Positions 1-64,000 of a DNA stretch of 64,000 nucleotides are shown one piece after another (within the stretch, counting starts at the first letter, position 1; every line of letters begins with the position of its first letter). Where the stretch lies: contig OU452208.1 in assembly GCA_911728435.2 (NCBI GenBank), forward strand, positions 10,098,499 through 10,162,498, written 5' to 3'. The stretch is from Apoderus coryli. Its lineage: Eukaryota; Arthropoda; Insecta; Coleoptera; Attelabidae. The notes below the pieces were generated by a model, which was given only the letters and a program-made list of their open reading frames with translations, had not been told where the DNA came from and did not search any database. Made by a program: the position numbers and the translations under genes.

Positions 1-1276
1 GCTGCTGCTTTCCATATTTTATTGCGAATTGCGATCAAAAAACATGCAAACGTTTGACCACTAATTTCATATGAACTGTCAGCCGATATTTCGTTGCTAT
101 AGTAATGATCAACTGCATTTATCAAAACCATGCCTATCAAGATTTTCATATTTACAATGACAACGACGTGATTCTTCCCGTCCTAGTCCGGGTACTTCCT
201 CAAGGAAACAGCGTCCGGAAAAGGGGTACCGGACGGTTGCCGAAAAAAATTGTTTTCGAAATTTTCATAGCTAGTGCAAATATGTTTTGAAATTGAGTAT
301 CTGAATGTGCATTGGAGAATATGTGCAACAAAAAAAATGAAAATTTTTTTAAATAAAACGCCATAAAAACAGTCTTTAGTTGAGTATATTTTCTCATACA
401 ATAGGTCATTTTGTAATGATTTTTTACAAATATATCTTTGGTATAGTTATTACCAAACTGATTAAGGTAATACACATCAAATATTTTAATACGAATATAC
501 AAAATATAGAGTGCTCCATACAATATTTATGTAATATATCTAATAATTTTTCTATACTATAATTTTAGGTTTTATAATTTGAAGGTAATTATGTATTGGT
601 GCGTCCCGTTACATTTATGTATTCAATGTTTCAATCTTTTAGATCAGGTCCTTTGTCAATGCCCTCATATAGGTAGTTCACGTTAAAATCAACCAACCCT
701 GACAATTGTTTGTTTTTTCAAGATTAAAACATAATAAATTTATTAAGAGATAAATTAGAAAAGAGTTTACAAAAATATTGAAACTTAAGGGAATAATAAT
801 TACAATGATAGAAAATACAAATGATCTTACTTACATTTAAATCTAGAGCCCCTTGGGCAAGTTACACTTGTTAAATGATGGATCTTAGGACATAATTGGA
901 AAAATAACCTCCAGGATGAACTATTGGTTGTAGAGGAATAACCCCTTACTAATCTAAATGCTTTCCGTTATAAATATGATTTTCTCATCGCTCATTACTC
1001 TAAGATGAACAATCATAATAAACCTCAATAGAACAAAGATGATTTCCATAAAATCAGCACAGATGTAGTATAGTTTATCCAAAGTTAATTTAAAATATAT
1101 AAATTTACGATTCTACCGGGGCTATCCGTCCCCATGCCTCTTTACATTTAACGTTTAACAGTAAAACACGGTGGCAGAATATTGTAACCATAGTTTTTCT
1201 TAGATTAATAAGATGAAAAAAGATCTATCAAATTAGATAATAATTTTTAATAAAATGTGGATGAAACTTTTTGCAG
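1..1276. other. AT-rich stretch, no gene seen
   Basis: Short open frames on both strands (105-290, 183-523, 380-562) have no recognisable motif, no splice context and AT-driven composition. I see no RNA gene or terminal repeat here. Confidence 0.5.
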
Positions 1277-1456
1277 TCACTGTATCAGACACGGCCGGTA
1301 TACGAGACGGTATACGACACGAACGGAACACGTTGGGAGTTTAAGCATCAAGATTTATATGTGCAAAGCCAGCGTCTTCTTTTAAATATTTATCATCAGT
1401 TAAGGTCTGAAGATAATGAAGTGACGAATACACATATTATATTATACATTCTATAG
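1277..1456 (+). CDS. Candidate terminal coding exon of an unidentified gene
   Basis: A pyrimidine-rich run ending in ttttgcag is followed at 1277 by an open frame of about 59 codons that starts SLYQTRPVYETVYD and closes at TAG 1454-1456. The first 60 bases are much richer in CG and in second-codon variety than the surrounding AT-rich DNA, which suggests an exon entered in phase 0. No upstream exon was found inside the window and I do not recognise the protein. It could be chance; there is no donor because the frame ends in a stop. Confidence 0.25.
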   Translation, partial: SLYQTRPVYETVYDTNGTRWEFKHQDLYVQSQRLLLNIYHQLRSEDNEVTNTHIILYIL

Positions 1457-2400
1457 ATAATGTCACTGACTAAGTAAGTAAAATTTGTTGTTAGTTATAT
1501 ATTATAATATCAGAAGCATATTATTATAAATAATAAGAGTCACCTAGTTTTTTAAATGTAATTGTTAAAATTAATATAGTGATAGTTTTATTTGTGGTAA
1601 ATTTACAGTTTTGACTATAACTTTCAGAATGTTATTTTTTGACTATGTATACTTAATAATTTTAGATTGAAAAAGACTTGAATTTCAGCCTAAACGTCTC
1701 AAATAAAATCATTTTTAACCAGTAGAACGACAACTCCTGTTTTATTATACAGACTTCAACCCAAGAAACACAAACCAACAATATAAGTACTAGAAGTGTA
1801 AGAAAATTCCAATACGAAGATTATAAATTTATCTACTTATATGCATAACAAAAATATTAACAATAGTATTAATTATTATAAAGTTATGTTCCTTGCTGTT
1901 CGAACACGGACTAGATACGTGTGGATCTATGTCTAAACTTCTAAAAACAAAACTGTCTTTTTCAGCGTAGGTTTATATGTTGCCGTGTTGGAGCGGCAAG
2001 GAAAAATACAGTATACTTTTCTACAAATGAACATACAATTATTGTTAATACACAAAGGATTTTTAAAATGTCGTTGGACATGTATTGGTATTGACATTAC
2101 AAAGGGATGTCAAGTTGTGGTTTTTTATATCATTTTAAACTAACTTTAGAAACACTATACTTAGTCACTTTTGCTGTGGTTGCATTTTGCATCTGTTTAC
2201 ATTTGATTTGGAGATTTTATATGTATAGAGAAAAGTAAAAACAGTTCATTTTACAATGCTTAAGTGAAGTTTTATAAAAGGAACATTTTGAAAACAAAAA
2301 AGGAATGCTAAATGTGAAAATTAGGAATATTTACAGACATTGAACTTAACTACTATAGTAATGGCAACAAAAAATGTTTTGATGAACATCAAGACAATAT
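1457..2400. other. Intergenic, nothing recognised
   Basis: AT-rich sequence without a coding frame longer than about 50 codons and without visible terminal repeats. Confidence 0.45.
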
Positions 2401-2778
2401 TTAATACCGAGTATTCCCGCTTCGAGCTACTGCATTCATTCTTCTCGACATACTACTGAGTAGAGTTTGAATGTATGCTTGAGGAATTGTATTCCATTCG
2501 TATTGGGCTACAATCCGTCTTCTCTTGTATTTGGAAGAAGATTTCTCTCCGGGCTATAGGGCGGCCAATTGAATATGGACTTCATTTAAGTAATTACGTA
2601 CTATACCAGCGGTATCATGCATTAATACAAATCTGTCATATCGAATATAGCTGGCCGACTTATATGGCAAAACATGATCCCGAAGGGAGTTTTTGATATA
2701 CGTATCTGCTGCCATTCGTCCACCGACTTCTACGCGTTCTGTGCGTCCGTCCGAAGAAATCCCACTCCAAAACATTTT
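2401..2778 (-). pseudogene. Tc1-family transposase, C-terminal fragment
   Basis: Read on the minus strand from 2778, the frame gives FWSGISSDGRTERVEV, then AADTYIKNSLRDHVLPY, FVLMHDTAG and VRNYLNEV. These match the order of the Tc1/DD34E transposase second half (WGGIS, DRYI, HDNA with the second catalytic Asp, YLDE). After a frameshift near 2555 the terminal block IPQAYIQTLLSSMSRR and a final NTRY at TAA 2401-2403 follow, which is how Tc1 transposases end. The first catalytic Asp, the N-terminal HTH and the segment carrying the third acidic residue are missing. The DNA is an old, immobile relic; no TIRs could be assigned. Confidence 0.8.
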
Positions 2779-3302
2779 AAGTCTTATAATATCGAGAATA
2801 TTTTTGTTTAATAGCTAGATACTTATTGATAGGTAATAATTATCTTAGAATTTAGTAAATGCAGATTGGTACGATTTGAATCAATAATTATTTGGCTATT
2901 GACAGTGCATATTACCTATATTATTATATAAAGATACAAATTAGAATAAAATACAATAAATTGATCAAACATTGTTTCAACCATTGTTTAGTCTAAATAT
3001 TAACATATCTTACTCTCATATAGCAGATAATTTTCAACAGACTTGCATCTGTCAACCTTAGGATGACGGATAATTTCATTCCGTTAACAAAAAGGATTTC
3101 AAGGTGATTCAAAAAATGTCAACTCAACCCGGCATATTGTGAATTTTAACTCAGTTTACCTATGTGGTGTGGTGTGTATGCGTCATTTAAGTTGATTGAT
3201 GATTTTTTTTCGAACAAGATCATCCAATCAATCGAATCAAGAAAACGGGGCAAAAAATATAAATTTTATGACACAAATAACGAAATTCCAACCCTATACT
3301 AC
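2779..3302. other. Intergenic, nothing recognised
   Basis: AT-rich sequence between the Tc1 relic and the short-TIR element; no frame or repeat that I can support. Confidence 0.4.
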
Positions 3303-4549
3303 TATACACTGTGTCCAAGATAGAAATCTGATAGCATTGAAATCTTGGAAACGGTAGGAGTTACAATGTCGGTAAATTGGAGAAAAGTTGTACAATTTAA
3401 ACAACTTTTGGTGTTTTCAAAAGCAGTTTTCGGGAATTTTTGAAAAAACGATTTTTTGCGATTTTAATATTTATTTATTTCTAGCATTTTTATATATTTT
3501 GAATTTATTATATATTAGAAATAATGAAAATGCTACAATTATAATAATAATGAAAAATAATTTCGTGGCAAAGCGGACAAAATGACTGGTTTCAAGGGAT
3601 TTTGTTTAATTAATTTAGCAGGGCCTCAGTCGAATTCAGTAGAACCAATTTATTCTCGATTAAATTAAAATACCAAAAATCTTACGATCATAAAATTAAG
3701 TTTAGAGAGCTGTTTATGCCTCAAGTGCACCAGTTTATTTCTATTTTATTTTTAAGGGTGTGTTTTAAATTTTAATAACGTATGCGATAAAGACCTCTAG
3801 TCTTTTAAAATTTAAAACAATAATATTATTGCTATAAAACTAGTGGATTCAGTTAAAACACTCATTAATTTTGGAGATATGAATCATTTTTACACAAAAC
3901 AAGGTTTAGAAGTCTCTAAGTGTCACAAAATGAGAAACGAAGTTAATTGTTACTCAATGAAGTTCAAAAAAATTCAAAAATGCCGAATATTATGCAAAAC
4001 AAGAAACGACTTTATCAGTTCTAATCTCAAGTTTAAAAGCAAATTTAAATACCAAATTAATGTATGCTTAGAGTAACTATGGTAACAAAATTATTCCGTC
4101 GCGTCGTTCTCTCTAAAACATCAAAAACTAATTTTGCATAAAGTCAGAATAGTAATAATTCTGTAAAAAAAGTCAGAAAAGTCCGAGTTTATTTACAGAA
4201 TTCTGCTATTCACGTTAATAGCATTTTATTCAACATTGCTGATTTAAACCTCAACCTTCAACATATACGAAGAAGATGAAAAAAAAAACTGAACATGAAA
4301 GTTAGAGGATCAAAATGAAAAATAATGTCATAACTTTTAATTCGGAATAACTTTTTTGATACTTTTAAACACAAAGGTACTTTCCTCTTGACAATTCTTG
4401 AAAATTCACCCTAAAAAACATTAATTCATCGGCTGATTTCTCCAACCTCTTTGTTTTAGAACAAGCAGGAATGGTCCTGAAAAGGTCAAATTTCGCCTCG
4501 ATAATTTTTTGTCACCTTACGAGCACTCAATCCGTGGACACAGTGTATA
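3303..4549. mobile_element. Putative non-autonomous DNA element with 15-bp inverted termini
   Basis: The left end reads tatacactgtgtcca (3303-3317) and the right end is its exact reverse complement, tggacacagtgtata (4535-4549), about 1.25 kb apart. The interior has only short AT-rich frames (65 and 77 codons) with no recognisable domain. TA dinucleotides border both ends, which would fit a Tc1/mariner-type target duplication. The TIR match is short enough that coincidence is possible. Confidence 0.4.
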
Positions 4550-5480
4550 TAATGGAAGGTTTGACTACCATGATCTAGGTAGGTATATATTATAATATAA
4601 TGTGCGGCCATTTTTTTTTTCACACATCCCCATTACCGAGGTTACCGCTTTGTTATTTATATTTCCAGTAGTTGGTTCCAGATCAGCTTCAAGTGGAATA
4701 TAATTCCTAGATCATTTACCTCTCCTTTCACTCAAATCCAAGTTCCTCACAGTTCGTCCTTCTTTTGTGAATAAATGCTACTAGAGGATCGTTTCTTCAG
4801 CCCAGCATGTAAACCTAATTCACACCTCGACTAAGATCCTGGTAAGTGGAAGGTCTATTAAAGAGAGAGAGGAAAGAAATGCTCATAACTAGATGCTCTA
4901 TACTTCCGGTAATGCTGAAATAATAAATAGAACATTTATTTTTTAATCCCGTCTTCTAATTTAAGCTTTTCGAAAAAATTGCTGACATACTATATTCTAG
5001 CCAACTTTGAATTTTTATCAATAATTTTAATTATTTTTCAAAAGATAGCCCAATTCAATTTTACCAATATACTTATTTCGCCACCCTGTACATGCCTTGC
5101 TAGTTAATTAGGTACTAAGATATGTTCGATATAATATTTTCTTATTTCTATTTATCAGGATGCATACCTACTTGTATTGTTATTTAGAATTATTATGGAA
5201 AAATTGGTCAAACATAATTATTAATAATTTAGAAAAATATTAACATTTCATTTCAAACCATAATTATAATACTCGTACTTAATCGTATTTTATATTTTTG
5301 CCTTTGGAAACGAGATCTTTTTGAAAGCAAGAATCAAAATTTTCTATTAACTATATATACAAGATTAATTTATATTCTTTGTTATAAAAAAGTATTAATC
5401 TTAATTAATTTACAGTATACAACATTTAAGATAATTGATACATATTTTAACATAGGTACATTGATTTAACTAGCACGTAT
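4550..5480. other. Intergenic, no gene seen
   Basis: No coding frame or RNA gene recognised. At about 5490-5570 short pieces resembling cagggtg-type transposon ends and the dispersed repeat of 11284-11465 begin. Confidence 0.4.
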
Positions 5481-5602
5481 GTATAGATATACAGGGTGAT
5501 TGTTAGCCGAGGGTACATCGGAAGTTGTGAGAAAATTAAGCCCTTATTTCAAATAGAACACCATGTGTATAATTATATTTTTGGGCTAGAACTAACAGGT
5601 CT

Positions 5603-5900
5603 TCGATAAATAGTCACCGGAATAGAATGACTTTTGAAATTTTGAAGGTAGTTGAAGAATATCGTAGAAAATTCAACTCTCTTGGCAGATTCGCCCATAA
5701 GGGTACAGGGTGGTCACAAACTACTGGAATATTATTTACTAATAAAAATAGTCATATAATTTTCTCAAATGGAAAATCCTATATATTATAAAATATTCTG
5801 AAATGCAATCAAATTAACTCTCAAATGATAAGGTTTTCGAAATAAAAACAAGTTTCTAGGGAAATTGGAGTATCCTGTAGAATTAATTAGCCATGAAACG
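5603..5900 (+). repeat. Left arm of a divergent inverted repeat (cagggtggtc family)
   Basis: This block, including gtacagggtggtcacaaact near 5700 and aaacaagtttctag near 5845, aligns by eye with the reverse complement of 6865-7190 over about 300 bp at roughly three-quarters identity. It is a dispersed repeat present twice in opposite orientation, around the palindromic MITE at 6466. Confidence 0.65.
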
Positions 5901-6465
5901 TCATTACACTTCATGAGACAATAAAATTATAATAATTGAATTACTCTTGGCCAATGTGACCGAATTATCATAAATTATATCGTAATAAACTGATATTTTG
6001 TTCATAAATAAGTATATAGACACTTCGTTATTTATTAGTAATTTATTTATGGAGTGTCTAATTATTCTTGTTACTATTCATTTAATATTATATTTACATG
6101 AAAATGGAAGTTGTATTAAGAGCAAAAGGGAAGAACTAATAATTTTTTTAATGCAATGTGACATTAATTTGTCATTCAAAAATGTATTAGATTTGCTCTT
6201 GTAAATATTTATTTTTAGCCACCGAAGTTTCTTTTAAATCCAAACATTGCTAATTAACGAAAATGTGGTGAAAATAATTAAAATGGAAGAAAATAATTAC
6301 TCAAATAAAGCTTTAATGAACTTATTTATTATTTATTAGAAATGTGACGAAATTATAAAAAGAACATTCAGTTTAATGAAATGTATCCTGATTTACAACC
6401 AATGAATATGAGGAGGTTCCCACTAGGTAATACAAAATAATTTCAAGTAAACAGACAAAATATTA

Positions 6466-6637
6466 TACGAGGCATGTTTTTTAAGTAAGTACCGTTTTGG
6501 AATTAAAAAAAGACGTACAAAGATATCGCAATAATTTTATTTTTACAGGCTTTCATGTAAAAATAAAATTATTGCGATATCTTTGCACGTCTTTTTTTAA
6601 TTCCAAAACGGTACTTACTTAAAAAACATGCCTCGTA
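6466..6637. mobile_element. Palindromic mariner-type MITE (fold-back)
   Basis: Arms 6460-6547 and 6556-6643 are reverse complements over 88 bases with one mismatch, separated by an 8-base loop. Each end reads TA-CGAGGCATG, the TA presumably being the target duplication of a mariner-type element; the palindrome even runs a few bases past it. There is no coding sequence: it is two TIRs back to back. Near-perfect arms imply a young copy or one kept identical by gene conversion. Confidence 0.75.
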
Positions 6638-6864
6638 TAATATGTAACAGTATATCGTCATCATAACATAGAATAAGAATGTTTTTTGTCATCTTGCAAA
6701 CCTTGGACAAGGTCTTGTCTAAGTTGCAAACTGTGTGCTTATGATGCTTTTTGTGTGGTGGCAGCACTAGGACGTTGTACAACAGCTAATATACACAAGC
6801 TTAGCTGTGGTTGTACTAGCTGGCCACCAGTGGCGGAGGTTGTTAGATGGTTTGGGTTGTTACA

Positions 6865-7190
6865 TAATTCTGTAATCCAATTGTTCTAGAAACTTGCTTT
6901 TATTTCGAAAACCTTTTCATTTAGGTATAGCAGTATGTCATATTATTTGAAAGGGAATTTAACTCTCTTTCAGAATATTAGATGATATACAAGGTGTTCC
7001 AATTGAGAAAATGGACCTATGCCTTTTTATTAGTAGATCACACTACACTAGTTTGCGACCACCCTGTAACCTTATGGGCCAAACTGTCAATATAATTGAA
7101 TTTTCTAAGATATTCTCCAACTACTATCAAAATTTCAACGGTCTGTCTTTTAGGTTGACGACATGGTCAATATTTTCCGGAGACCTGTTT
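6865..7190 (-). repeat. Right arm of the divergent inverted repeat
   Basis: Inverted partner of 5603-5900. The accaccctgta terminus near 7060 mirrors tacagggtggt near 5703, and ttctagaaacttgctttt near 6885 mirrors the inner end of the left arm. The open frame at 7011-7259 lies wholly in this repeat and shows no protein motif. Confidence 0.6.
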
Positions 7191-7302
7191 TGGACCAAAA
7201 AAAATCAAAATAATTTATTTATTGAAAAACAGTTGAAAATAGGTATAGGGAAGTGTTGAGACAAAATATACCAAGACATAAGGAATCCAAAAATATAACT
7301 AT

Positions 7303-7632
7303 TGTTAGAAATCAGCCGACACGCAATTATATTATTTATTATTTTGTTATGTTCATAAAAAAGCCGCTGCCGGTCTAAAGGATGTTAAGTGACGACGTAC
7401 AGACAAGAAATGCTGATAACTGGTTTTATCTTTTTGCATGTGGTTGTCTAGTAAGAAACCGATAACAATGGAATAGGAAAAATGCGTCGGCACTCTAATA
7501 TTCTCTGTGCTCGGGTTAACAGGCCGCTTTTATTTGTATTTTCGTTACATGTGAATATTAAGATATTATGATTAAATGTTAAGGGTTGTATAAGTGTGTT
7601 GTTGTATTAATAATTTCAAATATTTTCTAACA
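7303..7632 (+). repeat. 5' LTR
   Basis: 330 bp, TG...CA ended, with 8-bp inverted ends (TGTTAGAA / TTCTAACA). It is the transcription start and polyadenylation region of the element by family rule. No clear TATA box stands out. Confidence 0.92.
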
Positions 7633-7650
7633 TCAGAAGTGAGATCGTGT
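7633..7650 (+). other. Probable primer-binding site
   Basis: Directly after the 5' LTR the sequence tcagaagtgagatcg resembles the complement of a tRNA-Leu 3' end (usual PBS core gtcagaagtggga), lacking the TGG that pairs with CCA. This would fit gypsy clades primed by tRNA-Leu. The assignment is from memory and would need a tRNA set from the same genome. Confidence 0.45.
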
Positions 7651-7690
7651 CCTAACGCCGTTAGTGCAGTTAGTGGACTGTTAACTGTTT

Positions 7691-8677
7691 ATGTTTAACT
7701 GCTGTTCGGGTGTTAAAAACATTTTTGTGGTGTGCTTAAAAACATTGAAGTGGCAAATATCGACAATGACTTCTAGTGGTAGTGATGGTTCAACTAATGC
7801 CATTTTACTGGAATTGGTAAAGGCATTGCAATCACAGAAATCTAGTGAGCAAGTAGATTTACCGTATTTTAGACCCGAAAATAATGATTCCCGCAAATGG
7901 GTAAGTCATGTTGAACACATTAAAAATGAAATTGGACTGAGTGATGTACAAATTTTGGCACGGATTGGCCGTTTTTTATTAAATGATTCTAAAAGATGGT
8001 TTGAACGATGGGATCCAGATAGTAGGGATTGGGATACATTTCGAAAAGAATTTGTGGAAGCTTTTCCTTCAAAAAAAAATCTAGGACGGTTGCTAGAAGA
8101 TGCAGTTAAATTCGCTTCGTCCAATGTTAACACTTATGAAACTTACGTTCATGAAAAAACAAATATGTTAAAGAATTTACGTGCAAATTGGTGTGAGATT
8201 GATCTTGTAGAATTAGTTGTTTATGGGATTTCTGAATTAGATGTGCGTAACGCAGCCACGAACTGCAATTGTCAAACCATTTCTGAGTTACTTGTATTTT
8301 TGTCGTCGTTTTCCAAGCCTTCAAGTGATAATCTTGGACAACAAAAATTAACTATGGGTGAACAGATCTCTTCAAAAAAGAAATTTCCCACGACTGACTA
8401 CCGCAGTACTACATCCTGGAAAATAAACAAGCAATGTTATCAGTGTGGCCAGACAGGGCATGTCAAAGCCAATTGTCGAAGCAAGAGAATTAAAACATCG
8501 GTTGAAAATGACACTACACCTTCTAGTCATGTTTTACCTTCAACCTCCCAAAGCAATGACGAAGCTTGTGGTTTTTGTGCCAAACGAGGTCATAATGTCT
8601 CGAATTGCTTTCTGAAAGCTGCAATAGATAAACGCCGCAGTGTTAATTTTTGCTCCACTGGTAAAGTGCACAACTGA
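7691..8677 (+). CDS. Gag polyprotein of the LTR element
   Basis: Frame of 328 codons; the likelier start is the methionine at 7767 (MTSSGSDGS), since the first 25 residues are hydrophobic and unlike a gag. The central part (WVSHVEHIKNEIGL, RWFERWDPDSRDWDTF, YVHEKTNML) has the capsid pattern of retrotransposon gag. Two CCHC zinc knuckles follow, CYQCGQTGHVKANC near 8435 and CGFCAKRGHNVSNC near 8569, for RNA packaging. The frame is fully open although pol behind it is broken. Gag from such a copy could still form particles and package its own RNA. Confidence 0.85.
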   Translation: MFNCCSGVKNIFVVCLKTLKWQISTMTSSGSDGSTNAILLELVKALQSQKSSEQVDLPYFRPENNDSRKWVSHVEHIKNEIGLSDVQILARIGRFLLNDSKRWFERWDPDSRDWDTFRKEFVEAFPSKKNLGRLLEDAVKFASSNVNTYETYVHEKTNMLKNLRANWCEIDLVELVVYGISELDVRNAATNCNCQTISELLVFLSSFSKPSSDNLGQQKLTMGEQISSKKKFPTTDYRSTTSWKINKQCYQCGQTGHVKANCRSKRIKTSVENDTTPSSHVLPSTSQSNDEACGFCAKRGHNVSNCFLKAAIDKRRSVNFCSTGKVHN

Positions 8678-8860
8678 AATAGTTGTGAATGGTCATCAAT
8701 GTTGGGCTCTTGTTGACACGGATGCAGATTTATCCCTAATGCCCGAAAAATTTCTTCATCTGACAAAATGGTCATCTCCTGTACCATGACCCATGACTAT
8801 TAAAGGAATTACCAATGCCACTAATACTGCCGCCAAGAAGTTCACAAATCTTACAAGAAG
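8650..8860 (+). pseudogene. Retroviral-type aspartic protease remnant
   Basis: Overlapping the end of gag in another frame, the translation reads TEIVVNGHQCWALVDTDADLS then LMPEKF, the usual ALVDTGA active-site strand of retrotransposon proteases with Gly replaced by Asp (DTD instead of DTG). A stop follows about 20 codons later before TIKGITNATNT. Both the glycine change and the stop should inactivate it. The normal layout, protease shifted in frame behind gag, is retained. Confidence 0.7.
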
Positions 8861-8969
8861 TTGTTGTTCCTTCTGAATTCCGGAATAAACTTAATGAGGT
8901 ACTGGATGATTTCGGCAGCATGATTGCAAGCGGAAACAAAGTGGGTGCTGTTAAAAACGTCAGCTAACA

Positions 8970-9419
8970 ATTTACGACCCGTAGTTGTCTACGGAGTTGC
9001 ATACGGACGCAAGCAGTTTCGGTTATGGCGCAATTCTTATCCAAGGTGAGGCCAGGGTGGTTTCCTACTTCAGCGGAAAGACTACAGAATGTGAATCGCG
9101 ATACCATTCTTATGAACTGCAAACCCTAGCCATAGTTCAAGCTCTTAAACATTTTCGCACTTACTTGCTTGGCATCAAATTTGTTATAGTTAGCGACTGT
9201 AATTCTGTCAAGGCAACAATGACGAAGAAAGATTTACTCCGTCGAATCGCTCGATGGTGGGTATATCTACAGGCCTTCAATTTCGAAATAGTATATCGGA
9301 AAGAAAGCAGTTTACCCCATGTTGATTACCTTAGTAGAAATCCAATTGTTCGGAGAGTTACGAATAGAATTGGGCCTATATGCAGCAAAAAGGTAGCGAA
9401 GAAATTCAAAGACCTATGA
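8970..9419 (+). pseudogene. RNase H domain of pol, upstream RT domain missing
   Basis: The frame begins LHTDASSFGYGAILIQ, continues YHSYELQTLAIVQALKHFRTYL and VSDCNSVK, and ends LPHVDYLSRNP. This is the Ty3/gypsy RNase H with its Asp, Glu and Asp catalytic residues in order, then the tether leading to integrase. Nothing resembling the reverse transcriptase palm (YxDD) lies between the protease remnant at 8650-8860 and this point, so several hundred codons have been lost. The junction lies at about 8860-8985. Confidence 0.85.
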
Positions 9420-10420
9420 TTCGATTACTGCACACTTCTGGTTTCCTCGCATGAGATTGTTTGTCAAACGATACACTAAACATTGTGTTCTATGTGCGGT
9501 CAAGAAAACAAGAACTGAACCACTCCAAGGGTTCGTTAACCCTGTAGAAAAACCAAAAGAATCGTTCCACACTTTGCATATGGATTGCCTGGGACCATTG
9601 CCTGTATCAACGGATGGTTTTAAGCATATACTTGTTATTGTAGATGTGATCACTAAATACTGCATCTTGTTCTCTATGAAAACGGTTACTACGTCAGAAA
9701 CGCGTGATAAATTACGGAGTGTTTTAGCGTTGTTTGGTACACCCAGCAAAATCATAATGGATTGCGGGACTTCATTCAAGAATACGACTTTTCCAAAATA
9801 CTTGGAACATCGAACACCACTTTGTAACACCTGACATTCATAGAGGGAATGGCCAGGTAGAGCGTTATATGAGAACAATCAGAAACTTACTTCGGATCGA
9901 AACACAGATTCAGTCAGAATGGTCGAACGGATTATGGAAAATACAGCTAGTTTTAAATACAACAATGCAAAAATCTACCAACATGAGTCCATTGCAACTT
10001 CTGTTAGGTGTTCAACTTTCGACACCTTTGATTCAAGCCCTGCTGAAGAATCTGTCAAAAGATTTGACACTAGTTCGTAATCGTAATTTGGACAGACAGC
10101 GTGTAGCTGAGAAGCTTGCGTCAACTTTCGTTTTGGGTACCAGGAACCAAAAGCGTAGAGATAATTCCACATATTCTCCAGGTGACTTCGTTCTAATGCA
10201 CAGGGATTCGCAGATGCATATTAGCAAGAGCGAATACGAGTTTTTGGGACCGTACGAAGTTTTGCAATGTCTAGGAAATGGACGGTACGAAATTAAGAAG
10301 GTTGGCACGAATATCATAACTAAGGCTGCCAAGGAGCAACTTAGAGCATGGCCCCTACAATGGACACAGTCTTGTGATATGCAAGGCATACTGGAATTCA
10401 TGGGAAAAGGTGATGAAAGT
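9380..10420 (+). pseudogene. Integrase, frameshifted
   Basis: The CxxC half of the zinc-binding HHCC motif is seen as KHCVLCAVKK. The catalytic core follows: first Asp in HMDCLGPLP, second Asp in IIMDCGTSF, and Glu in GNGQVERYMRTI, the last in a new frame after a shift near 9815-9835. The C-terminal part (YSPGDFVLMHRD, EFLGPYEVLQ, GRYEIKKVG) resembles the SH3-like DNA-binding tail of gypsy integrases. All three acidic residues are present. Frames: 9451-9834 and 9869-10531, the end of the latter running into the tandem repeat. Confidence 0.85.
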
Positions 10421-10441
10421 GATTCCAGTGCAGGTCAGTTG

Positions 10442-10815
10442 ATTTATCCTATTTTTAATTTTATTTTTGGTCTTTGTCTCGGAAGTAGCAAAGCCAGGTG
10501 TAAGGCTGCGGTCTTCACAATTAAGTTCTAAATCAACTGTATTTTTGGTCTTTGTCTCGGGAGTAGCAAAGCCAGGTGCAAGGCTGCGGTCTTCACAATT
10601 AAGTTCTAAAGCAATTTTATTTTGGTCTTTGTCTCGGAAGTAGCAAAGCCAGGTGCAAGGCTGCGGTCTTCACAATTAAGTTCTAAAGCAATTTTATTTT
10701 TGGTCTTTGTCTCGGGAGTAGCAAAGCCAGGTGCAAGGCTGCGGTCTTCACAATTAAGTTTTAAATCAATTTTATTTTGGTCTTTGTTTCGGCAGTTGCA
10801 AAGCCTGCGGTGGAA
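10442..10815 (+). repeat. 78-bp tandem repeat in the 3' region of the LTR element
   Basis: Units starting ggtctttgtctcgg occur at 10469, 10547, 10624, 10702 and 10779, a period of 77-78 bases, each containing tagcaaagccaggtg and ctgcggtcttcacaatt. There are four full units and a diverged fifth. Frames crossing the array on both strands (10606-10912) are by-products of the repeat, not genes. Placement between integrase and the 3' LTR is where some gypsy elements carry repeats. Confidence 0.9.
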
Positions 10816-10953
10816 GACTGCGGACTTCCCCATATGTAAAGATGGCAAATTGCGTGGTACTTGCCACAAATCTACTGTCGATAATCATACTTGTTACAGG
10901 TTTGAACGATAATGAGTGAGGCGCCGAGAGCGTCGCCAATGTCAGTATGGCCG

Positions 10954-11283
10954 TGTTAGAAATCAGCCGACACGCAATTATATTATTTATTATTTTGTTA
11001 TGTTCATAAAAAAGCCGCTGCCGGTCTAAAGGATGTTAAGTGACGACGTACAGACAAGAAATGCTGATAACTGGTTTTATCTTTTTGCATGTGGTTGTCT
11101 AGTAAGAAACCGATAACAATGGAATAGGAAAAATGCGTCGGCACTCTAATATTCTCTGTGCTCGGGTTAACAGGCCGCTTTTATTTGTATTTTCGTTACA
11201 TGTGAATATTAAGATATTATGATTAAATGTTAAGGGTTGTATAAGTGTGTTGTTGTATTAATAATTTCAAATAGTTTCTAACA
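10954..11283 (+). repeat. 3' LTR
   Basis: Copy of 7303-7632, with a single t-to-g difference seen near its end. No clear polypurine tract directly precedes it (…agtatggccg), which is unusual for an element that has recently moved. Confidence 0.92.
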
Positions 11284-11465
11284 CTATATACACGGTGTTC
11301 TATTCGAAATAAGAAAGTTAGTATCAACTTCCGATATAACAGGAAGTGGCACATATATCACAACATAATAAAGTGATAGACTGGATTGAAATGAGTATTT
11401 ACTTAAATTTTCAAAAGAACGTATGCTTAGTTCTCTCAAACCGTGTAATGTACCATCGACCAACA
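11284..11465 (+). repeat. Dispersed repeat (ggtgttctattcgaaat family), copy 1
   Basis: Begins with a cggtgttctattcgaaataag terminus, then tatcaacttccgatataac, and ends near gtaatgtaccatcgacc. The same order of motifs recurs at 36690-36830 and, in its first half, at 20279-20440, so this is a non-coding interspersed repeat. The 63-codon minus frame here is not a gene. Confidence 0.6.
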
Positions 11466-12034
11466 TTTTTAACAAGATTTAATGTTCTTCTAAATAAAAA
11501 TATCTAAATAAAGATTAGGTAAATGCTGTAAAATTTGTATTTGATTTCAGTTAGGCCTTTAAAATTCGTATTTCAAATAATTTTTTTTATATATTTTTTG
11601 ATATTTGTTGAAACTGAATATTCAATTATTCAATAACAAAAACAACCTAGACGAAGATATTTGTTTTATATAAATAAACAATATTTTATATTCGAATTAA
11701 CAGCGATTTTCCATTTACGAAGAATATAATTGAATTCTCTGTGAAAATAATTGGAATCTGCAGCTGCTTTTACACTTTAATTATACAGCCAGTATCAACT
11801 AAACTATCCCCTGTAGTTATACAATAAAAATGAAACTGATAATTTTTTCCTCCTCATATAATATCATATCACTTAATTTCATACCCAGCCAGGAAATTCA
11901 TATTTTTGTTTTATTAAAATATCTTTAATCAGTGACGTACATGTAATATTTCAGCTATTTCATTTTTTTCCTATATCCGCCACTGACTTAAATTCCTTTA
12001 TAATGCTCCATATTTAATTACGCCATGTATCTTT
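11466..12034. other. 3' flank of the PPxY/CaaX gene
   Basis: AT-rich, no frame. On the minus strand an AATAAA signal lies at 11915-11910, about 120 bases after the stop codon of the gene at 12035, and is a reasonable polyadenylation signal for it. Confidence 0.4.
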
Positions 12035-15000
12035 TTATAAAATAACACATGCACTGCCGTGCATTACCTCTGATATAAACATGGGCGTACCAGCACCCAA
12101 TCCTCCATCAGTTTTTTCCTGTTCATTCTTGTCATACTCACAATCGAAATAGTGGCTCTGACAGTCAAAGCAGCGACACTGATCTGACATTTTACATGTG
12201 ACACCAAACTGTTTAGCCACAGCTCGATACAACTCTTTGCTGGATTTGTGATGGACTACTTCTATGCGTTTATTTGTTGGGTCTGTCGGTGATTGGACGC
12301 TCTCTTGTTTACTCATTTTCATCTACGAAGTTAATACAAAAATAATTGGTTAAAAAATTTTATCTTACAAAAAGACCAAAGTTTTTATGTTCTGATACAA
12401 TGTCGGTTACAGATTATTAATTCACTTTGACAACAATAAATGGGGGTGTAGATTCACAACCCACCAAGTCACATTTCTATCAAATCTGTACAGGGTGGGC
12501 AAATTTCGATGTTTTTATACGGTACAGCCTAAACCGTAATAGATACAGCGAAACTAAGTTATACAGGGTGAACTATCACTCAGTACAAAAATTTTAACCA
12601 CATGCTCAGGAAAGCATGAAAAACAATAAAAAATTTGTTTTGGAATTTTTATTCGATGTTTACAAAATGGGGCAAATCCACGTTTTTCCCTGGTAAATCG
12701 GCGCCTATGACAATTATTTTTCACGATGGCTTCCAACCTACAAACCGCAGTACGCGGCGTTGCCAATTGTAGAGAGGTGAAAATGAACATTTTTGAAATA
12801 ATTATTATAATACCTGATAAATAAATCCATCATTACTACTGCAGAATTGTACACTACTTCTTCGTTTTTGCAAACAACAAACTCCTAAAACGATATTTTT
12901 GCATACTTATTGAATACACTAAAAACACAACAGATTTCCGAGAAGTAGATACACTAAATGCACAATTTTTTAATATTCGCTGATGCCGATTTATTTTAAA
13001 TTTAACGAAATATTAAACTATGATAGCCAGTTGTAGCGGCGCTGTCTTATAATATTTGATCAATAACAATCAATTTGGAATACTCCAAATTGTAGATAAT
13101 TTCTTCGTTTTTACAAACTTCTAAAACGATATTTTTGCATTTTGAACACACAAACACTAACTAAACATTGAAGGTAGCACACCCCAGATAAGTAAAACTA
13201 GTACTTACTTATCTGGGACTAACATGTAAAATGCCTGTTTAATTTTAATTTATTTAAATCCTTATTTCCAATAGGGACGAAAATGTAAACACAAAAATAA
13301 TAAAATATCGGTTAATAGGTTAATAAACGCCCGGGACACCTGATCAATAGATCACAATAGTGCAGAGTGCAGACAACTTCGACGTCATCTGTCAACCAAC
13401 AGCCTAACGTGTTGCCAAGTTTATAACACACAGATTAAGCTTTTTATTTTGAGTAAAAAAATAACTTATTCAAACTCAATGTGTATTGTGTATCGAGCCA
13501 TATTATGCTAGTTTTAATCCTTGACCTCCGCATGTGCTTTGCATCTGTATACCACGTTCGCAAGAAATTCCTCACAAATTTCTCAGATCAGATTGGCTGA
13601 TGTGGCATCTCACCTACCACTCGCACTCACTTGAAATTTTTTTTTAAAAGCAACGTGAAACTGTCAAAATTATCATTAGCTACACGAAATAATTTGATTT
13701 TAATTTCTCACGTAACTATGGTTGTTTTTACATTACATTAGACGTTAGAAATTGCTCATTGCATAGTTTACACATTAGGCAGAATAAAATACACATATGA
13801 TAAAACGGGTTGCCTACGTACACTACACAAAAATTTTGTCGGAAATATTATTATCATTATTATGAAATAACATAAATATTAATGATGTGATGCATGGTGA
13901 ATTAGATTTGGAAGCCAAGAGCTAACTAAGAATATTTAGCGCCTATTGACCATCGCTTTTTTGGCCAAATCTGGCAAGCCTGCATTCACGAATAATTATT
14001 ATGCAGATTTTGTTACTATCGATCGAGTTTGTTATGAAATTTGAACAATCGATATCGTACTTTTTCAACCGATAAAATGGTAATATTTTTAGTATAAATA
14101 CAACAATAACTAGAAACTACACTAATGTTAATAAATACCGATGTTTGATCCGATACATTGGCACTATCGTTGGCAAAGCCCAGCGGTATATCCAATCAAA
14201 TGTATTGATATATCTGCTAAATTTTATATCGTTATAATGAATCGTAAATTGTCGATGTGACTATGGATATTTTTTATTCCGATATATCGATATTTTGATA
14301 ATATCGATATGGCGGTGTTTTCCTTTGTCATTTGTCATCGCGTTTCTGACGTCGAATTATTATATTACTTTATTTATTTGTGAATGTTTGAAAATTGAAT
14401 TGAATTATTGAAAAACGCGGAATTAACAGACATGGTAATAATATTATACCTACCTATGGGAAATGCAAAGAAAGAGCAAATCGGGCGGCAGTGGAATACC
14501 GGAGACGTTTTCCAAATAGGAAAGACATGCCTAATCTAGTCCTCGCACACTATTTGTAAATGTTGTAAGTACAACGTTTGTGAGCTACTGGTACATTGCA
14601 AGCTCAAACGGGTGGACAAGGAGGACAGAATAATTTAGAACATGTAGTGGCTGTACTAAATTTAATAGAGGAGGAACCGTCCATAAGTACTACGGAGATT
14701 GCAAAAAGATTGGGAATATCTCAGAACAAGGAGGATTCTGAAGGAGAACTGGTTTCAACCGTATCGCATACAAAAGATACAGGCACTAGAAGTAGTTCAG
14801 TGGTTAAGCGCATCAGCAAGTGTGGTGAAGTTAACGGTGGTCTCTTTGAACATTTGCTGTTGTAGTGCTTTGAAGTGCTAGTGTTATTTGCATTTGAGTG
14901 TTTTTTGTTGCCCTTTGGGGTTTTCCTAACGGATGGGATCCACCTTGTGATCGTCGGGCTGAGTACCTGACATTAAACAAGAAGAGTGGACGAGGTAAAT

Positions 15001-17348
15001 CAAGCGGTCCCCAGGAAGTTCAAAAATCATGGCGGCATGGCATGGCATGTTAGACCTATCCGAAAGGTAGGAGCTTACGTAATATTTAATATTTCGCATG
15101 ATTGAAGTCACATAATCATCTACATTTTCTAAATAAATGTTTTACATTAAATGCTCGGTAAATCGATACACTTGGCATCATGGCGCTGTATCATAACCTT
15201 TAAGCTAATGTCTAATTTAAACTTCAGTTGGGCAGGCGTTCATAGGCGTCGTAAAAAGGGAGTTTAACATGATTTACAAAAAAATTATTTTCAGCCCTAA
15301 TAAAAATGTTGGAAATTTTTTGAAAGGCGATTCTGTTAAATCTTATTTTTCTCTACCTCTAGTTAAAATTTTTGTACTGAGTGATAGTTCACCCTGTATT
15401 TCGGTTGTTATTAGAATTACGGGAAAAGTGTTTTCATAAAAGTGAAAGATAATTTGATGTTTAATCCAGTGGCGTACCAATAATTTTTTTCGAAGTCCAA
15501 TTGTTCAAGATATCGCTATCAACTATATTAAGGCGTCAGTAGATTCCAAATTTCGTTCCCTGTACAACCATGTATGACAAGTAGCTACATATTTAGTAAA
15601 ACTTAATAAAAATAAATAAAAACTCGTACGCATGGTGACAATCACCACGGAAGTAACCGTGGTGATTGTCACCATGCGTACGAGTTTTTATTTATTATAC
15701 TCGAGGAAGGGATAAATTGTATATGTCACGCCCTAGACCCGAGGTATTTAAAAAATCGTCATTATACTCGGGAAACCAGTTCTTCAATCTGTTTCCTAAG
15801 AACATAAGGAGTTGTCCGACTGCGAGGGTAGATTCAAAAACATATGTTTTTCTTTCGGATCCTTTAGCTTTTTCAAAGCAGTTACTGATGTTTTTTGATC
15901 TGGTTAAAATTACCGACTATTTTTTATGGGTCTGTGTTATTATAGCGTTCTGATATCCTTGAAACAGTCGCACCGGTACGATCTTTTCAGAACGTGGTTG
16001 CTTAGACGCCTTTTAATTCACATATCACTATATCCTTATAACTCATAAGGGTATTGTAAGACATATGTACGAGGGTTGCCTTTTCTATTTCGGGATTTGG
16101 CAACCCTGGTGTTGCAATCTGGCAACTGACAGCTCTATCGTAAAGTTGGACATTTTTGAGGTTATACGTACTTAGAACGTTTTGACATACGAGCGCTATT
16201 TGTGTTGTTTACAGTAACTTAAAAGATGCATCTCGGTCCAAAAATGGAATTAAATCGTGAACATTTTCGTGCGATTATTTTTTACAGCTTTCGACGTGGA
16301 TTAACTCAGCAACAGTGCATGGATGAACTTAATTCAATTTTTGGCGATGAAGCTCGATCAAGGACCAGGGTTTATCGATGGTATAGTGAATTCAATCGTG
16401 GTCATAGTTCACTCCTAGACGAATTTCGTGAAGGTCATCCAAAATCAATTGTTGTTCCGAAAACCATTGATGCTGTGCGCGAACTGATATTGCAAGATCG
16501 TCATGTGACCTATCAAGAGATTGAGACAACCTTAGGCATTAGTGGGACCAGCATACATTCAATATTGCATAAACATTTGACTGTCAAAGAAATTTGTTCG
16601 CGTTGGATCCCACACAATTTGTCAATCGCTCAAAAAAAAGGCTCCTGTCGATTAGTCGAAAGAAATGCTAAAAAAATATGATATCTGTGCTTCGAACCAC
16701 GTCTATGACATCGTAACAGGTGATGAATCGTGGATTTACGCGTATGAGCCCGAAAGTAAACAGCAGTCGACTGTATGGATGTTTCATGATGAGCCAAATC
16801 CAACAAAAGTTGTTCGCGCACGAAGCACTTCCAAGCAAATGGTCGCCAGTTTTTCCGGAAAAACTGGACATGTCGCAACCGTACCACTAGGACAACGCGG
16901 AACAGTCAATTCTGAGTGGTACACAACCATTTGTTTGCCAGTTGTCTTCCAAGAAATCAGGAAAACCAACCGCCGAAGACGGGTCACTTTCAGAATGCAT
17001 GTTTTGGAGATACCTCAATCAGAGTGGCAAAAGTGCTTCGACAATTGGTTCAAAGGCATGCAAAAGTGTATAGATGTTCATGGGGAATATTTTGAAAAAC
17101 AATAAAGTGATTTTCGATGATTAGTATTTGTTTTTGTTCTCTAATCCCGAAATATAAAAGGCAACCCTCGTAGTACTCACCTCTTTCAAAACCATTTCAT
17201 ATGGTGGGGGTGGCGTAGTGCCCGGAGTATCAATATTATTCATTTCTAATCCGGTAGATGTTGGCTCGTTGATCTCGATGCTATTCTCTGACTGACAAAC
17301 AGTTTGATCGAGTGAATTTCCCCGTGCCGGGGAATTTGGTTTTGACAT
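12035..17348 (-). CDS. Small two-coding-exon protein with PPPPY motif and CVIL prenylation box
   Basis: I do not recognise this gene. Coding exon 1 is 17348-17181 (56 codons, MSKPNSPARG ... TTPPPPYEMVLKE) and ends at AAAGAG|gtgagtac. The exon starts after a ttttttttcag acceptor at 17424; the frame stays open back to it, so an upstream coding exon cannot be excluded. Exon 2 is 12322-12035, after tattaacttcgtag, and reads MKMSKQESVQS to HGSACVIL-stop. Both boundaries are phase 0, giving 151 aa. Visible motifs: PPxY (WW-domain ligand), a Cys-rich block CKMSDQCRCFDCQSHYFDC, and C-terminal CVIL, a CaaL box expected to be geranylgeranylated. Inference: a small membrane-tethered adaptor. No signal peptide or membrane segment. 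The 4.86 kb intron contains transposons at 12564-15396 and 16068-17172. The direct exon join is inferred; more exons could lie between. Confidence 0.65.
13183..13217. repeat. Short perfect inverted repeat
   Basis: Arms cccagataagtaa and ttacttatctggg, 13 bases each with a 9-base loop. Function unknown; possibly the core of a small nested MITE. Confidence 0.5.
14000..14350. promoter_or_regulatory. Cluster of TATCGATA-type motifs, possible promoter
   Basis: Within 300 bases are aatcgatatcg near 14049, tatatcgatattttg near 14283 and atatcgatatggcgg near 14300, followed by gtcatcgcgtttctgacgtc. TATCGATA is the DRE/BEAF-type box of insect housekeeping promoters. No gene start is evident downstream: the next coding trace is a transposase relic. 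It may be an alternative intronic promoter or chance in AT-rich DNA. Confidence 0.25.
14466..14800 (+). pseudogene. N-terminal fragment of a Tc1/mariner-group transposase
   Basis: In three frames the translation runs RANRAAVEYRRRFPNRK, then HVVAVLNLIEEEPSISTTE followed by IAKRLGISQ, then RRILKENWFQPYRIQKIQAL. These are the two helix-turn-helix blocks that open insect transposases of the DUF4817/DDE_3 kind. At least two frameshifts and a stop separate them, and no catalytic domain follows. Confidence 0.65.
14866..15240. other. Unassigned interior of the degenerate element
   Basis: Less AT-rich than its surroundings (gggatccaccttgtgatcg near 14937), without a frame I recognise. Possibly a nested repeat. 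Confidence 0.3.
15611..15696. repeat. Perfect 40-bp hairpin
   Basis: Arms 15611-15650 and 15657-15696 are exact reverse complements with a 6-base loop (aagtaa). The loop-side half is mixed-composition sequence (gtgacaatcaccacgg), the outer half AT-rich. It sits in the intron of the minus-strand gene, so transcripts of that intron would contain an 86-nt perfect hairpin. It could be a tiny MITE or a small-RNA precursor; nothing distinguishes these from sequence alone. Confidence 0.75.
16068..17172 (+). mobile_element. mariner-type element with internal deletion
   Basis: Ends are TA-cgagggttgccttt on the left and aaaaggcaaccctcg-TA on the right, with inverted similarity over about 28 bases. The copy is 1.1 kb where full relatives are about 1.3 kb. 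It lies directly after the donor splice site at 17180 (gtgagtac, then TA and the element), in the first intron of the PPxY/CaaX gene, without disturbing the exon. Confidence 0.88.
16226..17105 (+). pseudogene. mariner (SETMAR-like) transposase, catalytic core deleted
   Basis: N-terminal helix-turn-helix region is intact (FRAIIFYSFRRGLTQQQC, DEARSRTRVYRWYSEF). The frame then breaks near the poly-A run at 16631, and a TAG stands where DWSKEM is expected (gat tag tcg). The second frame resumes with VTGDESWIYAYEPESKQQ, the first catalytic Asp. After TTICLPVVFQEIRKTNRRR the sequence jumps to FRMHVLEIPQSEWQKC and ends EYFEKQ. The roughly 70 residues normally between these, carrying the second (HHDNA) and third (SPDLAPND) catalytic Asp, are gone. 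The protein is therefore dead twice over, while both TIRs survive. Confidence 0.9.
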
Positions 17349-17423
17349 CTTCCTGAATCGTATTCTAAATGGCGCCAGATTGACTGAATTGGTAATATAT
17401 GACAAAAGGAAACAAATAGGAAC

Positions 17424-17739
17424 CTGAAAAAAAAAATGTAAGTATATAAATTTATGGTGTTGATAGTATTTCATTATAGTACTTAATATGAGTATGTTAG
17501 GTTTTACAATTTTAAAGTACCATAGGTATTCGAGTTATTAAAATTGATGACTTTCAGTTAAAACATTATTTTTAGAGCTTAAAGTCTGGAGTCTGGTAAT
17601 GCCAAAACTAAACGCTATGCCCAATGTTCCCATTCATCCCTCTTTCTTGTCAGAGAGTTGGTAGTTTAATTTCCCTACAAACCAGAGTGGCCAGTAACCC
17701 AGACGAGAGCCAAATTATTGTTTTCCCCAATATTGATAA
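17424..17739. other. 5' flank or upstream intron of the PPxY/CaaX gene
   Basis: Contains the pyrimidine tract and cag acceptor (minus strand, 17424-17440). An upstream exon presumably lies further right but I could not identify it. Confidence 0.35.
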
Positions 17740-17930
17740 TCAATTCTCGTGCTAGTATAAGCTCTTTGTAAATGTTGGAAATTTGGGTCACACTGCCTGC
17801 CGATCACCACTGATGAGTCGTGGATCGACGAAACGGCCGTCTGGTGAAAGCATGGTAGTGTGAAACAAATTTCCAACATAACTTAAAGTCTTGTCGCTTT
17901 ATGTAACAAGCAATTCTTAACTAACAAATA
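17740..17930 (+). repeat. Dispersed repeat carrying a hammerhead ribozyme, copy 1
   Basis: From tgctagtataagctc to aacaagcaattcttaac. Two further copies lie at 41430-41620 (minus) and 41635-41800 (plus). The central part is bounded by gttggaaatttgggtcacac and its near inverse gtgtgaaacaaatttccaac. It has no coding sequence. Size and ribozyme content fit a Penelope-like-element pseudo-LTR or a retrozyme-like non-autonomous retroelement; which one cannot be decided here. Confidence 0.75.
17804..17847 (+). ncRNA. Type I hammerhead self-cleaving ribozyme
   Basis: All core parts occur in order: TCACCA (17804-17809, stem I 3' strand), CTGATGA (17810-17816), GTCG/CGAC stem II closing loop TGGAT (17817-17829), GAAAC (17830-17834), loop GGCC, then GTC (17839-17841), with predicted cleavage after C17841. 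TGGTGA (17842-17847) pairs with TCACCA to close stem I. Stem III within one molecule is only two pairs, but ACGGCCGT is a perfect palindrome, so two molecules could pair there, as in the dimeric hammerheads of newt satellites and Penelope-like elements. No activity is proven. Confidence 0.8.
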
Positions 17931-17949
17931 TTTTTGATATGTATGTAAT

Positions 17950-19632
17950 TGTTAACATTAGGAAGAAGTCTAAATATTTCAAAAAATGGAAGGTCACTGG
18001 TGATAATACCTTTCATAACATGTTTCACACTCTGAGGGCACAGGTATACCAAAAAATAAAGATGGCATATGCCGCCTACATTGCCGACATCCATAACATC
18101 AATAAAAAGTGACGCTAGAGAATTCTGGAAGTTTGTACAAATCAAAAAACGGGGATCTCGTATTCCCGGTAATATGCAGGGTCCACAGGGGGATCTATTA
18201 CTGAATCCTGGTGAAATTGTCAGCGGATTTGCCAAATTTTTCAATAGTGAATATACAGAATCTTCACAGGTACCTTATAGGGATCCTCTAAATCTTGATC
18301 TATCAATATCTGTGGGTTTACTTACGCAAACCCAAGCTGACTGCGGGTCATGACAATGTACCTGCATTTGTTGTACGGGATTGTGCTTATGTGTTTGCGA
18401 AGCCCCTTGAAATAATTTTCAACAAATGTATGAAATCGGAGATATTCCCAGACTAGTGGAAGCTTGCCAGAGTTGTTCCTGTTCATAAGTCCGGCGATGA
18501 TTCTCAAATATCTAACTACAGACCTATCTCAATTCTGCCCAATTTTGCGCAGATCTTCGAGACGGTGCTGCATGACAAGATATTTGATCAAACAAAGAAC
18601 CGCATAGTCCGGAAACAGAATGGCTTTTTTCGCGGGTGTTCGACTGTAAGTAACTTTTCATGGTTTCTGCAAGATATTTACTGTGCTCTTGGAAGGGGAC
18701 TACAGGCGGACGTTATTTACACGGACTTCACAAAAGCCTTCGATAGGTTAGAACATTCAATAGTTCGACAGAAGATGGGTAATATCGGTTTTGATGAGAT
18801 CCTGCTAAACATTTTTGATACTTACCTGTACAACCACAGACAGTATGTAGAGTATAATGGATTTAAATCCGCGGAAATGATTATTTCTAGTGGAGCTCCT
18901 CAGGGAAGTAACCTGGCCTCATTAAAATTTGCTATTTATATAAATGATATCAAAACTCATTTATCTAGTTCATGTATTTGTATGGTCGCCCTACTACACG
19001 GTTCATAAGAACAAGTTGGAGTACGTACAACGTAAGTTCTTGAGATATCTATCTTTTAAAAGTGATGGGAGTTTTCCTACAAGAGGTTGTGACCATCAAG
19101 TGCTGTTAAACAAATTTAATTTTGACTCGCTGGCAGATCGTCGAATATTTACCGACCAAGTTTTTCTTTATAAATGAATTAACAACGTTATTGACTGTCC
19201 GAATTTATTACAACAAATACATTTTAATGTACCTCAGTTTAATTCGCGTAAGCCGAACCTATTTAGATTACCTCAAACTCATACTAATTATGAACAAAGA
19301 GCTCCATTATTCAGGGCATGCGACGTGTGCAACAGTTCCCATTTGCATCATAATATTGATTATTTTGATAAATCTTGAAACCGATTCCGAAAAAGCCTTT
19401 GGTACTACCTCCGCACTCTTGAATTTTAAATAATTTGTCTGTTATTTGTATTATTTGTATATAAGTATGTAATTTTTGTATATTTTGTGATATTGTATTT
19501 ATATCTTATCATTGCTATTATTATTAATAAGCACATTATTATTATCAGAATTTGTATGCAAATAGGTACGTTGTCTTGTAATTGGGTATTTCGCGGATTA
19601 GACAATAAAGACTATTGTTATTATTAGTAAAT
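17950..19632 (+). pseudogene. Non-LTR retrotransposon (LINE), 5'-truncated and RT-deleted
   Basis: Pieces in order: FHTLRAQVYQKIKMAYAAYI, REFWKFVQIKKRG, then WKLARVVPVHKSGDD and ISNYRPISILPN, YTDFTKAFDRLEHSIV, SSGAPQGSNLA and FAIYINDI (RT fingers and palm), then NKLEYVQRKFLRYL and FDSLADRR (post-RT region of Jockey/CR1-type LINEs). The FADD catalytic box is missing: INDI at about 18950 runs within 20 codons into the post-RT region. Several frameshifts are present. The 3' end has an AATAAA and a ttattattag tail near 19610-19630, so this end is intact. Confidence 0.85.
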
Positions 19633-20278
19633 GTTATCACACGTGCTTGTTATCACTCTGTCACATTATCCATAAATAATAAACAAATTTAGATAGTATT
19701 CGTTAGTATAATGAACACGCCCGCCATGATTATTACTACTAATTAATGTCTACAATTTGTCATAATTATCGATTATTTTTGTCAAGTGTCATATTTATTT
19801 GCTATCTAAAGCCATCATGGCCAACTAAAATCAACTAAATTTCAAATTCATATCACTATTGTAATAAAAAATGTAAAAAAACTATCAGTTTTTGGGATAG
19901 ACATCCTTTCATAAACTTGCCCTTATTTTAATGCAAAAAATTAAAAGTATAAAATGGGGAGTTGCCATTTAAAATTTATGAATTATAACACTTTTTTCAA
20001 TTTTATTTTTTACCCTTTTTTTCAAATACCCTGTACTAATATTTACTAAAAAATATACGTAGGCGCCTAAAGTAGGTAATATCTCCTAGGATATGCGAAC
20101 AAATTAAATTATTAAAGCGTCCATATAATAAAATTTTTTTATTGTTCTTTATTCTGAAAACGTCATTTTTGACATAAAATTTCAAATATTTCGAAAACAG
20201 CTGGCGATAGGTACAACATAGTATGCATGAAATATGTTTAGAATTACAAGGAGAATTCAAAAAAAATATAATTTATAT
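19633..20278. other. Intergenic, nothing recognised
   Basis: AT-rich; no frame or RNA gene. A taccctgta piece near 20028 may be a transposon end. Confidence 0.4.
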
Positions 20279-20440
20279 AGGGTCGTATTTGAAATAAGGA
20301 AGTTGACACCCATTTCCGGTATAACCGGAAGAATTGGTCCCGTGGACCAAAGTACTACACCAGATTTTCAGATTGTTCCACCGTGTAGTTTCTCCATAAT
20401 CGATCGAATCCCTTCCCGGTGGGACACCCGGTATGTAGAG
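20279..20440 (+). repeat. Dispersed repeat, copy 2
   Basis: Shares with 11284 the opening gtatttgaaataaggaagt and the tatcggtata/ccggaag block (here ttccggtataaccggaag). Its right end gggacacccggta interrupts the LINE fragment that continues at 20441, suggesting insertion into it. Confidence 0.55.
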
Positions 20441-20840
20441 CCCATAGATTGTAAGAATACGGTACTCTCTAAACAGAGGCCGACAACTATGTATTTTTCT
20501 TCCTACCAATGCTCATCACTGCGCGCTTTGGCATAAAAAACCCTACTGACATCTGCTGAGTTCCCCCAAAGCAACAAACCATAAGACATTCGTGACTGAA
20601 AAAGTCCGAAATAGGCCAAACGAATGACCGACCGAGACACACAATCCGATATCCTTCTCATCAAGAAGATAGTAGACGAGAGCTTACCATTCAGCTGTTG
20701 AACATACACACAACAACATACACCAAGAAATTTAATGTTATGTATCACTTTCATATGTTTTAAAGAGAATAGCATGCTTTGAGTCTTCTCCAAATTGAGA
20801 CCAAGACTATTATCCGAAAACCAGGATAAAAGTAAACTAA
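20441..20840 (-). pseudogene. LINE reverse-transcriptase C-terminal fragment
   Basis: On the minus strand: LLLSWFSDNSLGLNLEKTQ, MKVIHNIKFLGV, LSSTIFLMRRISDCVSRS, then AYFGLFQSRMSYGLLLWGNS and, in another frame, CRPLFREYRILTIYGLYI. This is the segment after the catalytic box of Jockey/CR1-type reverse transcriptases. Frameshifts occur near 20500 and the piece stops where the dispersed repeat begins. Confidence 0.8.
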
Positions 20841-21194
20841 ATCCTAACTCTTATATTGTATAATCGCAAAACCAAATCGTTTGTAAACATTGAACATTTA
20901 GTGTATTACTGATATTTACAAGATTATCACATATATTTGGTTTCAATAAAAATTCCTGGAAGTTTCTTTGAAAGATGACCTCGATATGTGTAACAATATA
21001 ATAATAATAGGATGCTCCACGTCAGAAATGGATTATTTTGCAACAAAAAATAATAACAATAAAGGCCTTTATTTTTTCTTTAATTGGGCGAGTTTCAGTT
21101 CAATTTTAGTCTACTGACCAAAATTAACTGTTCAGCTAACCCAATCCACAAAGGCATCATGCGGATTATTTAAGTTCCCAAATATGACACCACA
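20841..21194. other. Intergenic, nothing recognised
   Basis: No frame or repeat supported. Confidence 0.4.
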
Positions 21195-21412
21195 TATTCA
21201 GATTACAAACAAAATACTTATTTATCTCTTATCTAGTACACGGCGACAATGAACTCTATACTGAACAAAGAAGTGAACAATATCTACCTACGTCTCTGCG
21301 ATTATTGACACGTTCTCTCCTATAATGGCGGCATGCGCGACGAGATGCGCATGACGCCTCGCGACAGCATAAATAAGTACAGCATTCCGACTCCACGTTG
21401 GCACTTTGAAAT
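21195..21412. repeat. Long direct repeat, copy 1 (LTR-like)
   Basis: Shares with 22618-22787 the order gattacaaacaaaatactta, cggcgacaatgaactctata, atctacctacgtctctgcg, gcggcatgcgcgacgagatg. On the minus strand an aataaat signal precedes the acacaaatatt-like end, so this could be LTR sequence of an otherwise unrecognised element read leftwards. The two copies are 1.4 kb apart. Confidence 0.55.
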
Positions 21413-21654
21413 AAACTGCGACATATGACGCCGCCATTTTGGGTTACAAGTCAGGTCCTGACTAAGAATAATTATAGTTTTCGGTTTCTAACCACAGTAC
21501 TGTATTTTCATTTTTGTAAAAATATTTAAGTACATAATAATATCGCTGTCAATTTCAGAAATATTTGTGGTGGGTCATAGTGATTGAAAACAGACTTGAG
21601 TGCTGGTATCAGTTAAATGTTGACATGATTGGGTGATTTTGAATAATAATAATA

Positions 21655-22260
21655 AACAGAACAACAATACAGACTTTATTAGTAAAAAAGACATTTTTAT
21701 AAAAGTTGAAGCAGTGCTTCCTAACTTAACCTAAACTTAACTTATATTTTAGCTTAAAATTATCTGAAAATAGTTTAACATCGCTGGCCAAATTAAGTAG
21801 GTAGCTTATGTTTACAAATTAATTTGTTCTATTACGTGTCAGACAGCGCTCTTAAACGAAAACCCCTGTAAACTTTTTATATTCTCCGGTAGAGCGTTGT
21901 AATATTTTGAAACCGTATAGGAAAATGACGGCTCAAAGATTGATGTTGAGTCTAGCAGTGGCGTAATGACAGTTTTATGAGGAATATTCACATCATACAC
22001 CGATCCTCGGAACTTCAATCTTTGATATAAGTATTCCGCCTATTTCCATCTGATGATTTTTGTTAATCAAAATTAGGGAATGAAAATCCGACGTTGGATC
22101 ATTCTTAACCAGCCGTTTTCCTTAATCTTATTAATCTTTCACCCCTACGAATTCCACATACAAGCCGTGTGCCTGAATTCTGCATCAACTGAATCCTGTT
22201 CTCAGCAATTTTAGTCAAACAAGGGCCATATATATATTGTCAATAATATAACCCCTAGCT
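21655..22260 (-). pseudogene. LINE 3' fragment, heavily degenerate
   Basis: Minus-strand translation gives NRIQLMQNSGTRLVCGIRR in one frame, the RLQKIQNSCVRYICNIRR-type block of CR1/Jockey reverse transcriptases, then broken traces to an actaataaagtctgtattgt tail at 21655-21680, which looks like the LINE 3' end. No catalytic motif is retained. Confidence 0.6.
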
Positions 22261-22438
22261 GATTGCGTTATCATGCTATCTCGCCACGAGGCAACTTGTG
22301 TTTATGTTTTACTTTGATGTAGATTAAAAACATATTAGGTATTTCCATTTCGTAATATAAATTTTACGGTTATACAAATACTTGTTCTAAACGTAAAATT
22401 ATCTAGTATTCATCTTTATTTTTACTTATAATACTCAC

Positions 22439-22550
22439 CTAACAGAATCTGTGGGGCAGCGAAAAAAATGTTTAGAGCAAGTGTACCGCTTATTGGGACA
22501 ACATTTTGCAGCACACACATGTCCTCCCTGATTGTTCATTGTATTAATCA
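22439..22550 (-). CDS. Orphan THAP zinc-finger exon (5' half)
   Basis: Minus-strand frame MNNQGGHVCAAKCCPNKRY, then TCSKHFFRCPTDSV, followed at 22439 by a strong donor (TTAG|gtgagtatt). CxxxxC plus HFFRxP is the start of the THAP C2CH finger; compare 30799, which has QCAFRNC and HFFRFP. The second half (CxxH) should be in a later exon, which I could not find to the left; LINE sequence occupies that place. A start at MINTMNN (eight codons of extra length) is equally possible. It may come from a P-like transposon or a host THAP gene. Confidence 0.45.
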
Positions 22551-22617
22551 TAAGATACGTGAATAAAAATAAAATCCTTTTAATTCTCACGAACACTATA
22601 CCAAAAACACGAAACAC

Positions 22618-22787
22618 AGAATTAGATTACAAACACAATATTTATTTCTATCGTACACGCCGACAATGAACTATATATTGAACACAGGAATGAACGGTAT
22701 CTATCTACGTCAATGCGATTATTGTGACGTTTTAACCCATAATGCCGGCATGCGCGACGATATGCGCAACCGGAAAGTCAGAATACT
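22618..22787. repeat. Long direct repeat, copy 2 (LTR-like)
   Basis: Same order of blocks as 21195-21412, truncated on its right by the ccctgttgaaaat terminus at 22789. Confidence 0.55.
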
Positions 22788-22788
22788 A

Positions 22789-23070
22789 CCCTGTTGAAAA
22801 TACCGTATAGAATCATATTAAAACTTGATCTGGATCTATAAGTATCTATAAGTGAATGTAGGTTTTAATCTGGCTTTGACAAGCTCTATGTTATTTTAAT
22901 AGTAATCTTATATGATTCAATATGGTTTGGGTTTATTTGGATATACATATAAAACACATCAATGGAATTGTATTGGTCTCTATAAGTTTTAAATATGATT
23001 AGATCTAATATGGCATTACAGATTCAAAACAAAGTGGGTTTTATACGGATTTAATAGGTTAAAATGAATA
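22789..23070 (+). mobile_element. Transposon-like terminus leading into the 182-bp array
   Basis: Starts ccctgttgaaaataccgtat; the right side of the 110-bp array (47345-47372) is its inverse with few changes. The following 250 bases are irregular versions of the atatgg/ttggttt motifs that make up the array, as if the array had grown out of this sequence. Confidence 0.5.
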
Positions 23071-24790
23071 GTGTTTAATATGGAATTACTGAATAAAAAT
23101 TACCATAAAACGAATTGGTTTCAATATGGATTAATAAGAAATTCTTTATTTGGGAATTGTTGGTTTCAATAAGGCATTCCAAATCAAATGTTTAATTTGG
23201 TTTTATCAGTTTGAATTAGTTTTTATGCGGCATAAAACTGCTTATTTCAATTGCGTTTAATATGGAAGTACTGAATAAAAATTACCATGGAACGAATTGG
23301 TTTCAATATGGATTAATAAGAAATTCTTTATTTGGAATTTATTGGTTTCAATAAGGTATTCCAAATCAAATGTTTAATTTGGTTTTATCAGTTTGAATTC
23401 GTTTTTATGCGGCATAAAACTGCTTATTTCAATTGCGTTTAATATGGAAGTACTGAATAAAAATTACCATGGAACGAATTGGTTTCAATATGGATTAATA
23501 AGAAATTCTTTATTTGGAATTTATTAGTTTCAATAAGGTATTCCAAATCAAATGTTTAATTTGGTTTTATCAGTTTGAATTAGTTTTTATGCGGCATAAA
23601 ACTGCTTATTTCAATTGCGTTTAATATGGAAGTACTGAATAAAAATTACCATGGAACGAATTGGTTTCAATATGGATTAATAAGAAATTCTTTATTTGGA
23701 ATTTATTGGTTTCAATAAGGTATTCCAAATCAAATGTTTAATTTGGTTTTATCAGTTTGAATTAGTTTTTATGCGGCATAAAACTGCTTATTTCAATTGC
23801 GTTTAATATGGAAGTACTGAATAAAAATTACCATGGAACGAATTGGTTTCAATATGGATTAATAAGAAATTCTTTATTTGGAATTTATTGGTTTCAATAA
23901 GGTATTCCAAATCAAATGTTTAATTTGGTTTTATCAGTTTGAATTCGTTTTTATGCGGCATAAAACTGCTTATTTCAATTGCGTTTAATATGGAAGTACT
24001 GAATAAAAATTACCATGGAACGAATTGGTTTCAATATGGATTAATAAGAAATTCTTTATTTGGAATTTATTGGTTTCAATAAGGTATTCCAAATCAAATG
24101 TTTAATTTGGTTTTATCAGTTTGAATTAGTTTTTATGCGGCATAAAACTGCTTATTTCAATTGCGTTTAATATGGAAGTACTAAATTAAAATTACCATGG
24201 AACGAATTGGTTTCAATATGGATTAATAAGAAATTCTTTATTTGGAATTTATTAGTTTCAATAAGGTATTCCAAATCAAATGTTTAATTTGGTTTTATCA
24301 GTTTGAATTAGTTTTTATGCGGCATAAAACTGCTTATTTCAATTGCGTTTAATATGGAAGTACTGAATAAAAATTACCATGGAACGAATTGGTTTCAATA
24401 TGGATTAATAAGAAATTCTTTATTGGGAATTTATTGGTTTCAATAAGGTATTCTAAATCAAATGTTTAATTTGGTTTTATCAGTTTGAATTAGCTTTTCT
24501 GCGGCATAAAACTGCTTATTTCAATTGCGTTTAATATGGAAGTACTGAATAAAAATTACCATGGAACGAATTGGTTTCAATATGGATTAATAAGAAATTC
24601 TTTAATTGGAATTTATTGGTTTCAATAAGGTATTCCAAATCAAATGTTTAATTTGGTTTTATCAGTTTGAATTAGTTTTTATGCGGCATAAAACTGCTTA
24701 TTTCAATTGCGTTTAATATAGAATTGCTGAATAAGAATTTCCACGATGCGATTGGTTTCAATACGGATTCAATAAAAAATTTCATTCATG
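23071..24790 (+). repeat. 182-bp tandem satellite array, nine units plus a partial
   Basis: The motif gcgtttaatatggaagtac recurs at 23253, 23435, 23617, 23799, 23981, 24163, 24345 and 24527, every 182 bases, with a further start at 24709 and a first diverged unit at 23071. Inner units are almost identical; the first and last are diverged, the usual pattern of unequal crossing-over. No open frame crosses the units. Confidence 0.95.
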
Positions 24791-25918
24791 TCCGTTATCC
24801 TAAATAATGCAGATTTCTTGAGCTCCTTATTTTAAGAAATTATTGCATAAAACAACACGGCGTCTTAAGTTATTAAAATAAAATATATACCTAAACATTA
24901 ATAATGTAAGGGTTATTCTTTCGTACTGAACTAAGTGAACAATCTGAAAATTGTCAGTTCATTCACGATTGTGCGTATTGTTTCGACATCGGTCACTTCT
25001 AACAAACTGATTAAAATTCCTACCCCCGTTGCCGCTTACTGATCAACCTCTAGGTACCGGTTAGTTCGTTCAGTTAACAGTCAACCTCTAAAAGTATTGA
25101 GAGATAATAATTGGCATATGATTTCGAATCAAACCAATAAATTGTAAAAGTTTAAAACATGGATAATAATATCATGGAAGAAATAATTTTCCAGTTTTCA
25201 GAGCAGATTTGGTTGTTTTCGAGGTTAAGTGAAAGACAATCATAAAAAAGATGATCTTTCGGTTTCGCCAAATATTCAGTTCAGTATAATCACATTCAGT
25301 TTAATCACACTCACTTGTTCAGACCAATCACTACGAAAGAATAACCCTATAGATAGGTGAGGTCATTGTCTTTATAAAGACAACTACTACTTTGTTTTTT
25401 GTGTTTTGAAAAAATAGTTATGATTTTCTTACCGTATCCACTGTTGCCGATAACATGCTTAAACATAATATTATAATGTTATAGCTGCTCAGATTTTACA
25501 ACATATTATGTTACGTCACCAAGAAAAAAAGGTCAATTGTTGGCCAATTTAGTATATAAAAAATCCTAGTACAGATTCATTAAATTCATCTTACAGTACA
25601 AATTTAGTACCAGATTTAGTGCAAAATTGTAATAATAATTATTATGTTACAACCGGCAACGCTGACCATTTACTAATACTCAGTGTTGCCGAGGTATAGT
25701 CTTCACTATTACCAAAGACATTAATCTTTGATATTACCTACCTATATACATAATTATATACATAGTAATTTTTACTAACGCACAGATAGGTATTCAAAAT
25801 TTAATTACATTTTTTACATAAGAAAAGATGGCAAAGTATATCCAAAGAGTCACAATTGCGTTGGCATGAACATACATTTGCTCCTGGTTTTGCCTATGAC
25901 ATGATAACCCAGTTAACA
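24791..25918. other. Intergenic, nothing recognised
   Basis: No coding frame. Around 24900 and 25330 lie inverted-looking pieces of gttattctttcgtactgaac / cactacgaaagaataac, which may be the ends of a small element of about 430 bp. Confidence 0.35.
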
Positions 25919-26669
25919 CACTAACGTGAAAATGACGTTCTTTTAAGGTCGTAACTCGTCGTCGACGTCATAGACCAAAAAGTGACGTAATTAATCACGT
26001 GATATTCATGACGGCATTTTTTGCGTTTAAATAAAACGTGTTTTTCACGTCATTTTTGTGTCATAAAAATCACACATCACATACATCCGCCATTTATGAT
26101 ATGATAATCATAACGAGTATTTATTACTACATTTAGAATTACCGATTCTACTATATTACCTTTCTCTAATATTTGAGTCAAAATTGCTGAAATTTATCAT
26201 TTCTTTTCTATAGTCCGCATTGTTGCCAATGAGCTACGTTTAGTTTAGATTATCGTATTTTATCAAGAGTTCTGTCATTGTCTTTAAGACAATGGTTCTC
26301 TCCACATTTGTTAAAATTTTTTAGAAAATCAGGCTATAATTCGATCTGGCAACACTGGTTGATAAAGTTTTACGTTTCGTCGGCATGCGTTGTTTTGTTC
26401 TTGTTTATTCGCAAATTTTGTGGTTAAGTTTCTTATAGAGAATACCTACATTTGTTTTTATATTTTATATTTACTTAATGTATTTTATTTACTGCGGGTT
26501 TGGTGGTTGGAGCAATACAATATTATAACATGGTTGGAGGTGCTACGTATTTTCCATTTCTTTTAAATAATGGTGATAAAGCTCTGAAGTGAAATTGCGC
26601 GTCTAAATTGTAGAGGTTATCTGAAGGTTACTCCACTAATTAAAATTAAAGATTTAATTTTTAAGCTAA

Positions 26670-28271
26670 ATGCCTTATATTGGTGTACAATTTAAAATCG
26701 ACGAAAGCATTGCCGTCATAAGTAAAACATGGTTAACACCACAAAAAACAAGATGTTTTTGGCCGCCGTATAAACATCAATGGGAATTGGATAAGGCGGC
26801 CAAAGAATTGTTGTCACCTTCGTATGATTGGAAGACATATGAAATTAATAAATGTTATTTTGAATTCGGTAGGTACCAGCAATTACTACTACTCGTAATA
26901 ATTTTTCATTACTATACTTGTTGTGTTGTACTAATTTAATTAAGTTTTCCGGGTTTTGAAATAGTAAACTACCTACTAAATTTAATTTTTTTCTTGTTGT
27001 GTTTTTAGATACTTATTTGAAGGCTAAAGAAAAAATAAAAGCGCTTGAATATAATTCAGCATCAGAACTTCCAAGTGATAACGAAGATGAACTTTTTTAT
27101 AAACCGATGCAGAGGCGAATAGTGCGTCCCGCAAGATATTTGAACGAATCAGATGAAGAAGTAGAATGTTCGCCCACAATAAGCAAAATAAAAAGACCCA
27201 ATTTAGATCCAGTAAAAGGTAGGGAGAATTTAATTAGCTACATTTTAAATCTACAGGTATCTATACTTAATGTCAATTATTATTATCTACGACTTATAAT
27301 TAAAAAATATATATCTACCTAACTACTTATGCTCTATAAGGTTATTGAATTAATTTATTTTTTGCTATACTGTTTTAGCAAAGGTAAAGGAAGTTTTACT
27401 GCAGTCTACACCGCGGTCTACACCTAAACTACGATTCAATACTGTTGACGACTCTGAAACCATATGTTCACTTTTTAGTGAAAACCAGAACATAAATGTG
27501 AGAAGCGACCAATTAAAAGATAATGGTAAAATGCGTATAATTTTAGATACCTACCTAGGTTGTTTTTATTTATGTATTTTTTTTTTTTGTACATTAGACA
27601 TTTTAAAGAAATTGCTTGATACAGTCATTCACATAAAACAACAAAATAAACAAATATTAAGCCTTGTGGAAAATTTAAGCAAGGATCAAAAAATACCCAA
27701 GAGAAGCCTTCCTGAAAATTTACCGATCAACTTTCCGTGCACGAACGAAGAAGAAATTTGTCTCTTAGAAGATTTTTTAAAAAACAACGACAATTTCAGT
27801 GCATTGGTAAGATTTAAATCTTTATATGCTATCATGAGGTATAGGTTACTTTTTTCAGGCTAGTTACTTAGCAAGTATAGGAGGGAGAGATTTGACGAAT
27901 AAAACTAACAACGTGTTAAAAACACTGCTTCGTGACGATATTGCCAGCCATTACAGCTTTTATGGAAAACGTCTCAACAAAAAAGTTTTTAACGATAGTC
28001 TACTTAAGGACGTAGTTGTTGGTACGTTTTTTTAATTTATTTGAAATTATAAAATGAATTAAATTAAATCATTTATCAACAAGAATTTTACTTCTTAAAT
28101 ATCTAGTGAATTCATTAATTTAGAGAATGTTGACAAATTTCTCAATTTCCCTCTTTTGCAGAAGCTATAAAAATAAACTGCGCTGACTGTTCCCAAAAGG
28201 ACATAGAAAACATAATAAAAGTCTGGTTAAAACATGCACCGCAAAGACTTAAGAATGCAACCAAACAGTAG
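26670..28271 (+). CDS. DUF4806-domain protein, six exons, intact
   Basis: Exons 26670-26868, 27009-27218, 27379-27525, 27598-27806, 27859-28021 and 28162-28271 join in phases 1,1,1,0,1 with GT-AG borders throughout and give 345 aa with no internal stop. The N-terminal part (TWLTPQKTRCFWPPY, NKCYFEFDTYLKAKEKIK) and an acidic, charged middle precede a C-terminal DUF4806 domain: INFPCTNEEEICLLEDFL, YLASIGGRDL, KRLNKKVF and IIKVWLKHAPQRLKN. DUF4806 has no assigned function; such genes are numerous in insects and often sit beside transposases. It is followed directly by a transposase-like frame, suggesting a two-gene element. Open and correctly spliced reading suggests recent selection or a recent insertion. 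Confidence 0.75.
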
Positions 28272-28276
28272 TGGAA

Positions 28277-28936
28277 GAAAAGTTAAAAATGTGGTCGGTC
28301 GAAGACAATTGCAGCGAAGAGTGCGGGAGGACATAAATAATATTTTAGCTGAAGTAAGAAATAATAATAATACTGTCTGTAATTTGATAATTCGATCGAA
28401 TTTTTGCTGGGAATCTCAACATGATATAGAAACTGTTCGAAGCAGCTTTAATAATACTAACAATTGTGTAATAGAAAAAAATGTAATTAATCAGGTAGAT
28501 ACAGATACAATTTATGATGAAGATGAGTTGAGTATAATATCAGGTGTTAGGGATACCATAAATGACTTTAATGAAATAAATACAGATTTTCTTACTGATT
28601 TCAAATCTTGGGTTATACCCTGGACTATAAACCATAACATTCCATGCTGTTACTGATATGCTAAAGTTTTTATCTAAACATCACCCCAACTTACCCTTAG
28701 ATAGTAGGACAATATTAAAGACTCCTAGAAATAGAGTTGTAAATGTTTTAAATAATGGAGAATTTTGTTACTTGGGATTAGAATCGAACATAAAAAATCG
28801 GTTGTTGGAAACATATATTGGAAATTTGGAAAATCTTATAGAAGTTTCTTTTAACATTGACGGAATTCCGTTGTTTAATAGTTCAAATATTCAGTTTTGG
28901 CCCATTCTAGGATTAATTAAAAAATTAAAATGTTAA
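28277..28936 (+). pseudogene. Transposase-like second ORF, truncated
   Basis: Frame one (to 28656) reads RKVKNVVGRRQLQRRVREDI ... DFKSWVIPWTINHN, then after a shift near 28640 FLSKHHPNLPLDSRTILKTP ... LENLIEVSFNIDGIPLFNSS and FWPIL. The last block recalls the DGxNPFxxSSxSxWPV motif of CACTA Tnp2 transposases; I have seen similar proteins in many animal genomes without a firm name. Everything downstream of WPIL, including any catalytic residues, is missing. Confidence 0.5.
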
Positions 28937-29151
28937 ACCCAGAGGAAATTCTGAAAGAAAATTCACGAAAGCCAATGAGACTAAATAATTTGAGGGAACA
29001 ACTGAAAGCAACAAATGAGTTATTAAATGTTCAATGGTTGCAAAAAATGTCTTCGACGTTGTTTCAAAACTAAGTAAGAGTGAAATCATATTATTTAGCT
29101 TTATCCATCTAGTACTTAGTAGTTTATAAAATGTTTGCTTGCTATTTTTGT

Positions 29152-29191
29152 AGAAACTGTGTTCTTGGTCCTTACCAAGAACACAGTTTCT
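29152..29191. repeat. Perfect 18-bp hairpin
   Basis: agaaactgtgttcttggt and its exact inverse, separated by cctt. It lies about 80 bases after the last coding trace of the CACTA-like element. Purpose unknown. Confidence 0.7.
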
Positions 29192-30079
29192 CCTTAGAAG
29201 GTAGCTTTGGTATTTTGAAAACCGTATAATTTTGAACGTTCAAGTATCATTGATATCATGACTAAAATAGAACTTTTGGGTTCTCACTTGCTACCGTTTT
29301 ATAGGTTTCATTATGATCATGAGGCAGATTTTCCTTATGACACAAAGTTAAAAAAACCAATTCAGGAAGTTTATTTTATTTCCACACCAATAATTTAATT
29401 TATTATTATTTGCAATGTTTTTAAACAAATTTTGTATTCAGTGCGATAAGAAGTCTGCCGTTCTATGATTCTTATACGTTTGCAATTTAAGGTTTTGTTT
29501 GTGGACTTATTTGTTGTTCTTTCTATATTTCAATATTAATCTTCAAGTACATTTCTGTCTCATCCACCTAATTATAATATCTTTTATTCAGTCTGGAAAA
29601 TTAACAAGAACCCTGTCCGAGGACATTACAATGTTTGTATTGTAAATACTTACGTTTTACCAAAGATTAATCTACACAATAGATAGTCAGCCCAATGCAT
29701 TAAAATGAGAACATCTCTAAGTATGCCAGCCACTACGTGGCGTAGACTAGCGTGTAAAGCATAGAGCAGTATTGTCACAGCCAGAAACCGTTTTGTAGTT
29801 TATTAATATCAGAAACAAAACGCAACGTATAACAATTATTTACATCATTTGCAACAGTTATGCACCGACAATGCTGTATTGTCAGAGAGAGAGATTGATG
29901 AAATTCTGTATTAATCTGGAGGGGATACGTAGGGAGGGTAGAAAAAAAAACAAGCGAATGTGGTGTGTGTCGTGCTGTTGCCGATTCGTCGGTAAAAGAA
30001 ACACACAGGGTGATTTATTACAAGTACAGTATTGAAATAAAAGCCTTATCTCTATGAATTAAATTTAATATAATAATAT
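29192..30079. other. Non-coding; includes a 33-bp dispersed repeat
   Basis: The 33 bases at 29659-29691 (centred on gattaatctacacaatag) recur exactly, inverted, at 43699-43731. A cacacagggtgatttatt piece lies near 30001. No gene seen. Confidence 0.45.
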
Positions 30080-30312
30080 TTAATCCATGTCATACATGTT
30101 TCAAGACTAGACCAGTCCCATGATCAGTGGCGAACAATCATTAAATGAAAAGCTTTTAGATAGAAACATACTTCTGGCTCCATTGTAATAATTTGTTGAT
30201 GTATATAAAAAAATCTAAATATCTAAAAGCTAAAAGCTTTTGATTTAATTATTGCTCGCCACTGTTTATGGGACTGGTCTAGTCTTGAAACATGTTGTAT
30301 GGCATGGATTAA
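30080..30312. mobile_element. Fold-back MITE with about 80-bp arms
   Basis: Left arm ttaatccatg ... gactagaccagtcccat ... cagtggcgaacaat; right arm attgctcgccactg ... atgggactggtctagtc ... catggattaa. The arms match with few differences around a central core that includes aaaagctttt. The inner cagtggcg/cgccactg pair recalls hAT termini, but no 8-bp duplication fits them, so the outer ends are more likely the true ends. Confidence 0.75.
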
Positions 30313-30798
30313 TGATTATTAGGTATATTAAATTTATTTCGTGGATATTAGACTTTTATACCAATACCGAAATCAAGTAGGTATTAATGTACATTATTCT
30401 TTGTCAAAATTATAACTCCACTTAAGAATTGACTAGATACTTTTTCAATTTATTACATATATTTTAAATATTTCACGTAGACAATGTGGCAAAGATGTAA
30501 CAAGATTGTTGTAGATCTTATAATACCTATAATAAAAAAATTATCAGTGCTACCTATATTATATTAGGTATACATATTATGGTTGTTTTCATACCTACTA
30601 ATTTTGTTTTGAAGAGAATTACCTAATATATTAAATTAAATTTAATCTTTGGCTGCGTAGTTATTTTTTTTGTGAATATTTTTTAACTTATTTTGTGTTT
30701 TTCTAATTTTAGACTAATTATATTATTTTGTGTTGTGTTTTTTTTTTATTTGAGAAACTTCCTAGTTAGTGACTAAATAATTTTTGTGTTTTGTGAAA
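30313..30798. other. 5' flank of the THAP9-like gene
   Basis: AT-rich upstream region with long T runs. No TATA box can be picked with confidence. Confidence 0.35.
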
Positions 30799-31229
30799 AT
30801 GGAAAGAAACAATTCGAAATTAAGTCGTAACCAATGTGCTTTTCGAAATTGTAACAACAGTTACAGAAACAATCGAGAGGTACATTTCTTTCGATTTCCT
30901 AAAGAAGAAGATCGATGCAGAAAATGGGTTATAAATTCAGGTATAAGTTCCACTTTATAGGTTTAGGTACTTAAATTTTACTTCTTTTTAATGTTTCTTC
31001 GGGTAAATAATAAGTTCGGTAGGAATAGGGCTTTGGGTATCAAACAAAAAAGATAGAAAATAGAAATTTGACATAGGGGTAGTTCTAAGCATTTACAAGT
31101 TTGTGACGTGTAGCGATTTTCGATGCCGCCCCCGGAGGTATACATGAGGGCGGCGCAATGCCGTTTTAAATATCTCGTTTCGCTTTCTTGGAAAATAAAA
31201 AATTATAACTGATAACTGACACTTAGTAC

Positions 31230-32779
31230 TTAACCCATTAATCCCCAACGTTGCGTAAACGAAACATTTTTAAAATTTTTTTTTCCAATGTGCCAGTAAA
31301 AAAAATACTTTTTTGTTGCTACAATTTTTTCAAAATACAACAAAGACTTTACGTTTTAAGAAATATGTCGACAGAGTTAAGATATTTATTTTGTGCGAAT
31401 TTATGAACTCGCAACATTTTGAGATTTATCATTTCATATATTCGTCAATCTATTTGTCTGACACAGAAACGGATGAGATATTTCAAATTATGGATTTAGA
31501 TTCCCATGATCTTTAGTAAAAAGGGCGTTATATGATATTTTACAAAACATGTATAGTTTTTGCATATCGGATCATTTTTCCTAATGTTGCGTATACGCAA
31601 CGTTGGGAATTCCGGTAAGAAGGCGCCATAATGTCGCGCCCTTCGCTGACCCACAATTAGGTAGCATTTATTTTGTTTCTTATATAATTTGTGTGTGATT
31701 CTTCTTAGTGAGTGTCAACAAAGATACTAAGTTATAATTATTGTGATTTAAAATTATATTATATATAAAATATAAAGTGAAGCTCTGGAAAATATTGACT
31801 TGAAGTAAGTGATAATTATGGTTCTGTTTGTTATTTTTTTTTTAAATAATTTGTTTGGTTATAATGATGTCTTGGAAAAACAGAATGCCTTAGTTATCTG
31901 CTGAGCTTTTAGCTATATTGGAGGAGGATGAGGATTTACTGCAGACTGATACCGTGGATGCAGTATATATTCCGCCACCCGTAGATGCACTTACAGACGA
32001 AGAGGAGCTTGACGAAAATATATGTGAAAACGTTGAAGATTTATCAGATGTTGCGGGGACCTACGAAATACACGCAAATTTGCCTGATACTTCTGAAGCC
32101 TTAGATGATGAATCTTTACCGTCAAATTCAAAAAAAGCAAAACTATGTGCAAAAAATATAAAAATGAAGTCGAAGAAAACTCTACCGAAGTGGAGAAAAG
32201 AGACCCCAATATATACAACAGGACCACATAATGAAGAAAATAATATCTTGGAACAAATTGAAAACAGAGTTTGTGGAAAAAGCCCTTTTGAAGTTTTTTC
32301 CTTGTACTTCAGTGACGAAGTTTGGGAAAAAATAATATATTATACTCGTAGAAGAAAATATGCTCACGACAATAATAGGCATTCATTTGATATTGATAAA
32401 ACAAGCCTAAAGCGATTTTTCGGCATACTCATTTTTTCGGGATACCATACGGTTACCAGCTACAAAACTCTATTGGTCAAAAGACAACAAAGCAAGAAGA
32501 AGATGCTGACAGTGTAAAAACAACACAATATACATGTGTGCTAAATTTAAGGTGCATCTTCACACAAACTGTTTTGAAATATTTCACACTAAGTAGTAGT
32601 AGTATTTGTTTACCGTAAATCCCAATGTTGCGTATACGCAACATTTTTTTGTAAGAAAACTAAAAACTTGTATTTTTTTTTAACCTGATAAACAGTTATT
32701 TGGACATAGGTTTAATAATAAAATAAACTAAAATCACCGAAATTGTTTGATTTTCCAAGCTTGGGAATTAATGGGTTAA
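31230..32779 (+). mobile_element. piggyBac-type element, internally deleted
   Basis: TTAA stands at both ends (31230-31233, 32776-32779) and the termini are inverted: cccattaatccccaa against cccattaattcccaa, 14 of 15. The 16-bp palindrome gttgcgtatacgcaac occurs near both ends (31586-31601 and 32627-32642), with a half copy by the left end (aacgttgcgta). Length 1.55 kb against roughly 2.5 kb for full elements. It sits in the intron of the THAP9-like gene. Confidence 0.88.
31867..32594 (+). pseudogene. piggyBac transposase with catalytic domain deleted
   Basis: From ATG 31867 the frame reads MSWKNRMP, a stop (31891-31893), then LSAELLAILEEDEDLL and an acidic N-terminal region; RVCGKSPFEVFSLYFSDEVW and RFFGILIFSGYH are the start of the piggyBac transposase domain. 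After SYKTLLVKR the sequence jumps to the Cys/His tail CAKFKVHLHTNCFEIFHTK, ending TAG about 32592. The block with the three catalytic Asp residues is absent. A deletion derivative of an active relative, plus a later stop. Confidence 0.85.
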
Positions 32780-33789
32780 TACGTGGGCGTAAGAGGTAAG
32801 CTCACTTCACAGGTTCTCGGCCTTTTAACAGAAAAACTGACTTTTTGGACAAATTAGACATGGAACATCATATCATAACCATATTTTGTGTAACACATGT
32901 AGTTTTCGATATACAAGATCGATTTAAACACTTTTTGGACCCCTCTCGAAAAATTATTTTTTTTTGTTTCTGTAGTTAGTCAACGCCTTAAATTTATGTC
33001 AAAATTAACCCTTATTTACAAATATTTCAAAAACTACTGCACCTAGGCAACCCGTATGTCATTTTTCTTGTCCTTTAGAGCGGCATTTATATATGTTAAA
33101 ATATACAGAGTGTCGCATCAAGAAAAAGCAGGTTTGGTCCGCTGCGCGTTTGTGAACTACCCTATGTAATTAAAAACATTTTTGGTTGTAGATCTCTTCA
33201 GGTCCTAAAATTTTGTAAAGGATTTTTTTGTCTATCGCTTATAGATTGAGCTAGCTATCTTCCGCCCACACACTAATGGGCCACCCTGTATATTATATAA
33301 CGCTTAATAGCTGTATATCTAGAAATATCAAATATCGAGAGCGTTATAGAAAGATTTAATGTAATGAGGTTAGTTTTTAAAATGATATAAATCTAAGTAT
33401 ATAGGTTAAAAAAAAAATTTCATAGGTTTACACATTGTTTGTTTTGTTTATTAAGGCATCAAAACGGAAATTTTAATTGAATCTACTTAGAAGTTTGGTA
33501 TATTAAAGACTAATAACATAATCGCGTAAGTTAACCCTATACCAAAATTACAGGGTGTGCAAAAATCCCCATAACAATAAATTTTTTAATAACGCTCTCG
33601 ATCTTTGATATTTCTAAAAATAAAACTTTGTAAAAAGATGTACTAGTTTTATCAGAATACTATCTTAAACTTACTAAGTACTTATGTAAATAATATATTA
33701 TTTTTTTTTCATTAATTGGTCGTGTTGATTTATACATAGGTGAAAGCATTAAGCTATGAAATATGCTAATGTGTTCTTTTGTTATTTAG
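32780..33789. other. Right part of the THAP9-like intron, with dispersed repeats
   Basis: Holds several cagggtg/caccctg transposon-end pieces (33102, 33280, 33551) and an inverted pair around aatatcaaatatcgagagcgttata (33325) and taacgctctcgatctttgat (33590). The same block recurs at 48600-48780 and 49225-49270. No coding exon seen. Ends with the ttatttag acceptor at 33782-33789. Confidence 0.5.
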
Positions 33790-36331
33790 GAGACGCGGAG
33801 CTTCTACATTTATCGCCTGAAAAACTATACGAAAGAAAACGCGTGTGCAGTGTACATTTTGTCGAAAACGATTTTGTAAATCGCAAAAAAGAAATAGACT
33901 TAATTACTTCGCGGTTCCGCAAAACTATAAAGAGACACTAGACTTGACTGAATCTTTAGTAGTTGTCCCACCATTGGAGACATATAGTAATTCAAAAATA
34001 AATAATTCGCCACGTGATTCTTCAATGGTAGCTGTTGAGCTAAGTAGTTCAAACCAAACAACACACATGTCGCCACAACGGAACACATACTTGGAAGCCA
34101 TTTCAGATATGCCTACACCATCTCCAAGAACTAAAATGTTACGACGACGACGTGTTCTTTTTCCGAAAATTTCGACAAATTCCTCTGTATCACAATTTAA
34201 AAATCTTCTTTCCATACAAAAACGTCAATTGCGTAAGAAAAATTTGACGATTGCAAAACTGAGGCAACAGTTACGCATGCAAAGCAAAATGCGTGAAAGA
34301 AAAACAAGTGTTGATATGTTTAGTCTCAAATCAAAATATGCCGAAGCACTTGTTAATATGCAGATACACCACAAACCTGGTCGTCCCTGGACAGAAACTG
34401 AAAAGGACTTGAGTCTTTTGTCCTATTATAAATCCCCAAGCGCCTATAAATATTGGCGAAACAATTTAAAAATCTCTATGCCCAGTGTGTCCACTATTCG
34501 AGCCTGGATTAGTGACATTCCGTGCCTAGCTGGTTTTAATGAGGGTATTATTGAAGAACTTAAACGAAAAGTATCTACCATGGAAGAAAATGAAAAATAT
34601 TGCACTCTAATTTTTGACGAAATTTCTATAAAAAAATACCTTCAATATTCGGCAAAATATGATAAAATCGAAGGTTTTCATGACCACGGTGGGAACACAA
34701 GGAAAAACATGTTTGGTAGTCAAACAATGCTTTTTTTGTTACGAGGAATATACAAAAATTGGAAATATCCGCTAGCATATTTTGTTTCTGCAACGGCAAT
34801 GTCGGGCAAAGATCTTAGGCCTAATTTAGAAAATGCGTTAACAATTCTTTTAGATATTGGCCTAAAAGTTGTAGCCGTCGTTTGCGATCAAGGCAAAAAC
34901 AACCAATCCGCAATGAAAGCTCTAGGGGTGACCAGAGATAAGCCGTTTTTTTATATTGGCCAATCAAAAATATTTTCAATATACGATGCTTTACATTTGA
35001 TAAAAAATTTTAGAAATAATTTTCTGCATAACAGGTATTTGTTTAAAAACAATTTAGTAAATTTTGATGACATAAGAAACGCATATAGGATTGACCAAAA
35101 TAGTACTTCAAGCAGAAGTATGATTAAAATTAGTGAAGCCCATCTTAACCCAGATAATTTCCAAAAAATGAGTTGTAAATTGGCTACTCAAGTATTTAGC
35201 AATTCTGTCGCCGCAGCTATAAGAACTGCAGTTAGTACTAATGAATTAGTGTCGCCGACTGCATTGCATACCGCAGATTTTATTCAATTTGTTAATAATT
35301 TATTTGACACGTTAAATAGTAAAGAGCTCTTCGCGAAGAACCCATATGCTTCTGCCCTTTATAATGAAAGACCCATAATACAAGAAACTATGGAAGGCGC
35401 TATTGAAGTAGTGCTGACGTTAGCAAAAGAAGGCAAAGTTGGAGTGTATAGTAGACCTGATTGCTTCGATGGGATGATACAATCTTTAAAAGCAGTTCTT
35501 GGGATTTATGAAGAAAATAAAAAATTTGGGTTTCACTACTTATTGACCAATAGATTAAACCAAGATCCAATAGAAAATAAATTCTCTTCATTTAGGCAAC
35601 GTGGTGGTTATAATCCTAATCCCACAGTAAGAACGTTTCGAACTACATTTCGTTTATCGCTTAAGGTAAATCTTTTAAAACCTACAAATATTTCATCGAA
35701 TTGTGAAGACGATGAAGAAAGTACTACTCGTATATGTCCGTCATCTGATGTGATGGCTCCGTTTCAGCTTGCACAAGTTGAAGTCCGTACTATGCCAGAT
35801 ACATCATCACCGGCACCTTCTAGTATTTCAGTGAGTTGTGGCTCTGAAGTACCAAAAAGAACAAAAGTTACTTTACAGGATTGTTCTGACACTTACTTTG
35901 CAGGCTATTTAATCAATAAAACATTAAATAAATTTAATAATTGCACAAATTGTGCAACTCACCTAATTGATGCGTCAAACATACTTGGGGATAAAAATCA
36001 ATTATTAATTTTAAACAAGACATATCGTAATGTGTCAACTGGCTTGAAAAAACCAGTCCCTCGGTTAGTAGTTTTTGTGAAAAAATGTTTAGTTTACATA
36101 CATAAAGTTTTAAATAATAGTCCACACAGAAATAATCTTTCTCAATATATAAAAGAAAAAATTTTAAGAAATTTTATTGCGATATTTCCCCCAGCATGTG
36201 AACATCATACCGCATATTTTATTGATTTAATGATTCGGACAAAAATATATAAGGAATGTATATGGAGAACATCTTTTTCAAAAAAAACTATTAGAAGAAA
36301 ACGAAAGGTAGATATTCTACAAAATTTGTAA

Positions 36332-36689
36332 TATTTCTGCATTTTGTTTTTAAATTCATTATTTGTCTTTAACGATCAATACATCTTTTAATGATATTTA
36401 GCATTCTCTAAATATTTACAAACGAGTCTTTGTGTTTTTTTCAATTTAGAGTAATATGTATTTTGAACTTTCCGATGGAAATTATTGGTTACTTCCCGGA
36501 CCCAGGGAAAGTATTTCTAAAATATATGACCCGCGTAACGAAACAGAAATTTAATTTATTCCAATAAACTAACCTAACAAACTAACTACTTTATTCAAAA
36601 ATTAGAAATTAAAAAAATAGGTCTAGGCAAGTGTCAAAACAAAACACTCCAAAATGTATGGGGAATCTAAAAATATAATAATATAGATA
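36332..36689. other. 3' flank of the THAP9-like gene
   Basis: At 36520-36620 cgcgtaacgaaacagaaattt and ccaataaactaacctaacaaac match the dispersed repeat of 39905-40110 and 62755-62880. No gene. Confidence 0.45.
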
Positions 36690-36830
36690 AAATTGGTATC
36701 AACTTCCGGTATTACCGGACGTCGCACAATTATAACAATATTTTATAGACTGATAATTAGATGACTAACTAACATTTTGAAAACAATTTTTTCCAAAACT
36801 TCTAATGTACCAACGACCAGTAATCACCCT
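36690..36830 (+). repeat. Dispersed repeat, copy 3
   Basis: tatcaacttccggtattacc, then a stretch to tctaatgtaccaacgacc, in the same order as 11320-11465. Confidence 0.55.
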
Positions 36831-37074
36831 ATCTGTCCTATGTAAAATAAAAATTTGTCGTTTATTATTTAAACTATCTGTGTTATCCAATAAATTATTC
36901 TTACTGAAAAATTTTTCTTATAATATTTTGGCTATACTTATAGCCTGCAAAATAATTGTCAGCACGCAGTCTTACAAAGTAATCTTAAAAGAATGAGGTT
37001 GAATCTCTAAATGTTTCGCACTAAAACTACTACTGCAGTAGGAGTTGAATTTGAGGTTGCAATAATTGATCTGA

Positions 37075-37207
37075 GTGTTATGAGGTCATTGCTGCTTCAC
37101 AATTGGAAGATGATAGTGGTTTTAAAAGATTTGCTACTCTTCAAGATATTCGAAATGGTGATCTGAAATGTATAGCAGTTGGATTACCATTGTATCCATC
37201 TCTAATA
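37075..37207 (+). pseudogene. Coding-like remnant cut by the DD41D element
   Basis: One frame reads EVIAASQLEDDSGFKRF, ATLQDIRNGDLKCIAVGLPL, YPSLI without a stop and with balanced codon use, right up to the TA at which the transposon begins. I do not recognise the protein. It does not resume after 39298. It may be an exon fragment or an older transposon's protein. Confidence 0.25.
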
Positions 37208-37209
37208 TA

Positions 37210-39296
37210 CAGGGTGGTCCAACGAAAAGTTTGCACCTAGCTTTTCTCTTTTTTTTGTAGTCGAATGCGAAAATGCTCGGACACGTCGATTTTGCTTTTG
37301 AGGGGGACACATTTTAAACATATTTTTCGATCTGCGCCTTTAACCCCCTAGCGGGGGTGAGTAACAACCCTAAAATTTTAAATGGAAAGAGGGGTCTAAT
37401 GACATATCATTTGAAAGGACACAAAATTGTCTTTCTAATGATACCCTATTTGTCGAATTTTACTAAAACAGTTAATACGAAAACGACTTTAAAGACATTA
37501 AGCCGATAATTTTGGTATTAATGAGAAATACAAATAAGTTTTAATTATTGCGAGTGAAAACACCTGCAATCGTTAGTACATTCCAATGTTTGTTAGTCTT
37601 AACATTGCTTTGTAAAAAAAGTAAACAAGCTGTTAAATTGATTTATTAAAACGTTACATTAACAAATGTTGAAAATGTGACCCATTTGATTCCATACAAT
37701 AATACAGATTTTGTTCAAATCTATTTCTAACATTTTGTAGCATATCAGGTGTTATGTTTCTGCACTCTTCTGTAATGCGTTGGCGAAGATCTTCTATGGA
37801 CTCGGGCTTCGTGGCAAAACATTTATTTTTTAAGTGCCCCCAAAGAAAAAAGTCTAAAGGCGATAAATCCGGTGACCTGGCAGGCCATTCAATTGGGCCC
37901 CTCCTTCCAATCCACCGTCCAGGGAACCGGTCATCTAAGAACTGTCTTACAGGAGCCACATAGTGCGGAGGTGCTCCATCTTGCTGGAAATAAAGCCGAT
38001 CAGCAGTATGATTTTGGTCATCTTCTATTATTTGTGTTATTAAAGGATCAATTGTGTCTTCAAGCATGTTTAGGTACACTTCACCAGTTAAATTTCCAGG
38101 AATAAAAAGTGGTCCTATAATATGATTTCCTAATATGCCACACCAGACGTTTATTTTTTGAGGATACTGGGTATGAACCTCACGGAATAAATGTGGGTTA
38201 CTGTCATCCCAGTAACGGCAATTGTGCCTATTTACAGCTCCATTCAAATAAAATGTGCATTCGTCGGAAAAACAAATGTTAAATAATAATTGCGGATCTT
38301 CAATTAAACGCTGGCTCATTGCTTCACAAAATTGCAGCCTTCTATCAGGATCATCCTCATTTAGTTCCTGTACTAATTTGATTTTGTACGGATGAAATTT
38401 GTACGCTTTTAAAATTCGTATTATGGACGAACGGGAGACACCTGAGGCTTCAGCTAGTTGACGGGTACTTTGACTATGATCCATTTCAACATGCCCTAAA
38501 ACAGCGACTTCCACAGCTTCATTTCTGATCGGTTTCTGCGGCTGGTGTTTTACATTACAGACAGATCCGGTATCTACAAACTTTTTAACTAACTTGCCAA
38601 CGTACACATCATTCACATTTTTATCGGGATGTCTCTCATTAAATAAGCGAGCCGTAAGTCTAGCACTACTATTATTTTGAAAATAAAGTTTAACAATTTC
38701 AACTCGTTCTAGAATGGAATAAATCATTTTGTACGGTAAAAGTAAAATAACTTGAGAAGCAACCAAACTGAATCAATGAAAAGACTAAAATAAACGGTGT
38801 AAATTCTTTTCCTACACGTATCTGCAGTTTTTATTTCAACAAAAAACGCAAACGATTAGTGAGGAATTTAGTTCTGATAAATAAGATAGTGTTTTTGAAA
38901 TCCCGTTTTTCTTCAAAGTAAATAATTTAGAAATGATTGTAGTTGTTTTCAGTCGTAATAATTAAAACTTATTTGTATTTCTCATTAATACCAAAATTAT
39001 CGGCTTAATGTCTTTAAAGTCGTTTTCGTATTAACTGTTTTAGTAAAATTCGACAAATAGGGTATCATTAGAAAGACAATTTTGTGTCCTTTCAAATGAT
39101 ATGTCATTAGACCCCTCTTTCCATTTAAAATTTTAGGGTTGTTACTCACCCCCGCTAGGGGGTTAAAGGCGCAGATCGAAAAATATGTTTAAAATGTGTC
39201 CCCCTCAAAAGCAAAATCGACGTGTCCGAGCATTTTCGCATTCGACTACAAAAAAAAGAGAAAAGCTAGGTGCAAACTTTTCGTTGGACCACCCTG
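37210..39296 (-). mobile_element. Complete Tc1/mariner-superfamily element with long TIRs
   Basis: TA flanks both ends; termini read CAGGGTGGTCCAACGAAAAG and its inverse. The terminal inverted repeats run about 345 bases (37210-37555 and 38952-39296) with almost no differences, then fade. One transposase frame fills the middle on the minus strand. All structural parts of an autonomous element are present, which makes it the best candidate for a recently active transposon here. Confidence 0.92.
37654..38727 (-). CDS. Tc1/mariner-superfamily transposase, DD41D type, intact
   Basis: From ATG at 38727 the frame is 357 codons (the open stretch begins at 38766 but without an ATG). N-terminal paired-type HTH region: YSILERVEIVKLYFQNNSS, SARLTARLFNERHPD, then STRQLAEASGVSRSSIIRIL. 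DDE domain: FSDECTFYLNG (first Asp), LYFQQDGAPPHYV (second Asp), WPARSPDLSPLDFFLWGHL (third). Between the second and third Asp I count 41 residues, matching the DD41D (rosa-like) group rather than mariner DD34D. It ends SHFQHLLM. The enzyme cuts and joins at TA; no stop or frameshift is visible. Confidence 0.9.
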   Translation of the reverse strand: MIYSILERVEIVKLYFQNNSSARLTARLFNERHPDKNVNDVYVGKLVKKFVDTGSVCNVKHQPQKPIRNEAVEVAVLGHVEMDHSQSTRQLAEASGVSRSSIIRILKAYKFHPYKIKLVQELNEDDPDRRLQFCEAMSQRLIEDPQLLFNICFSDECTFYLNGAVNRHNCRYWDDSNPHLFREVHTQYPQKINVWCGILGNHIIGPLFIPGNLTGEVYLNMLEDTIDPLITQIIEDDQNHTADRLYFQQDGAPPHYVAPVRQFLDDRFPGRWIGRRGPIEWPARSPDLSPLDFFLWGHLKNKCFATKPESIEDLRQRITEECRNITPDMLQNVRNRFEQNLYYCMESNGSHFQHLLM

Positions 39297-39298
39297 TA

Positions 39299-39904
39299 TA
39301 TAATATATGTAAACTTATTTTCGATTGGATATTGGTTAAGTCATTAAAATTTGTAGCCCAATTTTTCTTAATCCTCATACAAACACAAAATTGATTCCAT
39401 CTTCCATTTTTTTTAGTAGATTTTCGAAGTAATTGCACAAGTGCATCAAAATTACCGATAATTTTACATGACAGCGTTTGAATGTAGTTTTTCCAAGACA
39501 ACACGCTCGAATGCAAAATTATCTGGTTATTTTGATGCACGAGTGTAATTCGGGGGAATATTTCCCGAATACTGTCGCCACACGTATTGTCTGTTGTGTT
39601 TGGTGTTCTTTGGTTCGCTTTCCATCACTTTATTTTCTATAATTCCCAATGAATCACATCCGAATCGAGACATTTTTAAAAATATTTTTTGACTTTACTT
39701 GTCAAACTGATTTTATTATTAATTATCATGGATTCACAATGAGATTACCGTGGATACGTAAACAATGCAATCAAAGATTAATCTTTGATGCAATTATCGC
39801 AGTGCTCTTTCGGTTTCTACAGTGCAGTTACCGCTGTAATCAATCGATAATTGCACTGCTCTCATAGGATTTTTTACACATGAGGGAAATATTCAAAAAA
39901 ATCA
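39299..39904. other. Non-coding, with an imperfect fold-back near 39775-39865
   Basis: gatgcaattatcgcagtgctc and, inverted, gagagcagtgcaattatcga surround a short core; next to it aatcaaagattaatctttgat is palindromic. It looks like a small MITE. No gene. Confidence 0.4.
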
Positions 39905-40120
39905 GTTGTGTCGCCCCAAAACTTTCTCGACAAGATATAATGTAATCAAAAATATAGGCATGACCTGCGTAACGAAACAGAATTTTAATAATTATTATTA
40001 TTATAATTGTATTATATTAATTATTTCCAATAAACTAATGTAACAAACTAACTACTTTATTAAAAAATTAGAAAACAAAATATTGGCAGAACTGGGACTC
40101 GAACCCATGACGGTGCCTAA
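39905..40120 (-). repeat. Dispersed repeat with tRNA-derived head (SINE-like)
   Basis: Read on the minus strand, gtcatgggttcgagtcccag (B box at 40106-40094) and ttctgcca resemble the T arm and acceptor end of a tRNA. The body follows (ttttaataaagtagttagt ... attctgtttcgttacgcagg). Body sequence recurs at 36520-36620 and 62755-62880 without the tRNA part. No A box was found, so the head is incomplete. A (taa)n tract follows at 40118-40141. Confidence 0.5.
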
Positions 40121-40141
40121 TAATAATAATAATAATAATAA

Positions 40142-40844
40142 GGTACACACAGCTTAAAGTAGGAACCGTTACTTGCCGAGTTTTATTTAGAGGCAACTTT
40201 CTGCAAAAGTGTTCATTTTAGACCCATAAAATGATATTACTTTTATAAGGAAAAAATTTACAGGGAATAGAACATACGAAAGGATTTTTGCTATATAATT
40301 CTTTACTATTTAGGGTATCAAATAAATTATTGATAAATTCCACGTAATTTGCTGTGTCTGATGCAGTTTCCGATTCGAACTCGGAGTATAAAGTGTGGAA
40401 ACCCCTGTATATCCGAAAATAATCGTTATTTTGAAAAAATGTTTAAAGAAAAGTTATTGGGTATAATTTCTGGCACAACCTCCTGATGTTCAATTTTTTA
40501 TAGCGTTAACAGCTTTGTTGCTATGGCAACCAACTTTGTTTTTTTAAATGACATGGTATATTTTTCTTTTCATTTTTAGGTAGACAATTTATTTCTGGAT
40601 ACGACGATCTTAAATTTTTATAGGGTTACATTGGAAAATAATTGAGGAAAACTGTTTTATAAAACAATCATGTTCTTCGTTTACAGTTCATTAAAACTAA
40701 ATTTTTATAAGACTTGCCATGGAAAACATTGTAGCTGTCAATTGAAAATACTTGTAAAATAAAATACGAACAAATAAAAATTTAATTCAAAAAACCATTA
40801 GAAAGAAAATGGAATCCAACAACCTAATATTAAAAACTAGTCCA
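40142..40844. other. Intergenic, nothing recognised
   Basis: AT-rich; no frame or structure I can support. Confidence 0.4.
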
Positions 40845-41000
40845 ACATATGTTGAAAATGTTGTCCGTTGATATTTGCGCACAATTGGAGTCTCCTTTCA
40901 AATGAATTTCTTACTTTTACTGACATGACAGGTAATATTCTTCTAGATTCTCCAATAACTTTATACCTATTCTGTTTTTAATAATTTCACCACAGATCTT
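40845..41000 (-). pseudogene. DD41D-type transposase, C-terminal remnant
   Basis: Minus strand: RRILPVMSVKVRNSFERRLQ, LCANINGQHFQHMLD, stop. This is homologous by eye to the end of the intact enzyme at 37654 (VRNRFEQNLYYCMESNGSHFQHLLM). The rest of the gene is not found. Confidence 0.65.
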
Positions 41001-41084
41001 TGAGAAATATCGAAATTATTATCGGAGTCAAAAAAATTTATTAACAAAATTTATATGTTTTTTATGTTATTCGGTAATGAAAAA

Positions 41085-41160
41085 TATATGTTTCCATTAA
41101 GAAAAAAACGAGTTGACCTTGAGATAACCTTGAAACGGTTGACAAACTCGCCAATGGGTG
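41085..41160 (+). repeat. Dispersed repeat shared with 56043-56115
   Basis: gttgaccttgagataacctt, then gaaacggttgacaaactcgc; the other copy lies at 56068. Both are next to DD41D transposase C-terminal remnants, so this is probably their shared TIR. Confidence 0.55.
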
Positions 41161-41429
41161 CCACCATTGTTTTTCCCCCACAATAGCAAACATCTTTTAT
41201 TTGAACTTGTATAACATGTATAATATGTAATTTAAATCCATTGATATGCTCTTTGTACAATATATTTTTGAAGAGTTAACATGAAAACATGGCTTTTCCA
41301 CTGATACACCCAAGTTTTTAAGGCTGATTGGTTTTTCATTGATCGCATATAATAGTAACCATTTTTAATCCGCATTCTATAAGAATTTTTATAGCCGCCT
41401 CTAAAATATACTTTAAATAAACATGATTA

Positions 41430-41620
41430 ATAGTAATGAATTGCTTGCTACATAATGTAACAAGACAATAAGTTATGTTGGAAATTTGTTTCACACTACC
41501 ATGCTTTCACCAGACGGGCAGTTTCGTTGATTCACAATTCATCAGTGGTGATCGGCAGGCAGTGTGACCCAAATATTCAACATTTACGAAGAGCTTATAC
41601 TAGCATGAGAGATGAATGAC
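41430..41620 (-). repeat. Hammerhead-bearing dispersed repeat, copy 2
   Basis: Reverse-orientation copy of 17740-17930, from catgctagtataagctctt (minus strand, near 41605) to gtagcaagcaattcatta near 41440. With copy 3 it forms an inverted pair around about 40 bases. Confidence 0.75.
41507..41551 (-). ncRNA. Hammerhead ribozyme, copy 2
   Basis: Minus strand: TCACCA, CTGATGA, ATTG-TGAAT-CAAC (stem II with one A-C mismatch at its base), GAAAC, TGCCC, GTC, TGGTGA. All core nucleotides and stem I are kept; the stem III palindrome of copy 1 is lost. Probably weak or inactive compared with 17804-17847. Confidence 0.65.
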
Positions 41621-41634
41621 ATATCATAATTACA

Positions 41635-41800
41635 GGTAGTGTAAGCTCTTTGTAAATGTTGGAAATTTCGGTCACACTGGGTTGTGGATCAACGAAACTG
41701 CCCGCCTGATGAAAGTGTGGTAGTGTGAAACAAATTTCCAACATAACTTAAAAAGTCATGTATGTATGTAACAAGCCATTCATTAATAAAGCTTCCCGTC
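41635..41800 (+). repeat. Hammerhead-bearing dispersed repeat, copy 3 (ribozyme destroyed)
   Basis: Same frame of motifs as copy 1, but the stretch with CTGATGA is deleted and the cleavage triplet reads GCC. GTTG-TGGAT-CAAC and GAAAC remain. Confidence 0.65.
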
Positions 41801-42095
41801 AGGGAATATCTTGTGTTGGCAATAGGATATAATCAGTTGTTACTTCTCGTCCGGCCATCGTCTATCAACTTTCTCTCACCGGGCATATTGCCTGCTCACA
41901 CTAGATGTCTGCGTAAAATTAAATGTATCCGTTTGGTGGGTAGTTTTGATTACAATAAGTCGGTGCCAAGCCCAAGCTCGAAACAAAATAAATCTATATT
42001 TACCTACTACCTATTTGGCTTGGTACCGACTATTATGTGCATTGTTGTCTTTTGAATGATATTTGTATTTTGTTATTTTTCGTATTTTTTATTAG

Positions 42096-42207
42096 TTCTT
42101 TTGACAGCTCTGGTGTCATCAATACACCTGTATCCCGAATTGCACCAAATTGCGATGCTATTGAACAAGCATATAATCCTAAATATAATATTATTTTTGA
42201 ACTTTGA
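42096..42207 (+). CDS. Candidate terminal exon, unidentified
   Basis: After cgtattttttattag the frame SFDSSGVINTPVSRIAPNC, DAIEQAYNPKYNIIFEL reaches TGA at 42205-42207. Codon use is balanced for such an AT-rich place. No partner exon upstream is evident and I do not recognise it; it may be transposon protein. Confidence 0.25.
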
Positions 42208-43293
42208 ATGTACATATGAAATTTGTATCTTAAAATTAGTCAAAGAATCACCCTTTAAAGTTTGTACAAGTACTTATGCAACACCCTGTATACATAGATA
42301 CTTTGATTTGCAATTTGCAAATCTGTTAAACTAGGTAATGCTGTTTTTTTTTATTTACTTTCAAATATGGTGTTATGTAATTGTATTCAAATTAAATGTT
42401 TGGGGATGATATTTACGAGTTTTATTTTTTTATATAGAGAAACTGTTATTCAGTTTTTAAGGATCAATCTGAAGCAGACGATTGTACTTGTTAAAACATG
42501 AAAAAAGTTATTGTCGTGATACTTTTAACACCCTGTTGGTGGGTTTTTAAAGCTTTTTACGAAACGTGTTAACAATACAATCTACATAAATCGTTATTTT
42601 TTTAAAGTTTTATGATCATTGCACAAAAACCAATATTAGGGAGACTGTAAGTTTTTTTTCAATTCGGCGTTGCAGAATTTGAACCTAATTGTGATAATTG
42701 TGTTATTTTACTAGTATAGATATTTTTGAGTAAATTAATTCGGTTATAATCGATGAGTAGAATCTTTGGAGTAAAATACATTTCACAAAAACCCTGAACC
42801 ATGTTTCTCAATAGATTTAAATTTTCATTAAAAACAGATTAAAAATTCTAATTTTTTACATCCTGCATTTCGAAACCGTATTTTTTTAAATAATTATTGT
42901 CATGCTGGAAATTTCAAACCTTATTTACTTCAGCAACTTGTAAAAAGCACAGCCTTTTTAATATTAACATTTCTTAAAATCGATAATACGCGATAACGAT
43001 GACTTTCTATCAATATCACAGAAGGATACATTTATTACGTATATAATTTGTTAGATTTTACATCTCCGAATTGAAACACACGCAAAAAATGTGCATAAAA
43101 AAGTTAGGGTAGCATTTCACGCCTGTATGAGTCTGAGATTTATTTTTTCATAATGTTAACAAGTTGAATCTGCTGTTTGAGTTTGATCCTTAAAACTGAA
43201 TCAGATAATAAGCGGAAGTCCTATCTATAACGCCAAATTTCGTTAATTTAAATATAACTTTTTGATGCATCCTTATATCCGAAATTTAAAATT
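42208..43293. other. Intergenic, nothing recognised
   Basis: Contains isolated caccctgta-type ends (42285, 42530); otherwise AT-rich with no frame. Confidence 0.4.
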
Positions 43294-43325
43294 AAATGAC
43301 TAAAATAATATTATTTTAGTCATTT
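43294..43325. repeat. 32-bp perfect palindrome
   Basis: aaatgactaaaataat followed immediately by its inverse, no loop. Confidence 0.7.
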
Positions 43326-43844
43326 AAAATTATTGTCTAAAACATTTAATGAACCAGCCCTGTATATTTATACTATTATAGTAATTTCTTTTATTTTCGT
43401 CCATACACATTAATCTTTGCGTAGATAGGTGTACGTATACCATATAATTTTATATTAACCGACAAAAAACACTGCTGCACAGTAGTACATATATGATACC
43501 TATAATATAAAAACAAACTCCCACCTCGTAGGGGAAAGTATACTCGTCCTTGTCTAACATTGCCCATATGATTATTTTATTTCAACACAATACATATAAC
43601 ACCATCTACAATTTCCATAATTTCCATGGTTACATGTTTTTCTAATAGATGTAGCTCGTGTCGAGACAGTTTCAATTTTTGTTTTCTTTCCAATATACGC
43701 TGACTATCTATTGTGTAGATTAATCTTTGGTTTTACCATTTAAACTCTGAAATGCTCCCCAGTACAGGTTCTGCATTGAAATGTGAATGTTTAATTGTTA
43801 GGTTTTCCAGCATTAGGTTGCTGCAGGCCAATGATGAGTGTATT

Positions 43845-43885
43845 ATACTCTCGAAACGTGTCTCTATAAAGGCGTTAATATAAAA
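43845..43885 (+). ncRNA. Hammerhead-like relic
   Basis: aatgatgagtg ... actctcgaaacgtgtctc resembles the core with the first C of CTGATGA changed to A, a GAGT/ACTC stem II and GAAAC-GT-GTC. No stem I partner is visible, so it is at most a decayed member of a similar repeat. Confidence 0.25.
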
Positions 43886-44041
43886 CATATTTGTGGTGAC
43901 ATTTGTTTTTTACTTTGCTATTAAAATTGTACACCGCTCGCTGTAAGAATGGCCTATTTATTCAAATTTTATTTCTGTTTGGGCATATTTAGATGGCATA
44001 TCTGAAGCCAATACATGGAACTGATTCGTTTTGCATTTTCA

Positions 44042-44353
44042 GATATTACAACATTTTATTTAATTAAAAAAGGGACTGATGAATTCGCCATGCGTACCCA
44101 GTTATCAAAAGTAAATACCTGGATTGGGATAAAGGTATCCGATATTAATAGGGCGCCCCGGCAGAGCTGTGGTAAGTACCAATTAAATAAAAGGATTGTT
44201 TATGTAATGAACTGCTTAACAGTATTTTCATAACTGATATTTTAATATTCCAATGTCTAACTTTTCCACAAAAAGTTAGTCATGGACTTGAAATTTTTTT
44301 TAGATGGGATGAAAAATAATTCAAAGAGAATACGGAAACCTCTGAAGAAATAA
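44042..44353 (+). CDS. Candidate two-exon gene end, unidentified
   Basis: Exon 44042-44171 lies between ttgcattttcag and G|gtaagtacc and is open in the frame ITTFYLIKKGTDEFAMRTQ ... TWIGIKVSDINRAPRQSC. The next acceptor, aaattttttttag, opens exon 44304-44353, whose phase fits (GAT GGG ATG) and gives GMKNNSKRIRKPLKK, stop. Splice signals are good; protein similarity is not recognised and no upstream exon was identified. Confidence 0.35.
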
Positions 44354-45461
44354 ACGTAGAGAGTGAAGATATTTTAGACAATAAGACATGAGGAACGGAA
44401 AGTTAGTATTATTCAATAACAATTTTATGTTATAATTTTTTCTATAAAAAAAGTCCTAACATCTTTTTTTTTTATTAGTATTTTATAGTCGACAAAAATA
44501 TTGGGTTTACTTTTTATCCGTTTTATACACTTTTCACGGGATTCTCTAAGGCACTCATTTTATATCGCGTATGTAGACCAAGTTTACTATGTGGCTATGT
44601 GGTGTATCTGCTGTCTTCAGGCAAGCCCAGTAAGATTTTTAGGTAGTTATGTTTTTTTTTATTTTGCCAAAAGTTCAGAACTTAGAAATGTTCAGTAGTA
44701 TGGTTTACCAAATTTGGTTCAACAAGTACTTATTTACGTATAAAATGACCTAAAACACTTATTTATGATAACATTCCAAAAATAATTTTCATTAAACTTA
44801 GCCGCGCAATATATTATGGAGCCCTAAAACTTTAATAGCTACTTATTTAGTTCACAATATATATCTTCTAAAACATTTCCATAATCAGATTATTATTGAA
44901 ACCCAAGACAAGACGTCTTTAAACTTCTTTACGCCTACGCCAGTGTGGTGATTTTAAAAGACTAGACACTTGCCTGATATAAATTAAATAATTAGGTATA
45001 TTATGATTATTAATTTCGCGTAAAAATTTAGTATTCATCATTTTACATAATATATGTATGACAAAAAATATATGTTAGCTCAAAGAACTATTAATATGTT
45101 CTAAATAAAACATAATTGAATTATGATTTTGATATCTTTGGGTTGGTTTCTACTCATCGATTAAGTATTATTAATATTTTATATTTTGTTTTAGGTGAAC
45201 ATTGAGATAAATATTGACATGTAATTTTAAAATAGAAAAAAAGTACATGTAACCGAGTGCAGACTGTTTTTTGCTTCCACAAATCCCAAAGTTATGGTTT
45301 TTTAAAACAATAATTCTAGACATATATAAAAAATAATAATAATAAATGAAAATTAATTCGACGAAGAGGTAAGTAATTCTATAATACTATAGACCTTAAC
45401 GTTTTTCAACAAAATTGAAGAGTTATAATTTATTTATAATAATATACAGGGATTTACATTT
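44354..45461. other. Intergenic, nothing recognised
   Basis: AT-rich; 44501-44698 is open but shows no splice context or motif. Confidence 0.4.
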
Positions 45462-47250
45462 AAATCCGTTCTAGATTTAAACAGGTTCTAGTGGGCAATC
45501 CTGATTGAATCTGATAACTACAAATGAATCCCAATAGCTTTTGCATTTGGATTTGCTTATAAAACCATATTAAATCCGTTCTAAATGTAAACAGGTTCTA
45601 TTGGGCAATCCTGATAGAAACTGATAACTACAAATTAATCCCAATAGCTTTTGCATTTGGATTTGCTTATAAAACCATATTAAATCCGTTCTAAATGTAA
45701 ACAGGTTTTATTTGGCAATCCTGCTAGAATCTGATAAATACAAATTAATCCCAATAGCTTTTGGATTTGCTTATAAAACCATATTAAATCCGTTCTAAAT
45801 GTAAACAGGTTCTATTGGGCAATCCTGATAGAAACTGATAACTACAACTTAATCCCAATGGCTTTTGTATTTGGATTTGCTTATAAAACCATATTAAATC
45901 CGTTCTAAATGTAAACAGGTTCTATTGGGCAATCCTGATAGAATCTGATAAATACAAATTAATCCCAATAGCTTTTGCATTTGGATTTGCTTATAAAACC
46001 ATATTAAATCCGTTCTAAATGTAAACAGGTTCTATTGGGCAATCCTGATAGAATCTGATAAATACAAATTAATCCCTATAGCTGTTGCATTTGGATTTGC
46101 TTATAAAACCATATTAAAACGTTCTAAATGTAAACAGGTTCTAGTGGGCAATCCTGATAGAAACTGATAACTACAAATTAATCCCAATAGCTTTTGCATT
46201 TGGATTTGCTTATAAAACCATATTAAATCCGTTCTAAATGTAAACAGGTTCTATTGGGCAATCCTGATAGAAACTGATAAATACAAATTAATCCCAATAG
46301 CTTTTGGATTTGCTTATAAAACCATATTAAATACGTTCTAAATGTAAACAGGTTCTATTGGGCAATCCTGATAGAATCTGATAAATACAAATTAATCCCT
46401 ATAGCTTTTGCATTTGGATTTGCTTATAAAACCATATTAAAACGTTCTAAATGTAAACAGGTTCTATTGGGCAATCCTGATAGAAACTGATAACTACAAC
46501 TTAATCCCAATGGCTTTTGTATTTGGATTTGCTTATAAAACCATATTAAATCCGTTCTAAATGTAAACAGGTTCTATTGGGCAATCCTGATAGAATCTGA
46601 TAAATACAAATTAATCCCAATAGCTTTTGCATTTGGATTTGCTTATAAAACCATATTAAATCCGTTCTAAATGTAAACAGGTTCTATTGGGCAATCCTGA
46701 TAGAATCTGATAAATACAAATTAATCCCTATAGCTTTTGCATTTGGATTTGCTTATAAAACCATATTAAAACGTTCTAAATGTAAACAGGTTCTAGTGGG
46801 CAATCCTGATAGAAACTGATAACTACAAATTAATCCCAATAGCTTTTGCATTTGGATTTGCTTATAAAACCATATTAAATCCGTTCTAAATGTAAACAGG
46901 TTCTATTGGGCAATCCTGATAGAATCTGATAAATACAAATTAATCCCAATAGCTTTTGCATTTGGATTTGCTTATAAAACCATATTAAATCCGTTCTAAA
47001 TGTAAATAGGTTCTATTGGGCAATCCTGATAGAAACTGATAACTACAAATTAATCCCAATAGCTTTTGCATTTGGATTTGCTTATAAAACCATATTAAAT
47101 CCGTTCTAAATGTAAACAGGTTCTATTGGGCAATCCTGATAGAAACTGATAACTACAAATTAATCCCAATAGCTTTTGCATTTGGATTTGCTTATAAAAC
47201 CATATTAAATCCGTTCTAGATGTAAACAGGTTCTAGTGGGCAATCCTGAT
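45462..47250 (+). repeat. 110-bp tandem satellite array, about 16 units
   Basis: aaatccgttctaaatgtaaa starts units at 45462, 45572, 45682, 45786, 45896 and 46006, and so on to 47207. Some units are 104 long through loss of a ttgcat/ttggat step. A three-unit higher-order pattern shows: the variant atattaaaacgttct appears at 46111, 46434 and 46763, about 325 bases apart. The first and last units share variants (ctagat, ctagtggg, cctgatt) rare in the middle. Confidence 0.95.
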
Positions 47251-47372
47251 TCATACTAATTATTTCAAATATGTTTTTAATTTGGAATTGCTGTTTCAAA
47301 TACACACTATGAACCGTATTAATCCATATTAAATTTTTTTTTATATGGTTCTATCTGGCATTTTCAACAGGG
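47251..47372 (-). mobile_element. Transposon-like terminus closing the 110-bp array
   Basis: Ends ggcattttcaacaggg at 47372; its inverse, ccctgttgaaaatgcc ... atagaaccatat, matches 22789-22816. The sequence just inside (aatatgtttttaatttggaa) resembles motifs of the 182-bp satellite rather than the 110-bp one. Confidence 0.5.
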
Positions 47373-47781
47373 ATATTATTATTTATTATACTGTGGCCTC
47401 GCAACCGGAGACTCGGAATGCTGTGCTTAAACTGTGAGGAACCGACATTTTGGTCCCTGCATTCTGAGAACAGCCATATTTTTAGTGGATACGGAGCCTT
47501 ATCTTTTGTTGACAGATGTGGCATTTCTCATTTATTCAGTAATGCCATTCAATCAAAATGTTAGTATTTATTTGGTTTGAGATTTTACCATTCACATCAA
47601 TTGAACTGATCTATCTTTAAAACTGGATTTATATTAATAAAATTATATTTAAACTTTCTCTTTATTACTTTGATTCAAAATGTGGCTGGTGGGGAAATAT
47701 GGTCAATCAAGTAGTCACATTGCTATGCAAGTAGTAGGTATTATACATGTTTTATTATTTTAAAATGTTACAAAATAATAA
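47373..47781. other. 3' flank of the GST gene
   Basis: No gene. The GC-richer patch near 47400-47450 (cctcgcaaccggagactcgg) weakly resembles the left flank of the 182-bp array (gcgcaaccggaaagtcagaa). Confidence 0.35.
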
Positions 47782-50700
47782 CTATTGAATATTATCGTAA
47801 TCTGGGGGAATAGTTTTCGTTTTCATTAGAACGCATTTCCAAAAATTCTCAGGAGAAGTGTACATGCCAACCACAACAGGAAGTTCTTTTAACGAATTCC
47901 ACCATTTTCGCAATAACGGAAACTTATCATATTTTCGTGGTAATTTAATGTCCAAAGCTATCGCTAAAACTGGTGCCCGTTCACCCCATGGCCATAACAA
48001 ATAATCAACCTAAAATTACTATAATTTACATTGCAATCTTAACTACTATAAATAAGAAACATGCCATTCCAGGTTTTTCGCCACCAAAATACGTTGTTCT
48101 TTTCTCCGCCAAATAATCTTCGAAAACTATTAAAGCGTCTTCAAACTCTTCAACCCACTGTTCAGGAGTTTTAATCTCAAATTTCATTAAACATTTTGAA
48201 ATAATATCGCTAACAGGTACAATCTTTCTAATCAACTCTTTATGAGCAATTCTCTCTGACGGATCCGCAGGGTAAAGTGGGTTTTGCGGATACTTTTCAT
48301 CCAAATAGTCACATACAACAAGACTGTCAATTATTACTTTATCACCGTCAAGCAATGCTGGTACTTTGCCTTAAAAAAACATTCACTACACAGGGTGTCC
48401 AGATTTTCTTGTAATTGCGGGGTATGTTACTGTGAAAGTTAGCGGGATGCGGTTTTCGATATGAAAAAATGATGACAATAAAACGGGCTAAAACTCGAAC
48501 AAAAATTGTGAAAATTGATGCAATACTAAAAAAGTTCTTTAGGATTTTTAATATTGTATAGCAGTGTATAAGTTACAGTTAAAAGTTTGATTTTTTTTAA
48601 ATAAGTATCAAAAATTGAGAACATTATAGAAAAATAGTTTGTTATGAGGTTGTTTGGACACCCGGTCATTTCGATATAGTGTTAAATTCTGTCGCAATTA
48701 TCCTTTATGTTATTGTATTAGTCTTTTAAATAATGTAAATCTATATAGGTTAAAAAAATGTCTTTGTTCTTGTAGAAATAATATAATTTAATAGGAATGA
48801 AAGTCAATTCTCAACGAAATAAAACAAATATATATATTGCCAAACATATTTCAGAGCTCCAAACTCGATCATCAGTGGCCATACAATTTGTTAAAGAAGA
48901 GCTACTTTGAAATGTGATTGTAATAGCTTCTTAGTATTACGAACTCCCGATCATGATTTTCAAAAAGAAAAATAGATACGCATAATACCTTGAAATTAAC
49001 AGTTTTATCAATTTGACATAAAATTCTCACGAAGTGACCCGAATACAGTTCTCTGCACATTGCAATGTAGCTTTTCTTTAAAGAGTGTATGGCCACTGAT
49101 GATGGAGCTTGGAGATCCGAAACATGCTTGGTAATATATTTTTGTTTTAGTTCGTGTAGGATTGACTTCCATTCCTATTAAATAGAATTACAATAGGTGG
49201 CCAAAAAAACTCAAAACAATAAGTACATTTTTCAATAACGCTCTCGATATCTGATATTTCTAAAAATAAAAATATTAAGTATTGCATATCATTTGAAAAG
49301 AAGAAAATATGCTATTTAAATGGCTAAAAAATCATGGGGGTTCCATTTAACATAAGTTTGGTTCATATTTTGAAACTGAGGTAAAATTAAAAAAATAAAG
49401 GTACGCCTATAGGGCTCCACATGAAAACATCTATCAACTTTCACAATAATAGAGCTACCCGCCAATTACAAGGAAATCGGACACCCTGTAGAACGGCCGG
49501 GATGTAGATAAAGTAGGTACTAAGTTTTGTAAAGTCATATATGATGGTGGTTTGCAGTGGCGGCTCGTCAGGGCAGGCAAGGCAGGCAGTGCATGCTCAG
49601 ATTTGATTTCAGGGAAATTTTTATAATAGTATATTTATTCTATGTATCTACTATTTTTTTTTAATTCGTTACTCATATGTATAATATGCGTATATTGTTT
49701 TTCAACATTGTTTTATGAACGGGCCTGTAGAGACAGACCGTCCCGTCGCGTAGTGTAAGAGTGAGACACCAACATTAATTGTAATAACTGTAGAGTGAGA
49801 TAGGCATTAACATATGCCTTTGATTTTAATATTATTTTATTCTGTTTTCTTGCTAGGTGGACTATTCGTTTGAGCTGTAGGACAATGTTGTCAAATTGGA
49901 ATAAATTGTATGTGCCTAGCGTGAACATGGTCAGCGTAAATATTATATTTACGCTGGTATGGTATTTTATATTATGACAACATAGTGAATATAAAAATAT
50001 ATTTTAGTTTCGGTAATCCCGCAATATACTACCTACGTTCGTATAATAAAATGAAATTTGGTTAGTGGTGAGTTGGTTTCACTCTAATAATGGAGAAAAT
50101 AAATAGTACCTGACTAACCGTGTTTCGTTAAAGATTAACTAGTCTTTAATTTAATATTTTTCATTGTTAGTTCTTTTAGGTGTGTTCCACAATTTTTTAG
50201 ACTTAAATTAAAAAATGTTTATTCTTATTTCATAACTATATTCTCAACAGAAAATATTTACTCAAAATTCGCATACCTATAAACTGCATGGGTAAAAGAT
50301 TCTCTAAAAATTGAACATACCATTGGCAATGCTGCAAATATCCTAAATAAAACGTTCTCTACAGTGTCTTTCAAACAAAAAATTGATACCTAGAAAATTG
50401 GATTGGTTGCAAAGGATCCAAAAAAATTGTTAGTCAAATATTTGTAATTATTTTAATATTGTAAGTGAAATGTTGTGTGATTATTCGCGATCAGATGTAT
50501 GAAATCAAATTTGTCAAAGGTTATCATCCAGAGTATAGTAGCTATGTATTATCAGATATATATATATATACAATCTAACTTTGCAAATGATACGTTCCAA
50601 TTGACGGACAATAACACGAATAAGATAATAATCTATAGCATTTTAGAAAGTGTACGTTTAATTTCTAAAAATATTGAAACGTTTACATTTTTATATCGCA

Positions 50701-53223
50701 TAAGAACGTAAACGTCTTTTTTTATAAAGAAATTGTATACTAAAGCTTCCTTGGTGTTTACCAAACAGTTTGATGCATACTTTATTGTTTAAAGTTTTCA
50801 TTGATATGGTTCCCTGATAGTCATATTTCTGGTTTTCCTTGGATCGACAATTTCTGGTAGAACACAGTCTCTAAAAATTGTTTCTTTTTAAACCATGTTT
50901 CGTCCAGACTGCAAGAACACAATACGATTTTTTTGTTATATGTAACTGGCCCTCTATTTGATAATACCACTGATGTTTTTTATTTATTTCCTCTTTATTC
51001 CAGAATGTTATTTGTTTTTGGTTTATTCCATGTTGTGGTGTTATGTCTTTGGCAGAGTATAGACATTTAATTTCAACAATACCCTGATCACCAATTATTA
51101 ACCCATCAGGTGTAGCAGCAAGATAAGGAAGCTCTTCATCTATAAAGAGACCACATCGTCTAACTTCTTGATGAATTATTTTTTCTAACTAAAGGTCGCC
51201 TTTTACCTACTCTTAAAAAATTAGATGCTGTGATTCGTTTCAGTATTTCCAAGAACCACAAATCGCTTGTATTTTGGTCTATTTTTATACCAGGTATACT
51301 TTATCTATCAAATAAATACTTATTATGTTACCTCAGACTTATTATTGTCGGTACCATTATTCTCTTCAATATTATTCTGGTTATCAGCATAATTAACCAA
51401 ATTAATATATTCATCATACTGTTTTTCCTCCTTACTTTCAAATGTATGGTTAACAATAGTGTCTGATTTACGATTTACGTTTGTATCTTCTGGTACTTAA
51501 TCTTAATCTACGTTTAGCACCTCTGCGCTGAACAGGTTCACTGTTTTTATTTAAGTCCATGTTAACAAAACCAAAAAGCAAATACACAAAATAAAAATAA
51601 ACCTTCTAAATGAAACTACGTCAATTATTACACAGTGTAACCGCAGTTTAATATACAGTTACTTCACTTCGTGTCGGAACGTTTTATCTCTCTGTCTTCA
51701 AAGCAATTCGCCGCTACTATACTTATAGTATAATATCTTATAGTATATATAGTAGCGGGCCAGAAATGTGGCTGGGATTGCGACGAGTCGATGCAGTTTG
51801 TAGCGTCTACTGACCGTTCTTATCTATGGTGTAACTAAGAACGTACAACACACACTAAAGCCGCAAAGTAACAAAAGTATTATAATATATTATTATCTTT
51901 TATCAAGCGTCGGCGTCGGTCAACTTTCAAAGCATACCGGTTCCGTTCCCTCTAGCGCGCTATAAAAAAACTCGGCTGACGTACATCAGTGGCAAACCGG
52001 CAGGCAAATCGAATTGACCGTATAAGTACATAATTATTGTTATAGATATATTAAAAAATATTGAATTTAAATTCAACTTCAGCAACGTACTTATTGCGGC
52101 CCTGTGCTAACCATAACCTATGATAAGGATGTATGAACGTAATATAACCACGCCTAATTATCCAGCCTTTTTGTTACCGGTCCCTTGTCCCCTCACAAAA
52201 TTGCGGGTTGCCCTAGTCGTGGGCAATCACTCTTAATAGACTAGAAAATGAAGTAAAATATATTCCGATGTTGAAATGTGTAAAAATTGCTCCAAATTAT
52301 CTGATGTTTTACAGTTTTTTGTTCATAATAAGTTAGTTATTGCTTTGCCAGAAATTTTTAAATTATGCAATTTAATATTTTGTATTCCTGTTGCTTCTGC
52401 GTCCGTGGAAAGAAGCTTTTCGTGTTTAAAACGAATAAAAACCTTTTTTCGCCATAAAATTGAAGAATCTGATTTAAGCAACTTGGGTTTAATATCAACC
52501 ACAAGCGGCCTTTGGAAAGATTTACAGTTAGGTTCAAAATTTCATGATCAAGTAATAAATCATTTTGCGGGTAGTAAAAATCGACGAATTGAATTGATTT
52601 ATAAAAACCTTTAATTTTTCTATTCTAGTTAATATATAGTATAAGAAAATGTAAAAATGTAAAACGCATAGCTTAAGGCGATACATTTTTGAACAAAACA
52701 AAAAGTAAAGATTTACCTTACGCAAACCGTATTTTAACGTGTTCTTTTTTACCTTGATAATTTTCTACTTTTCATCTAAACCGCTTGACCTTGACAATCT
52801 AAAAAATTTTCACCTGTGGCGCAATTTTCTTCATATACATTTTTATATTAGTGCCTGACTAATTAAATTACCCACGAGCCGCCACTGGTGGTTTGATAAG
52901 GCCGTTACCTTTAATTTTGTAATATGGGAAAGGAAAAAGGACTGTTCGGTGTCACTAGTAGTTATACCTTCGGGATGAATCTTGAAATACCATTCAGGCT
53001 TGTCATCTAAGTCTATATTCACAACATCATGTGGTATTTCCTTGGCTAACAAAACTAGTCTTGCCCTATGAGCATAAGGGCAATATTTCATGGAATATAA
53101 CCGTAAAAGACCAACAACACGTGGAGGTTCAGTCGAACCTTTATAACAATATCATAAATCAATGTAAATATAAACAAATTATGCCAATAAAATCTCACCT
53201 TTAGCCAGCTGCTTCTCAGACAT
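47782..53223 (-). CDS. Omega-class glutathione S-transferase, four exons
   Basis: Exons 53223-53199, 53138-52968, 48369-48065 and 48009-47782 join in phases 1,1,0 to give 242 aa, the usual length for GSTO. The N-terminal thioredoxin-like domain shows LLRLYSMKYCPYAHRARLVL; the Cys of CPYA is the omega-class catalytic nucleophile instead of the Tyr/Ser of other classes. GKVPALLDGDKVIIDSLVVC contains the cis-Pro glutathione-binding loop and the ES/DS-type contact. The helical C-terminal domain includes YFGGEKPGMVDYLLWPWGER. Expected roles are cytosolic thioltransferase and dehydroascorbate reductase activity. Introns 1, 2 and 3 are 60, 4598 and 55 nt; intron 2 holds a fold-back element and a hAT insertion. 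Intron 3 begins with GC (AATG|gcatgt), non-canonical. No coding damage seen. Confidence 0.9.
48838..48879 (-). ncRNA. Hammerhead-like motif, second repeat family
   Basis: Minus strand: GGCCA, CTGATGA (48875-48869), a GAG/CTC hairpin, GAAAT, AT, GTT, TGGC. Stem I would be GCCA/TGGC; an unpaired base sits between CTGATGA and stem II and C15 is T. It lies in a repeat (about 48795-48930) whose inverse is 49040-49190. Likely a decayed ribozyme of the Penelope-like type. Confidence 0.45.
49091..49133 (+). ncRNA. Hammerhead-like motif, inverted partner
   Basis: GGCCA, CTGATGA (49096-49102), a GGA...TCC hairpin, GAAAC (49119-49123), AT, GCT, TGG. The cleavage triplet reads GCT where the partner has GTT. 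Both copies lie in GST intron 2 as an inverted pair. Confidence 0.45.
50795..51240 (-). pseudogene. YqaJ-type exonuclease remnant (ISL2EU-like)
   Basis: Minus strand: ITASNFLRVGKRRPLVRK, then after a shift HQEVRRCGLFIDEELPYLAA and TPDGLI (Asp), GIVEIKCLYSAKD (the E-x-K pair), HQWYYQIEGQLHIT, YCVLAVWTKHG, and in a third frame LPEIVDPRKTRNMTIREPY. This is the lambda-exonuclease/YqaJ fold as encoded in ISL2EU DNA transposons of animals, in full order but with frameshifts and a shortened early part. Because it sits inside the hAT ends on the opposite strand, it is probably a nested insertion or captured segment. Confidence 0.7.
51961..51990 (+). promoter_or_regulatory. Possible TATA plus initiator core promoter
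   Basis: TATAAAA at 51961 and the arthropod initiator TCAGT at 51986-51990, 27 bases from the TATA to the initiator A. It lies upstream of the hAT transposase remnant, where that gene's promoter could have been. Confidence 0.3.
52276..52614 (+). pseudogene. hAT transposase C-terminal dimerisation domain
   Basis: The frame reads NCSKLSDVLQFFVHNK, ALPEIFKLCNLIFCIPVASA, SVERSFSCLKRIKTFFR ... NLGLIST. IPVASASVERSFSCLKRIK is the hallmark of the hAT C-terminal domain (Dimer_Tnp_hAT). It ends in a stop at 52614 like a natural C-terminus. The BED finger, RNase-H core and catalytic residues are not present upstream. Transposition would need an outside enzyme. Confidence 0.88.
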
Positions 53224-53766
53224 TATTGTTTTTGTGTTACAACCTACCTGTTTCAATAATGATGTTTTAACAACTGAATGGAGTTACAAAGTTATAGACA
53301 AATTAGTACAAAAATAATAAGGCTATATAAGTTAATTATTACAAATACAAATATTAGAAAGATAAGATACCTATTATACCTCTACGCCATGCATTTGTTC
53401 CAGACATAAGTTATGCCAAACAAGCATTCCATAAATTTTCCGATATCCACCAGCTTATATACAGGGTGTCCCGAAATTAGCCTGCCAACCGATAGCGAAA
53501 ATCCAAATTTGAACTAAACTACTGCATCTGTCACCAATTTGTCAAATAAACTGTTTTTTTTTTGTCATGATTTAGTTTTTGTAATAATTTCTAAGTATGC
53601 ATTGCAACAAAAATTCAAAACGATTTTACGCGAAAACGGTGCGTGCTATTGTAGTTCAACAAGAGCATCTTTTTTTCGTAGAATATCGTAAGATTTCATA
53701 ATTTTTAAATAAATAGTGAAAAAAGGGAATAAAAAATTTTTCTGGTAATTTGAAACCATTGACCAC
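53224..53766. other. 5' flank of the GST gene
   Basis: Upstream of the ATG at 53223. Contains an isolated acagggtgtcccgaaatta transposon end near 53461. No TATA box selected. Confidence 0.35.
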
Positions 53767-53830
53767 CAGTGGCGGCTTGTCCTATGAAGCAAGTGAAGCA
53801 ACGCTTCACCTAAATAATCAGTAAAATTAA
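53767..53830 (+). mobile_element. Single hAT terminus
   Basis: CAGTGGCGGCTTGTCC at 53767, close to the ends of the hAT at 49555, then gaagcaagtgaagcaacgct. No inverse end was found further right, so this is a truncated copy or the other end is diverged. Confidence 0.45.
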
Positions 53831-54402
53831 TAATATTTAAGTATTTAATTTTATTTTATTGTGTAATTATTTTTCTCCATATAAAATTTAATCTATAAAT
53901 TAATGTATAATTAATGTTCAGGCTTTATCGTATACACCCATTTAACATACTTAATTTACATACCTATAGGTATTTCCCTCTTTTCTTGCGTGTAATAATA
54001 GTAAAACATTATTTATTTCGGTCTCTCTCTTTCCTGTGTACGGCAATTGACACCCTTGCCAGATGCCAGTGCTTGTGTCCTCTGACAATAGCCTATTTAT
54101 TTATCATACACGTTCTTATGCAGATGAAGCGTGCCTCAAAGCATTTTCATCTATAATTCAGCAACAATGGGCAACACTGCCATCTGGCATATACCCACTA
54201 TACAACCACCTATTGCTGTTCGTATAAACATAGTTGCCAGCGTTTAATTGTACTAAGCATAGCATACGAATCTTGCCATTAAAAAAAAACTATAAGAAGC
54301 AGGCTTCATATAGATGCAGCAAAGATTTAATGTAAAATAAGGTTATATGACAACGCTTGGCTTGAAGGTCGAGACAGCAGCAGAACCACAAAACAGCATA
54401 GC

Positions 54403-54556
54403 GTTTGTGAGTTGGAGGGGACATTGGTGTTTAGTACGCGTTTATGCACTACTGTCACCAGTGCTTCGGTAGCTCAATGGTAGAGCAAATGCCCGGAAAG
54501 CGTAAGAAGTGGGTTCGATTCCCACCTGAAGCGAATGTTTTTTCCAACTCACAGAC
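54403..54556. repeat. Imperfect inverted repeats around the tRNA-like sequence
   Basis: gtttgtgagttggaggggac (54403) and, inverted, gtctgtgagttggaaaaaac (54556) enclose the tRNA-like sequence. About 19 of 23 positions pair. Confidence 0.55.
54463..54533 (+). tRNA. tRNA-like sequence, GGA anticodon with short variable loop
   Basis: 71 nt fold as a full cloverleaf: acceptor GCTTCGG/CTGAAGC, D arm GCTC/GAGC with loop AATGGTA, anticodon stem AATGC/GCGTA (one mismatch), loop CCGGAAA, four-base variable loop, T arm GTGGG-TTCGATT-CCCAC. By position the anticodon is GGA (serine), but serine tRNAs have a long variable arm and this has none; position 33 is C instead of U. A normal serine tRNA is therefore unlikely. 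A tRNA-derived transposon piece or tRNA pseudogene is more likely. No T-run terminator closer than cgaatgtttttt at 54538. Confidence 0.6.
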
Positions 54557-55835
54557 GTTCGTTTTCTTCATTGGATTCTCTATATAATATATATAGTAGT
54601 TATATTCGACTACATAGTTGACTCACTTTCAGTGAATATTTTCCCCAGGTATGTTTTGTATACCTATATGTCGATTATTATTTTGATTATATCTATCTCT
54701 ATTTTAAAGAAGTAGTCCATTCTGATTTTTTTTTTTATTTTTATTTCCTACTACAATATCTATCTCTATCACACAGTCGAAAATTTCCAGATGCTAATAT
54801 TATTGTTATTTACTTTTCGGGAAGCTTAAGTTTTGATTTTTGATATTTTGAATACAAATTAGTCTTTCTATTTAGGTTACCTACATATTTAATTTAAGTT
54901 TTAAAATATAAAAAAGTAGTGAACAAATTACGGTTATTAATTAGTAGGTACCTACCTATTTTTATCAAAAATAAATCGGTAGGTACCGTAAAATATTGAT
55001 TTTTTAATAAAATTATATTTACGCTGGCATCAGGTAAGCGCAGTTATTATGAAAAATGATTTTATTTTTTAATTTTAACTAAAGTTAAATTTTTTTAATC
55101 AACACTCCTTTTAAGAACAGAAATTGTTTTTAAAAATATACAGATACAGTTTATTATTATTTATTAATATTTTTTCTTAAAAATCGGTGCACAATTAGTC
55201 TATGAAACAAAAGTACCGTTTTTTGTAAAACAGTTTGGTCTATTAAACTCGAGTTTTAAAACTGCTAAAAACCCTTTCACAAAAAAGTTGGGGCAATATT
55301 TTCCCATGCCCCTCCCTGTTTTACCCGCTTATTAGCAGTTCATAAAACTAAACATATCTGCAGCGTTAAAGGGATAAAACGTTTGGAAGACGTACAAAAT
55401 GTCATTAGATTATCCTCAATGGTTTCGTCAATATTACCAAAAAACCACAATCAGTATACCTCACCACTCAAAACCAACAATTTTTCGACCTGTGTTAATA
55501 TAAAATTTTCTCACTCTTTGGAGCGTAGAATTCGTGGTTAACGTTTGGCAGCCTGTATAGATAGGAATTTGTCAGTTGCTACAATAGATTTTGACTATAA
55601 AAATTTTAAAATGTACCAAATAATTATGTTTATCCTGTGTCGGTCTTTATGATTAGGACAAGAAATTACACTACAAATTGTACTTAGTTAACAAGGAAAA
55701 CGAAAATCAACACGACAAATTGTAATGGTTAAACTAAACCAATTTTACAAATATAAAATAAGGAATTTTCACTTCAATTTTCATACTAATACCTAAGGAA
55801 AAAAAGAGAGAATATTATTCAGAGTCAGGAATCCT
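54557..55835. other. Intergenic, nothing recognised
   Basis: AT-rich with no supported gene. Confidence 0.4.
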
Positions 55836-55839
55836 TCAT

Positions 55840-55908
55840 AAAGCGAATTGATAAGTGCATTGAAGTTGGAGTTGGAGGTCATCATTTTGAGCATTTATTA
55901 TAATAAAT
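55840..55908 (+). pseudogene. DD41D-type transposase, last 20 codons
   Basis: KRIDKCIEVGVGGHHFEHLL, stop: the C-terminal signature seen in 37654 (SHFQHLL) and 40845 (QHFQHML). Followed at 56043 by the repeat shared with 41085. Confidence 0.55.
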
Positions 55909-56042
55909 TTCAAGGTTTTGTCGAGACCTTTTTCTTTCGTGTAATAGCAAATAAATGTTGTAAAAAATGTTATTATTTTAATCGGAATAAAAAAAGATTA
56001 TTTGTATTTTTCTATAGAATACGATTCTGTAATAAATAATAT

Positions 56043-56115
56043 ATGTTTCTATTTAAGAAAAACAAAGTTGACCTTGAGATAACCTAGAAACGGTTGTCAA
56101 ATTCGCAAATAGAGT
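56043..56115 (+). repeat. Dispersed repeat shared with 41085-41160
   Basis: gttgaccttgagataaccta, then gaaacggttgtcaaattcgc. Probable TIR of the decayed DD41D-type element. Confidence 0.55.
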
Positions 56116-56670
56116 CAAAGGCATATTTTTTATTCTCTGGAAGAGTTTATGTATGAAATTCGATAAGTCCTCTTTCGATTGCATTTTTTTATTTTTATTC
56201 GAGGATGTCTTTGTCTTTGATGTATACCAGTTGTTCCCGATGCATATCTAACTGTAAAGCCATTATTAATGGAATTTTTGAGTTCGGAAATAAAAGCATT
56301 GTCTTTAACTATGCCTCTAAGGCTGTCGTATTTTTAATAACAATAATTTTATTGAATCAAAAAGAATTTACAAACTCCACATAGGTTCATCCTTTACATT
56401 TACATATCAATTTTATTTTTATTTTATTTTTTACCTATAACTAACCCTTAATTATGATAACTCACTACACCATAATTATAAAGATAAAGATAATGAGAGA
56501 AAAAAAAAACAAAACACTAGTCATTAATACAAAATGAAATTGAAACAAGGAAAGGAAACAGTCATATGCGATTACGCAGTTTTAAAACCCTCTTAAAAAC
56601 TTTTGGTTGTAGTTCGTTTATACTAGATTCTAGATTATTATATAATTTGACACCTTTTACCAGGATCGAT

Positions 56671-56994
56671 CTATTTAATATAGGTAGGAGGTATGTGATC
56701 ATCAAATCTATTTCTTGGCTGATAATCATGAAATGTATGTCTATATTCTAAAGAAAGATTGGAGAGGCGGTCACGCATCAATACGCGATGAATATGACTA
56801 CAGACCTGATATGTATAGATATCATTCAGACTCAGTATACCGTAATCTTTATATAAATCATTGGTATGATAAGTATGGGACAGGGAGTACAAATTTTTTA
56901 TAGCTCTATTCTGAAGAACTCTAAGTGGACTGAGGAGTCTTTCAAATGTAGAGTACCATGCGACTGCCAAGTATTGCAAACGACTATGAATCAA
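56671..56994 (-). pseudogene. LINE ORF2, post-RT region
   Basis: HSRLQYLAVAWYSTFERLLS, PLRVLQNRAIKNLYSL, then IYTYQVCSHIHRVL and RNRFDDHIPPTYIK: the thumb and C-terminal part after the catalytic box. Confidence 0.8.
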
Positions 56995-57249
56995 CGAAAA
57001 ATATATTGCTCTTCAAAGATATGTCGGTACATAGTAGCTCAAACGCCGCAGAATACCGATAGATGGTGAAATCTTTTTAATTATTTGATTGATGTGAATT
57101 TCCCAAGAGAGAATCTCATCACAGTACAAACCCAAAAACTTAATAACGTTTGAGTAGCCCAGTATGCCCCCATCAAACTGCAACGGCCCCAACTGTCGTG
57201 GTTTGCTCTTTGCAATAAATGTAAAACTAGATTTTTCTACATTTAATGT

Positions 57250-58137
57250 TCATTTATGAGATATTAACCATTTATTGATAAGATTTAAATCATTTTTTAT
57301 ATCGTTCAGCAGTTCAACCTCAGAATTGCCAGAGTATGTAAGTGAGGCATCATCTGCATAAAGCCTTAAGTTTCCCTTAATATTTAGTTTTGCTAAAGAA
57401 TTAATATATACAAGAAACAATAGAGCCCTGGGGTACCCCACAACAGACCGCCAAAATGGAACTGGACACATCAGACACTGAAACACACTGCACTCTCTCA
57501 GACAAGTAACTTTCAAACCACTGATATACTACACCCCTGACACCCAAATTCTCCAGTTTATTTAATAATATTGCATGGTCGACGGTATCAAAGGCCTTTC
57601 GTAAATCCAAAGACACCAAGGCACAACGAAATCCTGCATCAACTCTTAATTGCAAGTCAGATATCAGATCCACAGCAGCAGACTCCGTGTCGCTAGATTG
57701 TCTAAAACCGTACTGGCCTTTATAAAAAAAATGTATGCTGTTTAAATAACTCACCAACCTGTCATTTACAACCTTCTCCAAAACCTTCGACAAAACCGGG
57801 AGAACTGAAACAGGTCTATAATTCCCTGGATTTTGAGGGACACCTCCTTTAAATAACGGTGTTCCTCTAGCTTGCTTCATGTTGGTAGACACCACACCAT
57901 GTTCCATAGATTGATCTTTGACAGGAGACCCGCTAATTCGTGGGTACATTCCTTCACGGTTTTAGTGTGAATTTTATTATAACCACTTGCCTTGTTTGTC
58001 TCCATCGCAAGCAATATTCTCCTCACTTCGTCCTCGTCAGTTGGTCTAAAGTAGATACTACTAGCGGAATAAAATTCAGTATTTCGAAGAACCTGTGCGG
58101 AGGGATCATCGCAGCAAGACTGGAACCAATACCACAA
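57250..58137 (-). pseudogene. LINE ORF2, reverse transcriptase
   Basis: Three overlapping frames. 58137 to 57877 gives the region before the fingers (MWYWFQSCCDD, ETNKASGYNKIHTKTVKEC). 57949 to 57401 gives NYRPVSVLPVLSKVLEKVV, GQYGFRQSSDTESAAVDLI, LVSLDLRKAFDTVDHAIL (first catalytic Asp) and CCGVPQGSI. 57516 to 57250 gives RLYADDASLTYSGN, the YADD box with the other two catalytic Asp residues. All catalytic residues survive; the frames do not join. Confidence 0.88.
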
Positions 58138-58257
58138 AAAAAAAACTATTCAGTTCATCGGCTATGGACTTTCTGCATACAACAACACTGTTTCGCACAT
58201 TTAAAGAGTTTATCGTATCTTCACAATTGTTAAGCTTATTTGTTAAGATGGAGCCAA

Positions 58258-59091
58258 TCACCGGTACCTTTCCCTGAGATGTTCACTATGAGGATATTTT
58301 TTTTGTTTCTTGTAAAAATAATCCTTGACCGATATTTTACTTAAAACTACATCATTTATTCCCTTGTACTTTACTTTGATTAACTTAGTTTGGATTGTTG
58401 TGTGATTTTTGAAAGAATTAACACACGAGTTATAGTTTTCATTAATATCCCTACCTAAGTTGTCACCAAGAGTTAAAAGGCACGTTTTTATGCCATTGAT
58501 GTCATTCATTTGTCTAACAATACTCTTACGAGAAAAGCCTGTAGCAGCATCCTTAATACTAAGCAACTGAAGATCATGATCACTGAAACTACTCTCAATA
58601 ATTGACACACTATGCACGACATCCGGACTATTTATTAGGACATGATTTGTCAACGATTTCGATTGTCGCGTGGGTATTGTTTCATTAGCAAAAATAAAAC
58701 CATTAGACTCGCATAAACTTTTATATTCTAACTGTAACCTAATTTTATTCAGTAAATCAATCTTGAAGTCTCCTATAAGAATAGTTTTTATGTGTCCAGA
58801 ATTCCCAAATTCTTGCTCAAGGAGTTCCATAGACCTGCTAGTATCCTCGAAAGATCCACTAGGATTATATATTGTCATAATTTTTAAGTTATACTCACTA
58901 AGGAATACAGAAATTAAAGAAATTCCATCTCTCTCTACCGAATTGATTGCCCTACAATCAAAAGACTCACGCAAGAATATAGCAGATCCACCTCCCCTCT
59001 TATCCCTGCTGCAAAATATTGGTTTATAATTATGAATGGTGAAGTATGATTCATCATCCTTTTTCAACCATGTTTCACATACCACAATCAC
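58258..59091 (-). pseudogene. LINE ORF2, apurinic-type endonuclease
   Basis: IVVCETWLKKDDESY (catalytic Glu), RGGGSAIFLRESFDCRAI, YNPSGSFEDT, TILIGDFKIDLL (GDFN with Asn changed to Lys) and SSFSDHDLQLLSI (the SDH motif). This is the EEP nuclease that nicks target DNA. Loss of the Asn is a likely inactivating change. It is open for 277 codons. Confidence 0.88.
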
Positions 59092-59364
59092 ATGAATTTC
59101 AATATCAAAATCAGCAATAACAGCTTCAAATTCAAAAATCTTATTTTTTAGAGATCTAGCATTAGTGTAAAGAATATTTAATTTAAATTTAGATGATCAA
59201 ATATATTTAGAATTGAAATCGCATATACCTGTATTATAAGGTTCTTACTTTTCTGTTCCATAATATTGCCTTTGTTTTGATTTATTTTAAAAGCGTCCAT
59301 GTCCTTTTTTAGATTCGCCACTTCCAACTTTAAATTATCATAGTCCTTTTTGATCTTTTTCAGA

Positions 59365-59742
59365 TCATTGCATGACTTCCTCTAAATCGCTAAACTTTTT
59401 ATTTATGGCATCCATGATATCCCTATTACTGCAGACACTCTTATTTAATTCAGCATTGTTCTTCCTCCTTATATGTTGCGTAGGTAGGGATAAACTATTA
59501 TAAAAGCTGCTGCGTCTAGTAATGTTAGTGTTTCCTTCATCGCTACCTTGTTCTGTGGAACTATCATCAAGCTCACAATCTGAACAAAACCACCGCAGAC
59601 TCGCACCCTTCACCCTTATCTCGTCCTTGGAGAGTTTGGTACAGCCCTGGTGAAACCATCCTTCGCAATCAGCCACACATTTGACCCTAAACCCACTTTT
59701 ACCAAGCTTATTATGGCACTTCCTTTCTGTTTTCGAAAACAT
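59365..59742 (-). pseudogene. LINE ORF1 with PHD zinc finger
   Basis: Frame of 125 codons: ERKCHNKLGKSGFRVKCVAD, CEGWFHQGCTKLSKDE, LRWFCSDCELDD follow the PHD pattern (C, C-W-FH-x2-C, W-x-C-x2-C). A Ser/Thr-rich tail and a possible coiled coil (DIMDAINKKFSDLEEVMQ) follow. The first Cys pair is not obvious, so the finger may be damaged. Continues in other frames to about 59160. Confidence 0.75.
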
Positions 59743-60225
59743 CCAAATGTATCGGTGTACGGTTCTATTTACTACCTGTACAGTTGTAGATACTACGAGT
59801 ATATTGACAAACTTATCAACACTATATCAGTTTATTTATTTGTTTTATTTTTTTAACACTGCGATATTAGACTGTATTTATGTTAACAGTAGGTAATGCG
59901 TTTTTAAACAGATTTTTGTATTATAACAGTGCACTAAAATGTTTAGTAATATTCAAGAAAACATGTGCAGTTTCTTAACTTCGCGTCTGCACCAAATTAC
60001 AGAGTTTCACTAGACATTAAACCATCAAAAACAATGAAAAACACACAGAGCACGAATACGAGTTGTCAGCACGGCAGCCATCCTTTAATTATTACCTGTC
60101 TGTGAGTCTCTGTCGCTGTTGGAATAGGTTGAATTAGGGTGATTTGTTTTGAGTGTGATTTAGTAATTGTCCGTACCGCAGCAACCCCCCGGAATGGATT
60201 TTTTCTAGTTGGATGAGAGTTTTCA

Positions 60226-60435
60226 TTGGGCAGCACTTCGGATCTGTTTGCAGTCTCTACTGTCTTAATCGGGGTCGGATCGCACTTAGTATTAGTATTA
60301 GTATTAGTTGTCTTCTTCGGTATCCCAACATTATTTTATGCATTCGCCATTTGGATACTAATGAAGCTAGCCTCAGATCATATGCTTGATATCACATCGA
60401 CGTTAATAGTATTGGAGTCAGGTATATGTAGGTAG
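60226..60435 (+). other. Hydrophobic open frame, doubtful
   Basis: Open for about 69 codons (VLIGVGSHLVLVLVLVVFFG, IPTLFYAFAIWILMKLA) with a gtatatgtagg donor-like end near 60420, but no ATG in frame and a stop just behind the possible acceptor at 60210. A ttagta microsatellite makes up part of it. Listed so that it is not mistaken for a clear gene. Confidence 0.15.
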
Positions 60436-60507
60436 GTTGAGTGTCTGGACCAGACCATCCACTGCAACCACCGAGTGGCTTTGTGGTTCCAGGCATATGT
60501 AGGTTAC

Positions 60508-60618
60508 CTTCCTTAGGTGATTCGCATTTCTAAATCTACCTTTACTTGTACTACTGTCGGCTTTGGGTGCACTACAGCCTGGACCTAGAACATCCATATT
60601 TTCCATACAATTAACCAT
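60508..60618 (-). CDS. Candidate first coding exon, unidentified
   Basis: Minus strand from ATG 60618 (or 60606): MVNCMENMDVLGPGCSAPK, ADSSTSKGRFRNANHLRK, then AAG|gtaacctac at 60508. Hydrophilic, balanced codons and a fair donor. No further exon was found to the left, where the CR1-like LINE lies. Unrecognised. Confidence 0.3.
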
Positions 60619-60639
60619 TCACTATCACTACACTAGCAC

Positions 60640-62400
60640 AAAAAAAATGCTTCACTTTAAGAATCTTTACACCAAAAATTACTAAATAAATATGTTTATT
60701 CTATGTATTGCCGGTCCCTAGTGTCCCTTAATTTAGTACGATTATTATAAACAAAAACCAGAAATGAAATCAATGCACAATCTACTACATGATAATTTAC
60801 AAATTTTTCTTAATGCGTATATAGGTACTAATAATATTATAATCAAAACATATTATAAGAAGAAGATAATGCATGATCAATAGGTCAAAGCGAGAGAACA
60901 CTAAGCAGTAAATGAAGGGTATATAGCCAGACGTGGATGGGGCATTTTACCCCCTTATTTATTTTGTCTTTGTCAGTCAATTTGCTGAAGAGGCAATGCC
61001 GGACTTACCATCTTTGTTTCACATATTAATCTATTGCTGTCCGGCGCAGACCCACTCATTTTGAACCTACTATGCTAGACGGAATTGTGCAACTCCAATT
61101 GTTATTAATGTGTTTAAGTTTAACGTTGATAGAGCTAAATAGAATGTGTACTCATATAATAAATACTTTGAAAATAAAATACGTACATGAGTGAATGCCT
61201 GCGATGAATAAATATGCATTTTATAGCAATACAATAGATAATCAACTCAACTCACATAAATAGTAAACATAAATTTTTAAATTAAAAAAAAACTTTGTAA
61301 AACTCATAAAAAATGTGCGCAGTTAACTGTTAGCTGATTAATTTCTGTTGAATAAAAAATCGGAGACTAATATTAATCAATATGGTAGTAGATAACAATA
61401 ATTAAAAGTGGGAACTCGCCGTGCATAGGGAGGAGAGGCACTGCCTCGCACTTAAAATGATTGAATTACGGCCAGTATGGATGTTTTAATTGAAGTTGGC
61501 CTACTCTCGTTTGAATTTAAGGAGATATCCACGGACCTGAACCCTGTTTTCGTTGGAGATTAGATAATCACTAGCTTTAGAGTACCTACTTAACAATTGG
61601 ACCATGGTTTACCCGCAAAAAATCAGTGAGGGTCATATTCTGAAACTGATATTAAAAAAAAAAGTTGAAATTTGGACTTTTCACCCTGTAAAATTGTTTT
61701 AAACGTGGGTTAATTAATGAAATCTTTATTACTAGTAATAAAGTTAATTAATTATAGTCATCAAATGTCATATTATGACTACATTTATTCTGATACGCAT
61801 AAAACGGAAGATCCAATTAAACATGTAATGGAGCCTCGAGAATAGGTTAATATTTCTTTTCATATTTTTACTTGTAAGGGGCATTCCAATATATTGATCC
61901 ATCGAAAGAAAGTAAACACAATAACTAATGTTTGTTCTTCTTTCTTATTTCTGTTTATCTTCTAGTTAGAGTATTATTTTCATAGTAGGTACATAATGTA
62001 ACGTCCTTCTGTATCTATGTGTAACCATAGAAACAGTGATTATTCTATGGAATTACAGTCACTTTAATTCCTAATAATTGACCTCCTACGGAATGCCAAA
62101 TTAAATTGTGTAAAACTAAAATTTAATATACGTAAACACGTACCTACATAAAAAGATTACAGATCTAGGTTAATCAACAGTCTGGAATTAATCGCATTTT
62201 TATCGATAACAATAATATAAAACACTAAATATAATTATTTCTACTGCACTTACCAAACTATACCGGTATCAATCACTTTTGAATTTCAAATAAAGCATTT
62301 ATAGGTTTTAATTTCTGCCTTTTAATGTTATTTAATTTTCGTTGTGAAATATATACGCAAGTATATAAAAAAAACAAGCGATAGGCCGATGTACTACTGA
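60640..62400. other. Intergenic, nothing recognised
   Basis: No frame above about 50 codons and no RNA gene. A ttcaccctgtaaaatt transposon end lies near 61680. Confidence 0.4.
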
Positions 62401-62429
62401 TTTTTCATTGATATATAATGCCCTATACG

Positions 62430-62640
62430 ACGAATGAAAATGATCGTCGGCGTCGCGACGTTAGTTAGTTGAGCGCGCAGAGCTTTTCCAATAAGTTGAA
62501 TCGACATATTTTGAGAGCCACTGTTCTCTCTTCGCTTATAGTGGCGCGAGTGCATCACCCTTTAAATTTCCAAGTGTCTAGCAACCAGAATCAACTTTTA
62601 GCTTCTAACATCAACAAGCGTCTATAGTCTAGCCCTTTGA
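62430..62640. promoter_or_regulatory. CpG-rich patch, possible promoter
   Basis: cgtcggcgtcgcgacgttag and gagcgcgcagagc stand out in AT-rich surroundings, as in some insect promoters. No transcript start or coding exon can be tied to it. Confidence 0.2.
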
Positions 62641-62754
62641 ATATAGTGACAGGAAGGAGCTTTGCGGTAAAAGTATTTTGTTAAACTTGTTTATACGGCA
62701 GTAAAATATTTTTAAACTTGAAACCATTACAGCAATCAACCGTACGTTATAGTA

Positions 62755-62880
62755 AAAAATTGGTTGTGTCGGCACAAAACTTTCCCGACAAGATAATATA
62801 ATATAATCAAACATATATAACCTGTGCAACGAAACAGAATTTTAATAAGAATTATTATTAATTGTAGTATTACTTTCCCT
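62755..62880 (+). repeat. Dispersed repeat shared with 36520 and 39905
   Basis: gtgtcggcacaaaactttcc, gacaagataatat, then cctgtgcaacgaaacagaat, in the same order as 39906-39990. Confidence 0.6.
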
Positions 62881-63800
62881 GTGCGGGAAAGTACAATGAA
62901 GAAGAAATATGTTTTGTTTTGCGAAAAACAGACTGCGCAAAGAAAGTCACAGGTTTTCAGGTTATAAAACAATATACTATTGTATTTTGCATTTCTCAAA
63001 ACAATATCTAAACCTGTCAAAGTAAATTCAAACATGATTGTTACACTCTGGAAGCTTGTAATGCCTAGCACCTTGTCACCTTTTACTTTTCATAAAAACG
63101 TACGCATTATGTGCGCATTCTATTTCTAACTCATTTATTTTTATATTTCCCGCGCTTTAAAGCTCACTTGGATGGACCGGTTGAAAAGTCCACAGCTGGA
63201 CTCTAGGCGCTTGTCTAACATCAAAGCGGGAATTTTAGGAAAAAAGCATTTTGCACCATAGGTTGGTTTTTGTTTTATTTTGTAACAACGAACAACTACT
63301 AATACATATTGTTTCAGAATATCCAATAAAACTAATAATTTATAATAAAATTGTAACTTGTGCTCTATAGGTACTTAAAAACTAAATACAAACTATCAAT
63401 AAATTTAGCAAAATTAAATTTTACATACGTTTAAATATCACATAATAGTTCTTAAATATTATATTCTTAATTTAATAAATAAAAATACTGCTACTAGTAT
63501 CCTTGTTACTCTTACATTTGGCTCCACAATTTAAAAATCATTACATTCAGGGTTGACAGGTGTGGCGCAACCCACCATTCTGGCACATTTTTGTTAAAAT
63601 GAACTGCCAAAATGTGGCGCTTTTTTTAAAAAATATGTTAAGTATATTGAGTTTAGTGGTTATAATTAATATTTAACAGTAAAACACATAGGAAAACGTC
63701 ATAACTCATCCATAACGAATGTCTGATATCAATTAACCTGATACGAATACGTATAAGTGGCAAGCAATGCCTGATTCTCTCGATCGTTTTACTCCTTGGT
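62881..63800. other. Intergenic, nothing recognised
   Basis: AT-rich; frames on the minus strand show no motif. Confidence 0.4.
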
Positions 63801-63814
63801 TTTCAGTATTGACA

Positions 63815-64000
63815 CCCAGATGCCGTTTCACAGAGCAGTACTCTGGCGCTGGGGCCGTTAGTTTTCATTCTACTTGTCTCCGATATTGCTTTTTGCTGAT
63901 GATACCTCAGTCATGATATCTGATGACTGTCTTAAGGATCTAAGTACAAGTGAACATGAATGTTTGAGGGACATGCAGGGTTATTGTTCTGGTAATGATT
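63815..64000 (+). pseudogene. LINE reverse-transcriptase fragment at window edge
   Basis: QSSTLALGPLVFILLVSDI followed after a one-base shift by LFADDTSVMISDDCLKDLST. This is the GVPQGSVLGPLLFxLYINDI and FADD part of a non-LTR reverse transcriptase (Jockey/R1-like). The frame is still open at the window end. The upstream part of the gene is absent, so it is 5'-truncated. Confidence 0.8.

Follow-up and report, generated by a model that had tools for sequence, protein, structure and literature searches.

The window, by which we mean the whole 64-kb stretch of DNA analyzed here, contains a hammerhead ribozyme (HHR) motif within a short repeat, which we term F1. Two stretches at 47785–48370 (−) correspond to an omega-class glutathione transferase. 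When joined, they matched 68 proteins at E values up to 0.001, the top one with 53% identity over 99% coverage. The named matches are beetles as far as rank 41, and the first named non-beetle, a cockroach, appears at rank 42. This ranking agrees with the insect origin proposed in an earlier note on this DNA, and the window most likely derives from a beetle that has no close relative among these matches.

A P-element-like transposase is represented by an 836-aa open frame with TNP-like domains (33821–36328, +), and the relic of a relative lies beside one of the F1 copies (copy B; relic at 41260–41404). A mariner-like transposase frame of 372 aa (37657–38772, −) is 97% identical to a metagenomic protein; among the best 120 of its 3287 matches, three carry organism names, these being a scorpion and two weevil-group beetles. 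The YqaJ-like recombinase domain found at 50874–51188 (−; E = 3.5e-8) is unexpected in insect DNA and possibly belongs to a mobile element. Tandem arrays are built from a 182-bp unit (9.4 copies, 23073–24781), a 110-bp unit (16.4 copies, 45460–47250), and a 78-bp unit (4.8 copies, 10457–10828), the last overlapping the 3′ end of a frame in a retroelement-like region. The 182-bp array was considered as a hammerhead satellite and rejected, as it gave no Rfam match at E values up to 1, and neither the whole-window Rfam scan nor the motif scans detected a hammerhead in the 110-bp array. Long palindromes occur at 6460–6643, 15611–15696, 30029–30367, and 41431–41788, the last being the pair formed by F1 copies B and C. 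A tRNA is located at 54463–54533 (+; Rfam, 59.9 bits). Finally, a putative coding exon at 17124–17534 (−) was recognized by eye from a pyrimidine tract and AG before it and GTGAG after it; it has no Pfam match. If this exon is real, the first F1 copy (copy A) may lie antisense within an intron.

The Hammerhead Motif of Copy A

Type I hammerheads have the core CUGANGA … GAAA … UH and three stems, and are open at stem I. The motif in copy A occupies 17804–17847 (+), as judged by alignment to the Rfam family RF00163 and by direct reading. Its segments follow in order as TCACCA (17804–17809), CTGATGA (17810–17816), GTCG-TGGAT-CGAC (17817–17829), and GAAA (17830–17833), then CGGCCG, T17840, C17841, and TGGTGA (17842–17847). 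Complementarity is perfect in stem I (six of six) and in stem II (four of four), the consensus core bases are complete, and stem III consists of two pairs (A-U and C-G) around GGCC. The earlier note had described a complete type I HHR with these properties at this position, and direct reading bears it out. The predicted cut falls between 17841 and 17842, the same site as previously proposed.

With cmscan, model positions 1–45 of 45 in RF00163 were aligned to the motif with a score of 33.8 bits (E = 1.3e-6, 701 bp searched). Because the Rfam gathering score is 34 bits, the motif is missing from a standard Rfam scan of the whole window, in which the tRNA is the sole listed match. The earlier note had made a covariance-model score above threshold part of its own refuting test; on that count the motif falls 0.2 bits short, while its E value is strong, and the match is borderline rather than absent. 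Scanned for the complete motif, the window yielded one occurrence, that in copy A. The same scan of 300 dinucleotide-preserving shuffles returned two looser matches and none with six pairs in stem I and four in stem II. It is unlikely that the motif arose by chance.

Three Copies of the F1 Repeat

A blastn search with a 400-bp query around the motif identified F1 as a repeat of about 180–200 bp that is present three times in the window, in keeping with the dispersed repeat of roughly 200 bp described earlier. Copy A spans 17745–17923 (+), an extent delimited by its homology to copy B. Copy B (41431–41610, −) aligns to A over 180 columns with 90.0% identity, and copy C (41637–41786, +) is 76.7% identical to A (172 columns) and 74.9% identical to B (175 columns). 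Copies B and C are oriented head to head. Since they are less alike than A and B, they did not arise at one time as an identical pair; judging from these identities, it is more likely that B inserted beside an older C, or that the two represent separate subfamilies. The G+C content of F1 is 37–42%, and no Pfam match could be attributed to the unit.

Only one of the three copies (A) carries a complete HHR. The outline is still recognizable in copy B (41507–41551, −), although the basal pair of stem II, G-C in copies A and C, is replaced there by an A·C mismatch. In copy C, GTC reads GCC, and a gap of 20 alignment columns removes the 5′ side of stem I together with the first bases of the core. 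Neither B nor C gave an Rfam hammerhead match at E values up to 10. Within the motif, A and B differ by five substitutions and one indel, all located in stem II, loop II, or loop III. This pattern comes from one pair of copies and is no more than suggestive.

In an alignment of the three F1 sequences, 95.2% of the 104 cells assigned to the structure are paired. One stem II pair is changed on both sides, being C-G in A and U-A in the other two copies, a degree of covariation reached by 159 of 500 shuffles. Both changed positions lie in CpG sites of copy A and could have arisen by C-to-T and G-to-A decay, and we rejected this single pair as proof of the HHR. Matches to microRNA families over B and C were far below the cut-offs and are read as the B–C palindrome.

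Relatives of F1 were sought more widely: blastn detected none in phages or plasmids, and exact patterns were absent from viral contigs and prokaryote genome contigs. There are no head-to-tail tandem copies within the window; such copies may exist elsewhere in the genome. Close to the ends of copy A and of the B–C pair are 7-bp direct repeats, but 235 and 245 of 500 random placements, respectively, matched them, and at this chance level they were discarded as target-site duplications. By eye, TATAA followed by TCACAC some 30 bp on can be seen in copies A and B (17756–17793, +, in A), with TGTAA in C. The arrangement is reminiscent of the TATA/initiator pair described for one Penelope pseudo-LTR (PMC3846280).

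Hairpin, Fold, and Possible Dimer

Two features of the surrounding sequence, the inverted arms and the damage in copies B and C, were absent from the earlier note, as was a second HHR-like family described below. In copy A, stem I is extended into an inverted repeat whose left arm (17772–17809, +) and right arm (17842–17879, +) are each 38 nt long and 79% complementary, and the HHR forms its tip. The resulting 131-nt hairpin has a predicted energy of −60.8 kcal/mol (z-score −8.85), and none of 200 shuffles was equally stable. The arms are internal to F1, spanning 108 of about 180 bp, away from the ends of homology.

In the predicted fold, the extended stem I is interrupted by an internal loop at a distance of six pairs from the core. 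A loop that contacts loop II is commonly found at such a position in type I hammerheads. Enforcing the hammerhead fold carries a cost of 8.7 kcal/mol in copy A (−59.7 versus −68.4) and 6.6 kcal/mol in copy B (−49.6 versus −56.2). The minimum fold predicted for the monomer, under a model that has no tertiary contacts, would therefore hide the ribozyme. Plant retrozymes are likewise described as having predicted folds in which the hammerhead is blocked (PMC4918200).

The earlier note had pointed to a self-complementary stretch around GGCC and suggested that a dimer would pair through an 8-pair stem. In copy A, the stretch is indeed a perfect palindrome, ACGGCCGT (17833–17840, +), which includes stem III and could provide a dimer contact; its self-pairing energy is −14.1 kcal/mol. 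Copies B and C instead carry ACTGCCCGT, which pairs poorly with itself (−0.9 kcal/mol), so the palindrome is confined to A and the dimer is not a property common to all F1 copies. In the literature, most invertebrate HHRs are described as self-cleaving efficiently and amphibian HHRs as needing dimers (PMC7229834; PMC7761336), with the caveat that a weak helix III often prevents cleavage of the monomer (PMC7761336). Given both statements, a dimer of copy A is possible and not required.

A Second Hammerhead-like Family

The window contains five instances of the pattern CTGATGA-N(4–20)-GAAA, where 0.41 would be expected. Three of these sites belong to F1, one in copy A, one in copy B, and one in the right arm of copy C, and the other two define a second family, F2. 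Its minus copy (48786–48916, −; core 48849–48875) is 84.0% identical over 131 columns to its plus copy (49056–49183, +; core pattern 49096–49122), and the two are arranged head to head across 48786–49183, on the 5′ side of the glutathione transferase gene. Stem II is closed by a UGG loop and stem III is nearly absent. A relaxed hammerhead scan of the window matched copy A of F1 and the F2 minus copy only, the F2 plus copy giving no match; among 300 shuffles, 14 contained one match and none contained two. Neither F2 copy has an Rfam match at E values up to 10. On this pattern of sequence features, F2 is likely a hammerhead in a degraded state. The ACATG(T/C) adjoining GAAA suggests a minimal hammerhead of the dimer type. 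F1 and F2 were not accepted as one family, as their best match is just 10 nt of common CCACTGATGA (E = 0.051).

Discussion

F1 resembles two kinds of known element. Metazoan non-LTR retrozymes share with it the type I HHR, a size of 150–450 bp, low G+C content, lack of coding capacity, and strong self-pairing (PMC7229834; PMC4918200), and insects are named among their carriers as an item in a list (PMC7229834). According to the same source, they are mainly tandem and are known as circular RNA, whereas F1 is known from DNA, as single or head-to-head copies. Penelope pseudo-LTRs are likewise about 200 bp long, form head-to-head pairs, and carry type I HHRs (PMC3846280; PMC11167929; PMC6155905; PMC7761336). 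F2, nearly without stem III, is like the minimal hammerheads described for Penelope elements (PMC6155905; PMC7761336).

Similarities to satellite DNA are more partial. HHRs of newt and axolotl satellites are described as having a very short stem III, a palindromic tetraloop, and possible cleavage as dimers, as in copy A (PMC7229834; PMC6155905). Their unit, however, is 330–350 bp rather than about 180, and F1 lacks the palindrome in B and C and has no tandem array in the window. The pDo500 satellite of Dolichopoda cave crickets is, like F1, an insect repeat with an HHR-like motif (PMC2808323); it is a tandem satellite DNA, and the likeness to F1 is drawn from its description rather than its sequence.

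We consider copy A to be probably (at a probability of about 0.65) a short, non-coding, non-autonomous repeat, either a metazoan retrozyme or a Penelope-type pseudo-LTR with a type I hammerhead. The complete motif, the three-copy family, the hairpin arms, the head-to-head pair, and a host that is most likely a beetle are what the data show. The end-to-end alignment to RF00163, a motif beyond chance, three copies, a strong hairpin, and retrozyme-like size, G+C content, and self-pairing all favor this reading, as do the Penelope-like layout of B and C and the presence of F2 in the same window. Against it stand a score under the Rfam cut-off, the cost of the hammerhead fold (8.7 and 6.6 kcal/mol), the single complete copy among three, a covarying pair that 159 of 500 shuffles equal, and direct repeats at chance level. 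The lack of tandem copies in the window and of a GIY-YIG match in 29 of its 95 long frames, together with the intact insertion by HHR mutants of one Penelope element (see below), also weighs against it. The earlier note's further step, to a ribozyme-processed retroelement, goes beyond what the window offers, which includes no clear target-site duplication, no tandem array, and no GIY-YIG match in the frames tested.

We infer that such an element would be transcribed, cleaved, circularized, and reverse transcribed with the help of a partner enzyme. A transcript of the F1 unit would fold as a long rod capped by the HHR, and cleavage after 17841 would separate one arm from the other. Following the published retrozyme model, the cut would release unit-length RNA from longer transcripts. 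This RNA would then be closed into a circle, most likely by a tRNA ligase, and a reverse transcriptase supplied in trans would return it to the genome as DNA; Penelope-like elements have been proposed as the source of that enzyme. In vitro, HHR mutants of one Penelope element had no effect on insertion, and cleavage needed protein (PMC11167929).

It is also quite conceivable, if not our preference, that the source element had a working ribozyme and that the F1 copies are fossils, copy A being complete by chance of slow decay. Copies B and C are damaged, A lies among other transposable element relics, and a fold other than the hammerhead is predicted as the minimum. The confinement of the A–B differences within the motif to stem II, loop II, and loop III is harder to reconcile with a dead repeat, with the proviso that it comes from one copy pair.

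A narrower version of the preferred reading, and a more doubtful one, takes F1 as a pseudo-LTR, single or in pairs, that belongs to an autonomous Penelope-like element with full copies elsewhere in the genome, rather than as a separate retrozyme. In a rotifer study, pseudo-LTRs are 181–218 bp long and adjoin an inverted one, head to head being the commonest arrangement (PMC3846280), and the B–C and F2 pairs are both head to head; Penelope elements are also reported to bear type I HHRs (PMC6155905; PMC7761336; PMC11167929). These HHRs are described as minimal and devoid of helix III, whereas stem III of copy A is short but present. A Penelope pseudo-LTR would adjoin a frame encoding a telomerase-like reverse transcriptase and a GIY-YIG endonuclease. 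Of the 95 window frames of 75 aa or more, the 29 tested gave no GIY-YIG match and include no Penelope gene, although solo pseudo-LTRs would adjoin no such frame. Furthermore, B and C (74.9%) are less alike than A and B (90.0%), which is not the identical pair expected from self-priming.

There is little to recommend a foldback or MITE-like DNA element in which the motif arose in a hairpin by chance: the 38-nt inverted arms would suit it, but they are internal rather than at the ends of homology, a chance motif is unlikely, and there is no clear duplicated target. The 5′ ribozyme of a LINE, modeled on the HDV-like ribozyme carried by R2, is the least credible candidate and was rejected, as the reverse transcriptase fragment that follows A on the same strand (RVT_1, 18457–19005; LINE-like by our reading) has no counterpart at B–C, which adjoins the P-like transposase relic with no such LINE match found beside C, so that A and B–C share no common neighbor.

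To return to the preferred reading of a retrozyme or Penelope-type pseudo-LTR, one might go further and suppose that F1 joins the stem III hammerhead of retrozymes to the head-to-head layout of Penelope pseudo-LTRs, beside an F2 family with a Penelope-like minimal hammerhead. We regard this combination as unlikely. If it held true genome-wide, it would provide sequence evidence that animal retrozymes are moved by, or descend from, Penelope-like elements, a relationship so far just proposed in the papers cited.

Hammerhead repeats are already known from other animals, and F1 adds a good example from what is most likely a beetle. Searches of the open-licence literature, a scope outside which most subscription papers lie, brought up no title or abstract describing a hammerhead repeat in a beetle. 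With one complete and two damaged ribozymes and F2 within 64 kb, the window lends itself to studying which reverse transcriptase moves retrozymes and whether selection maintains the ribozyme.
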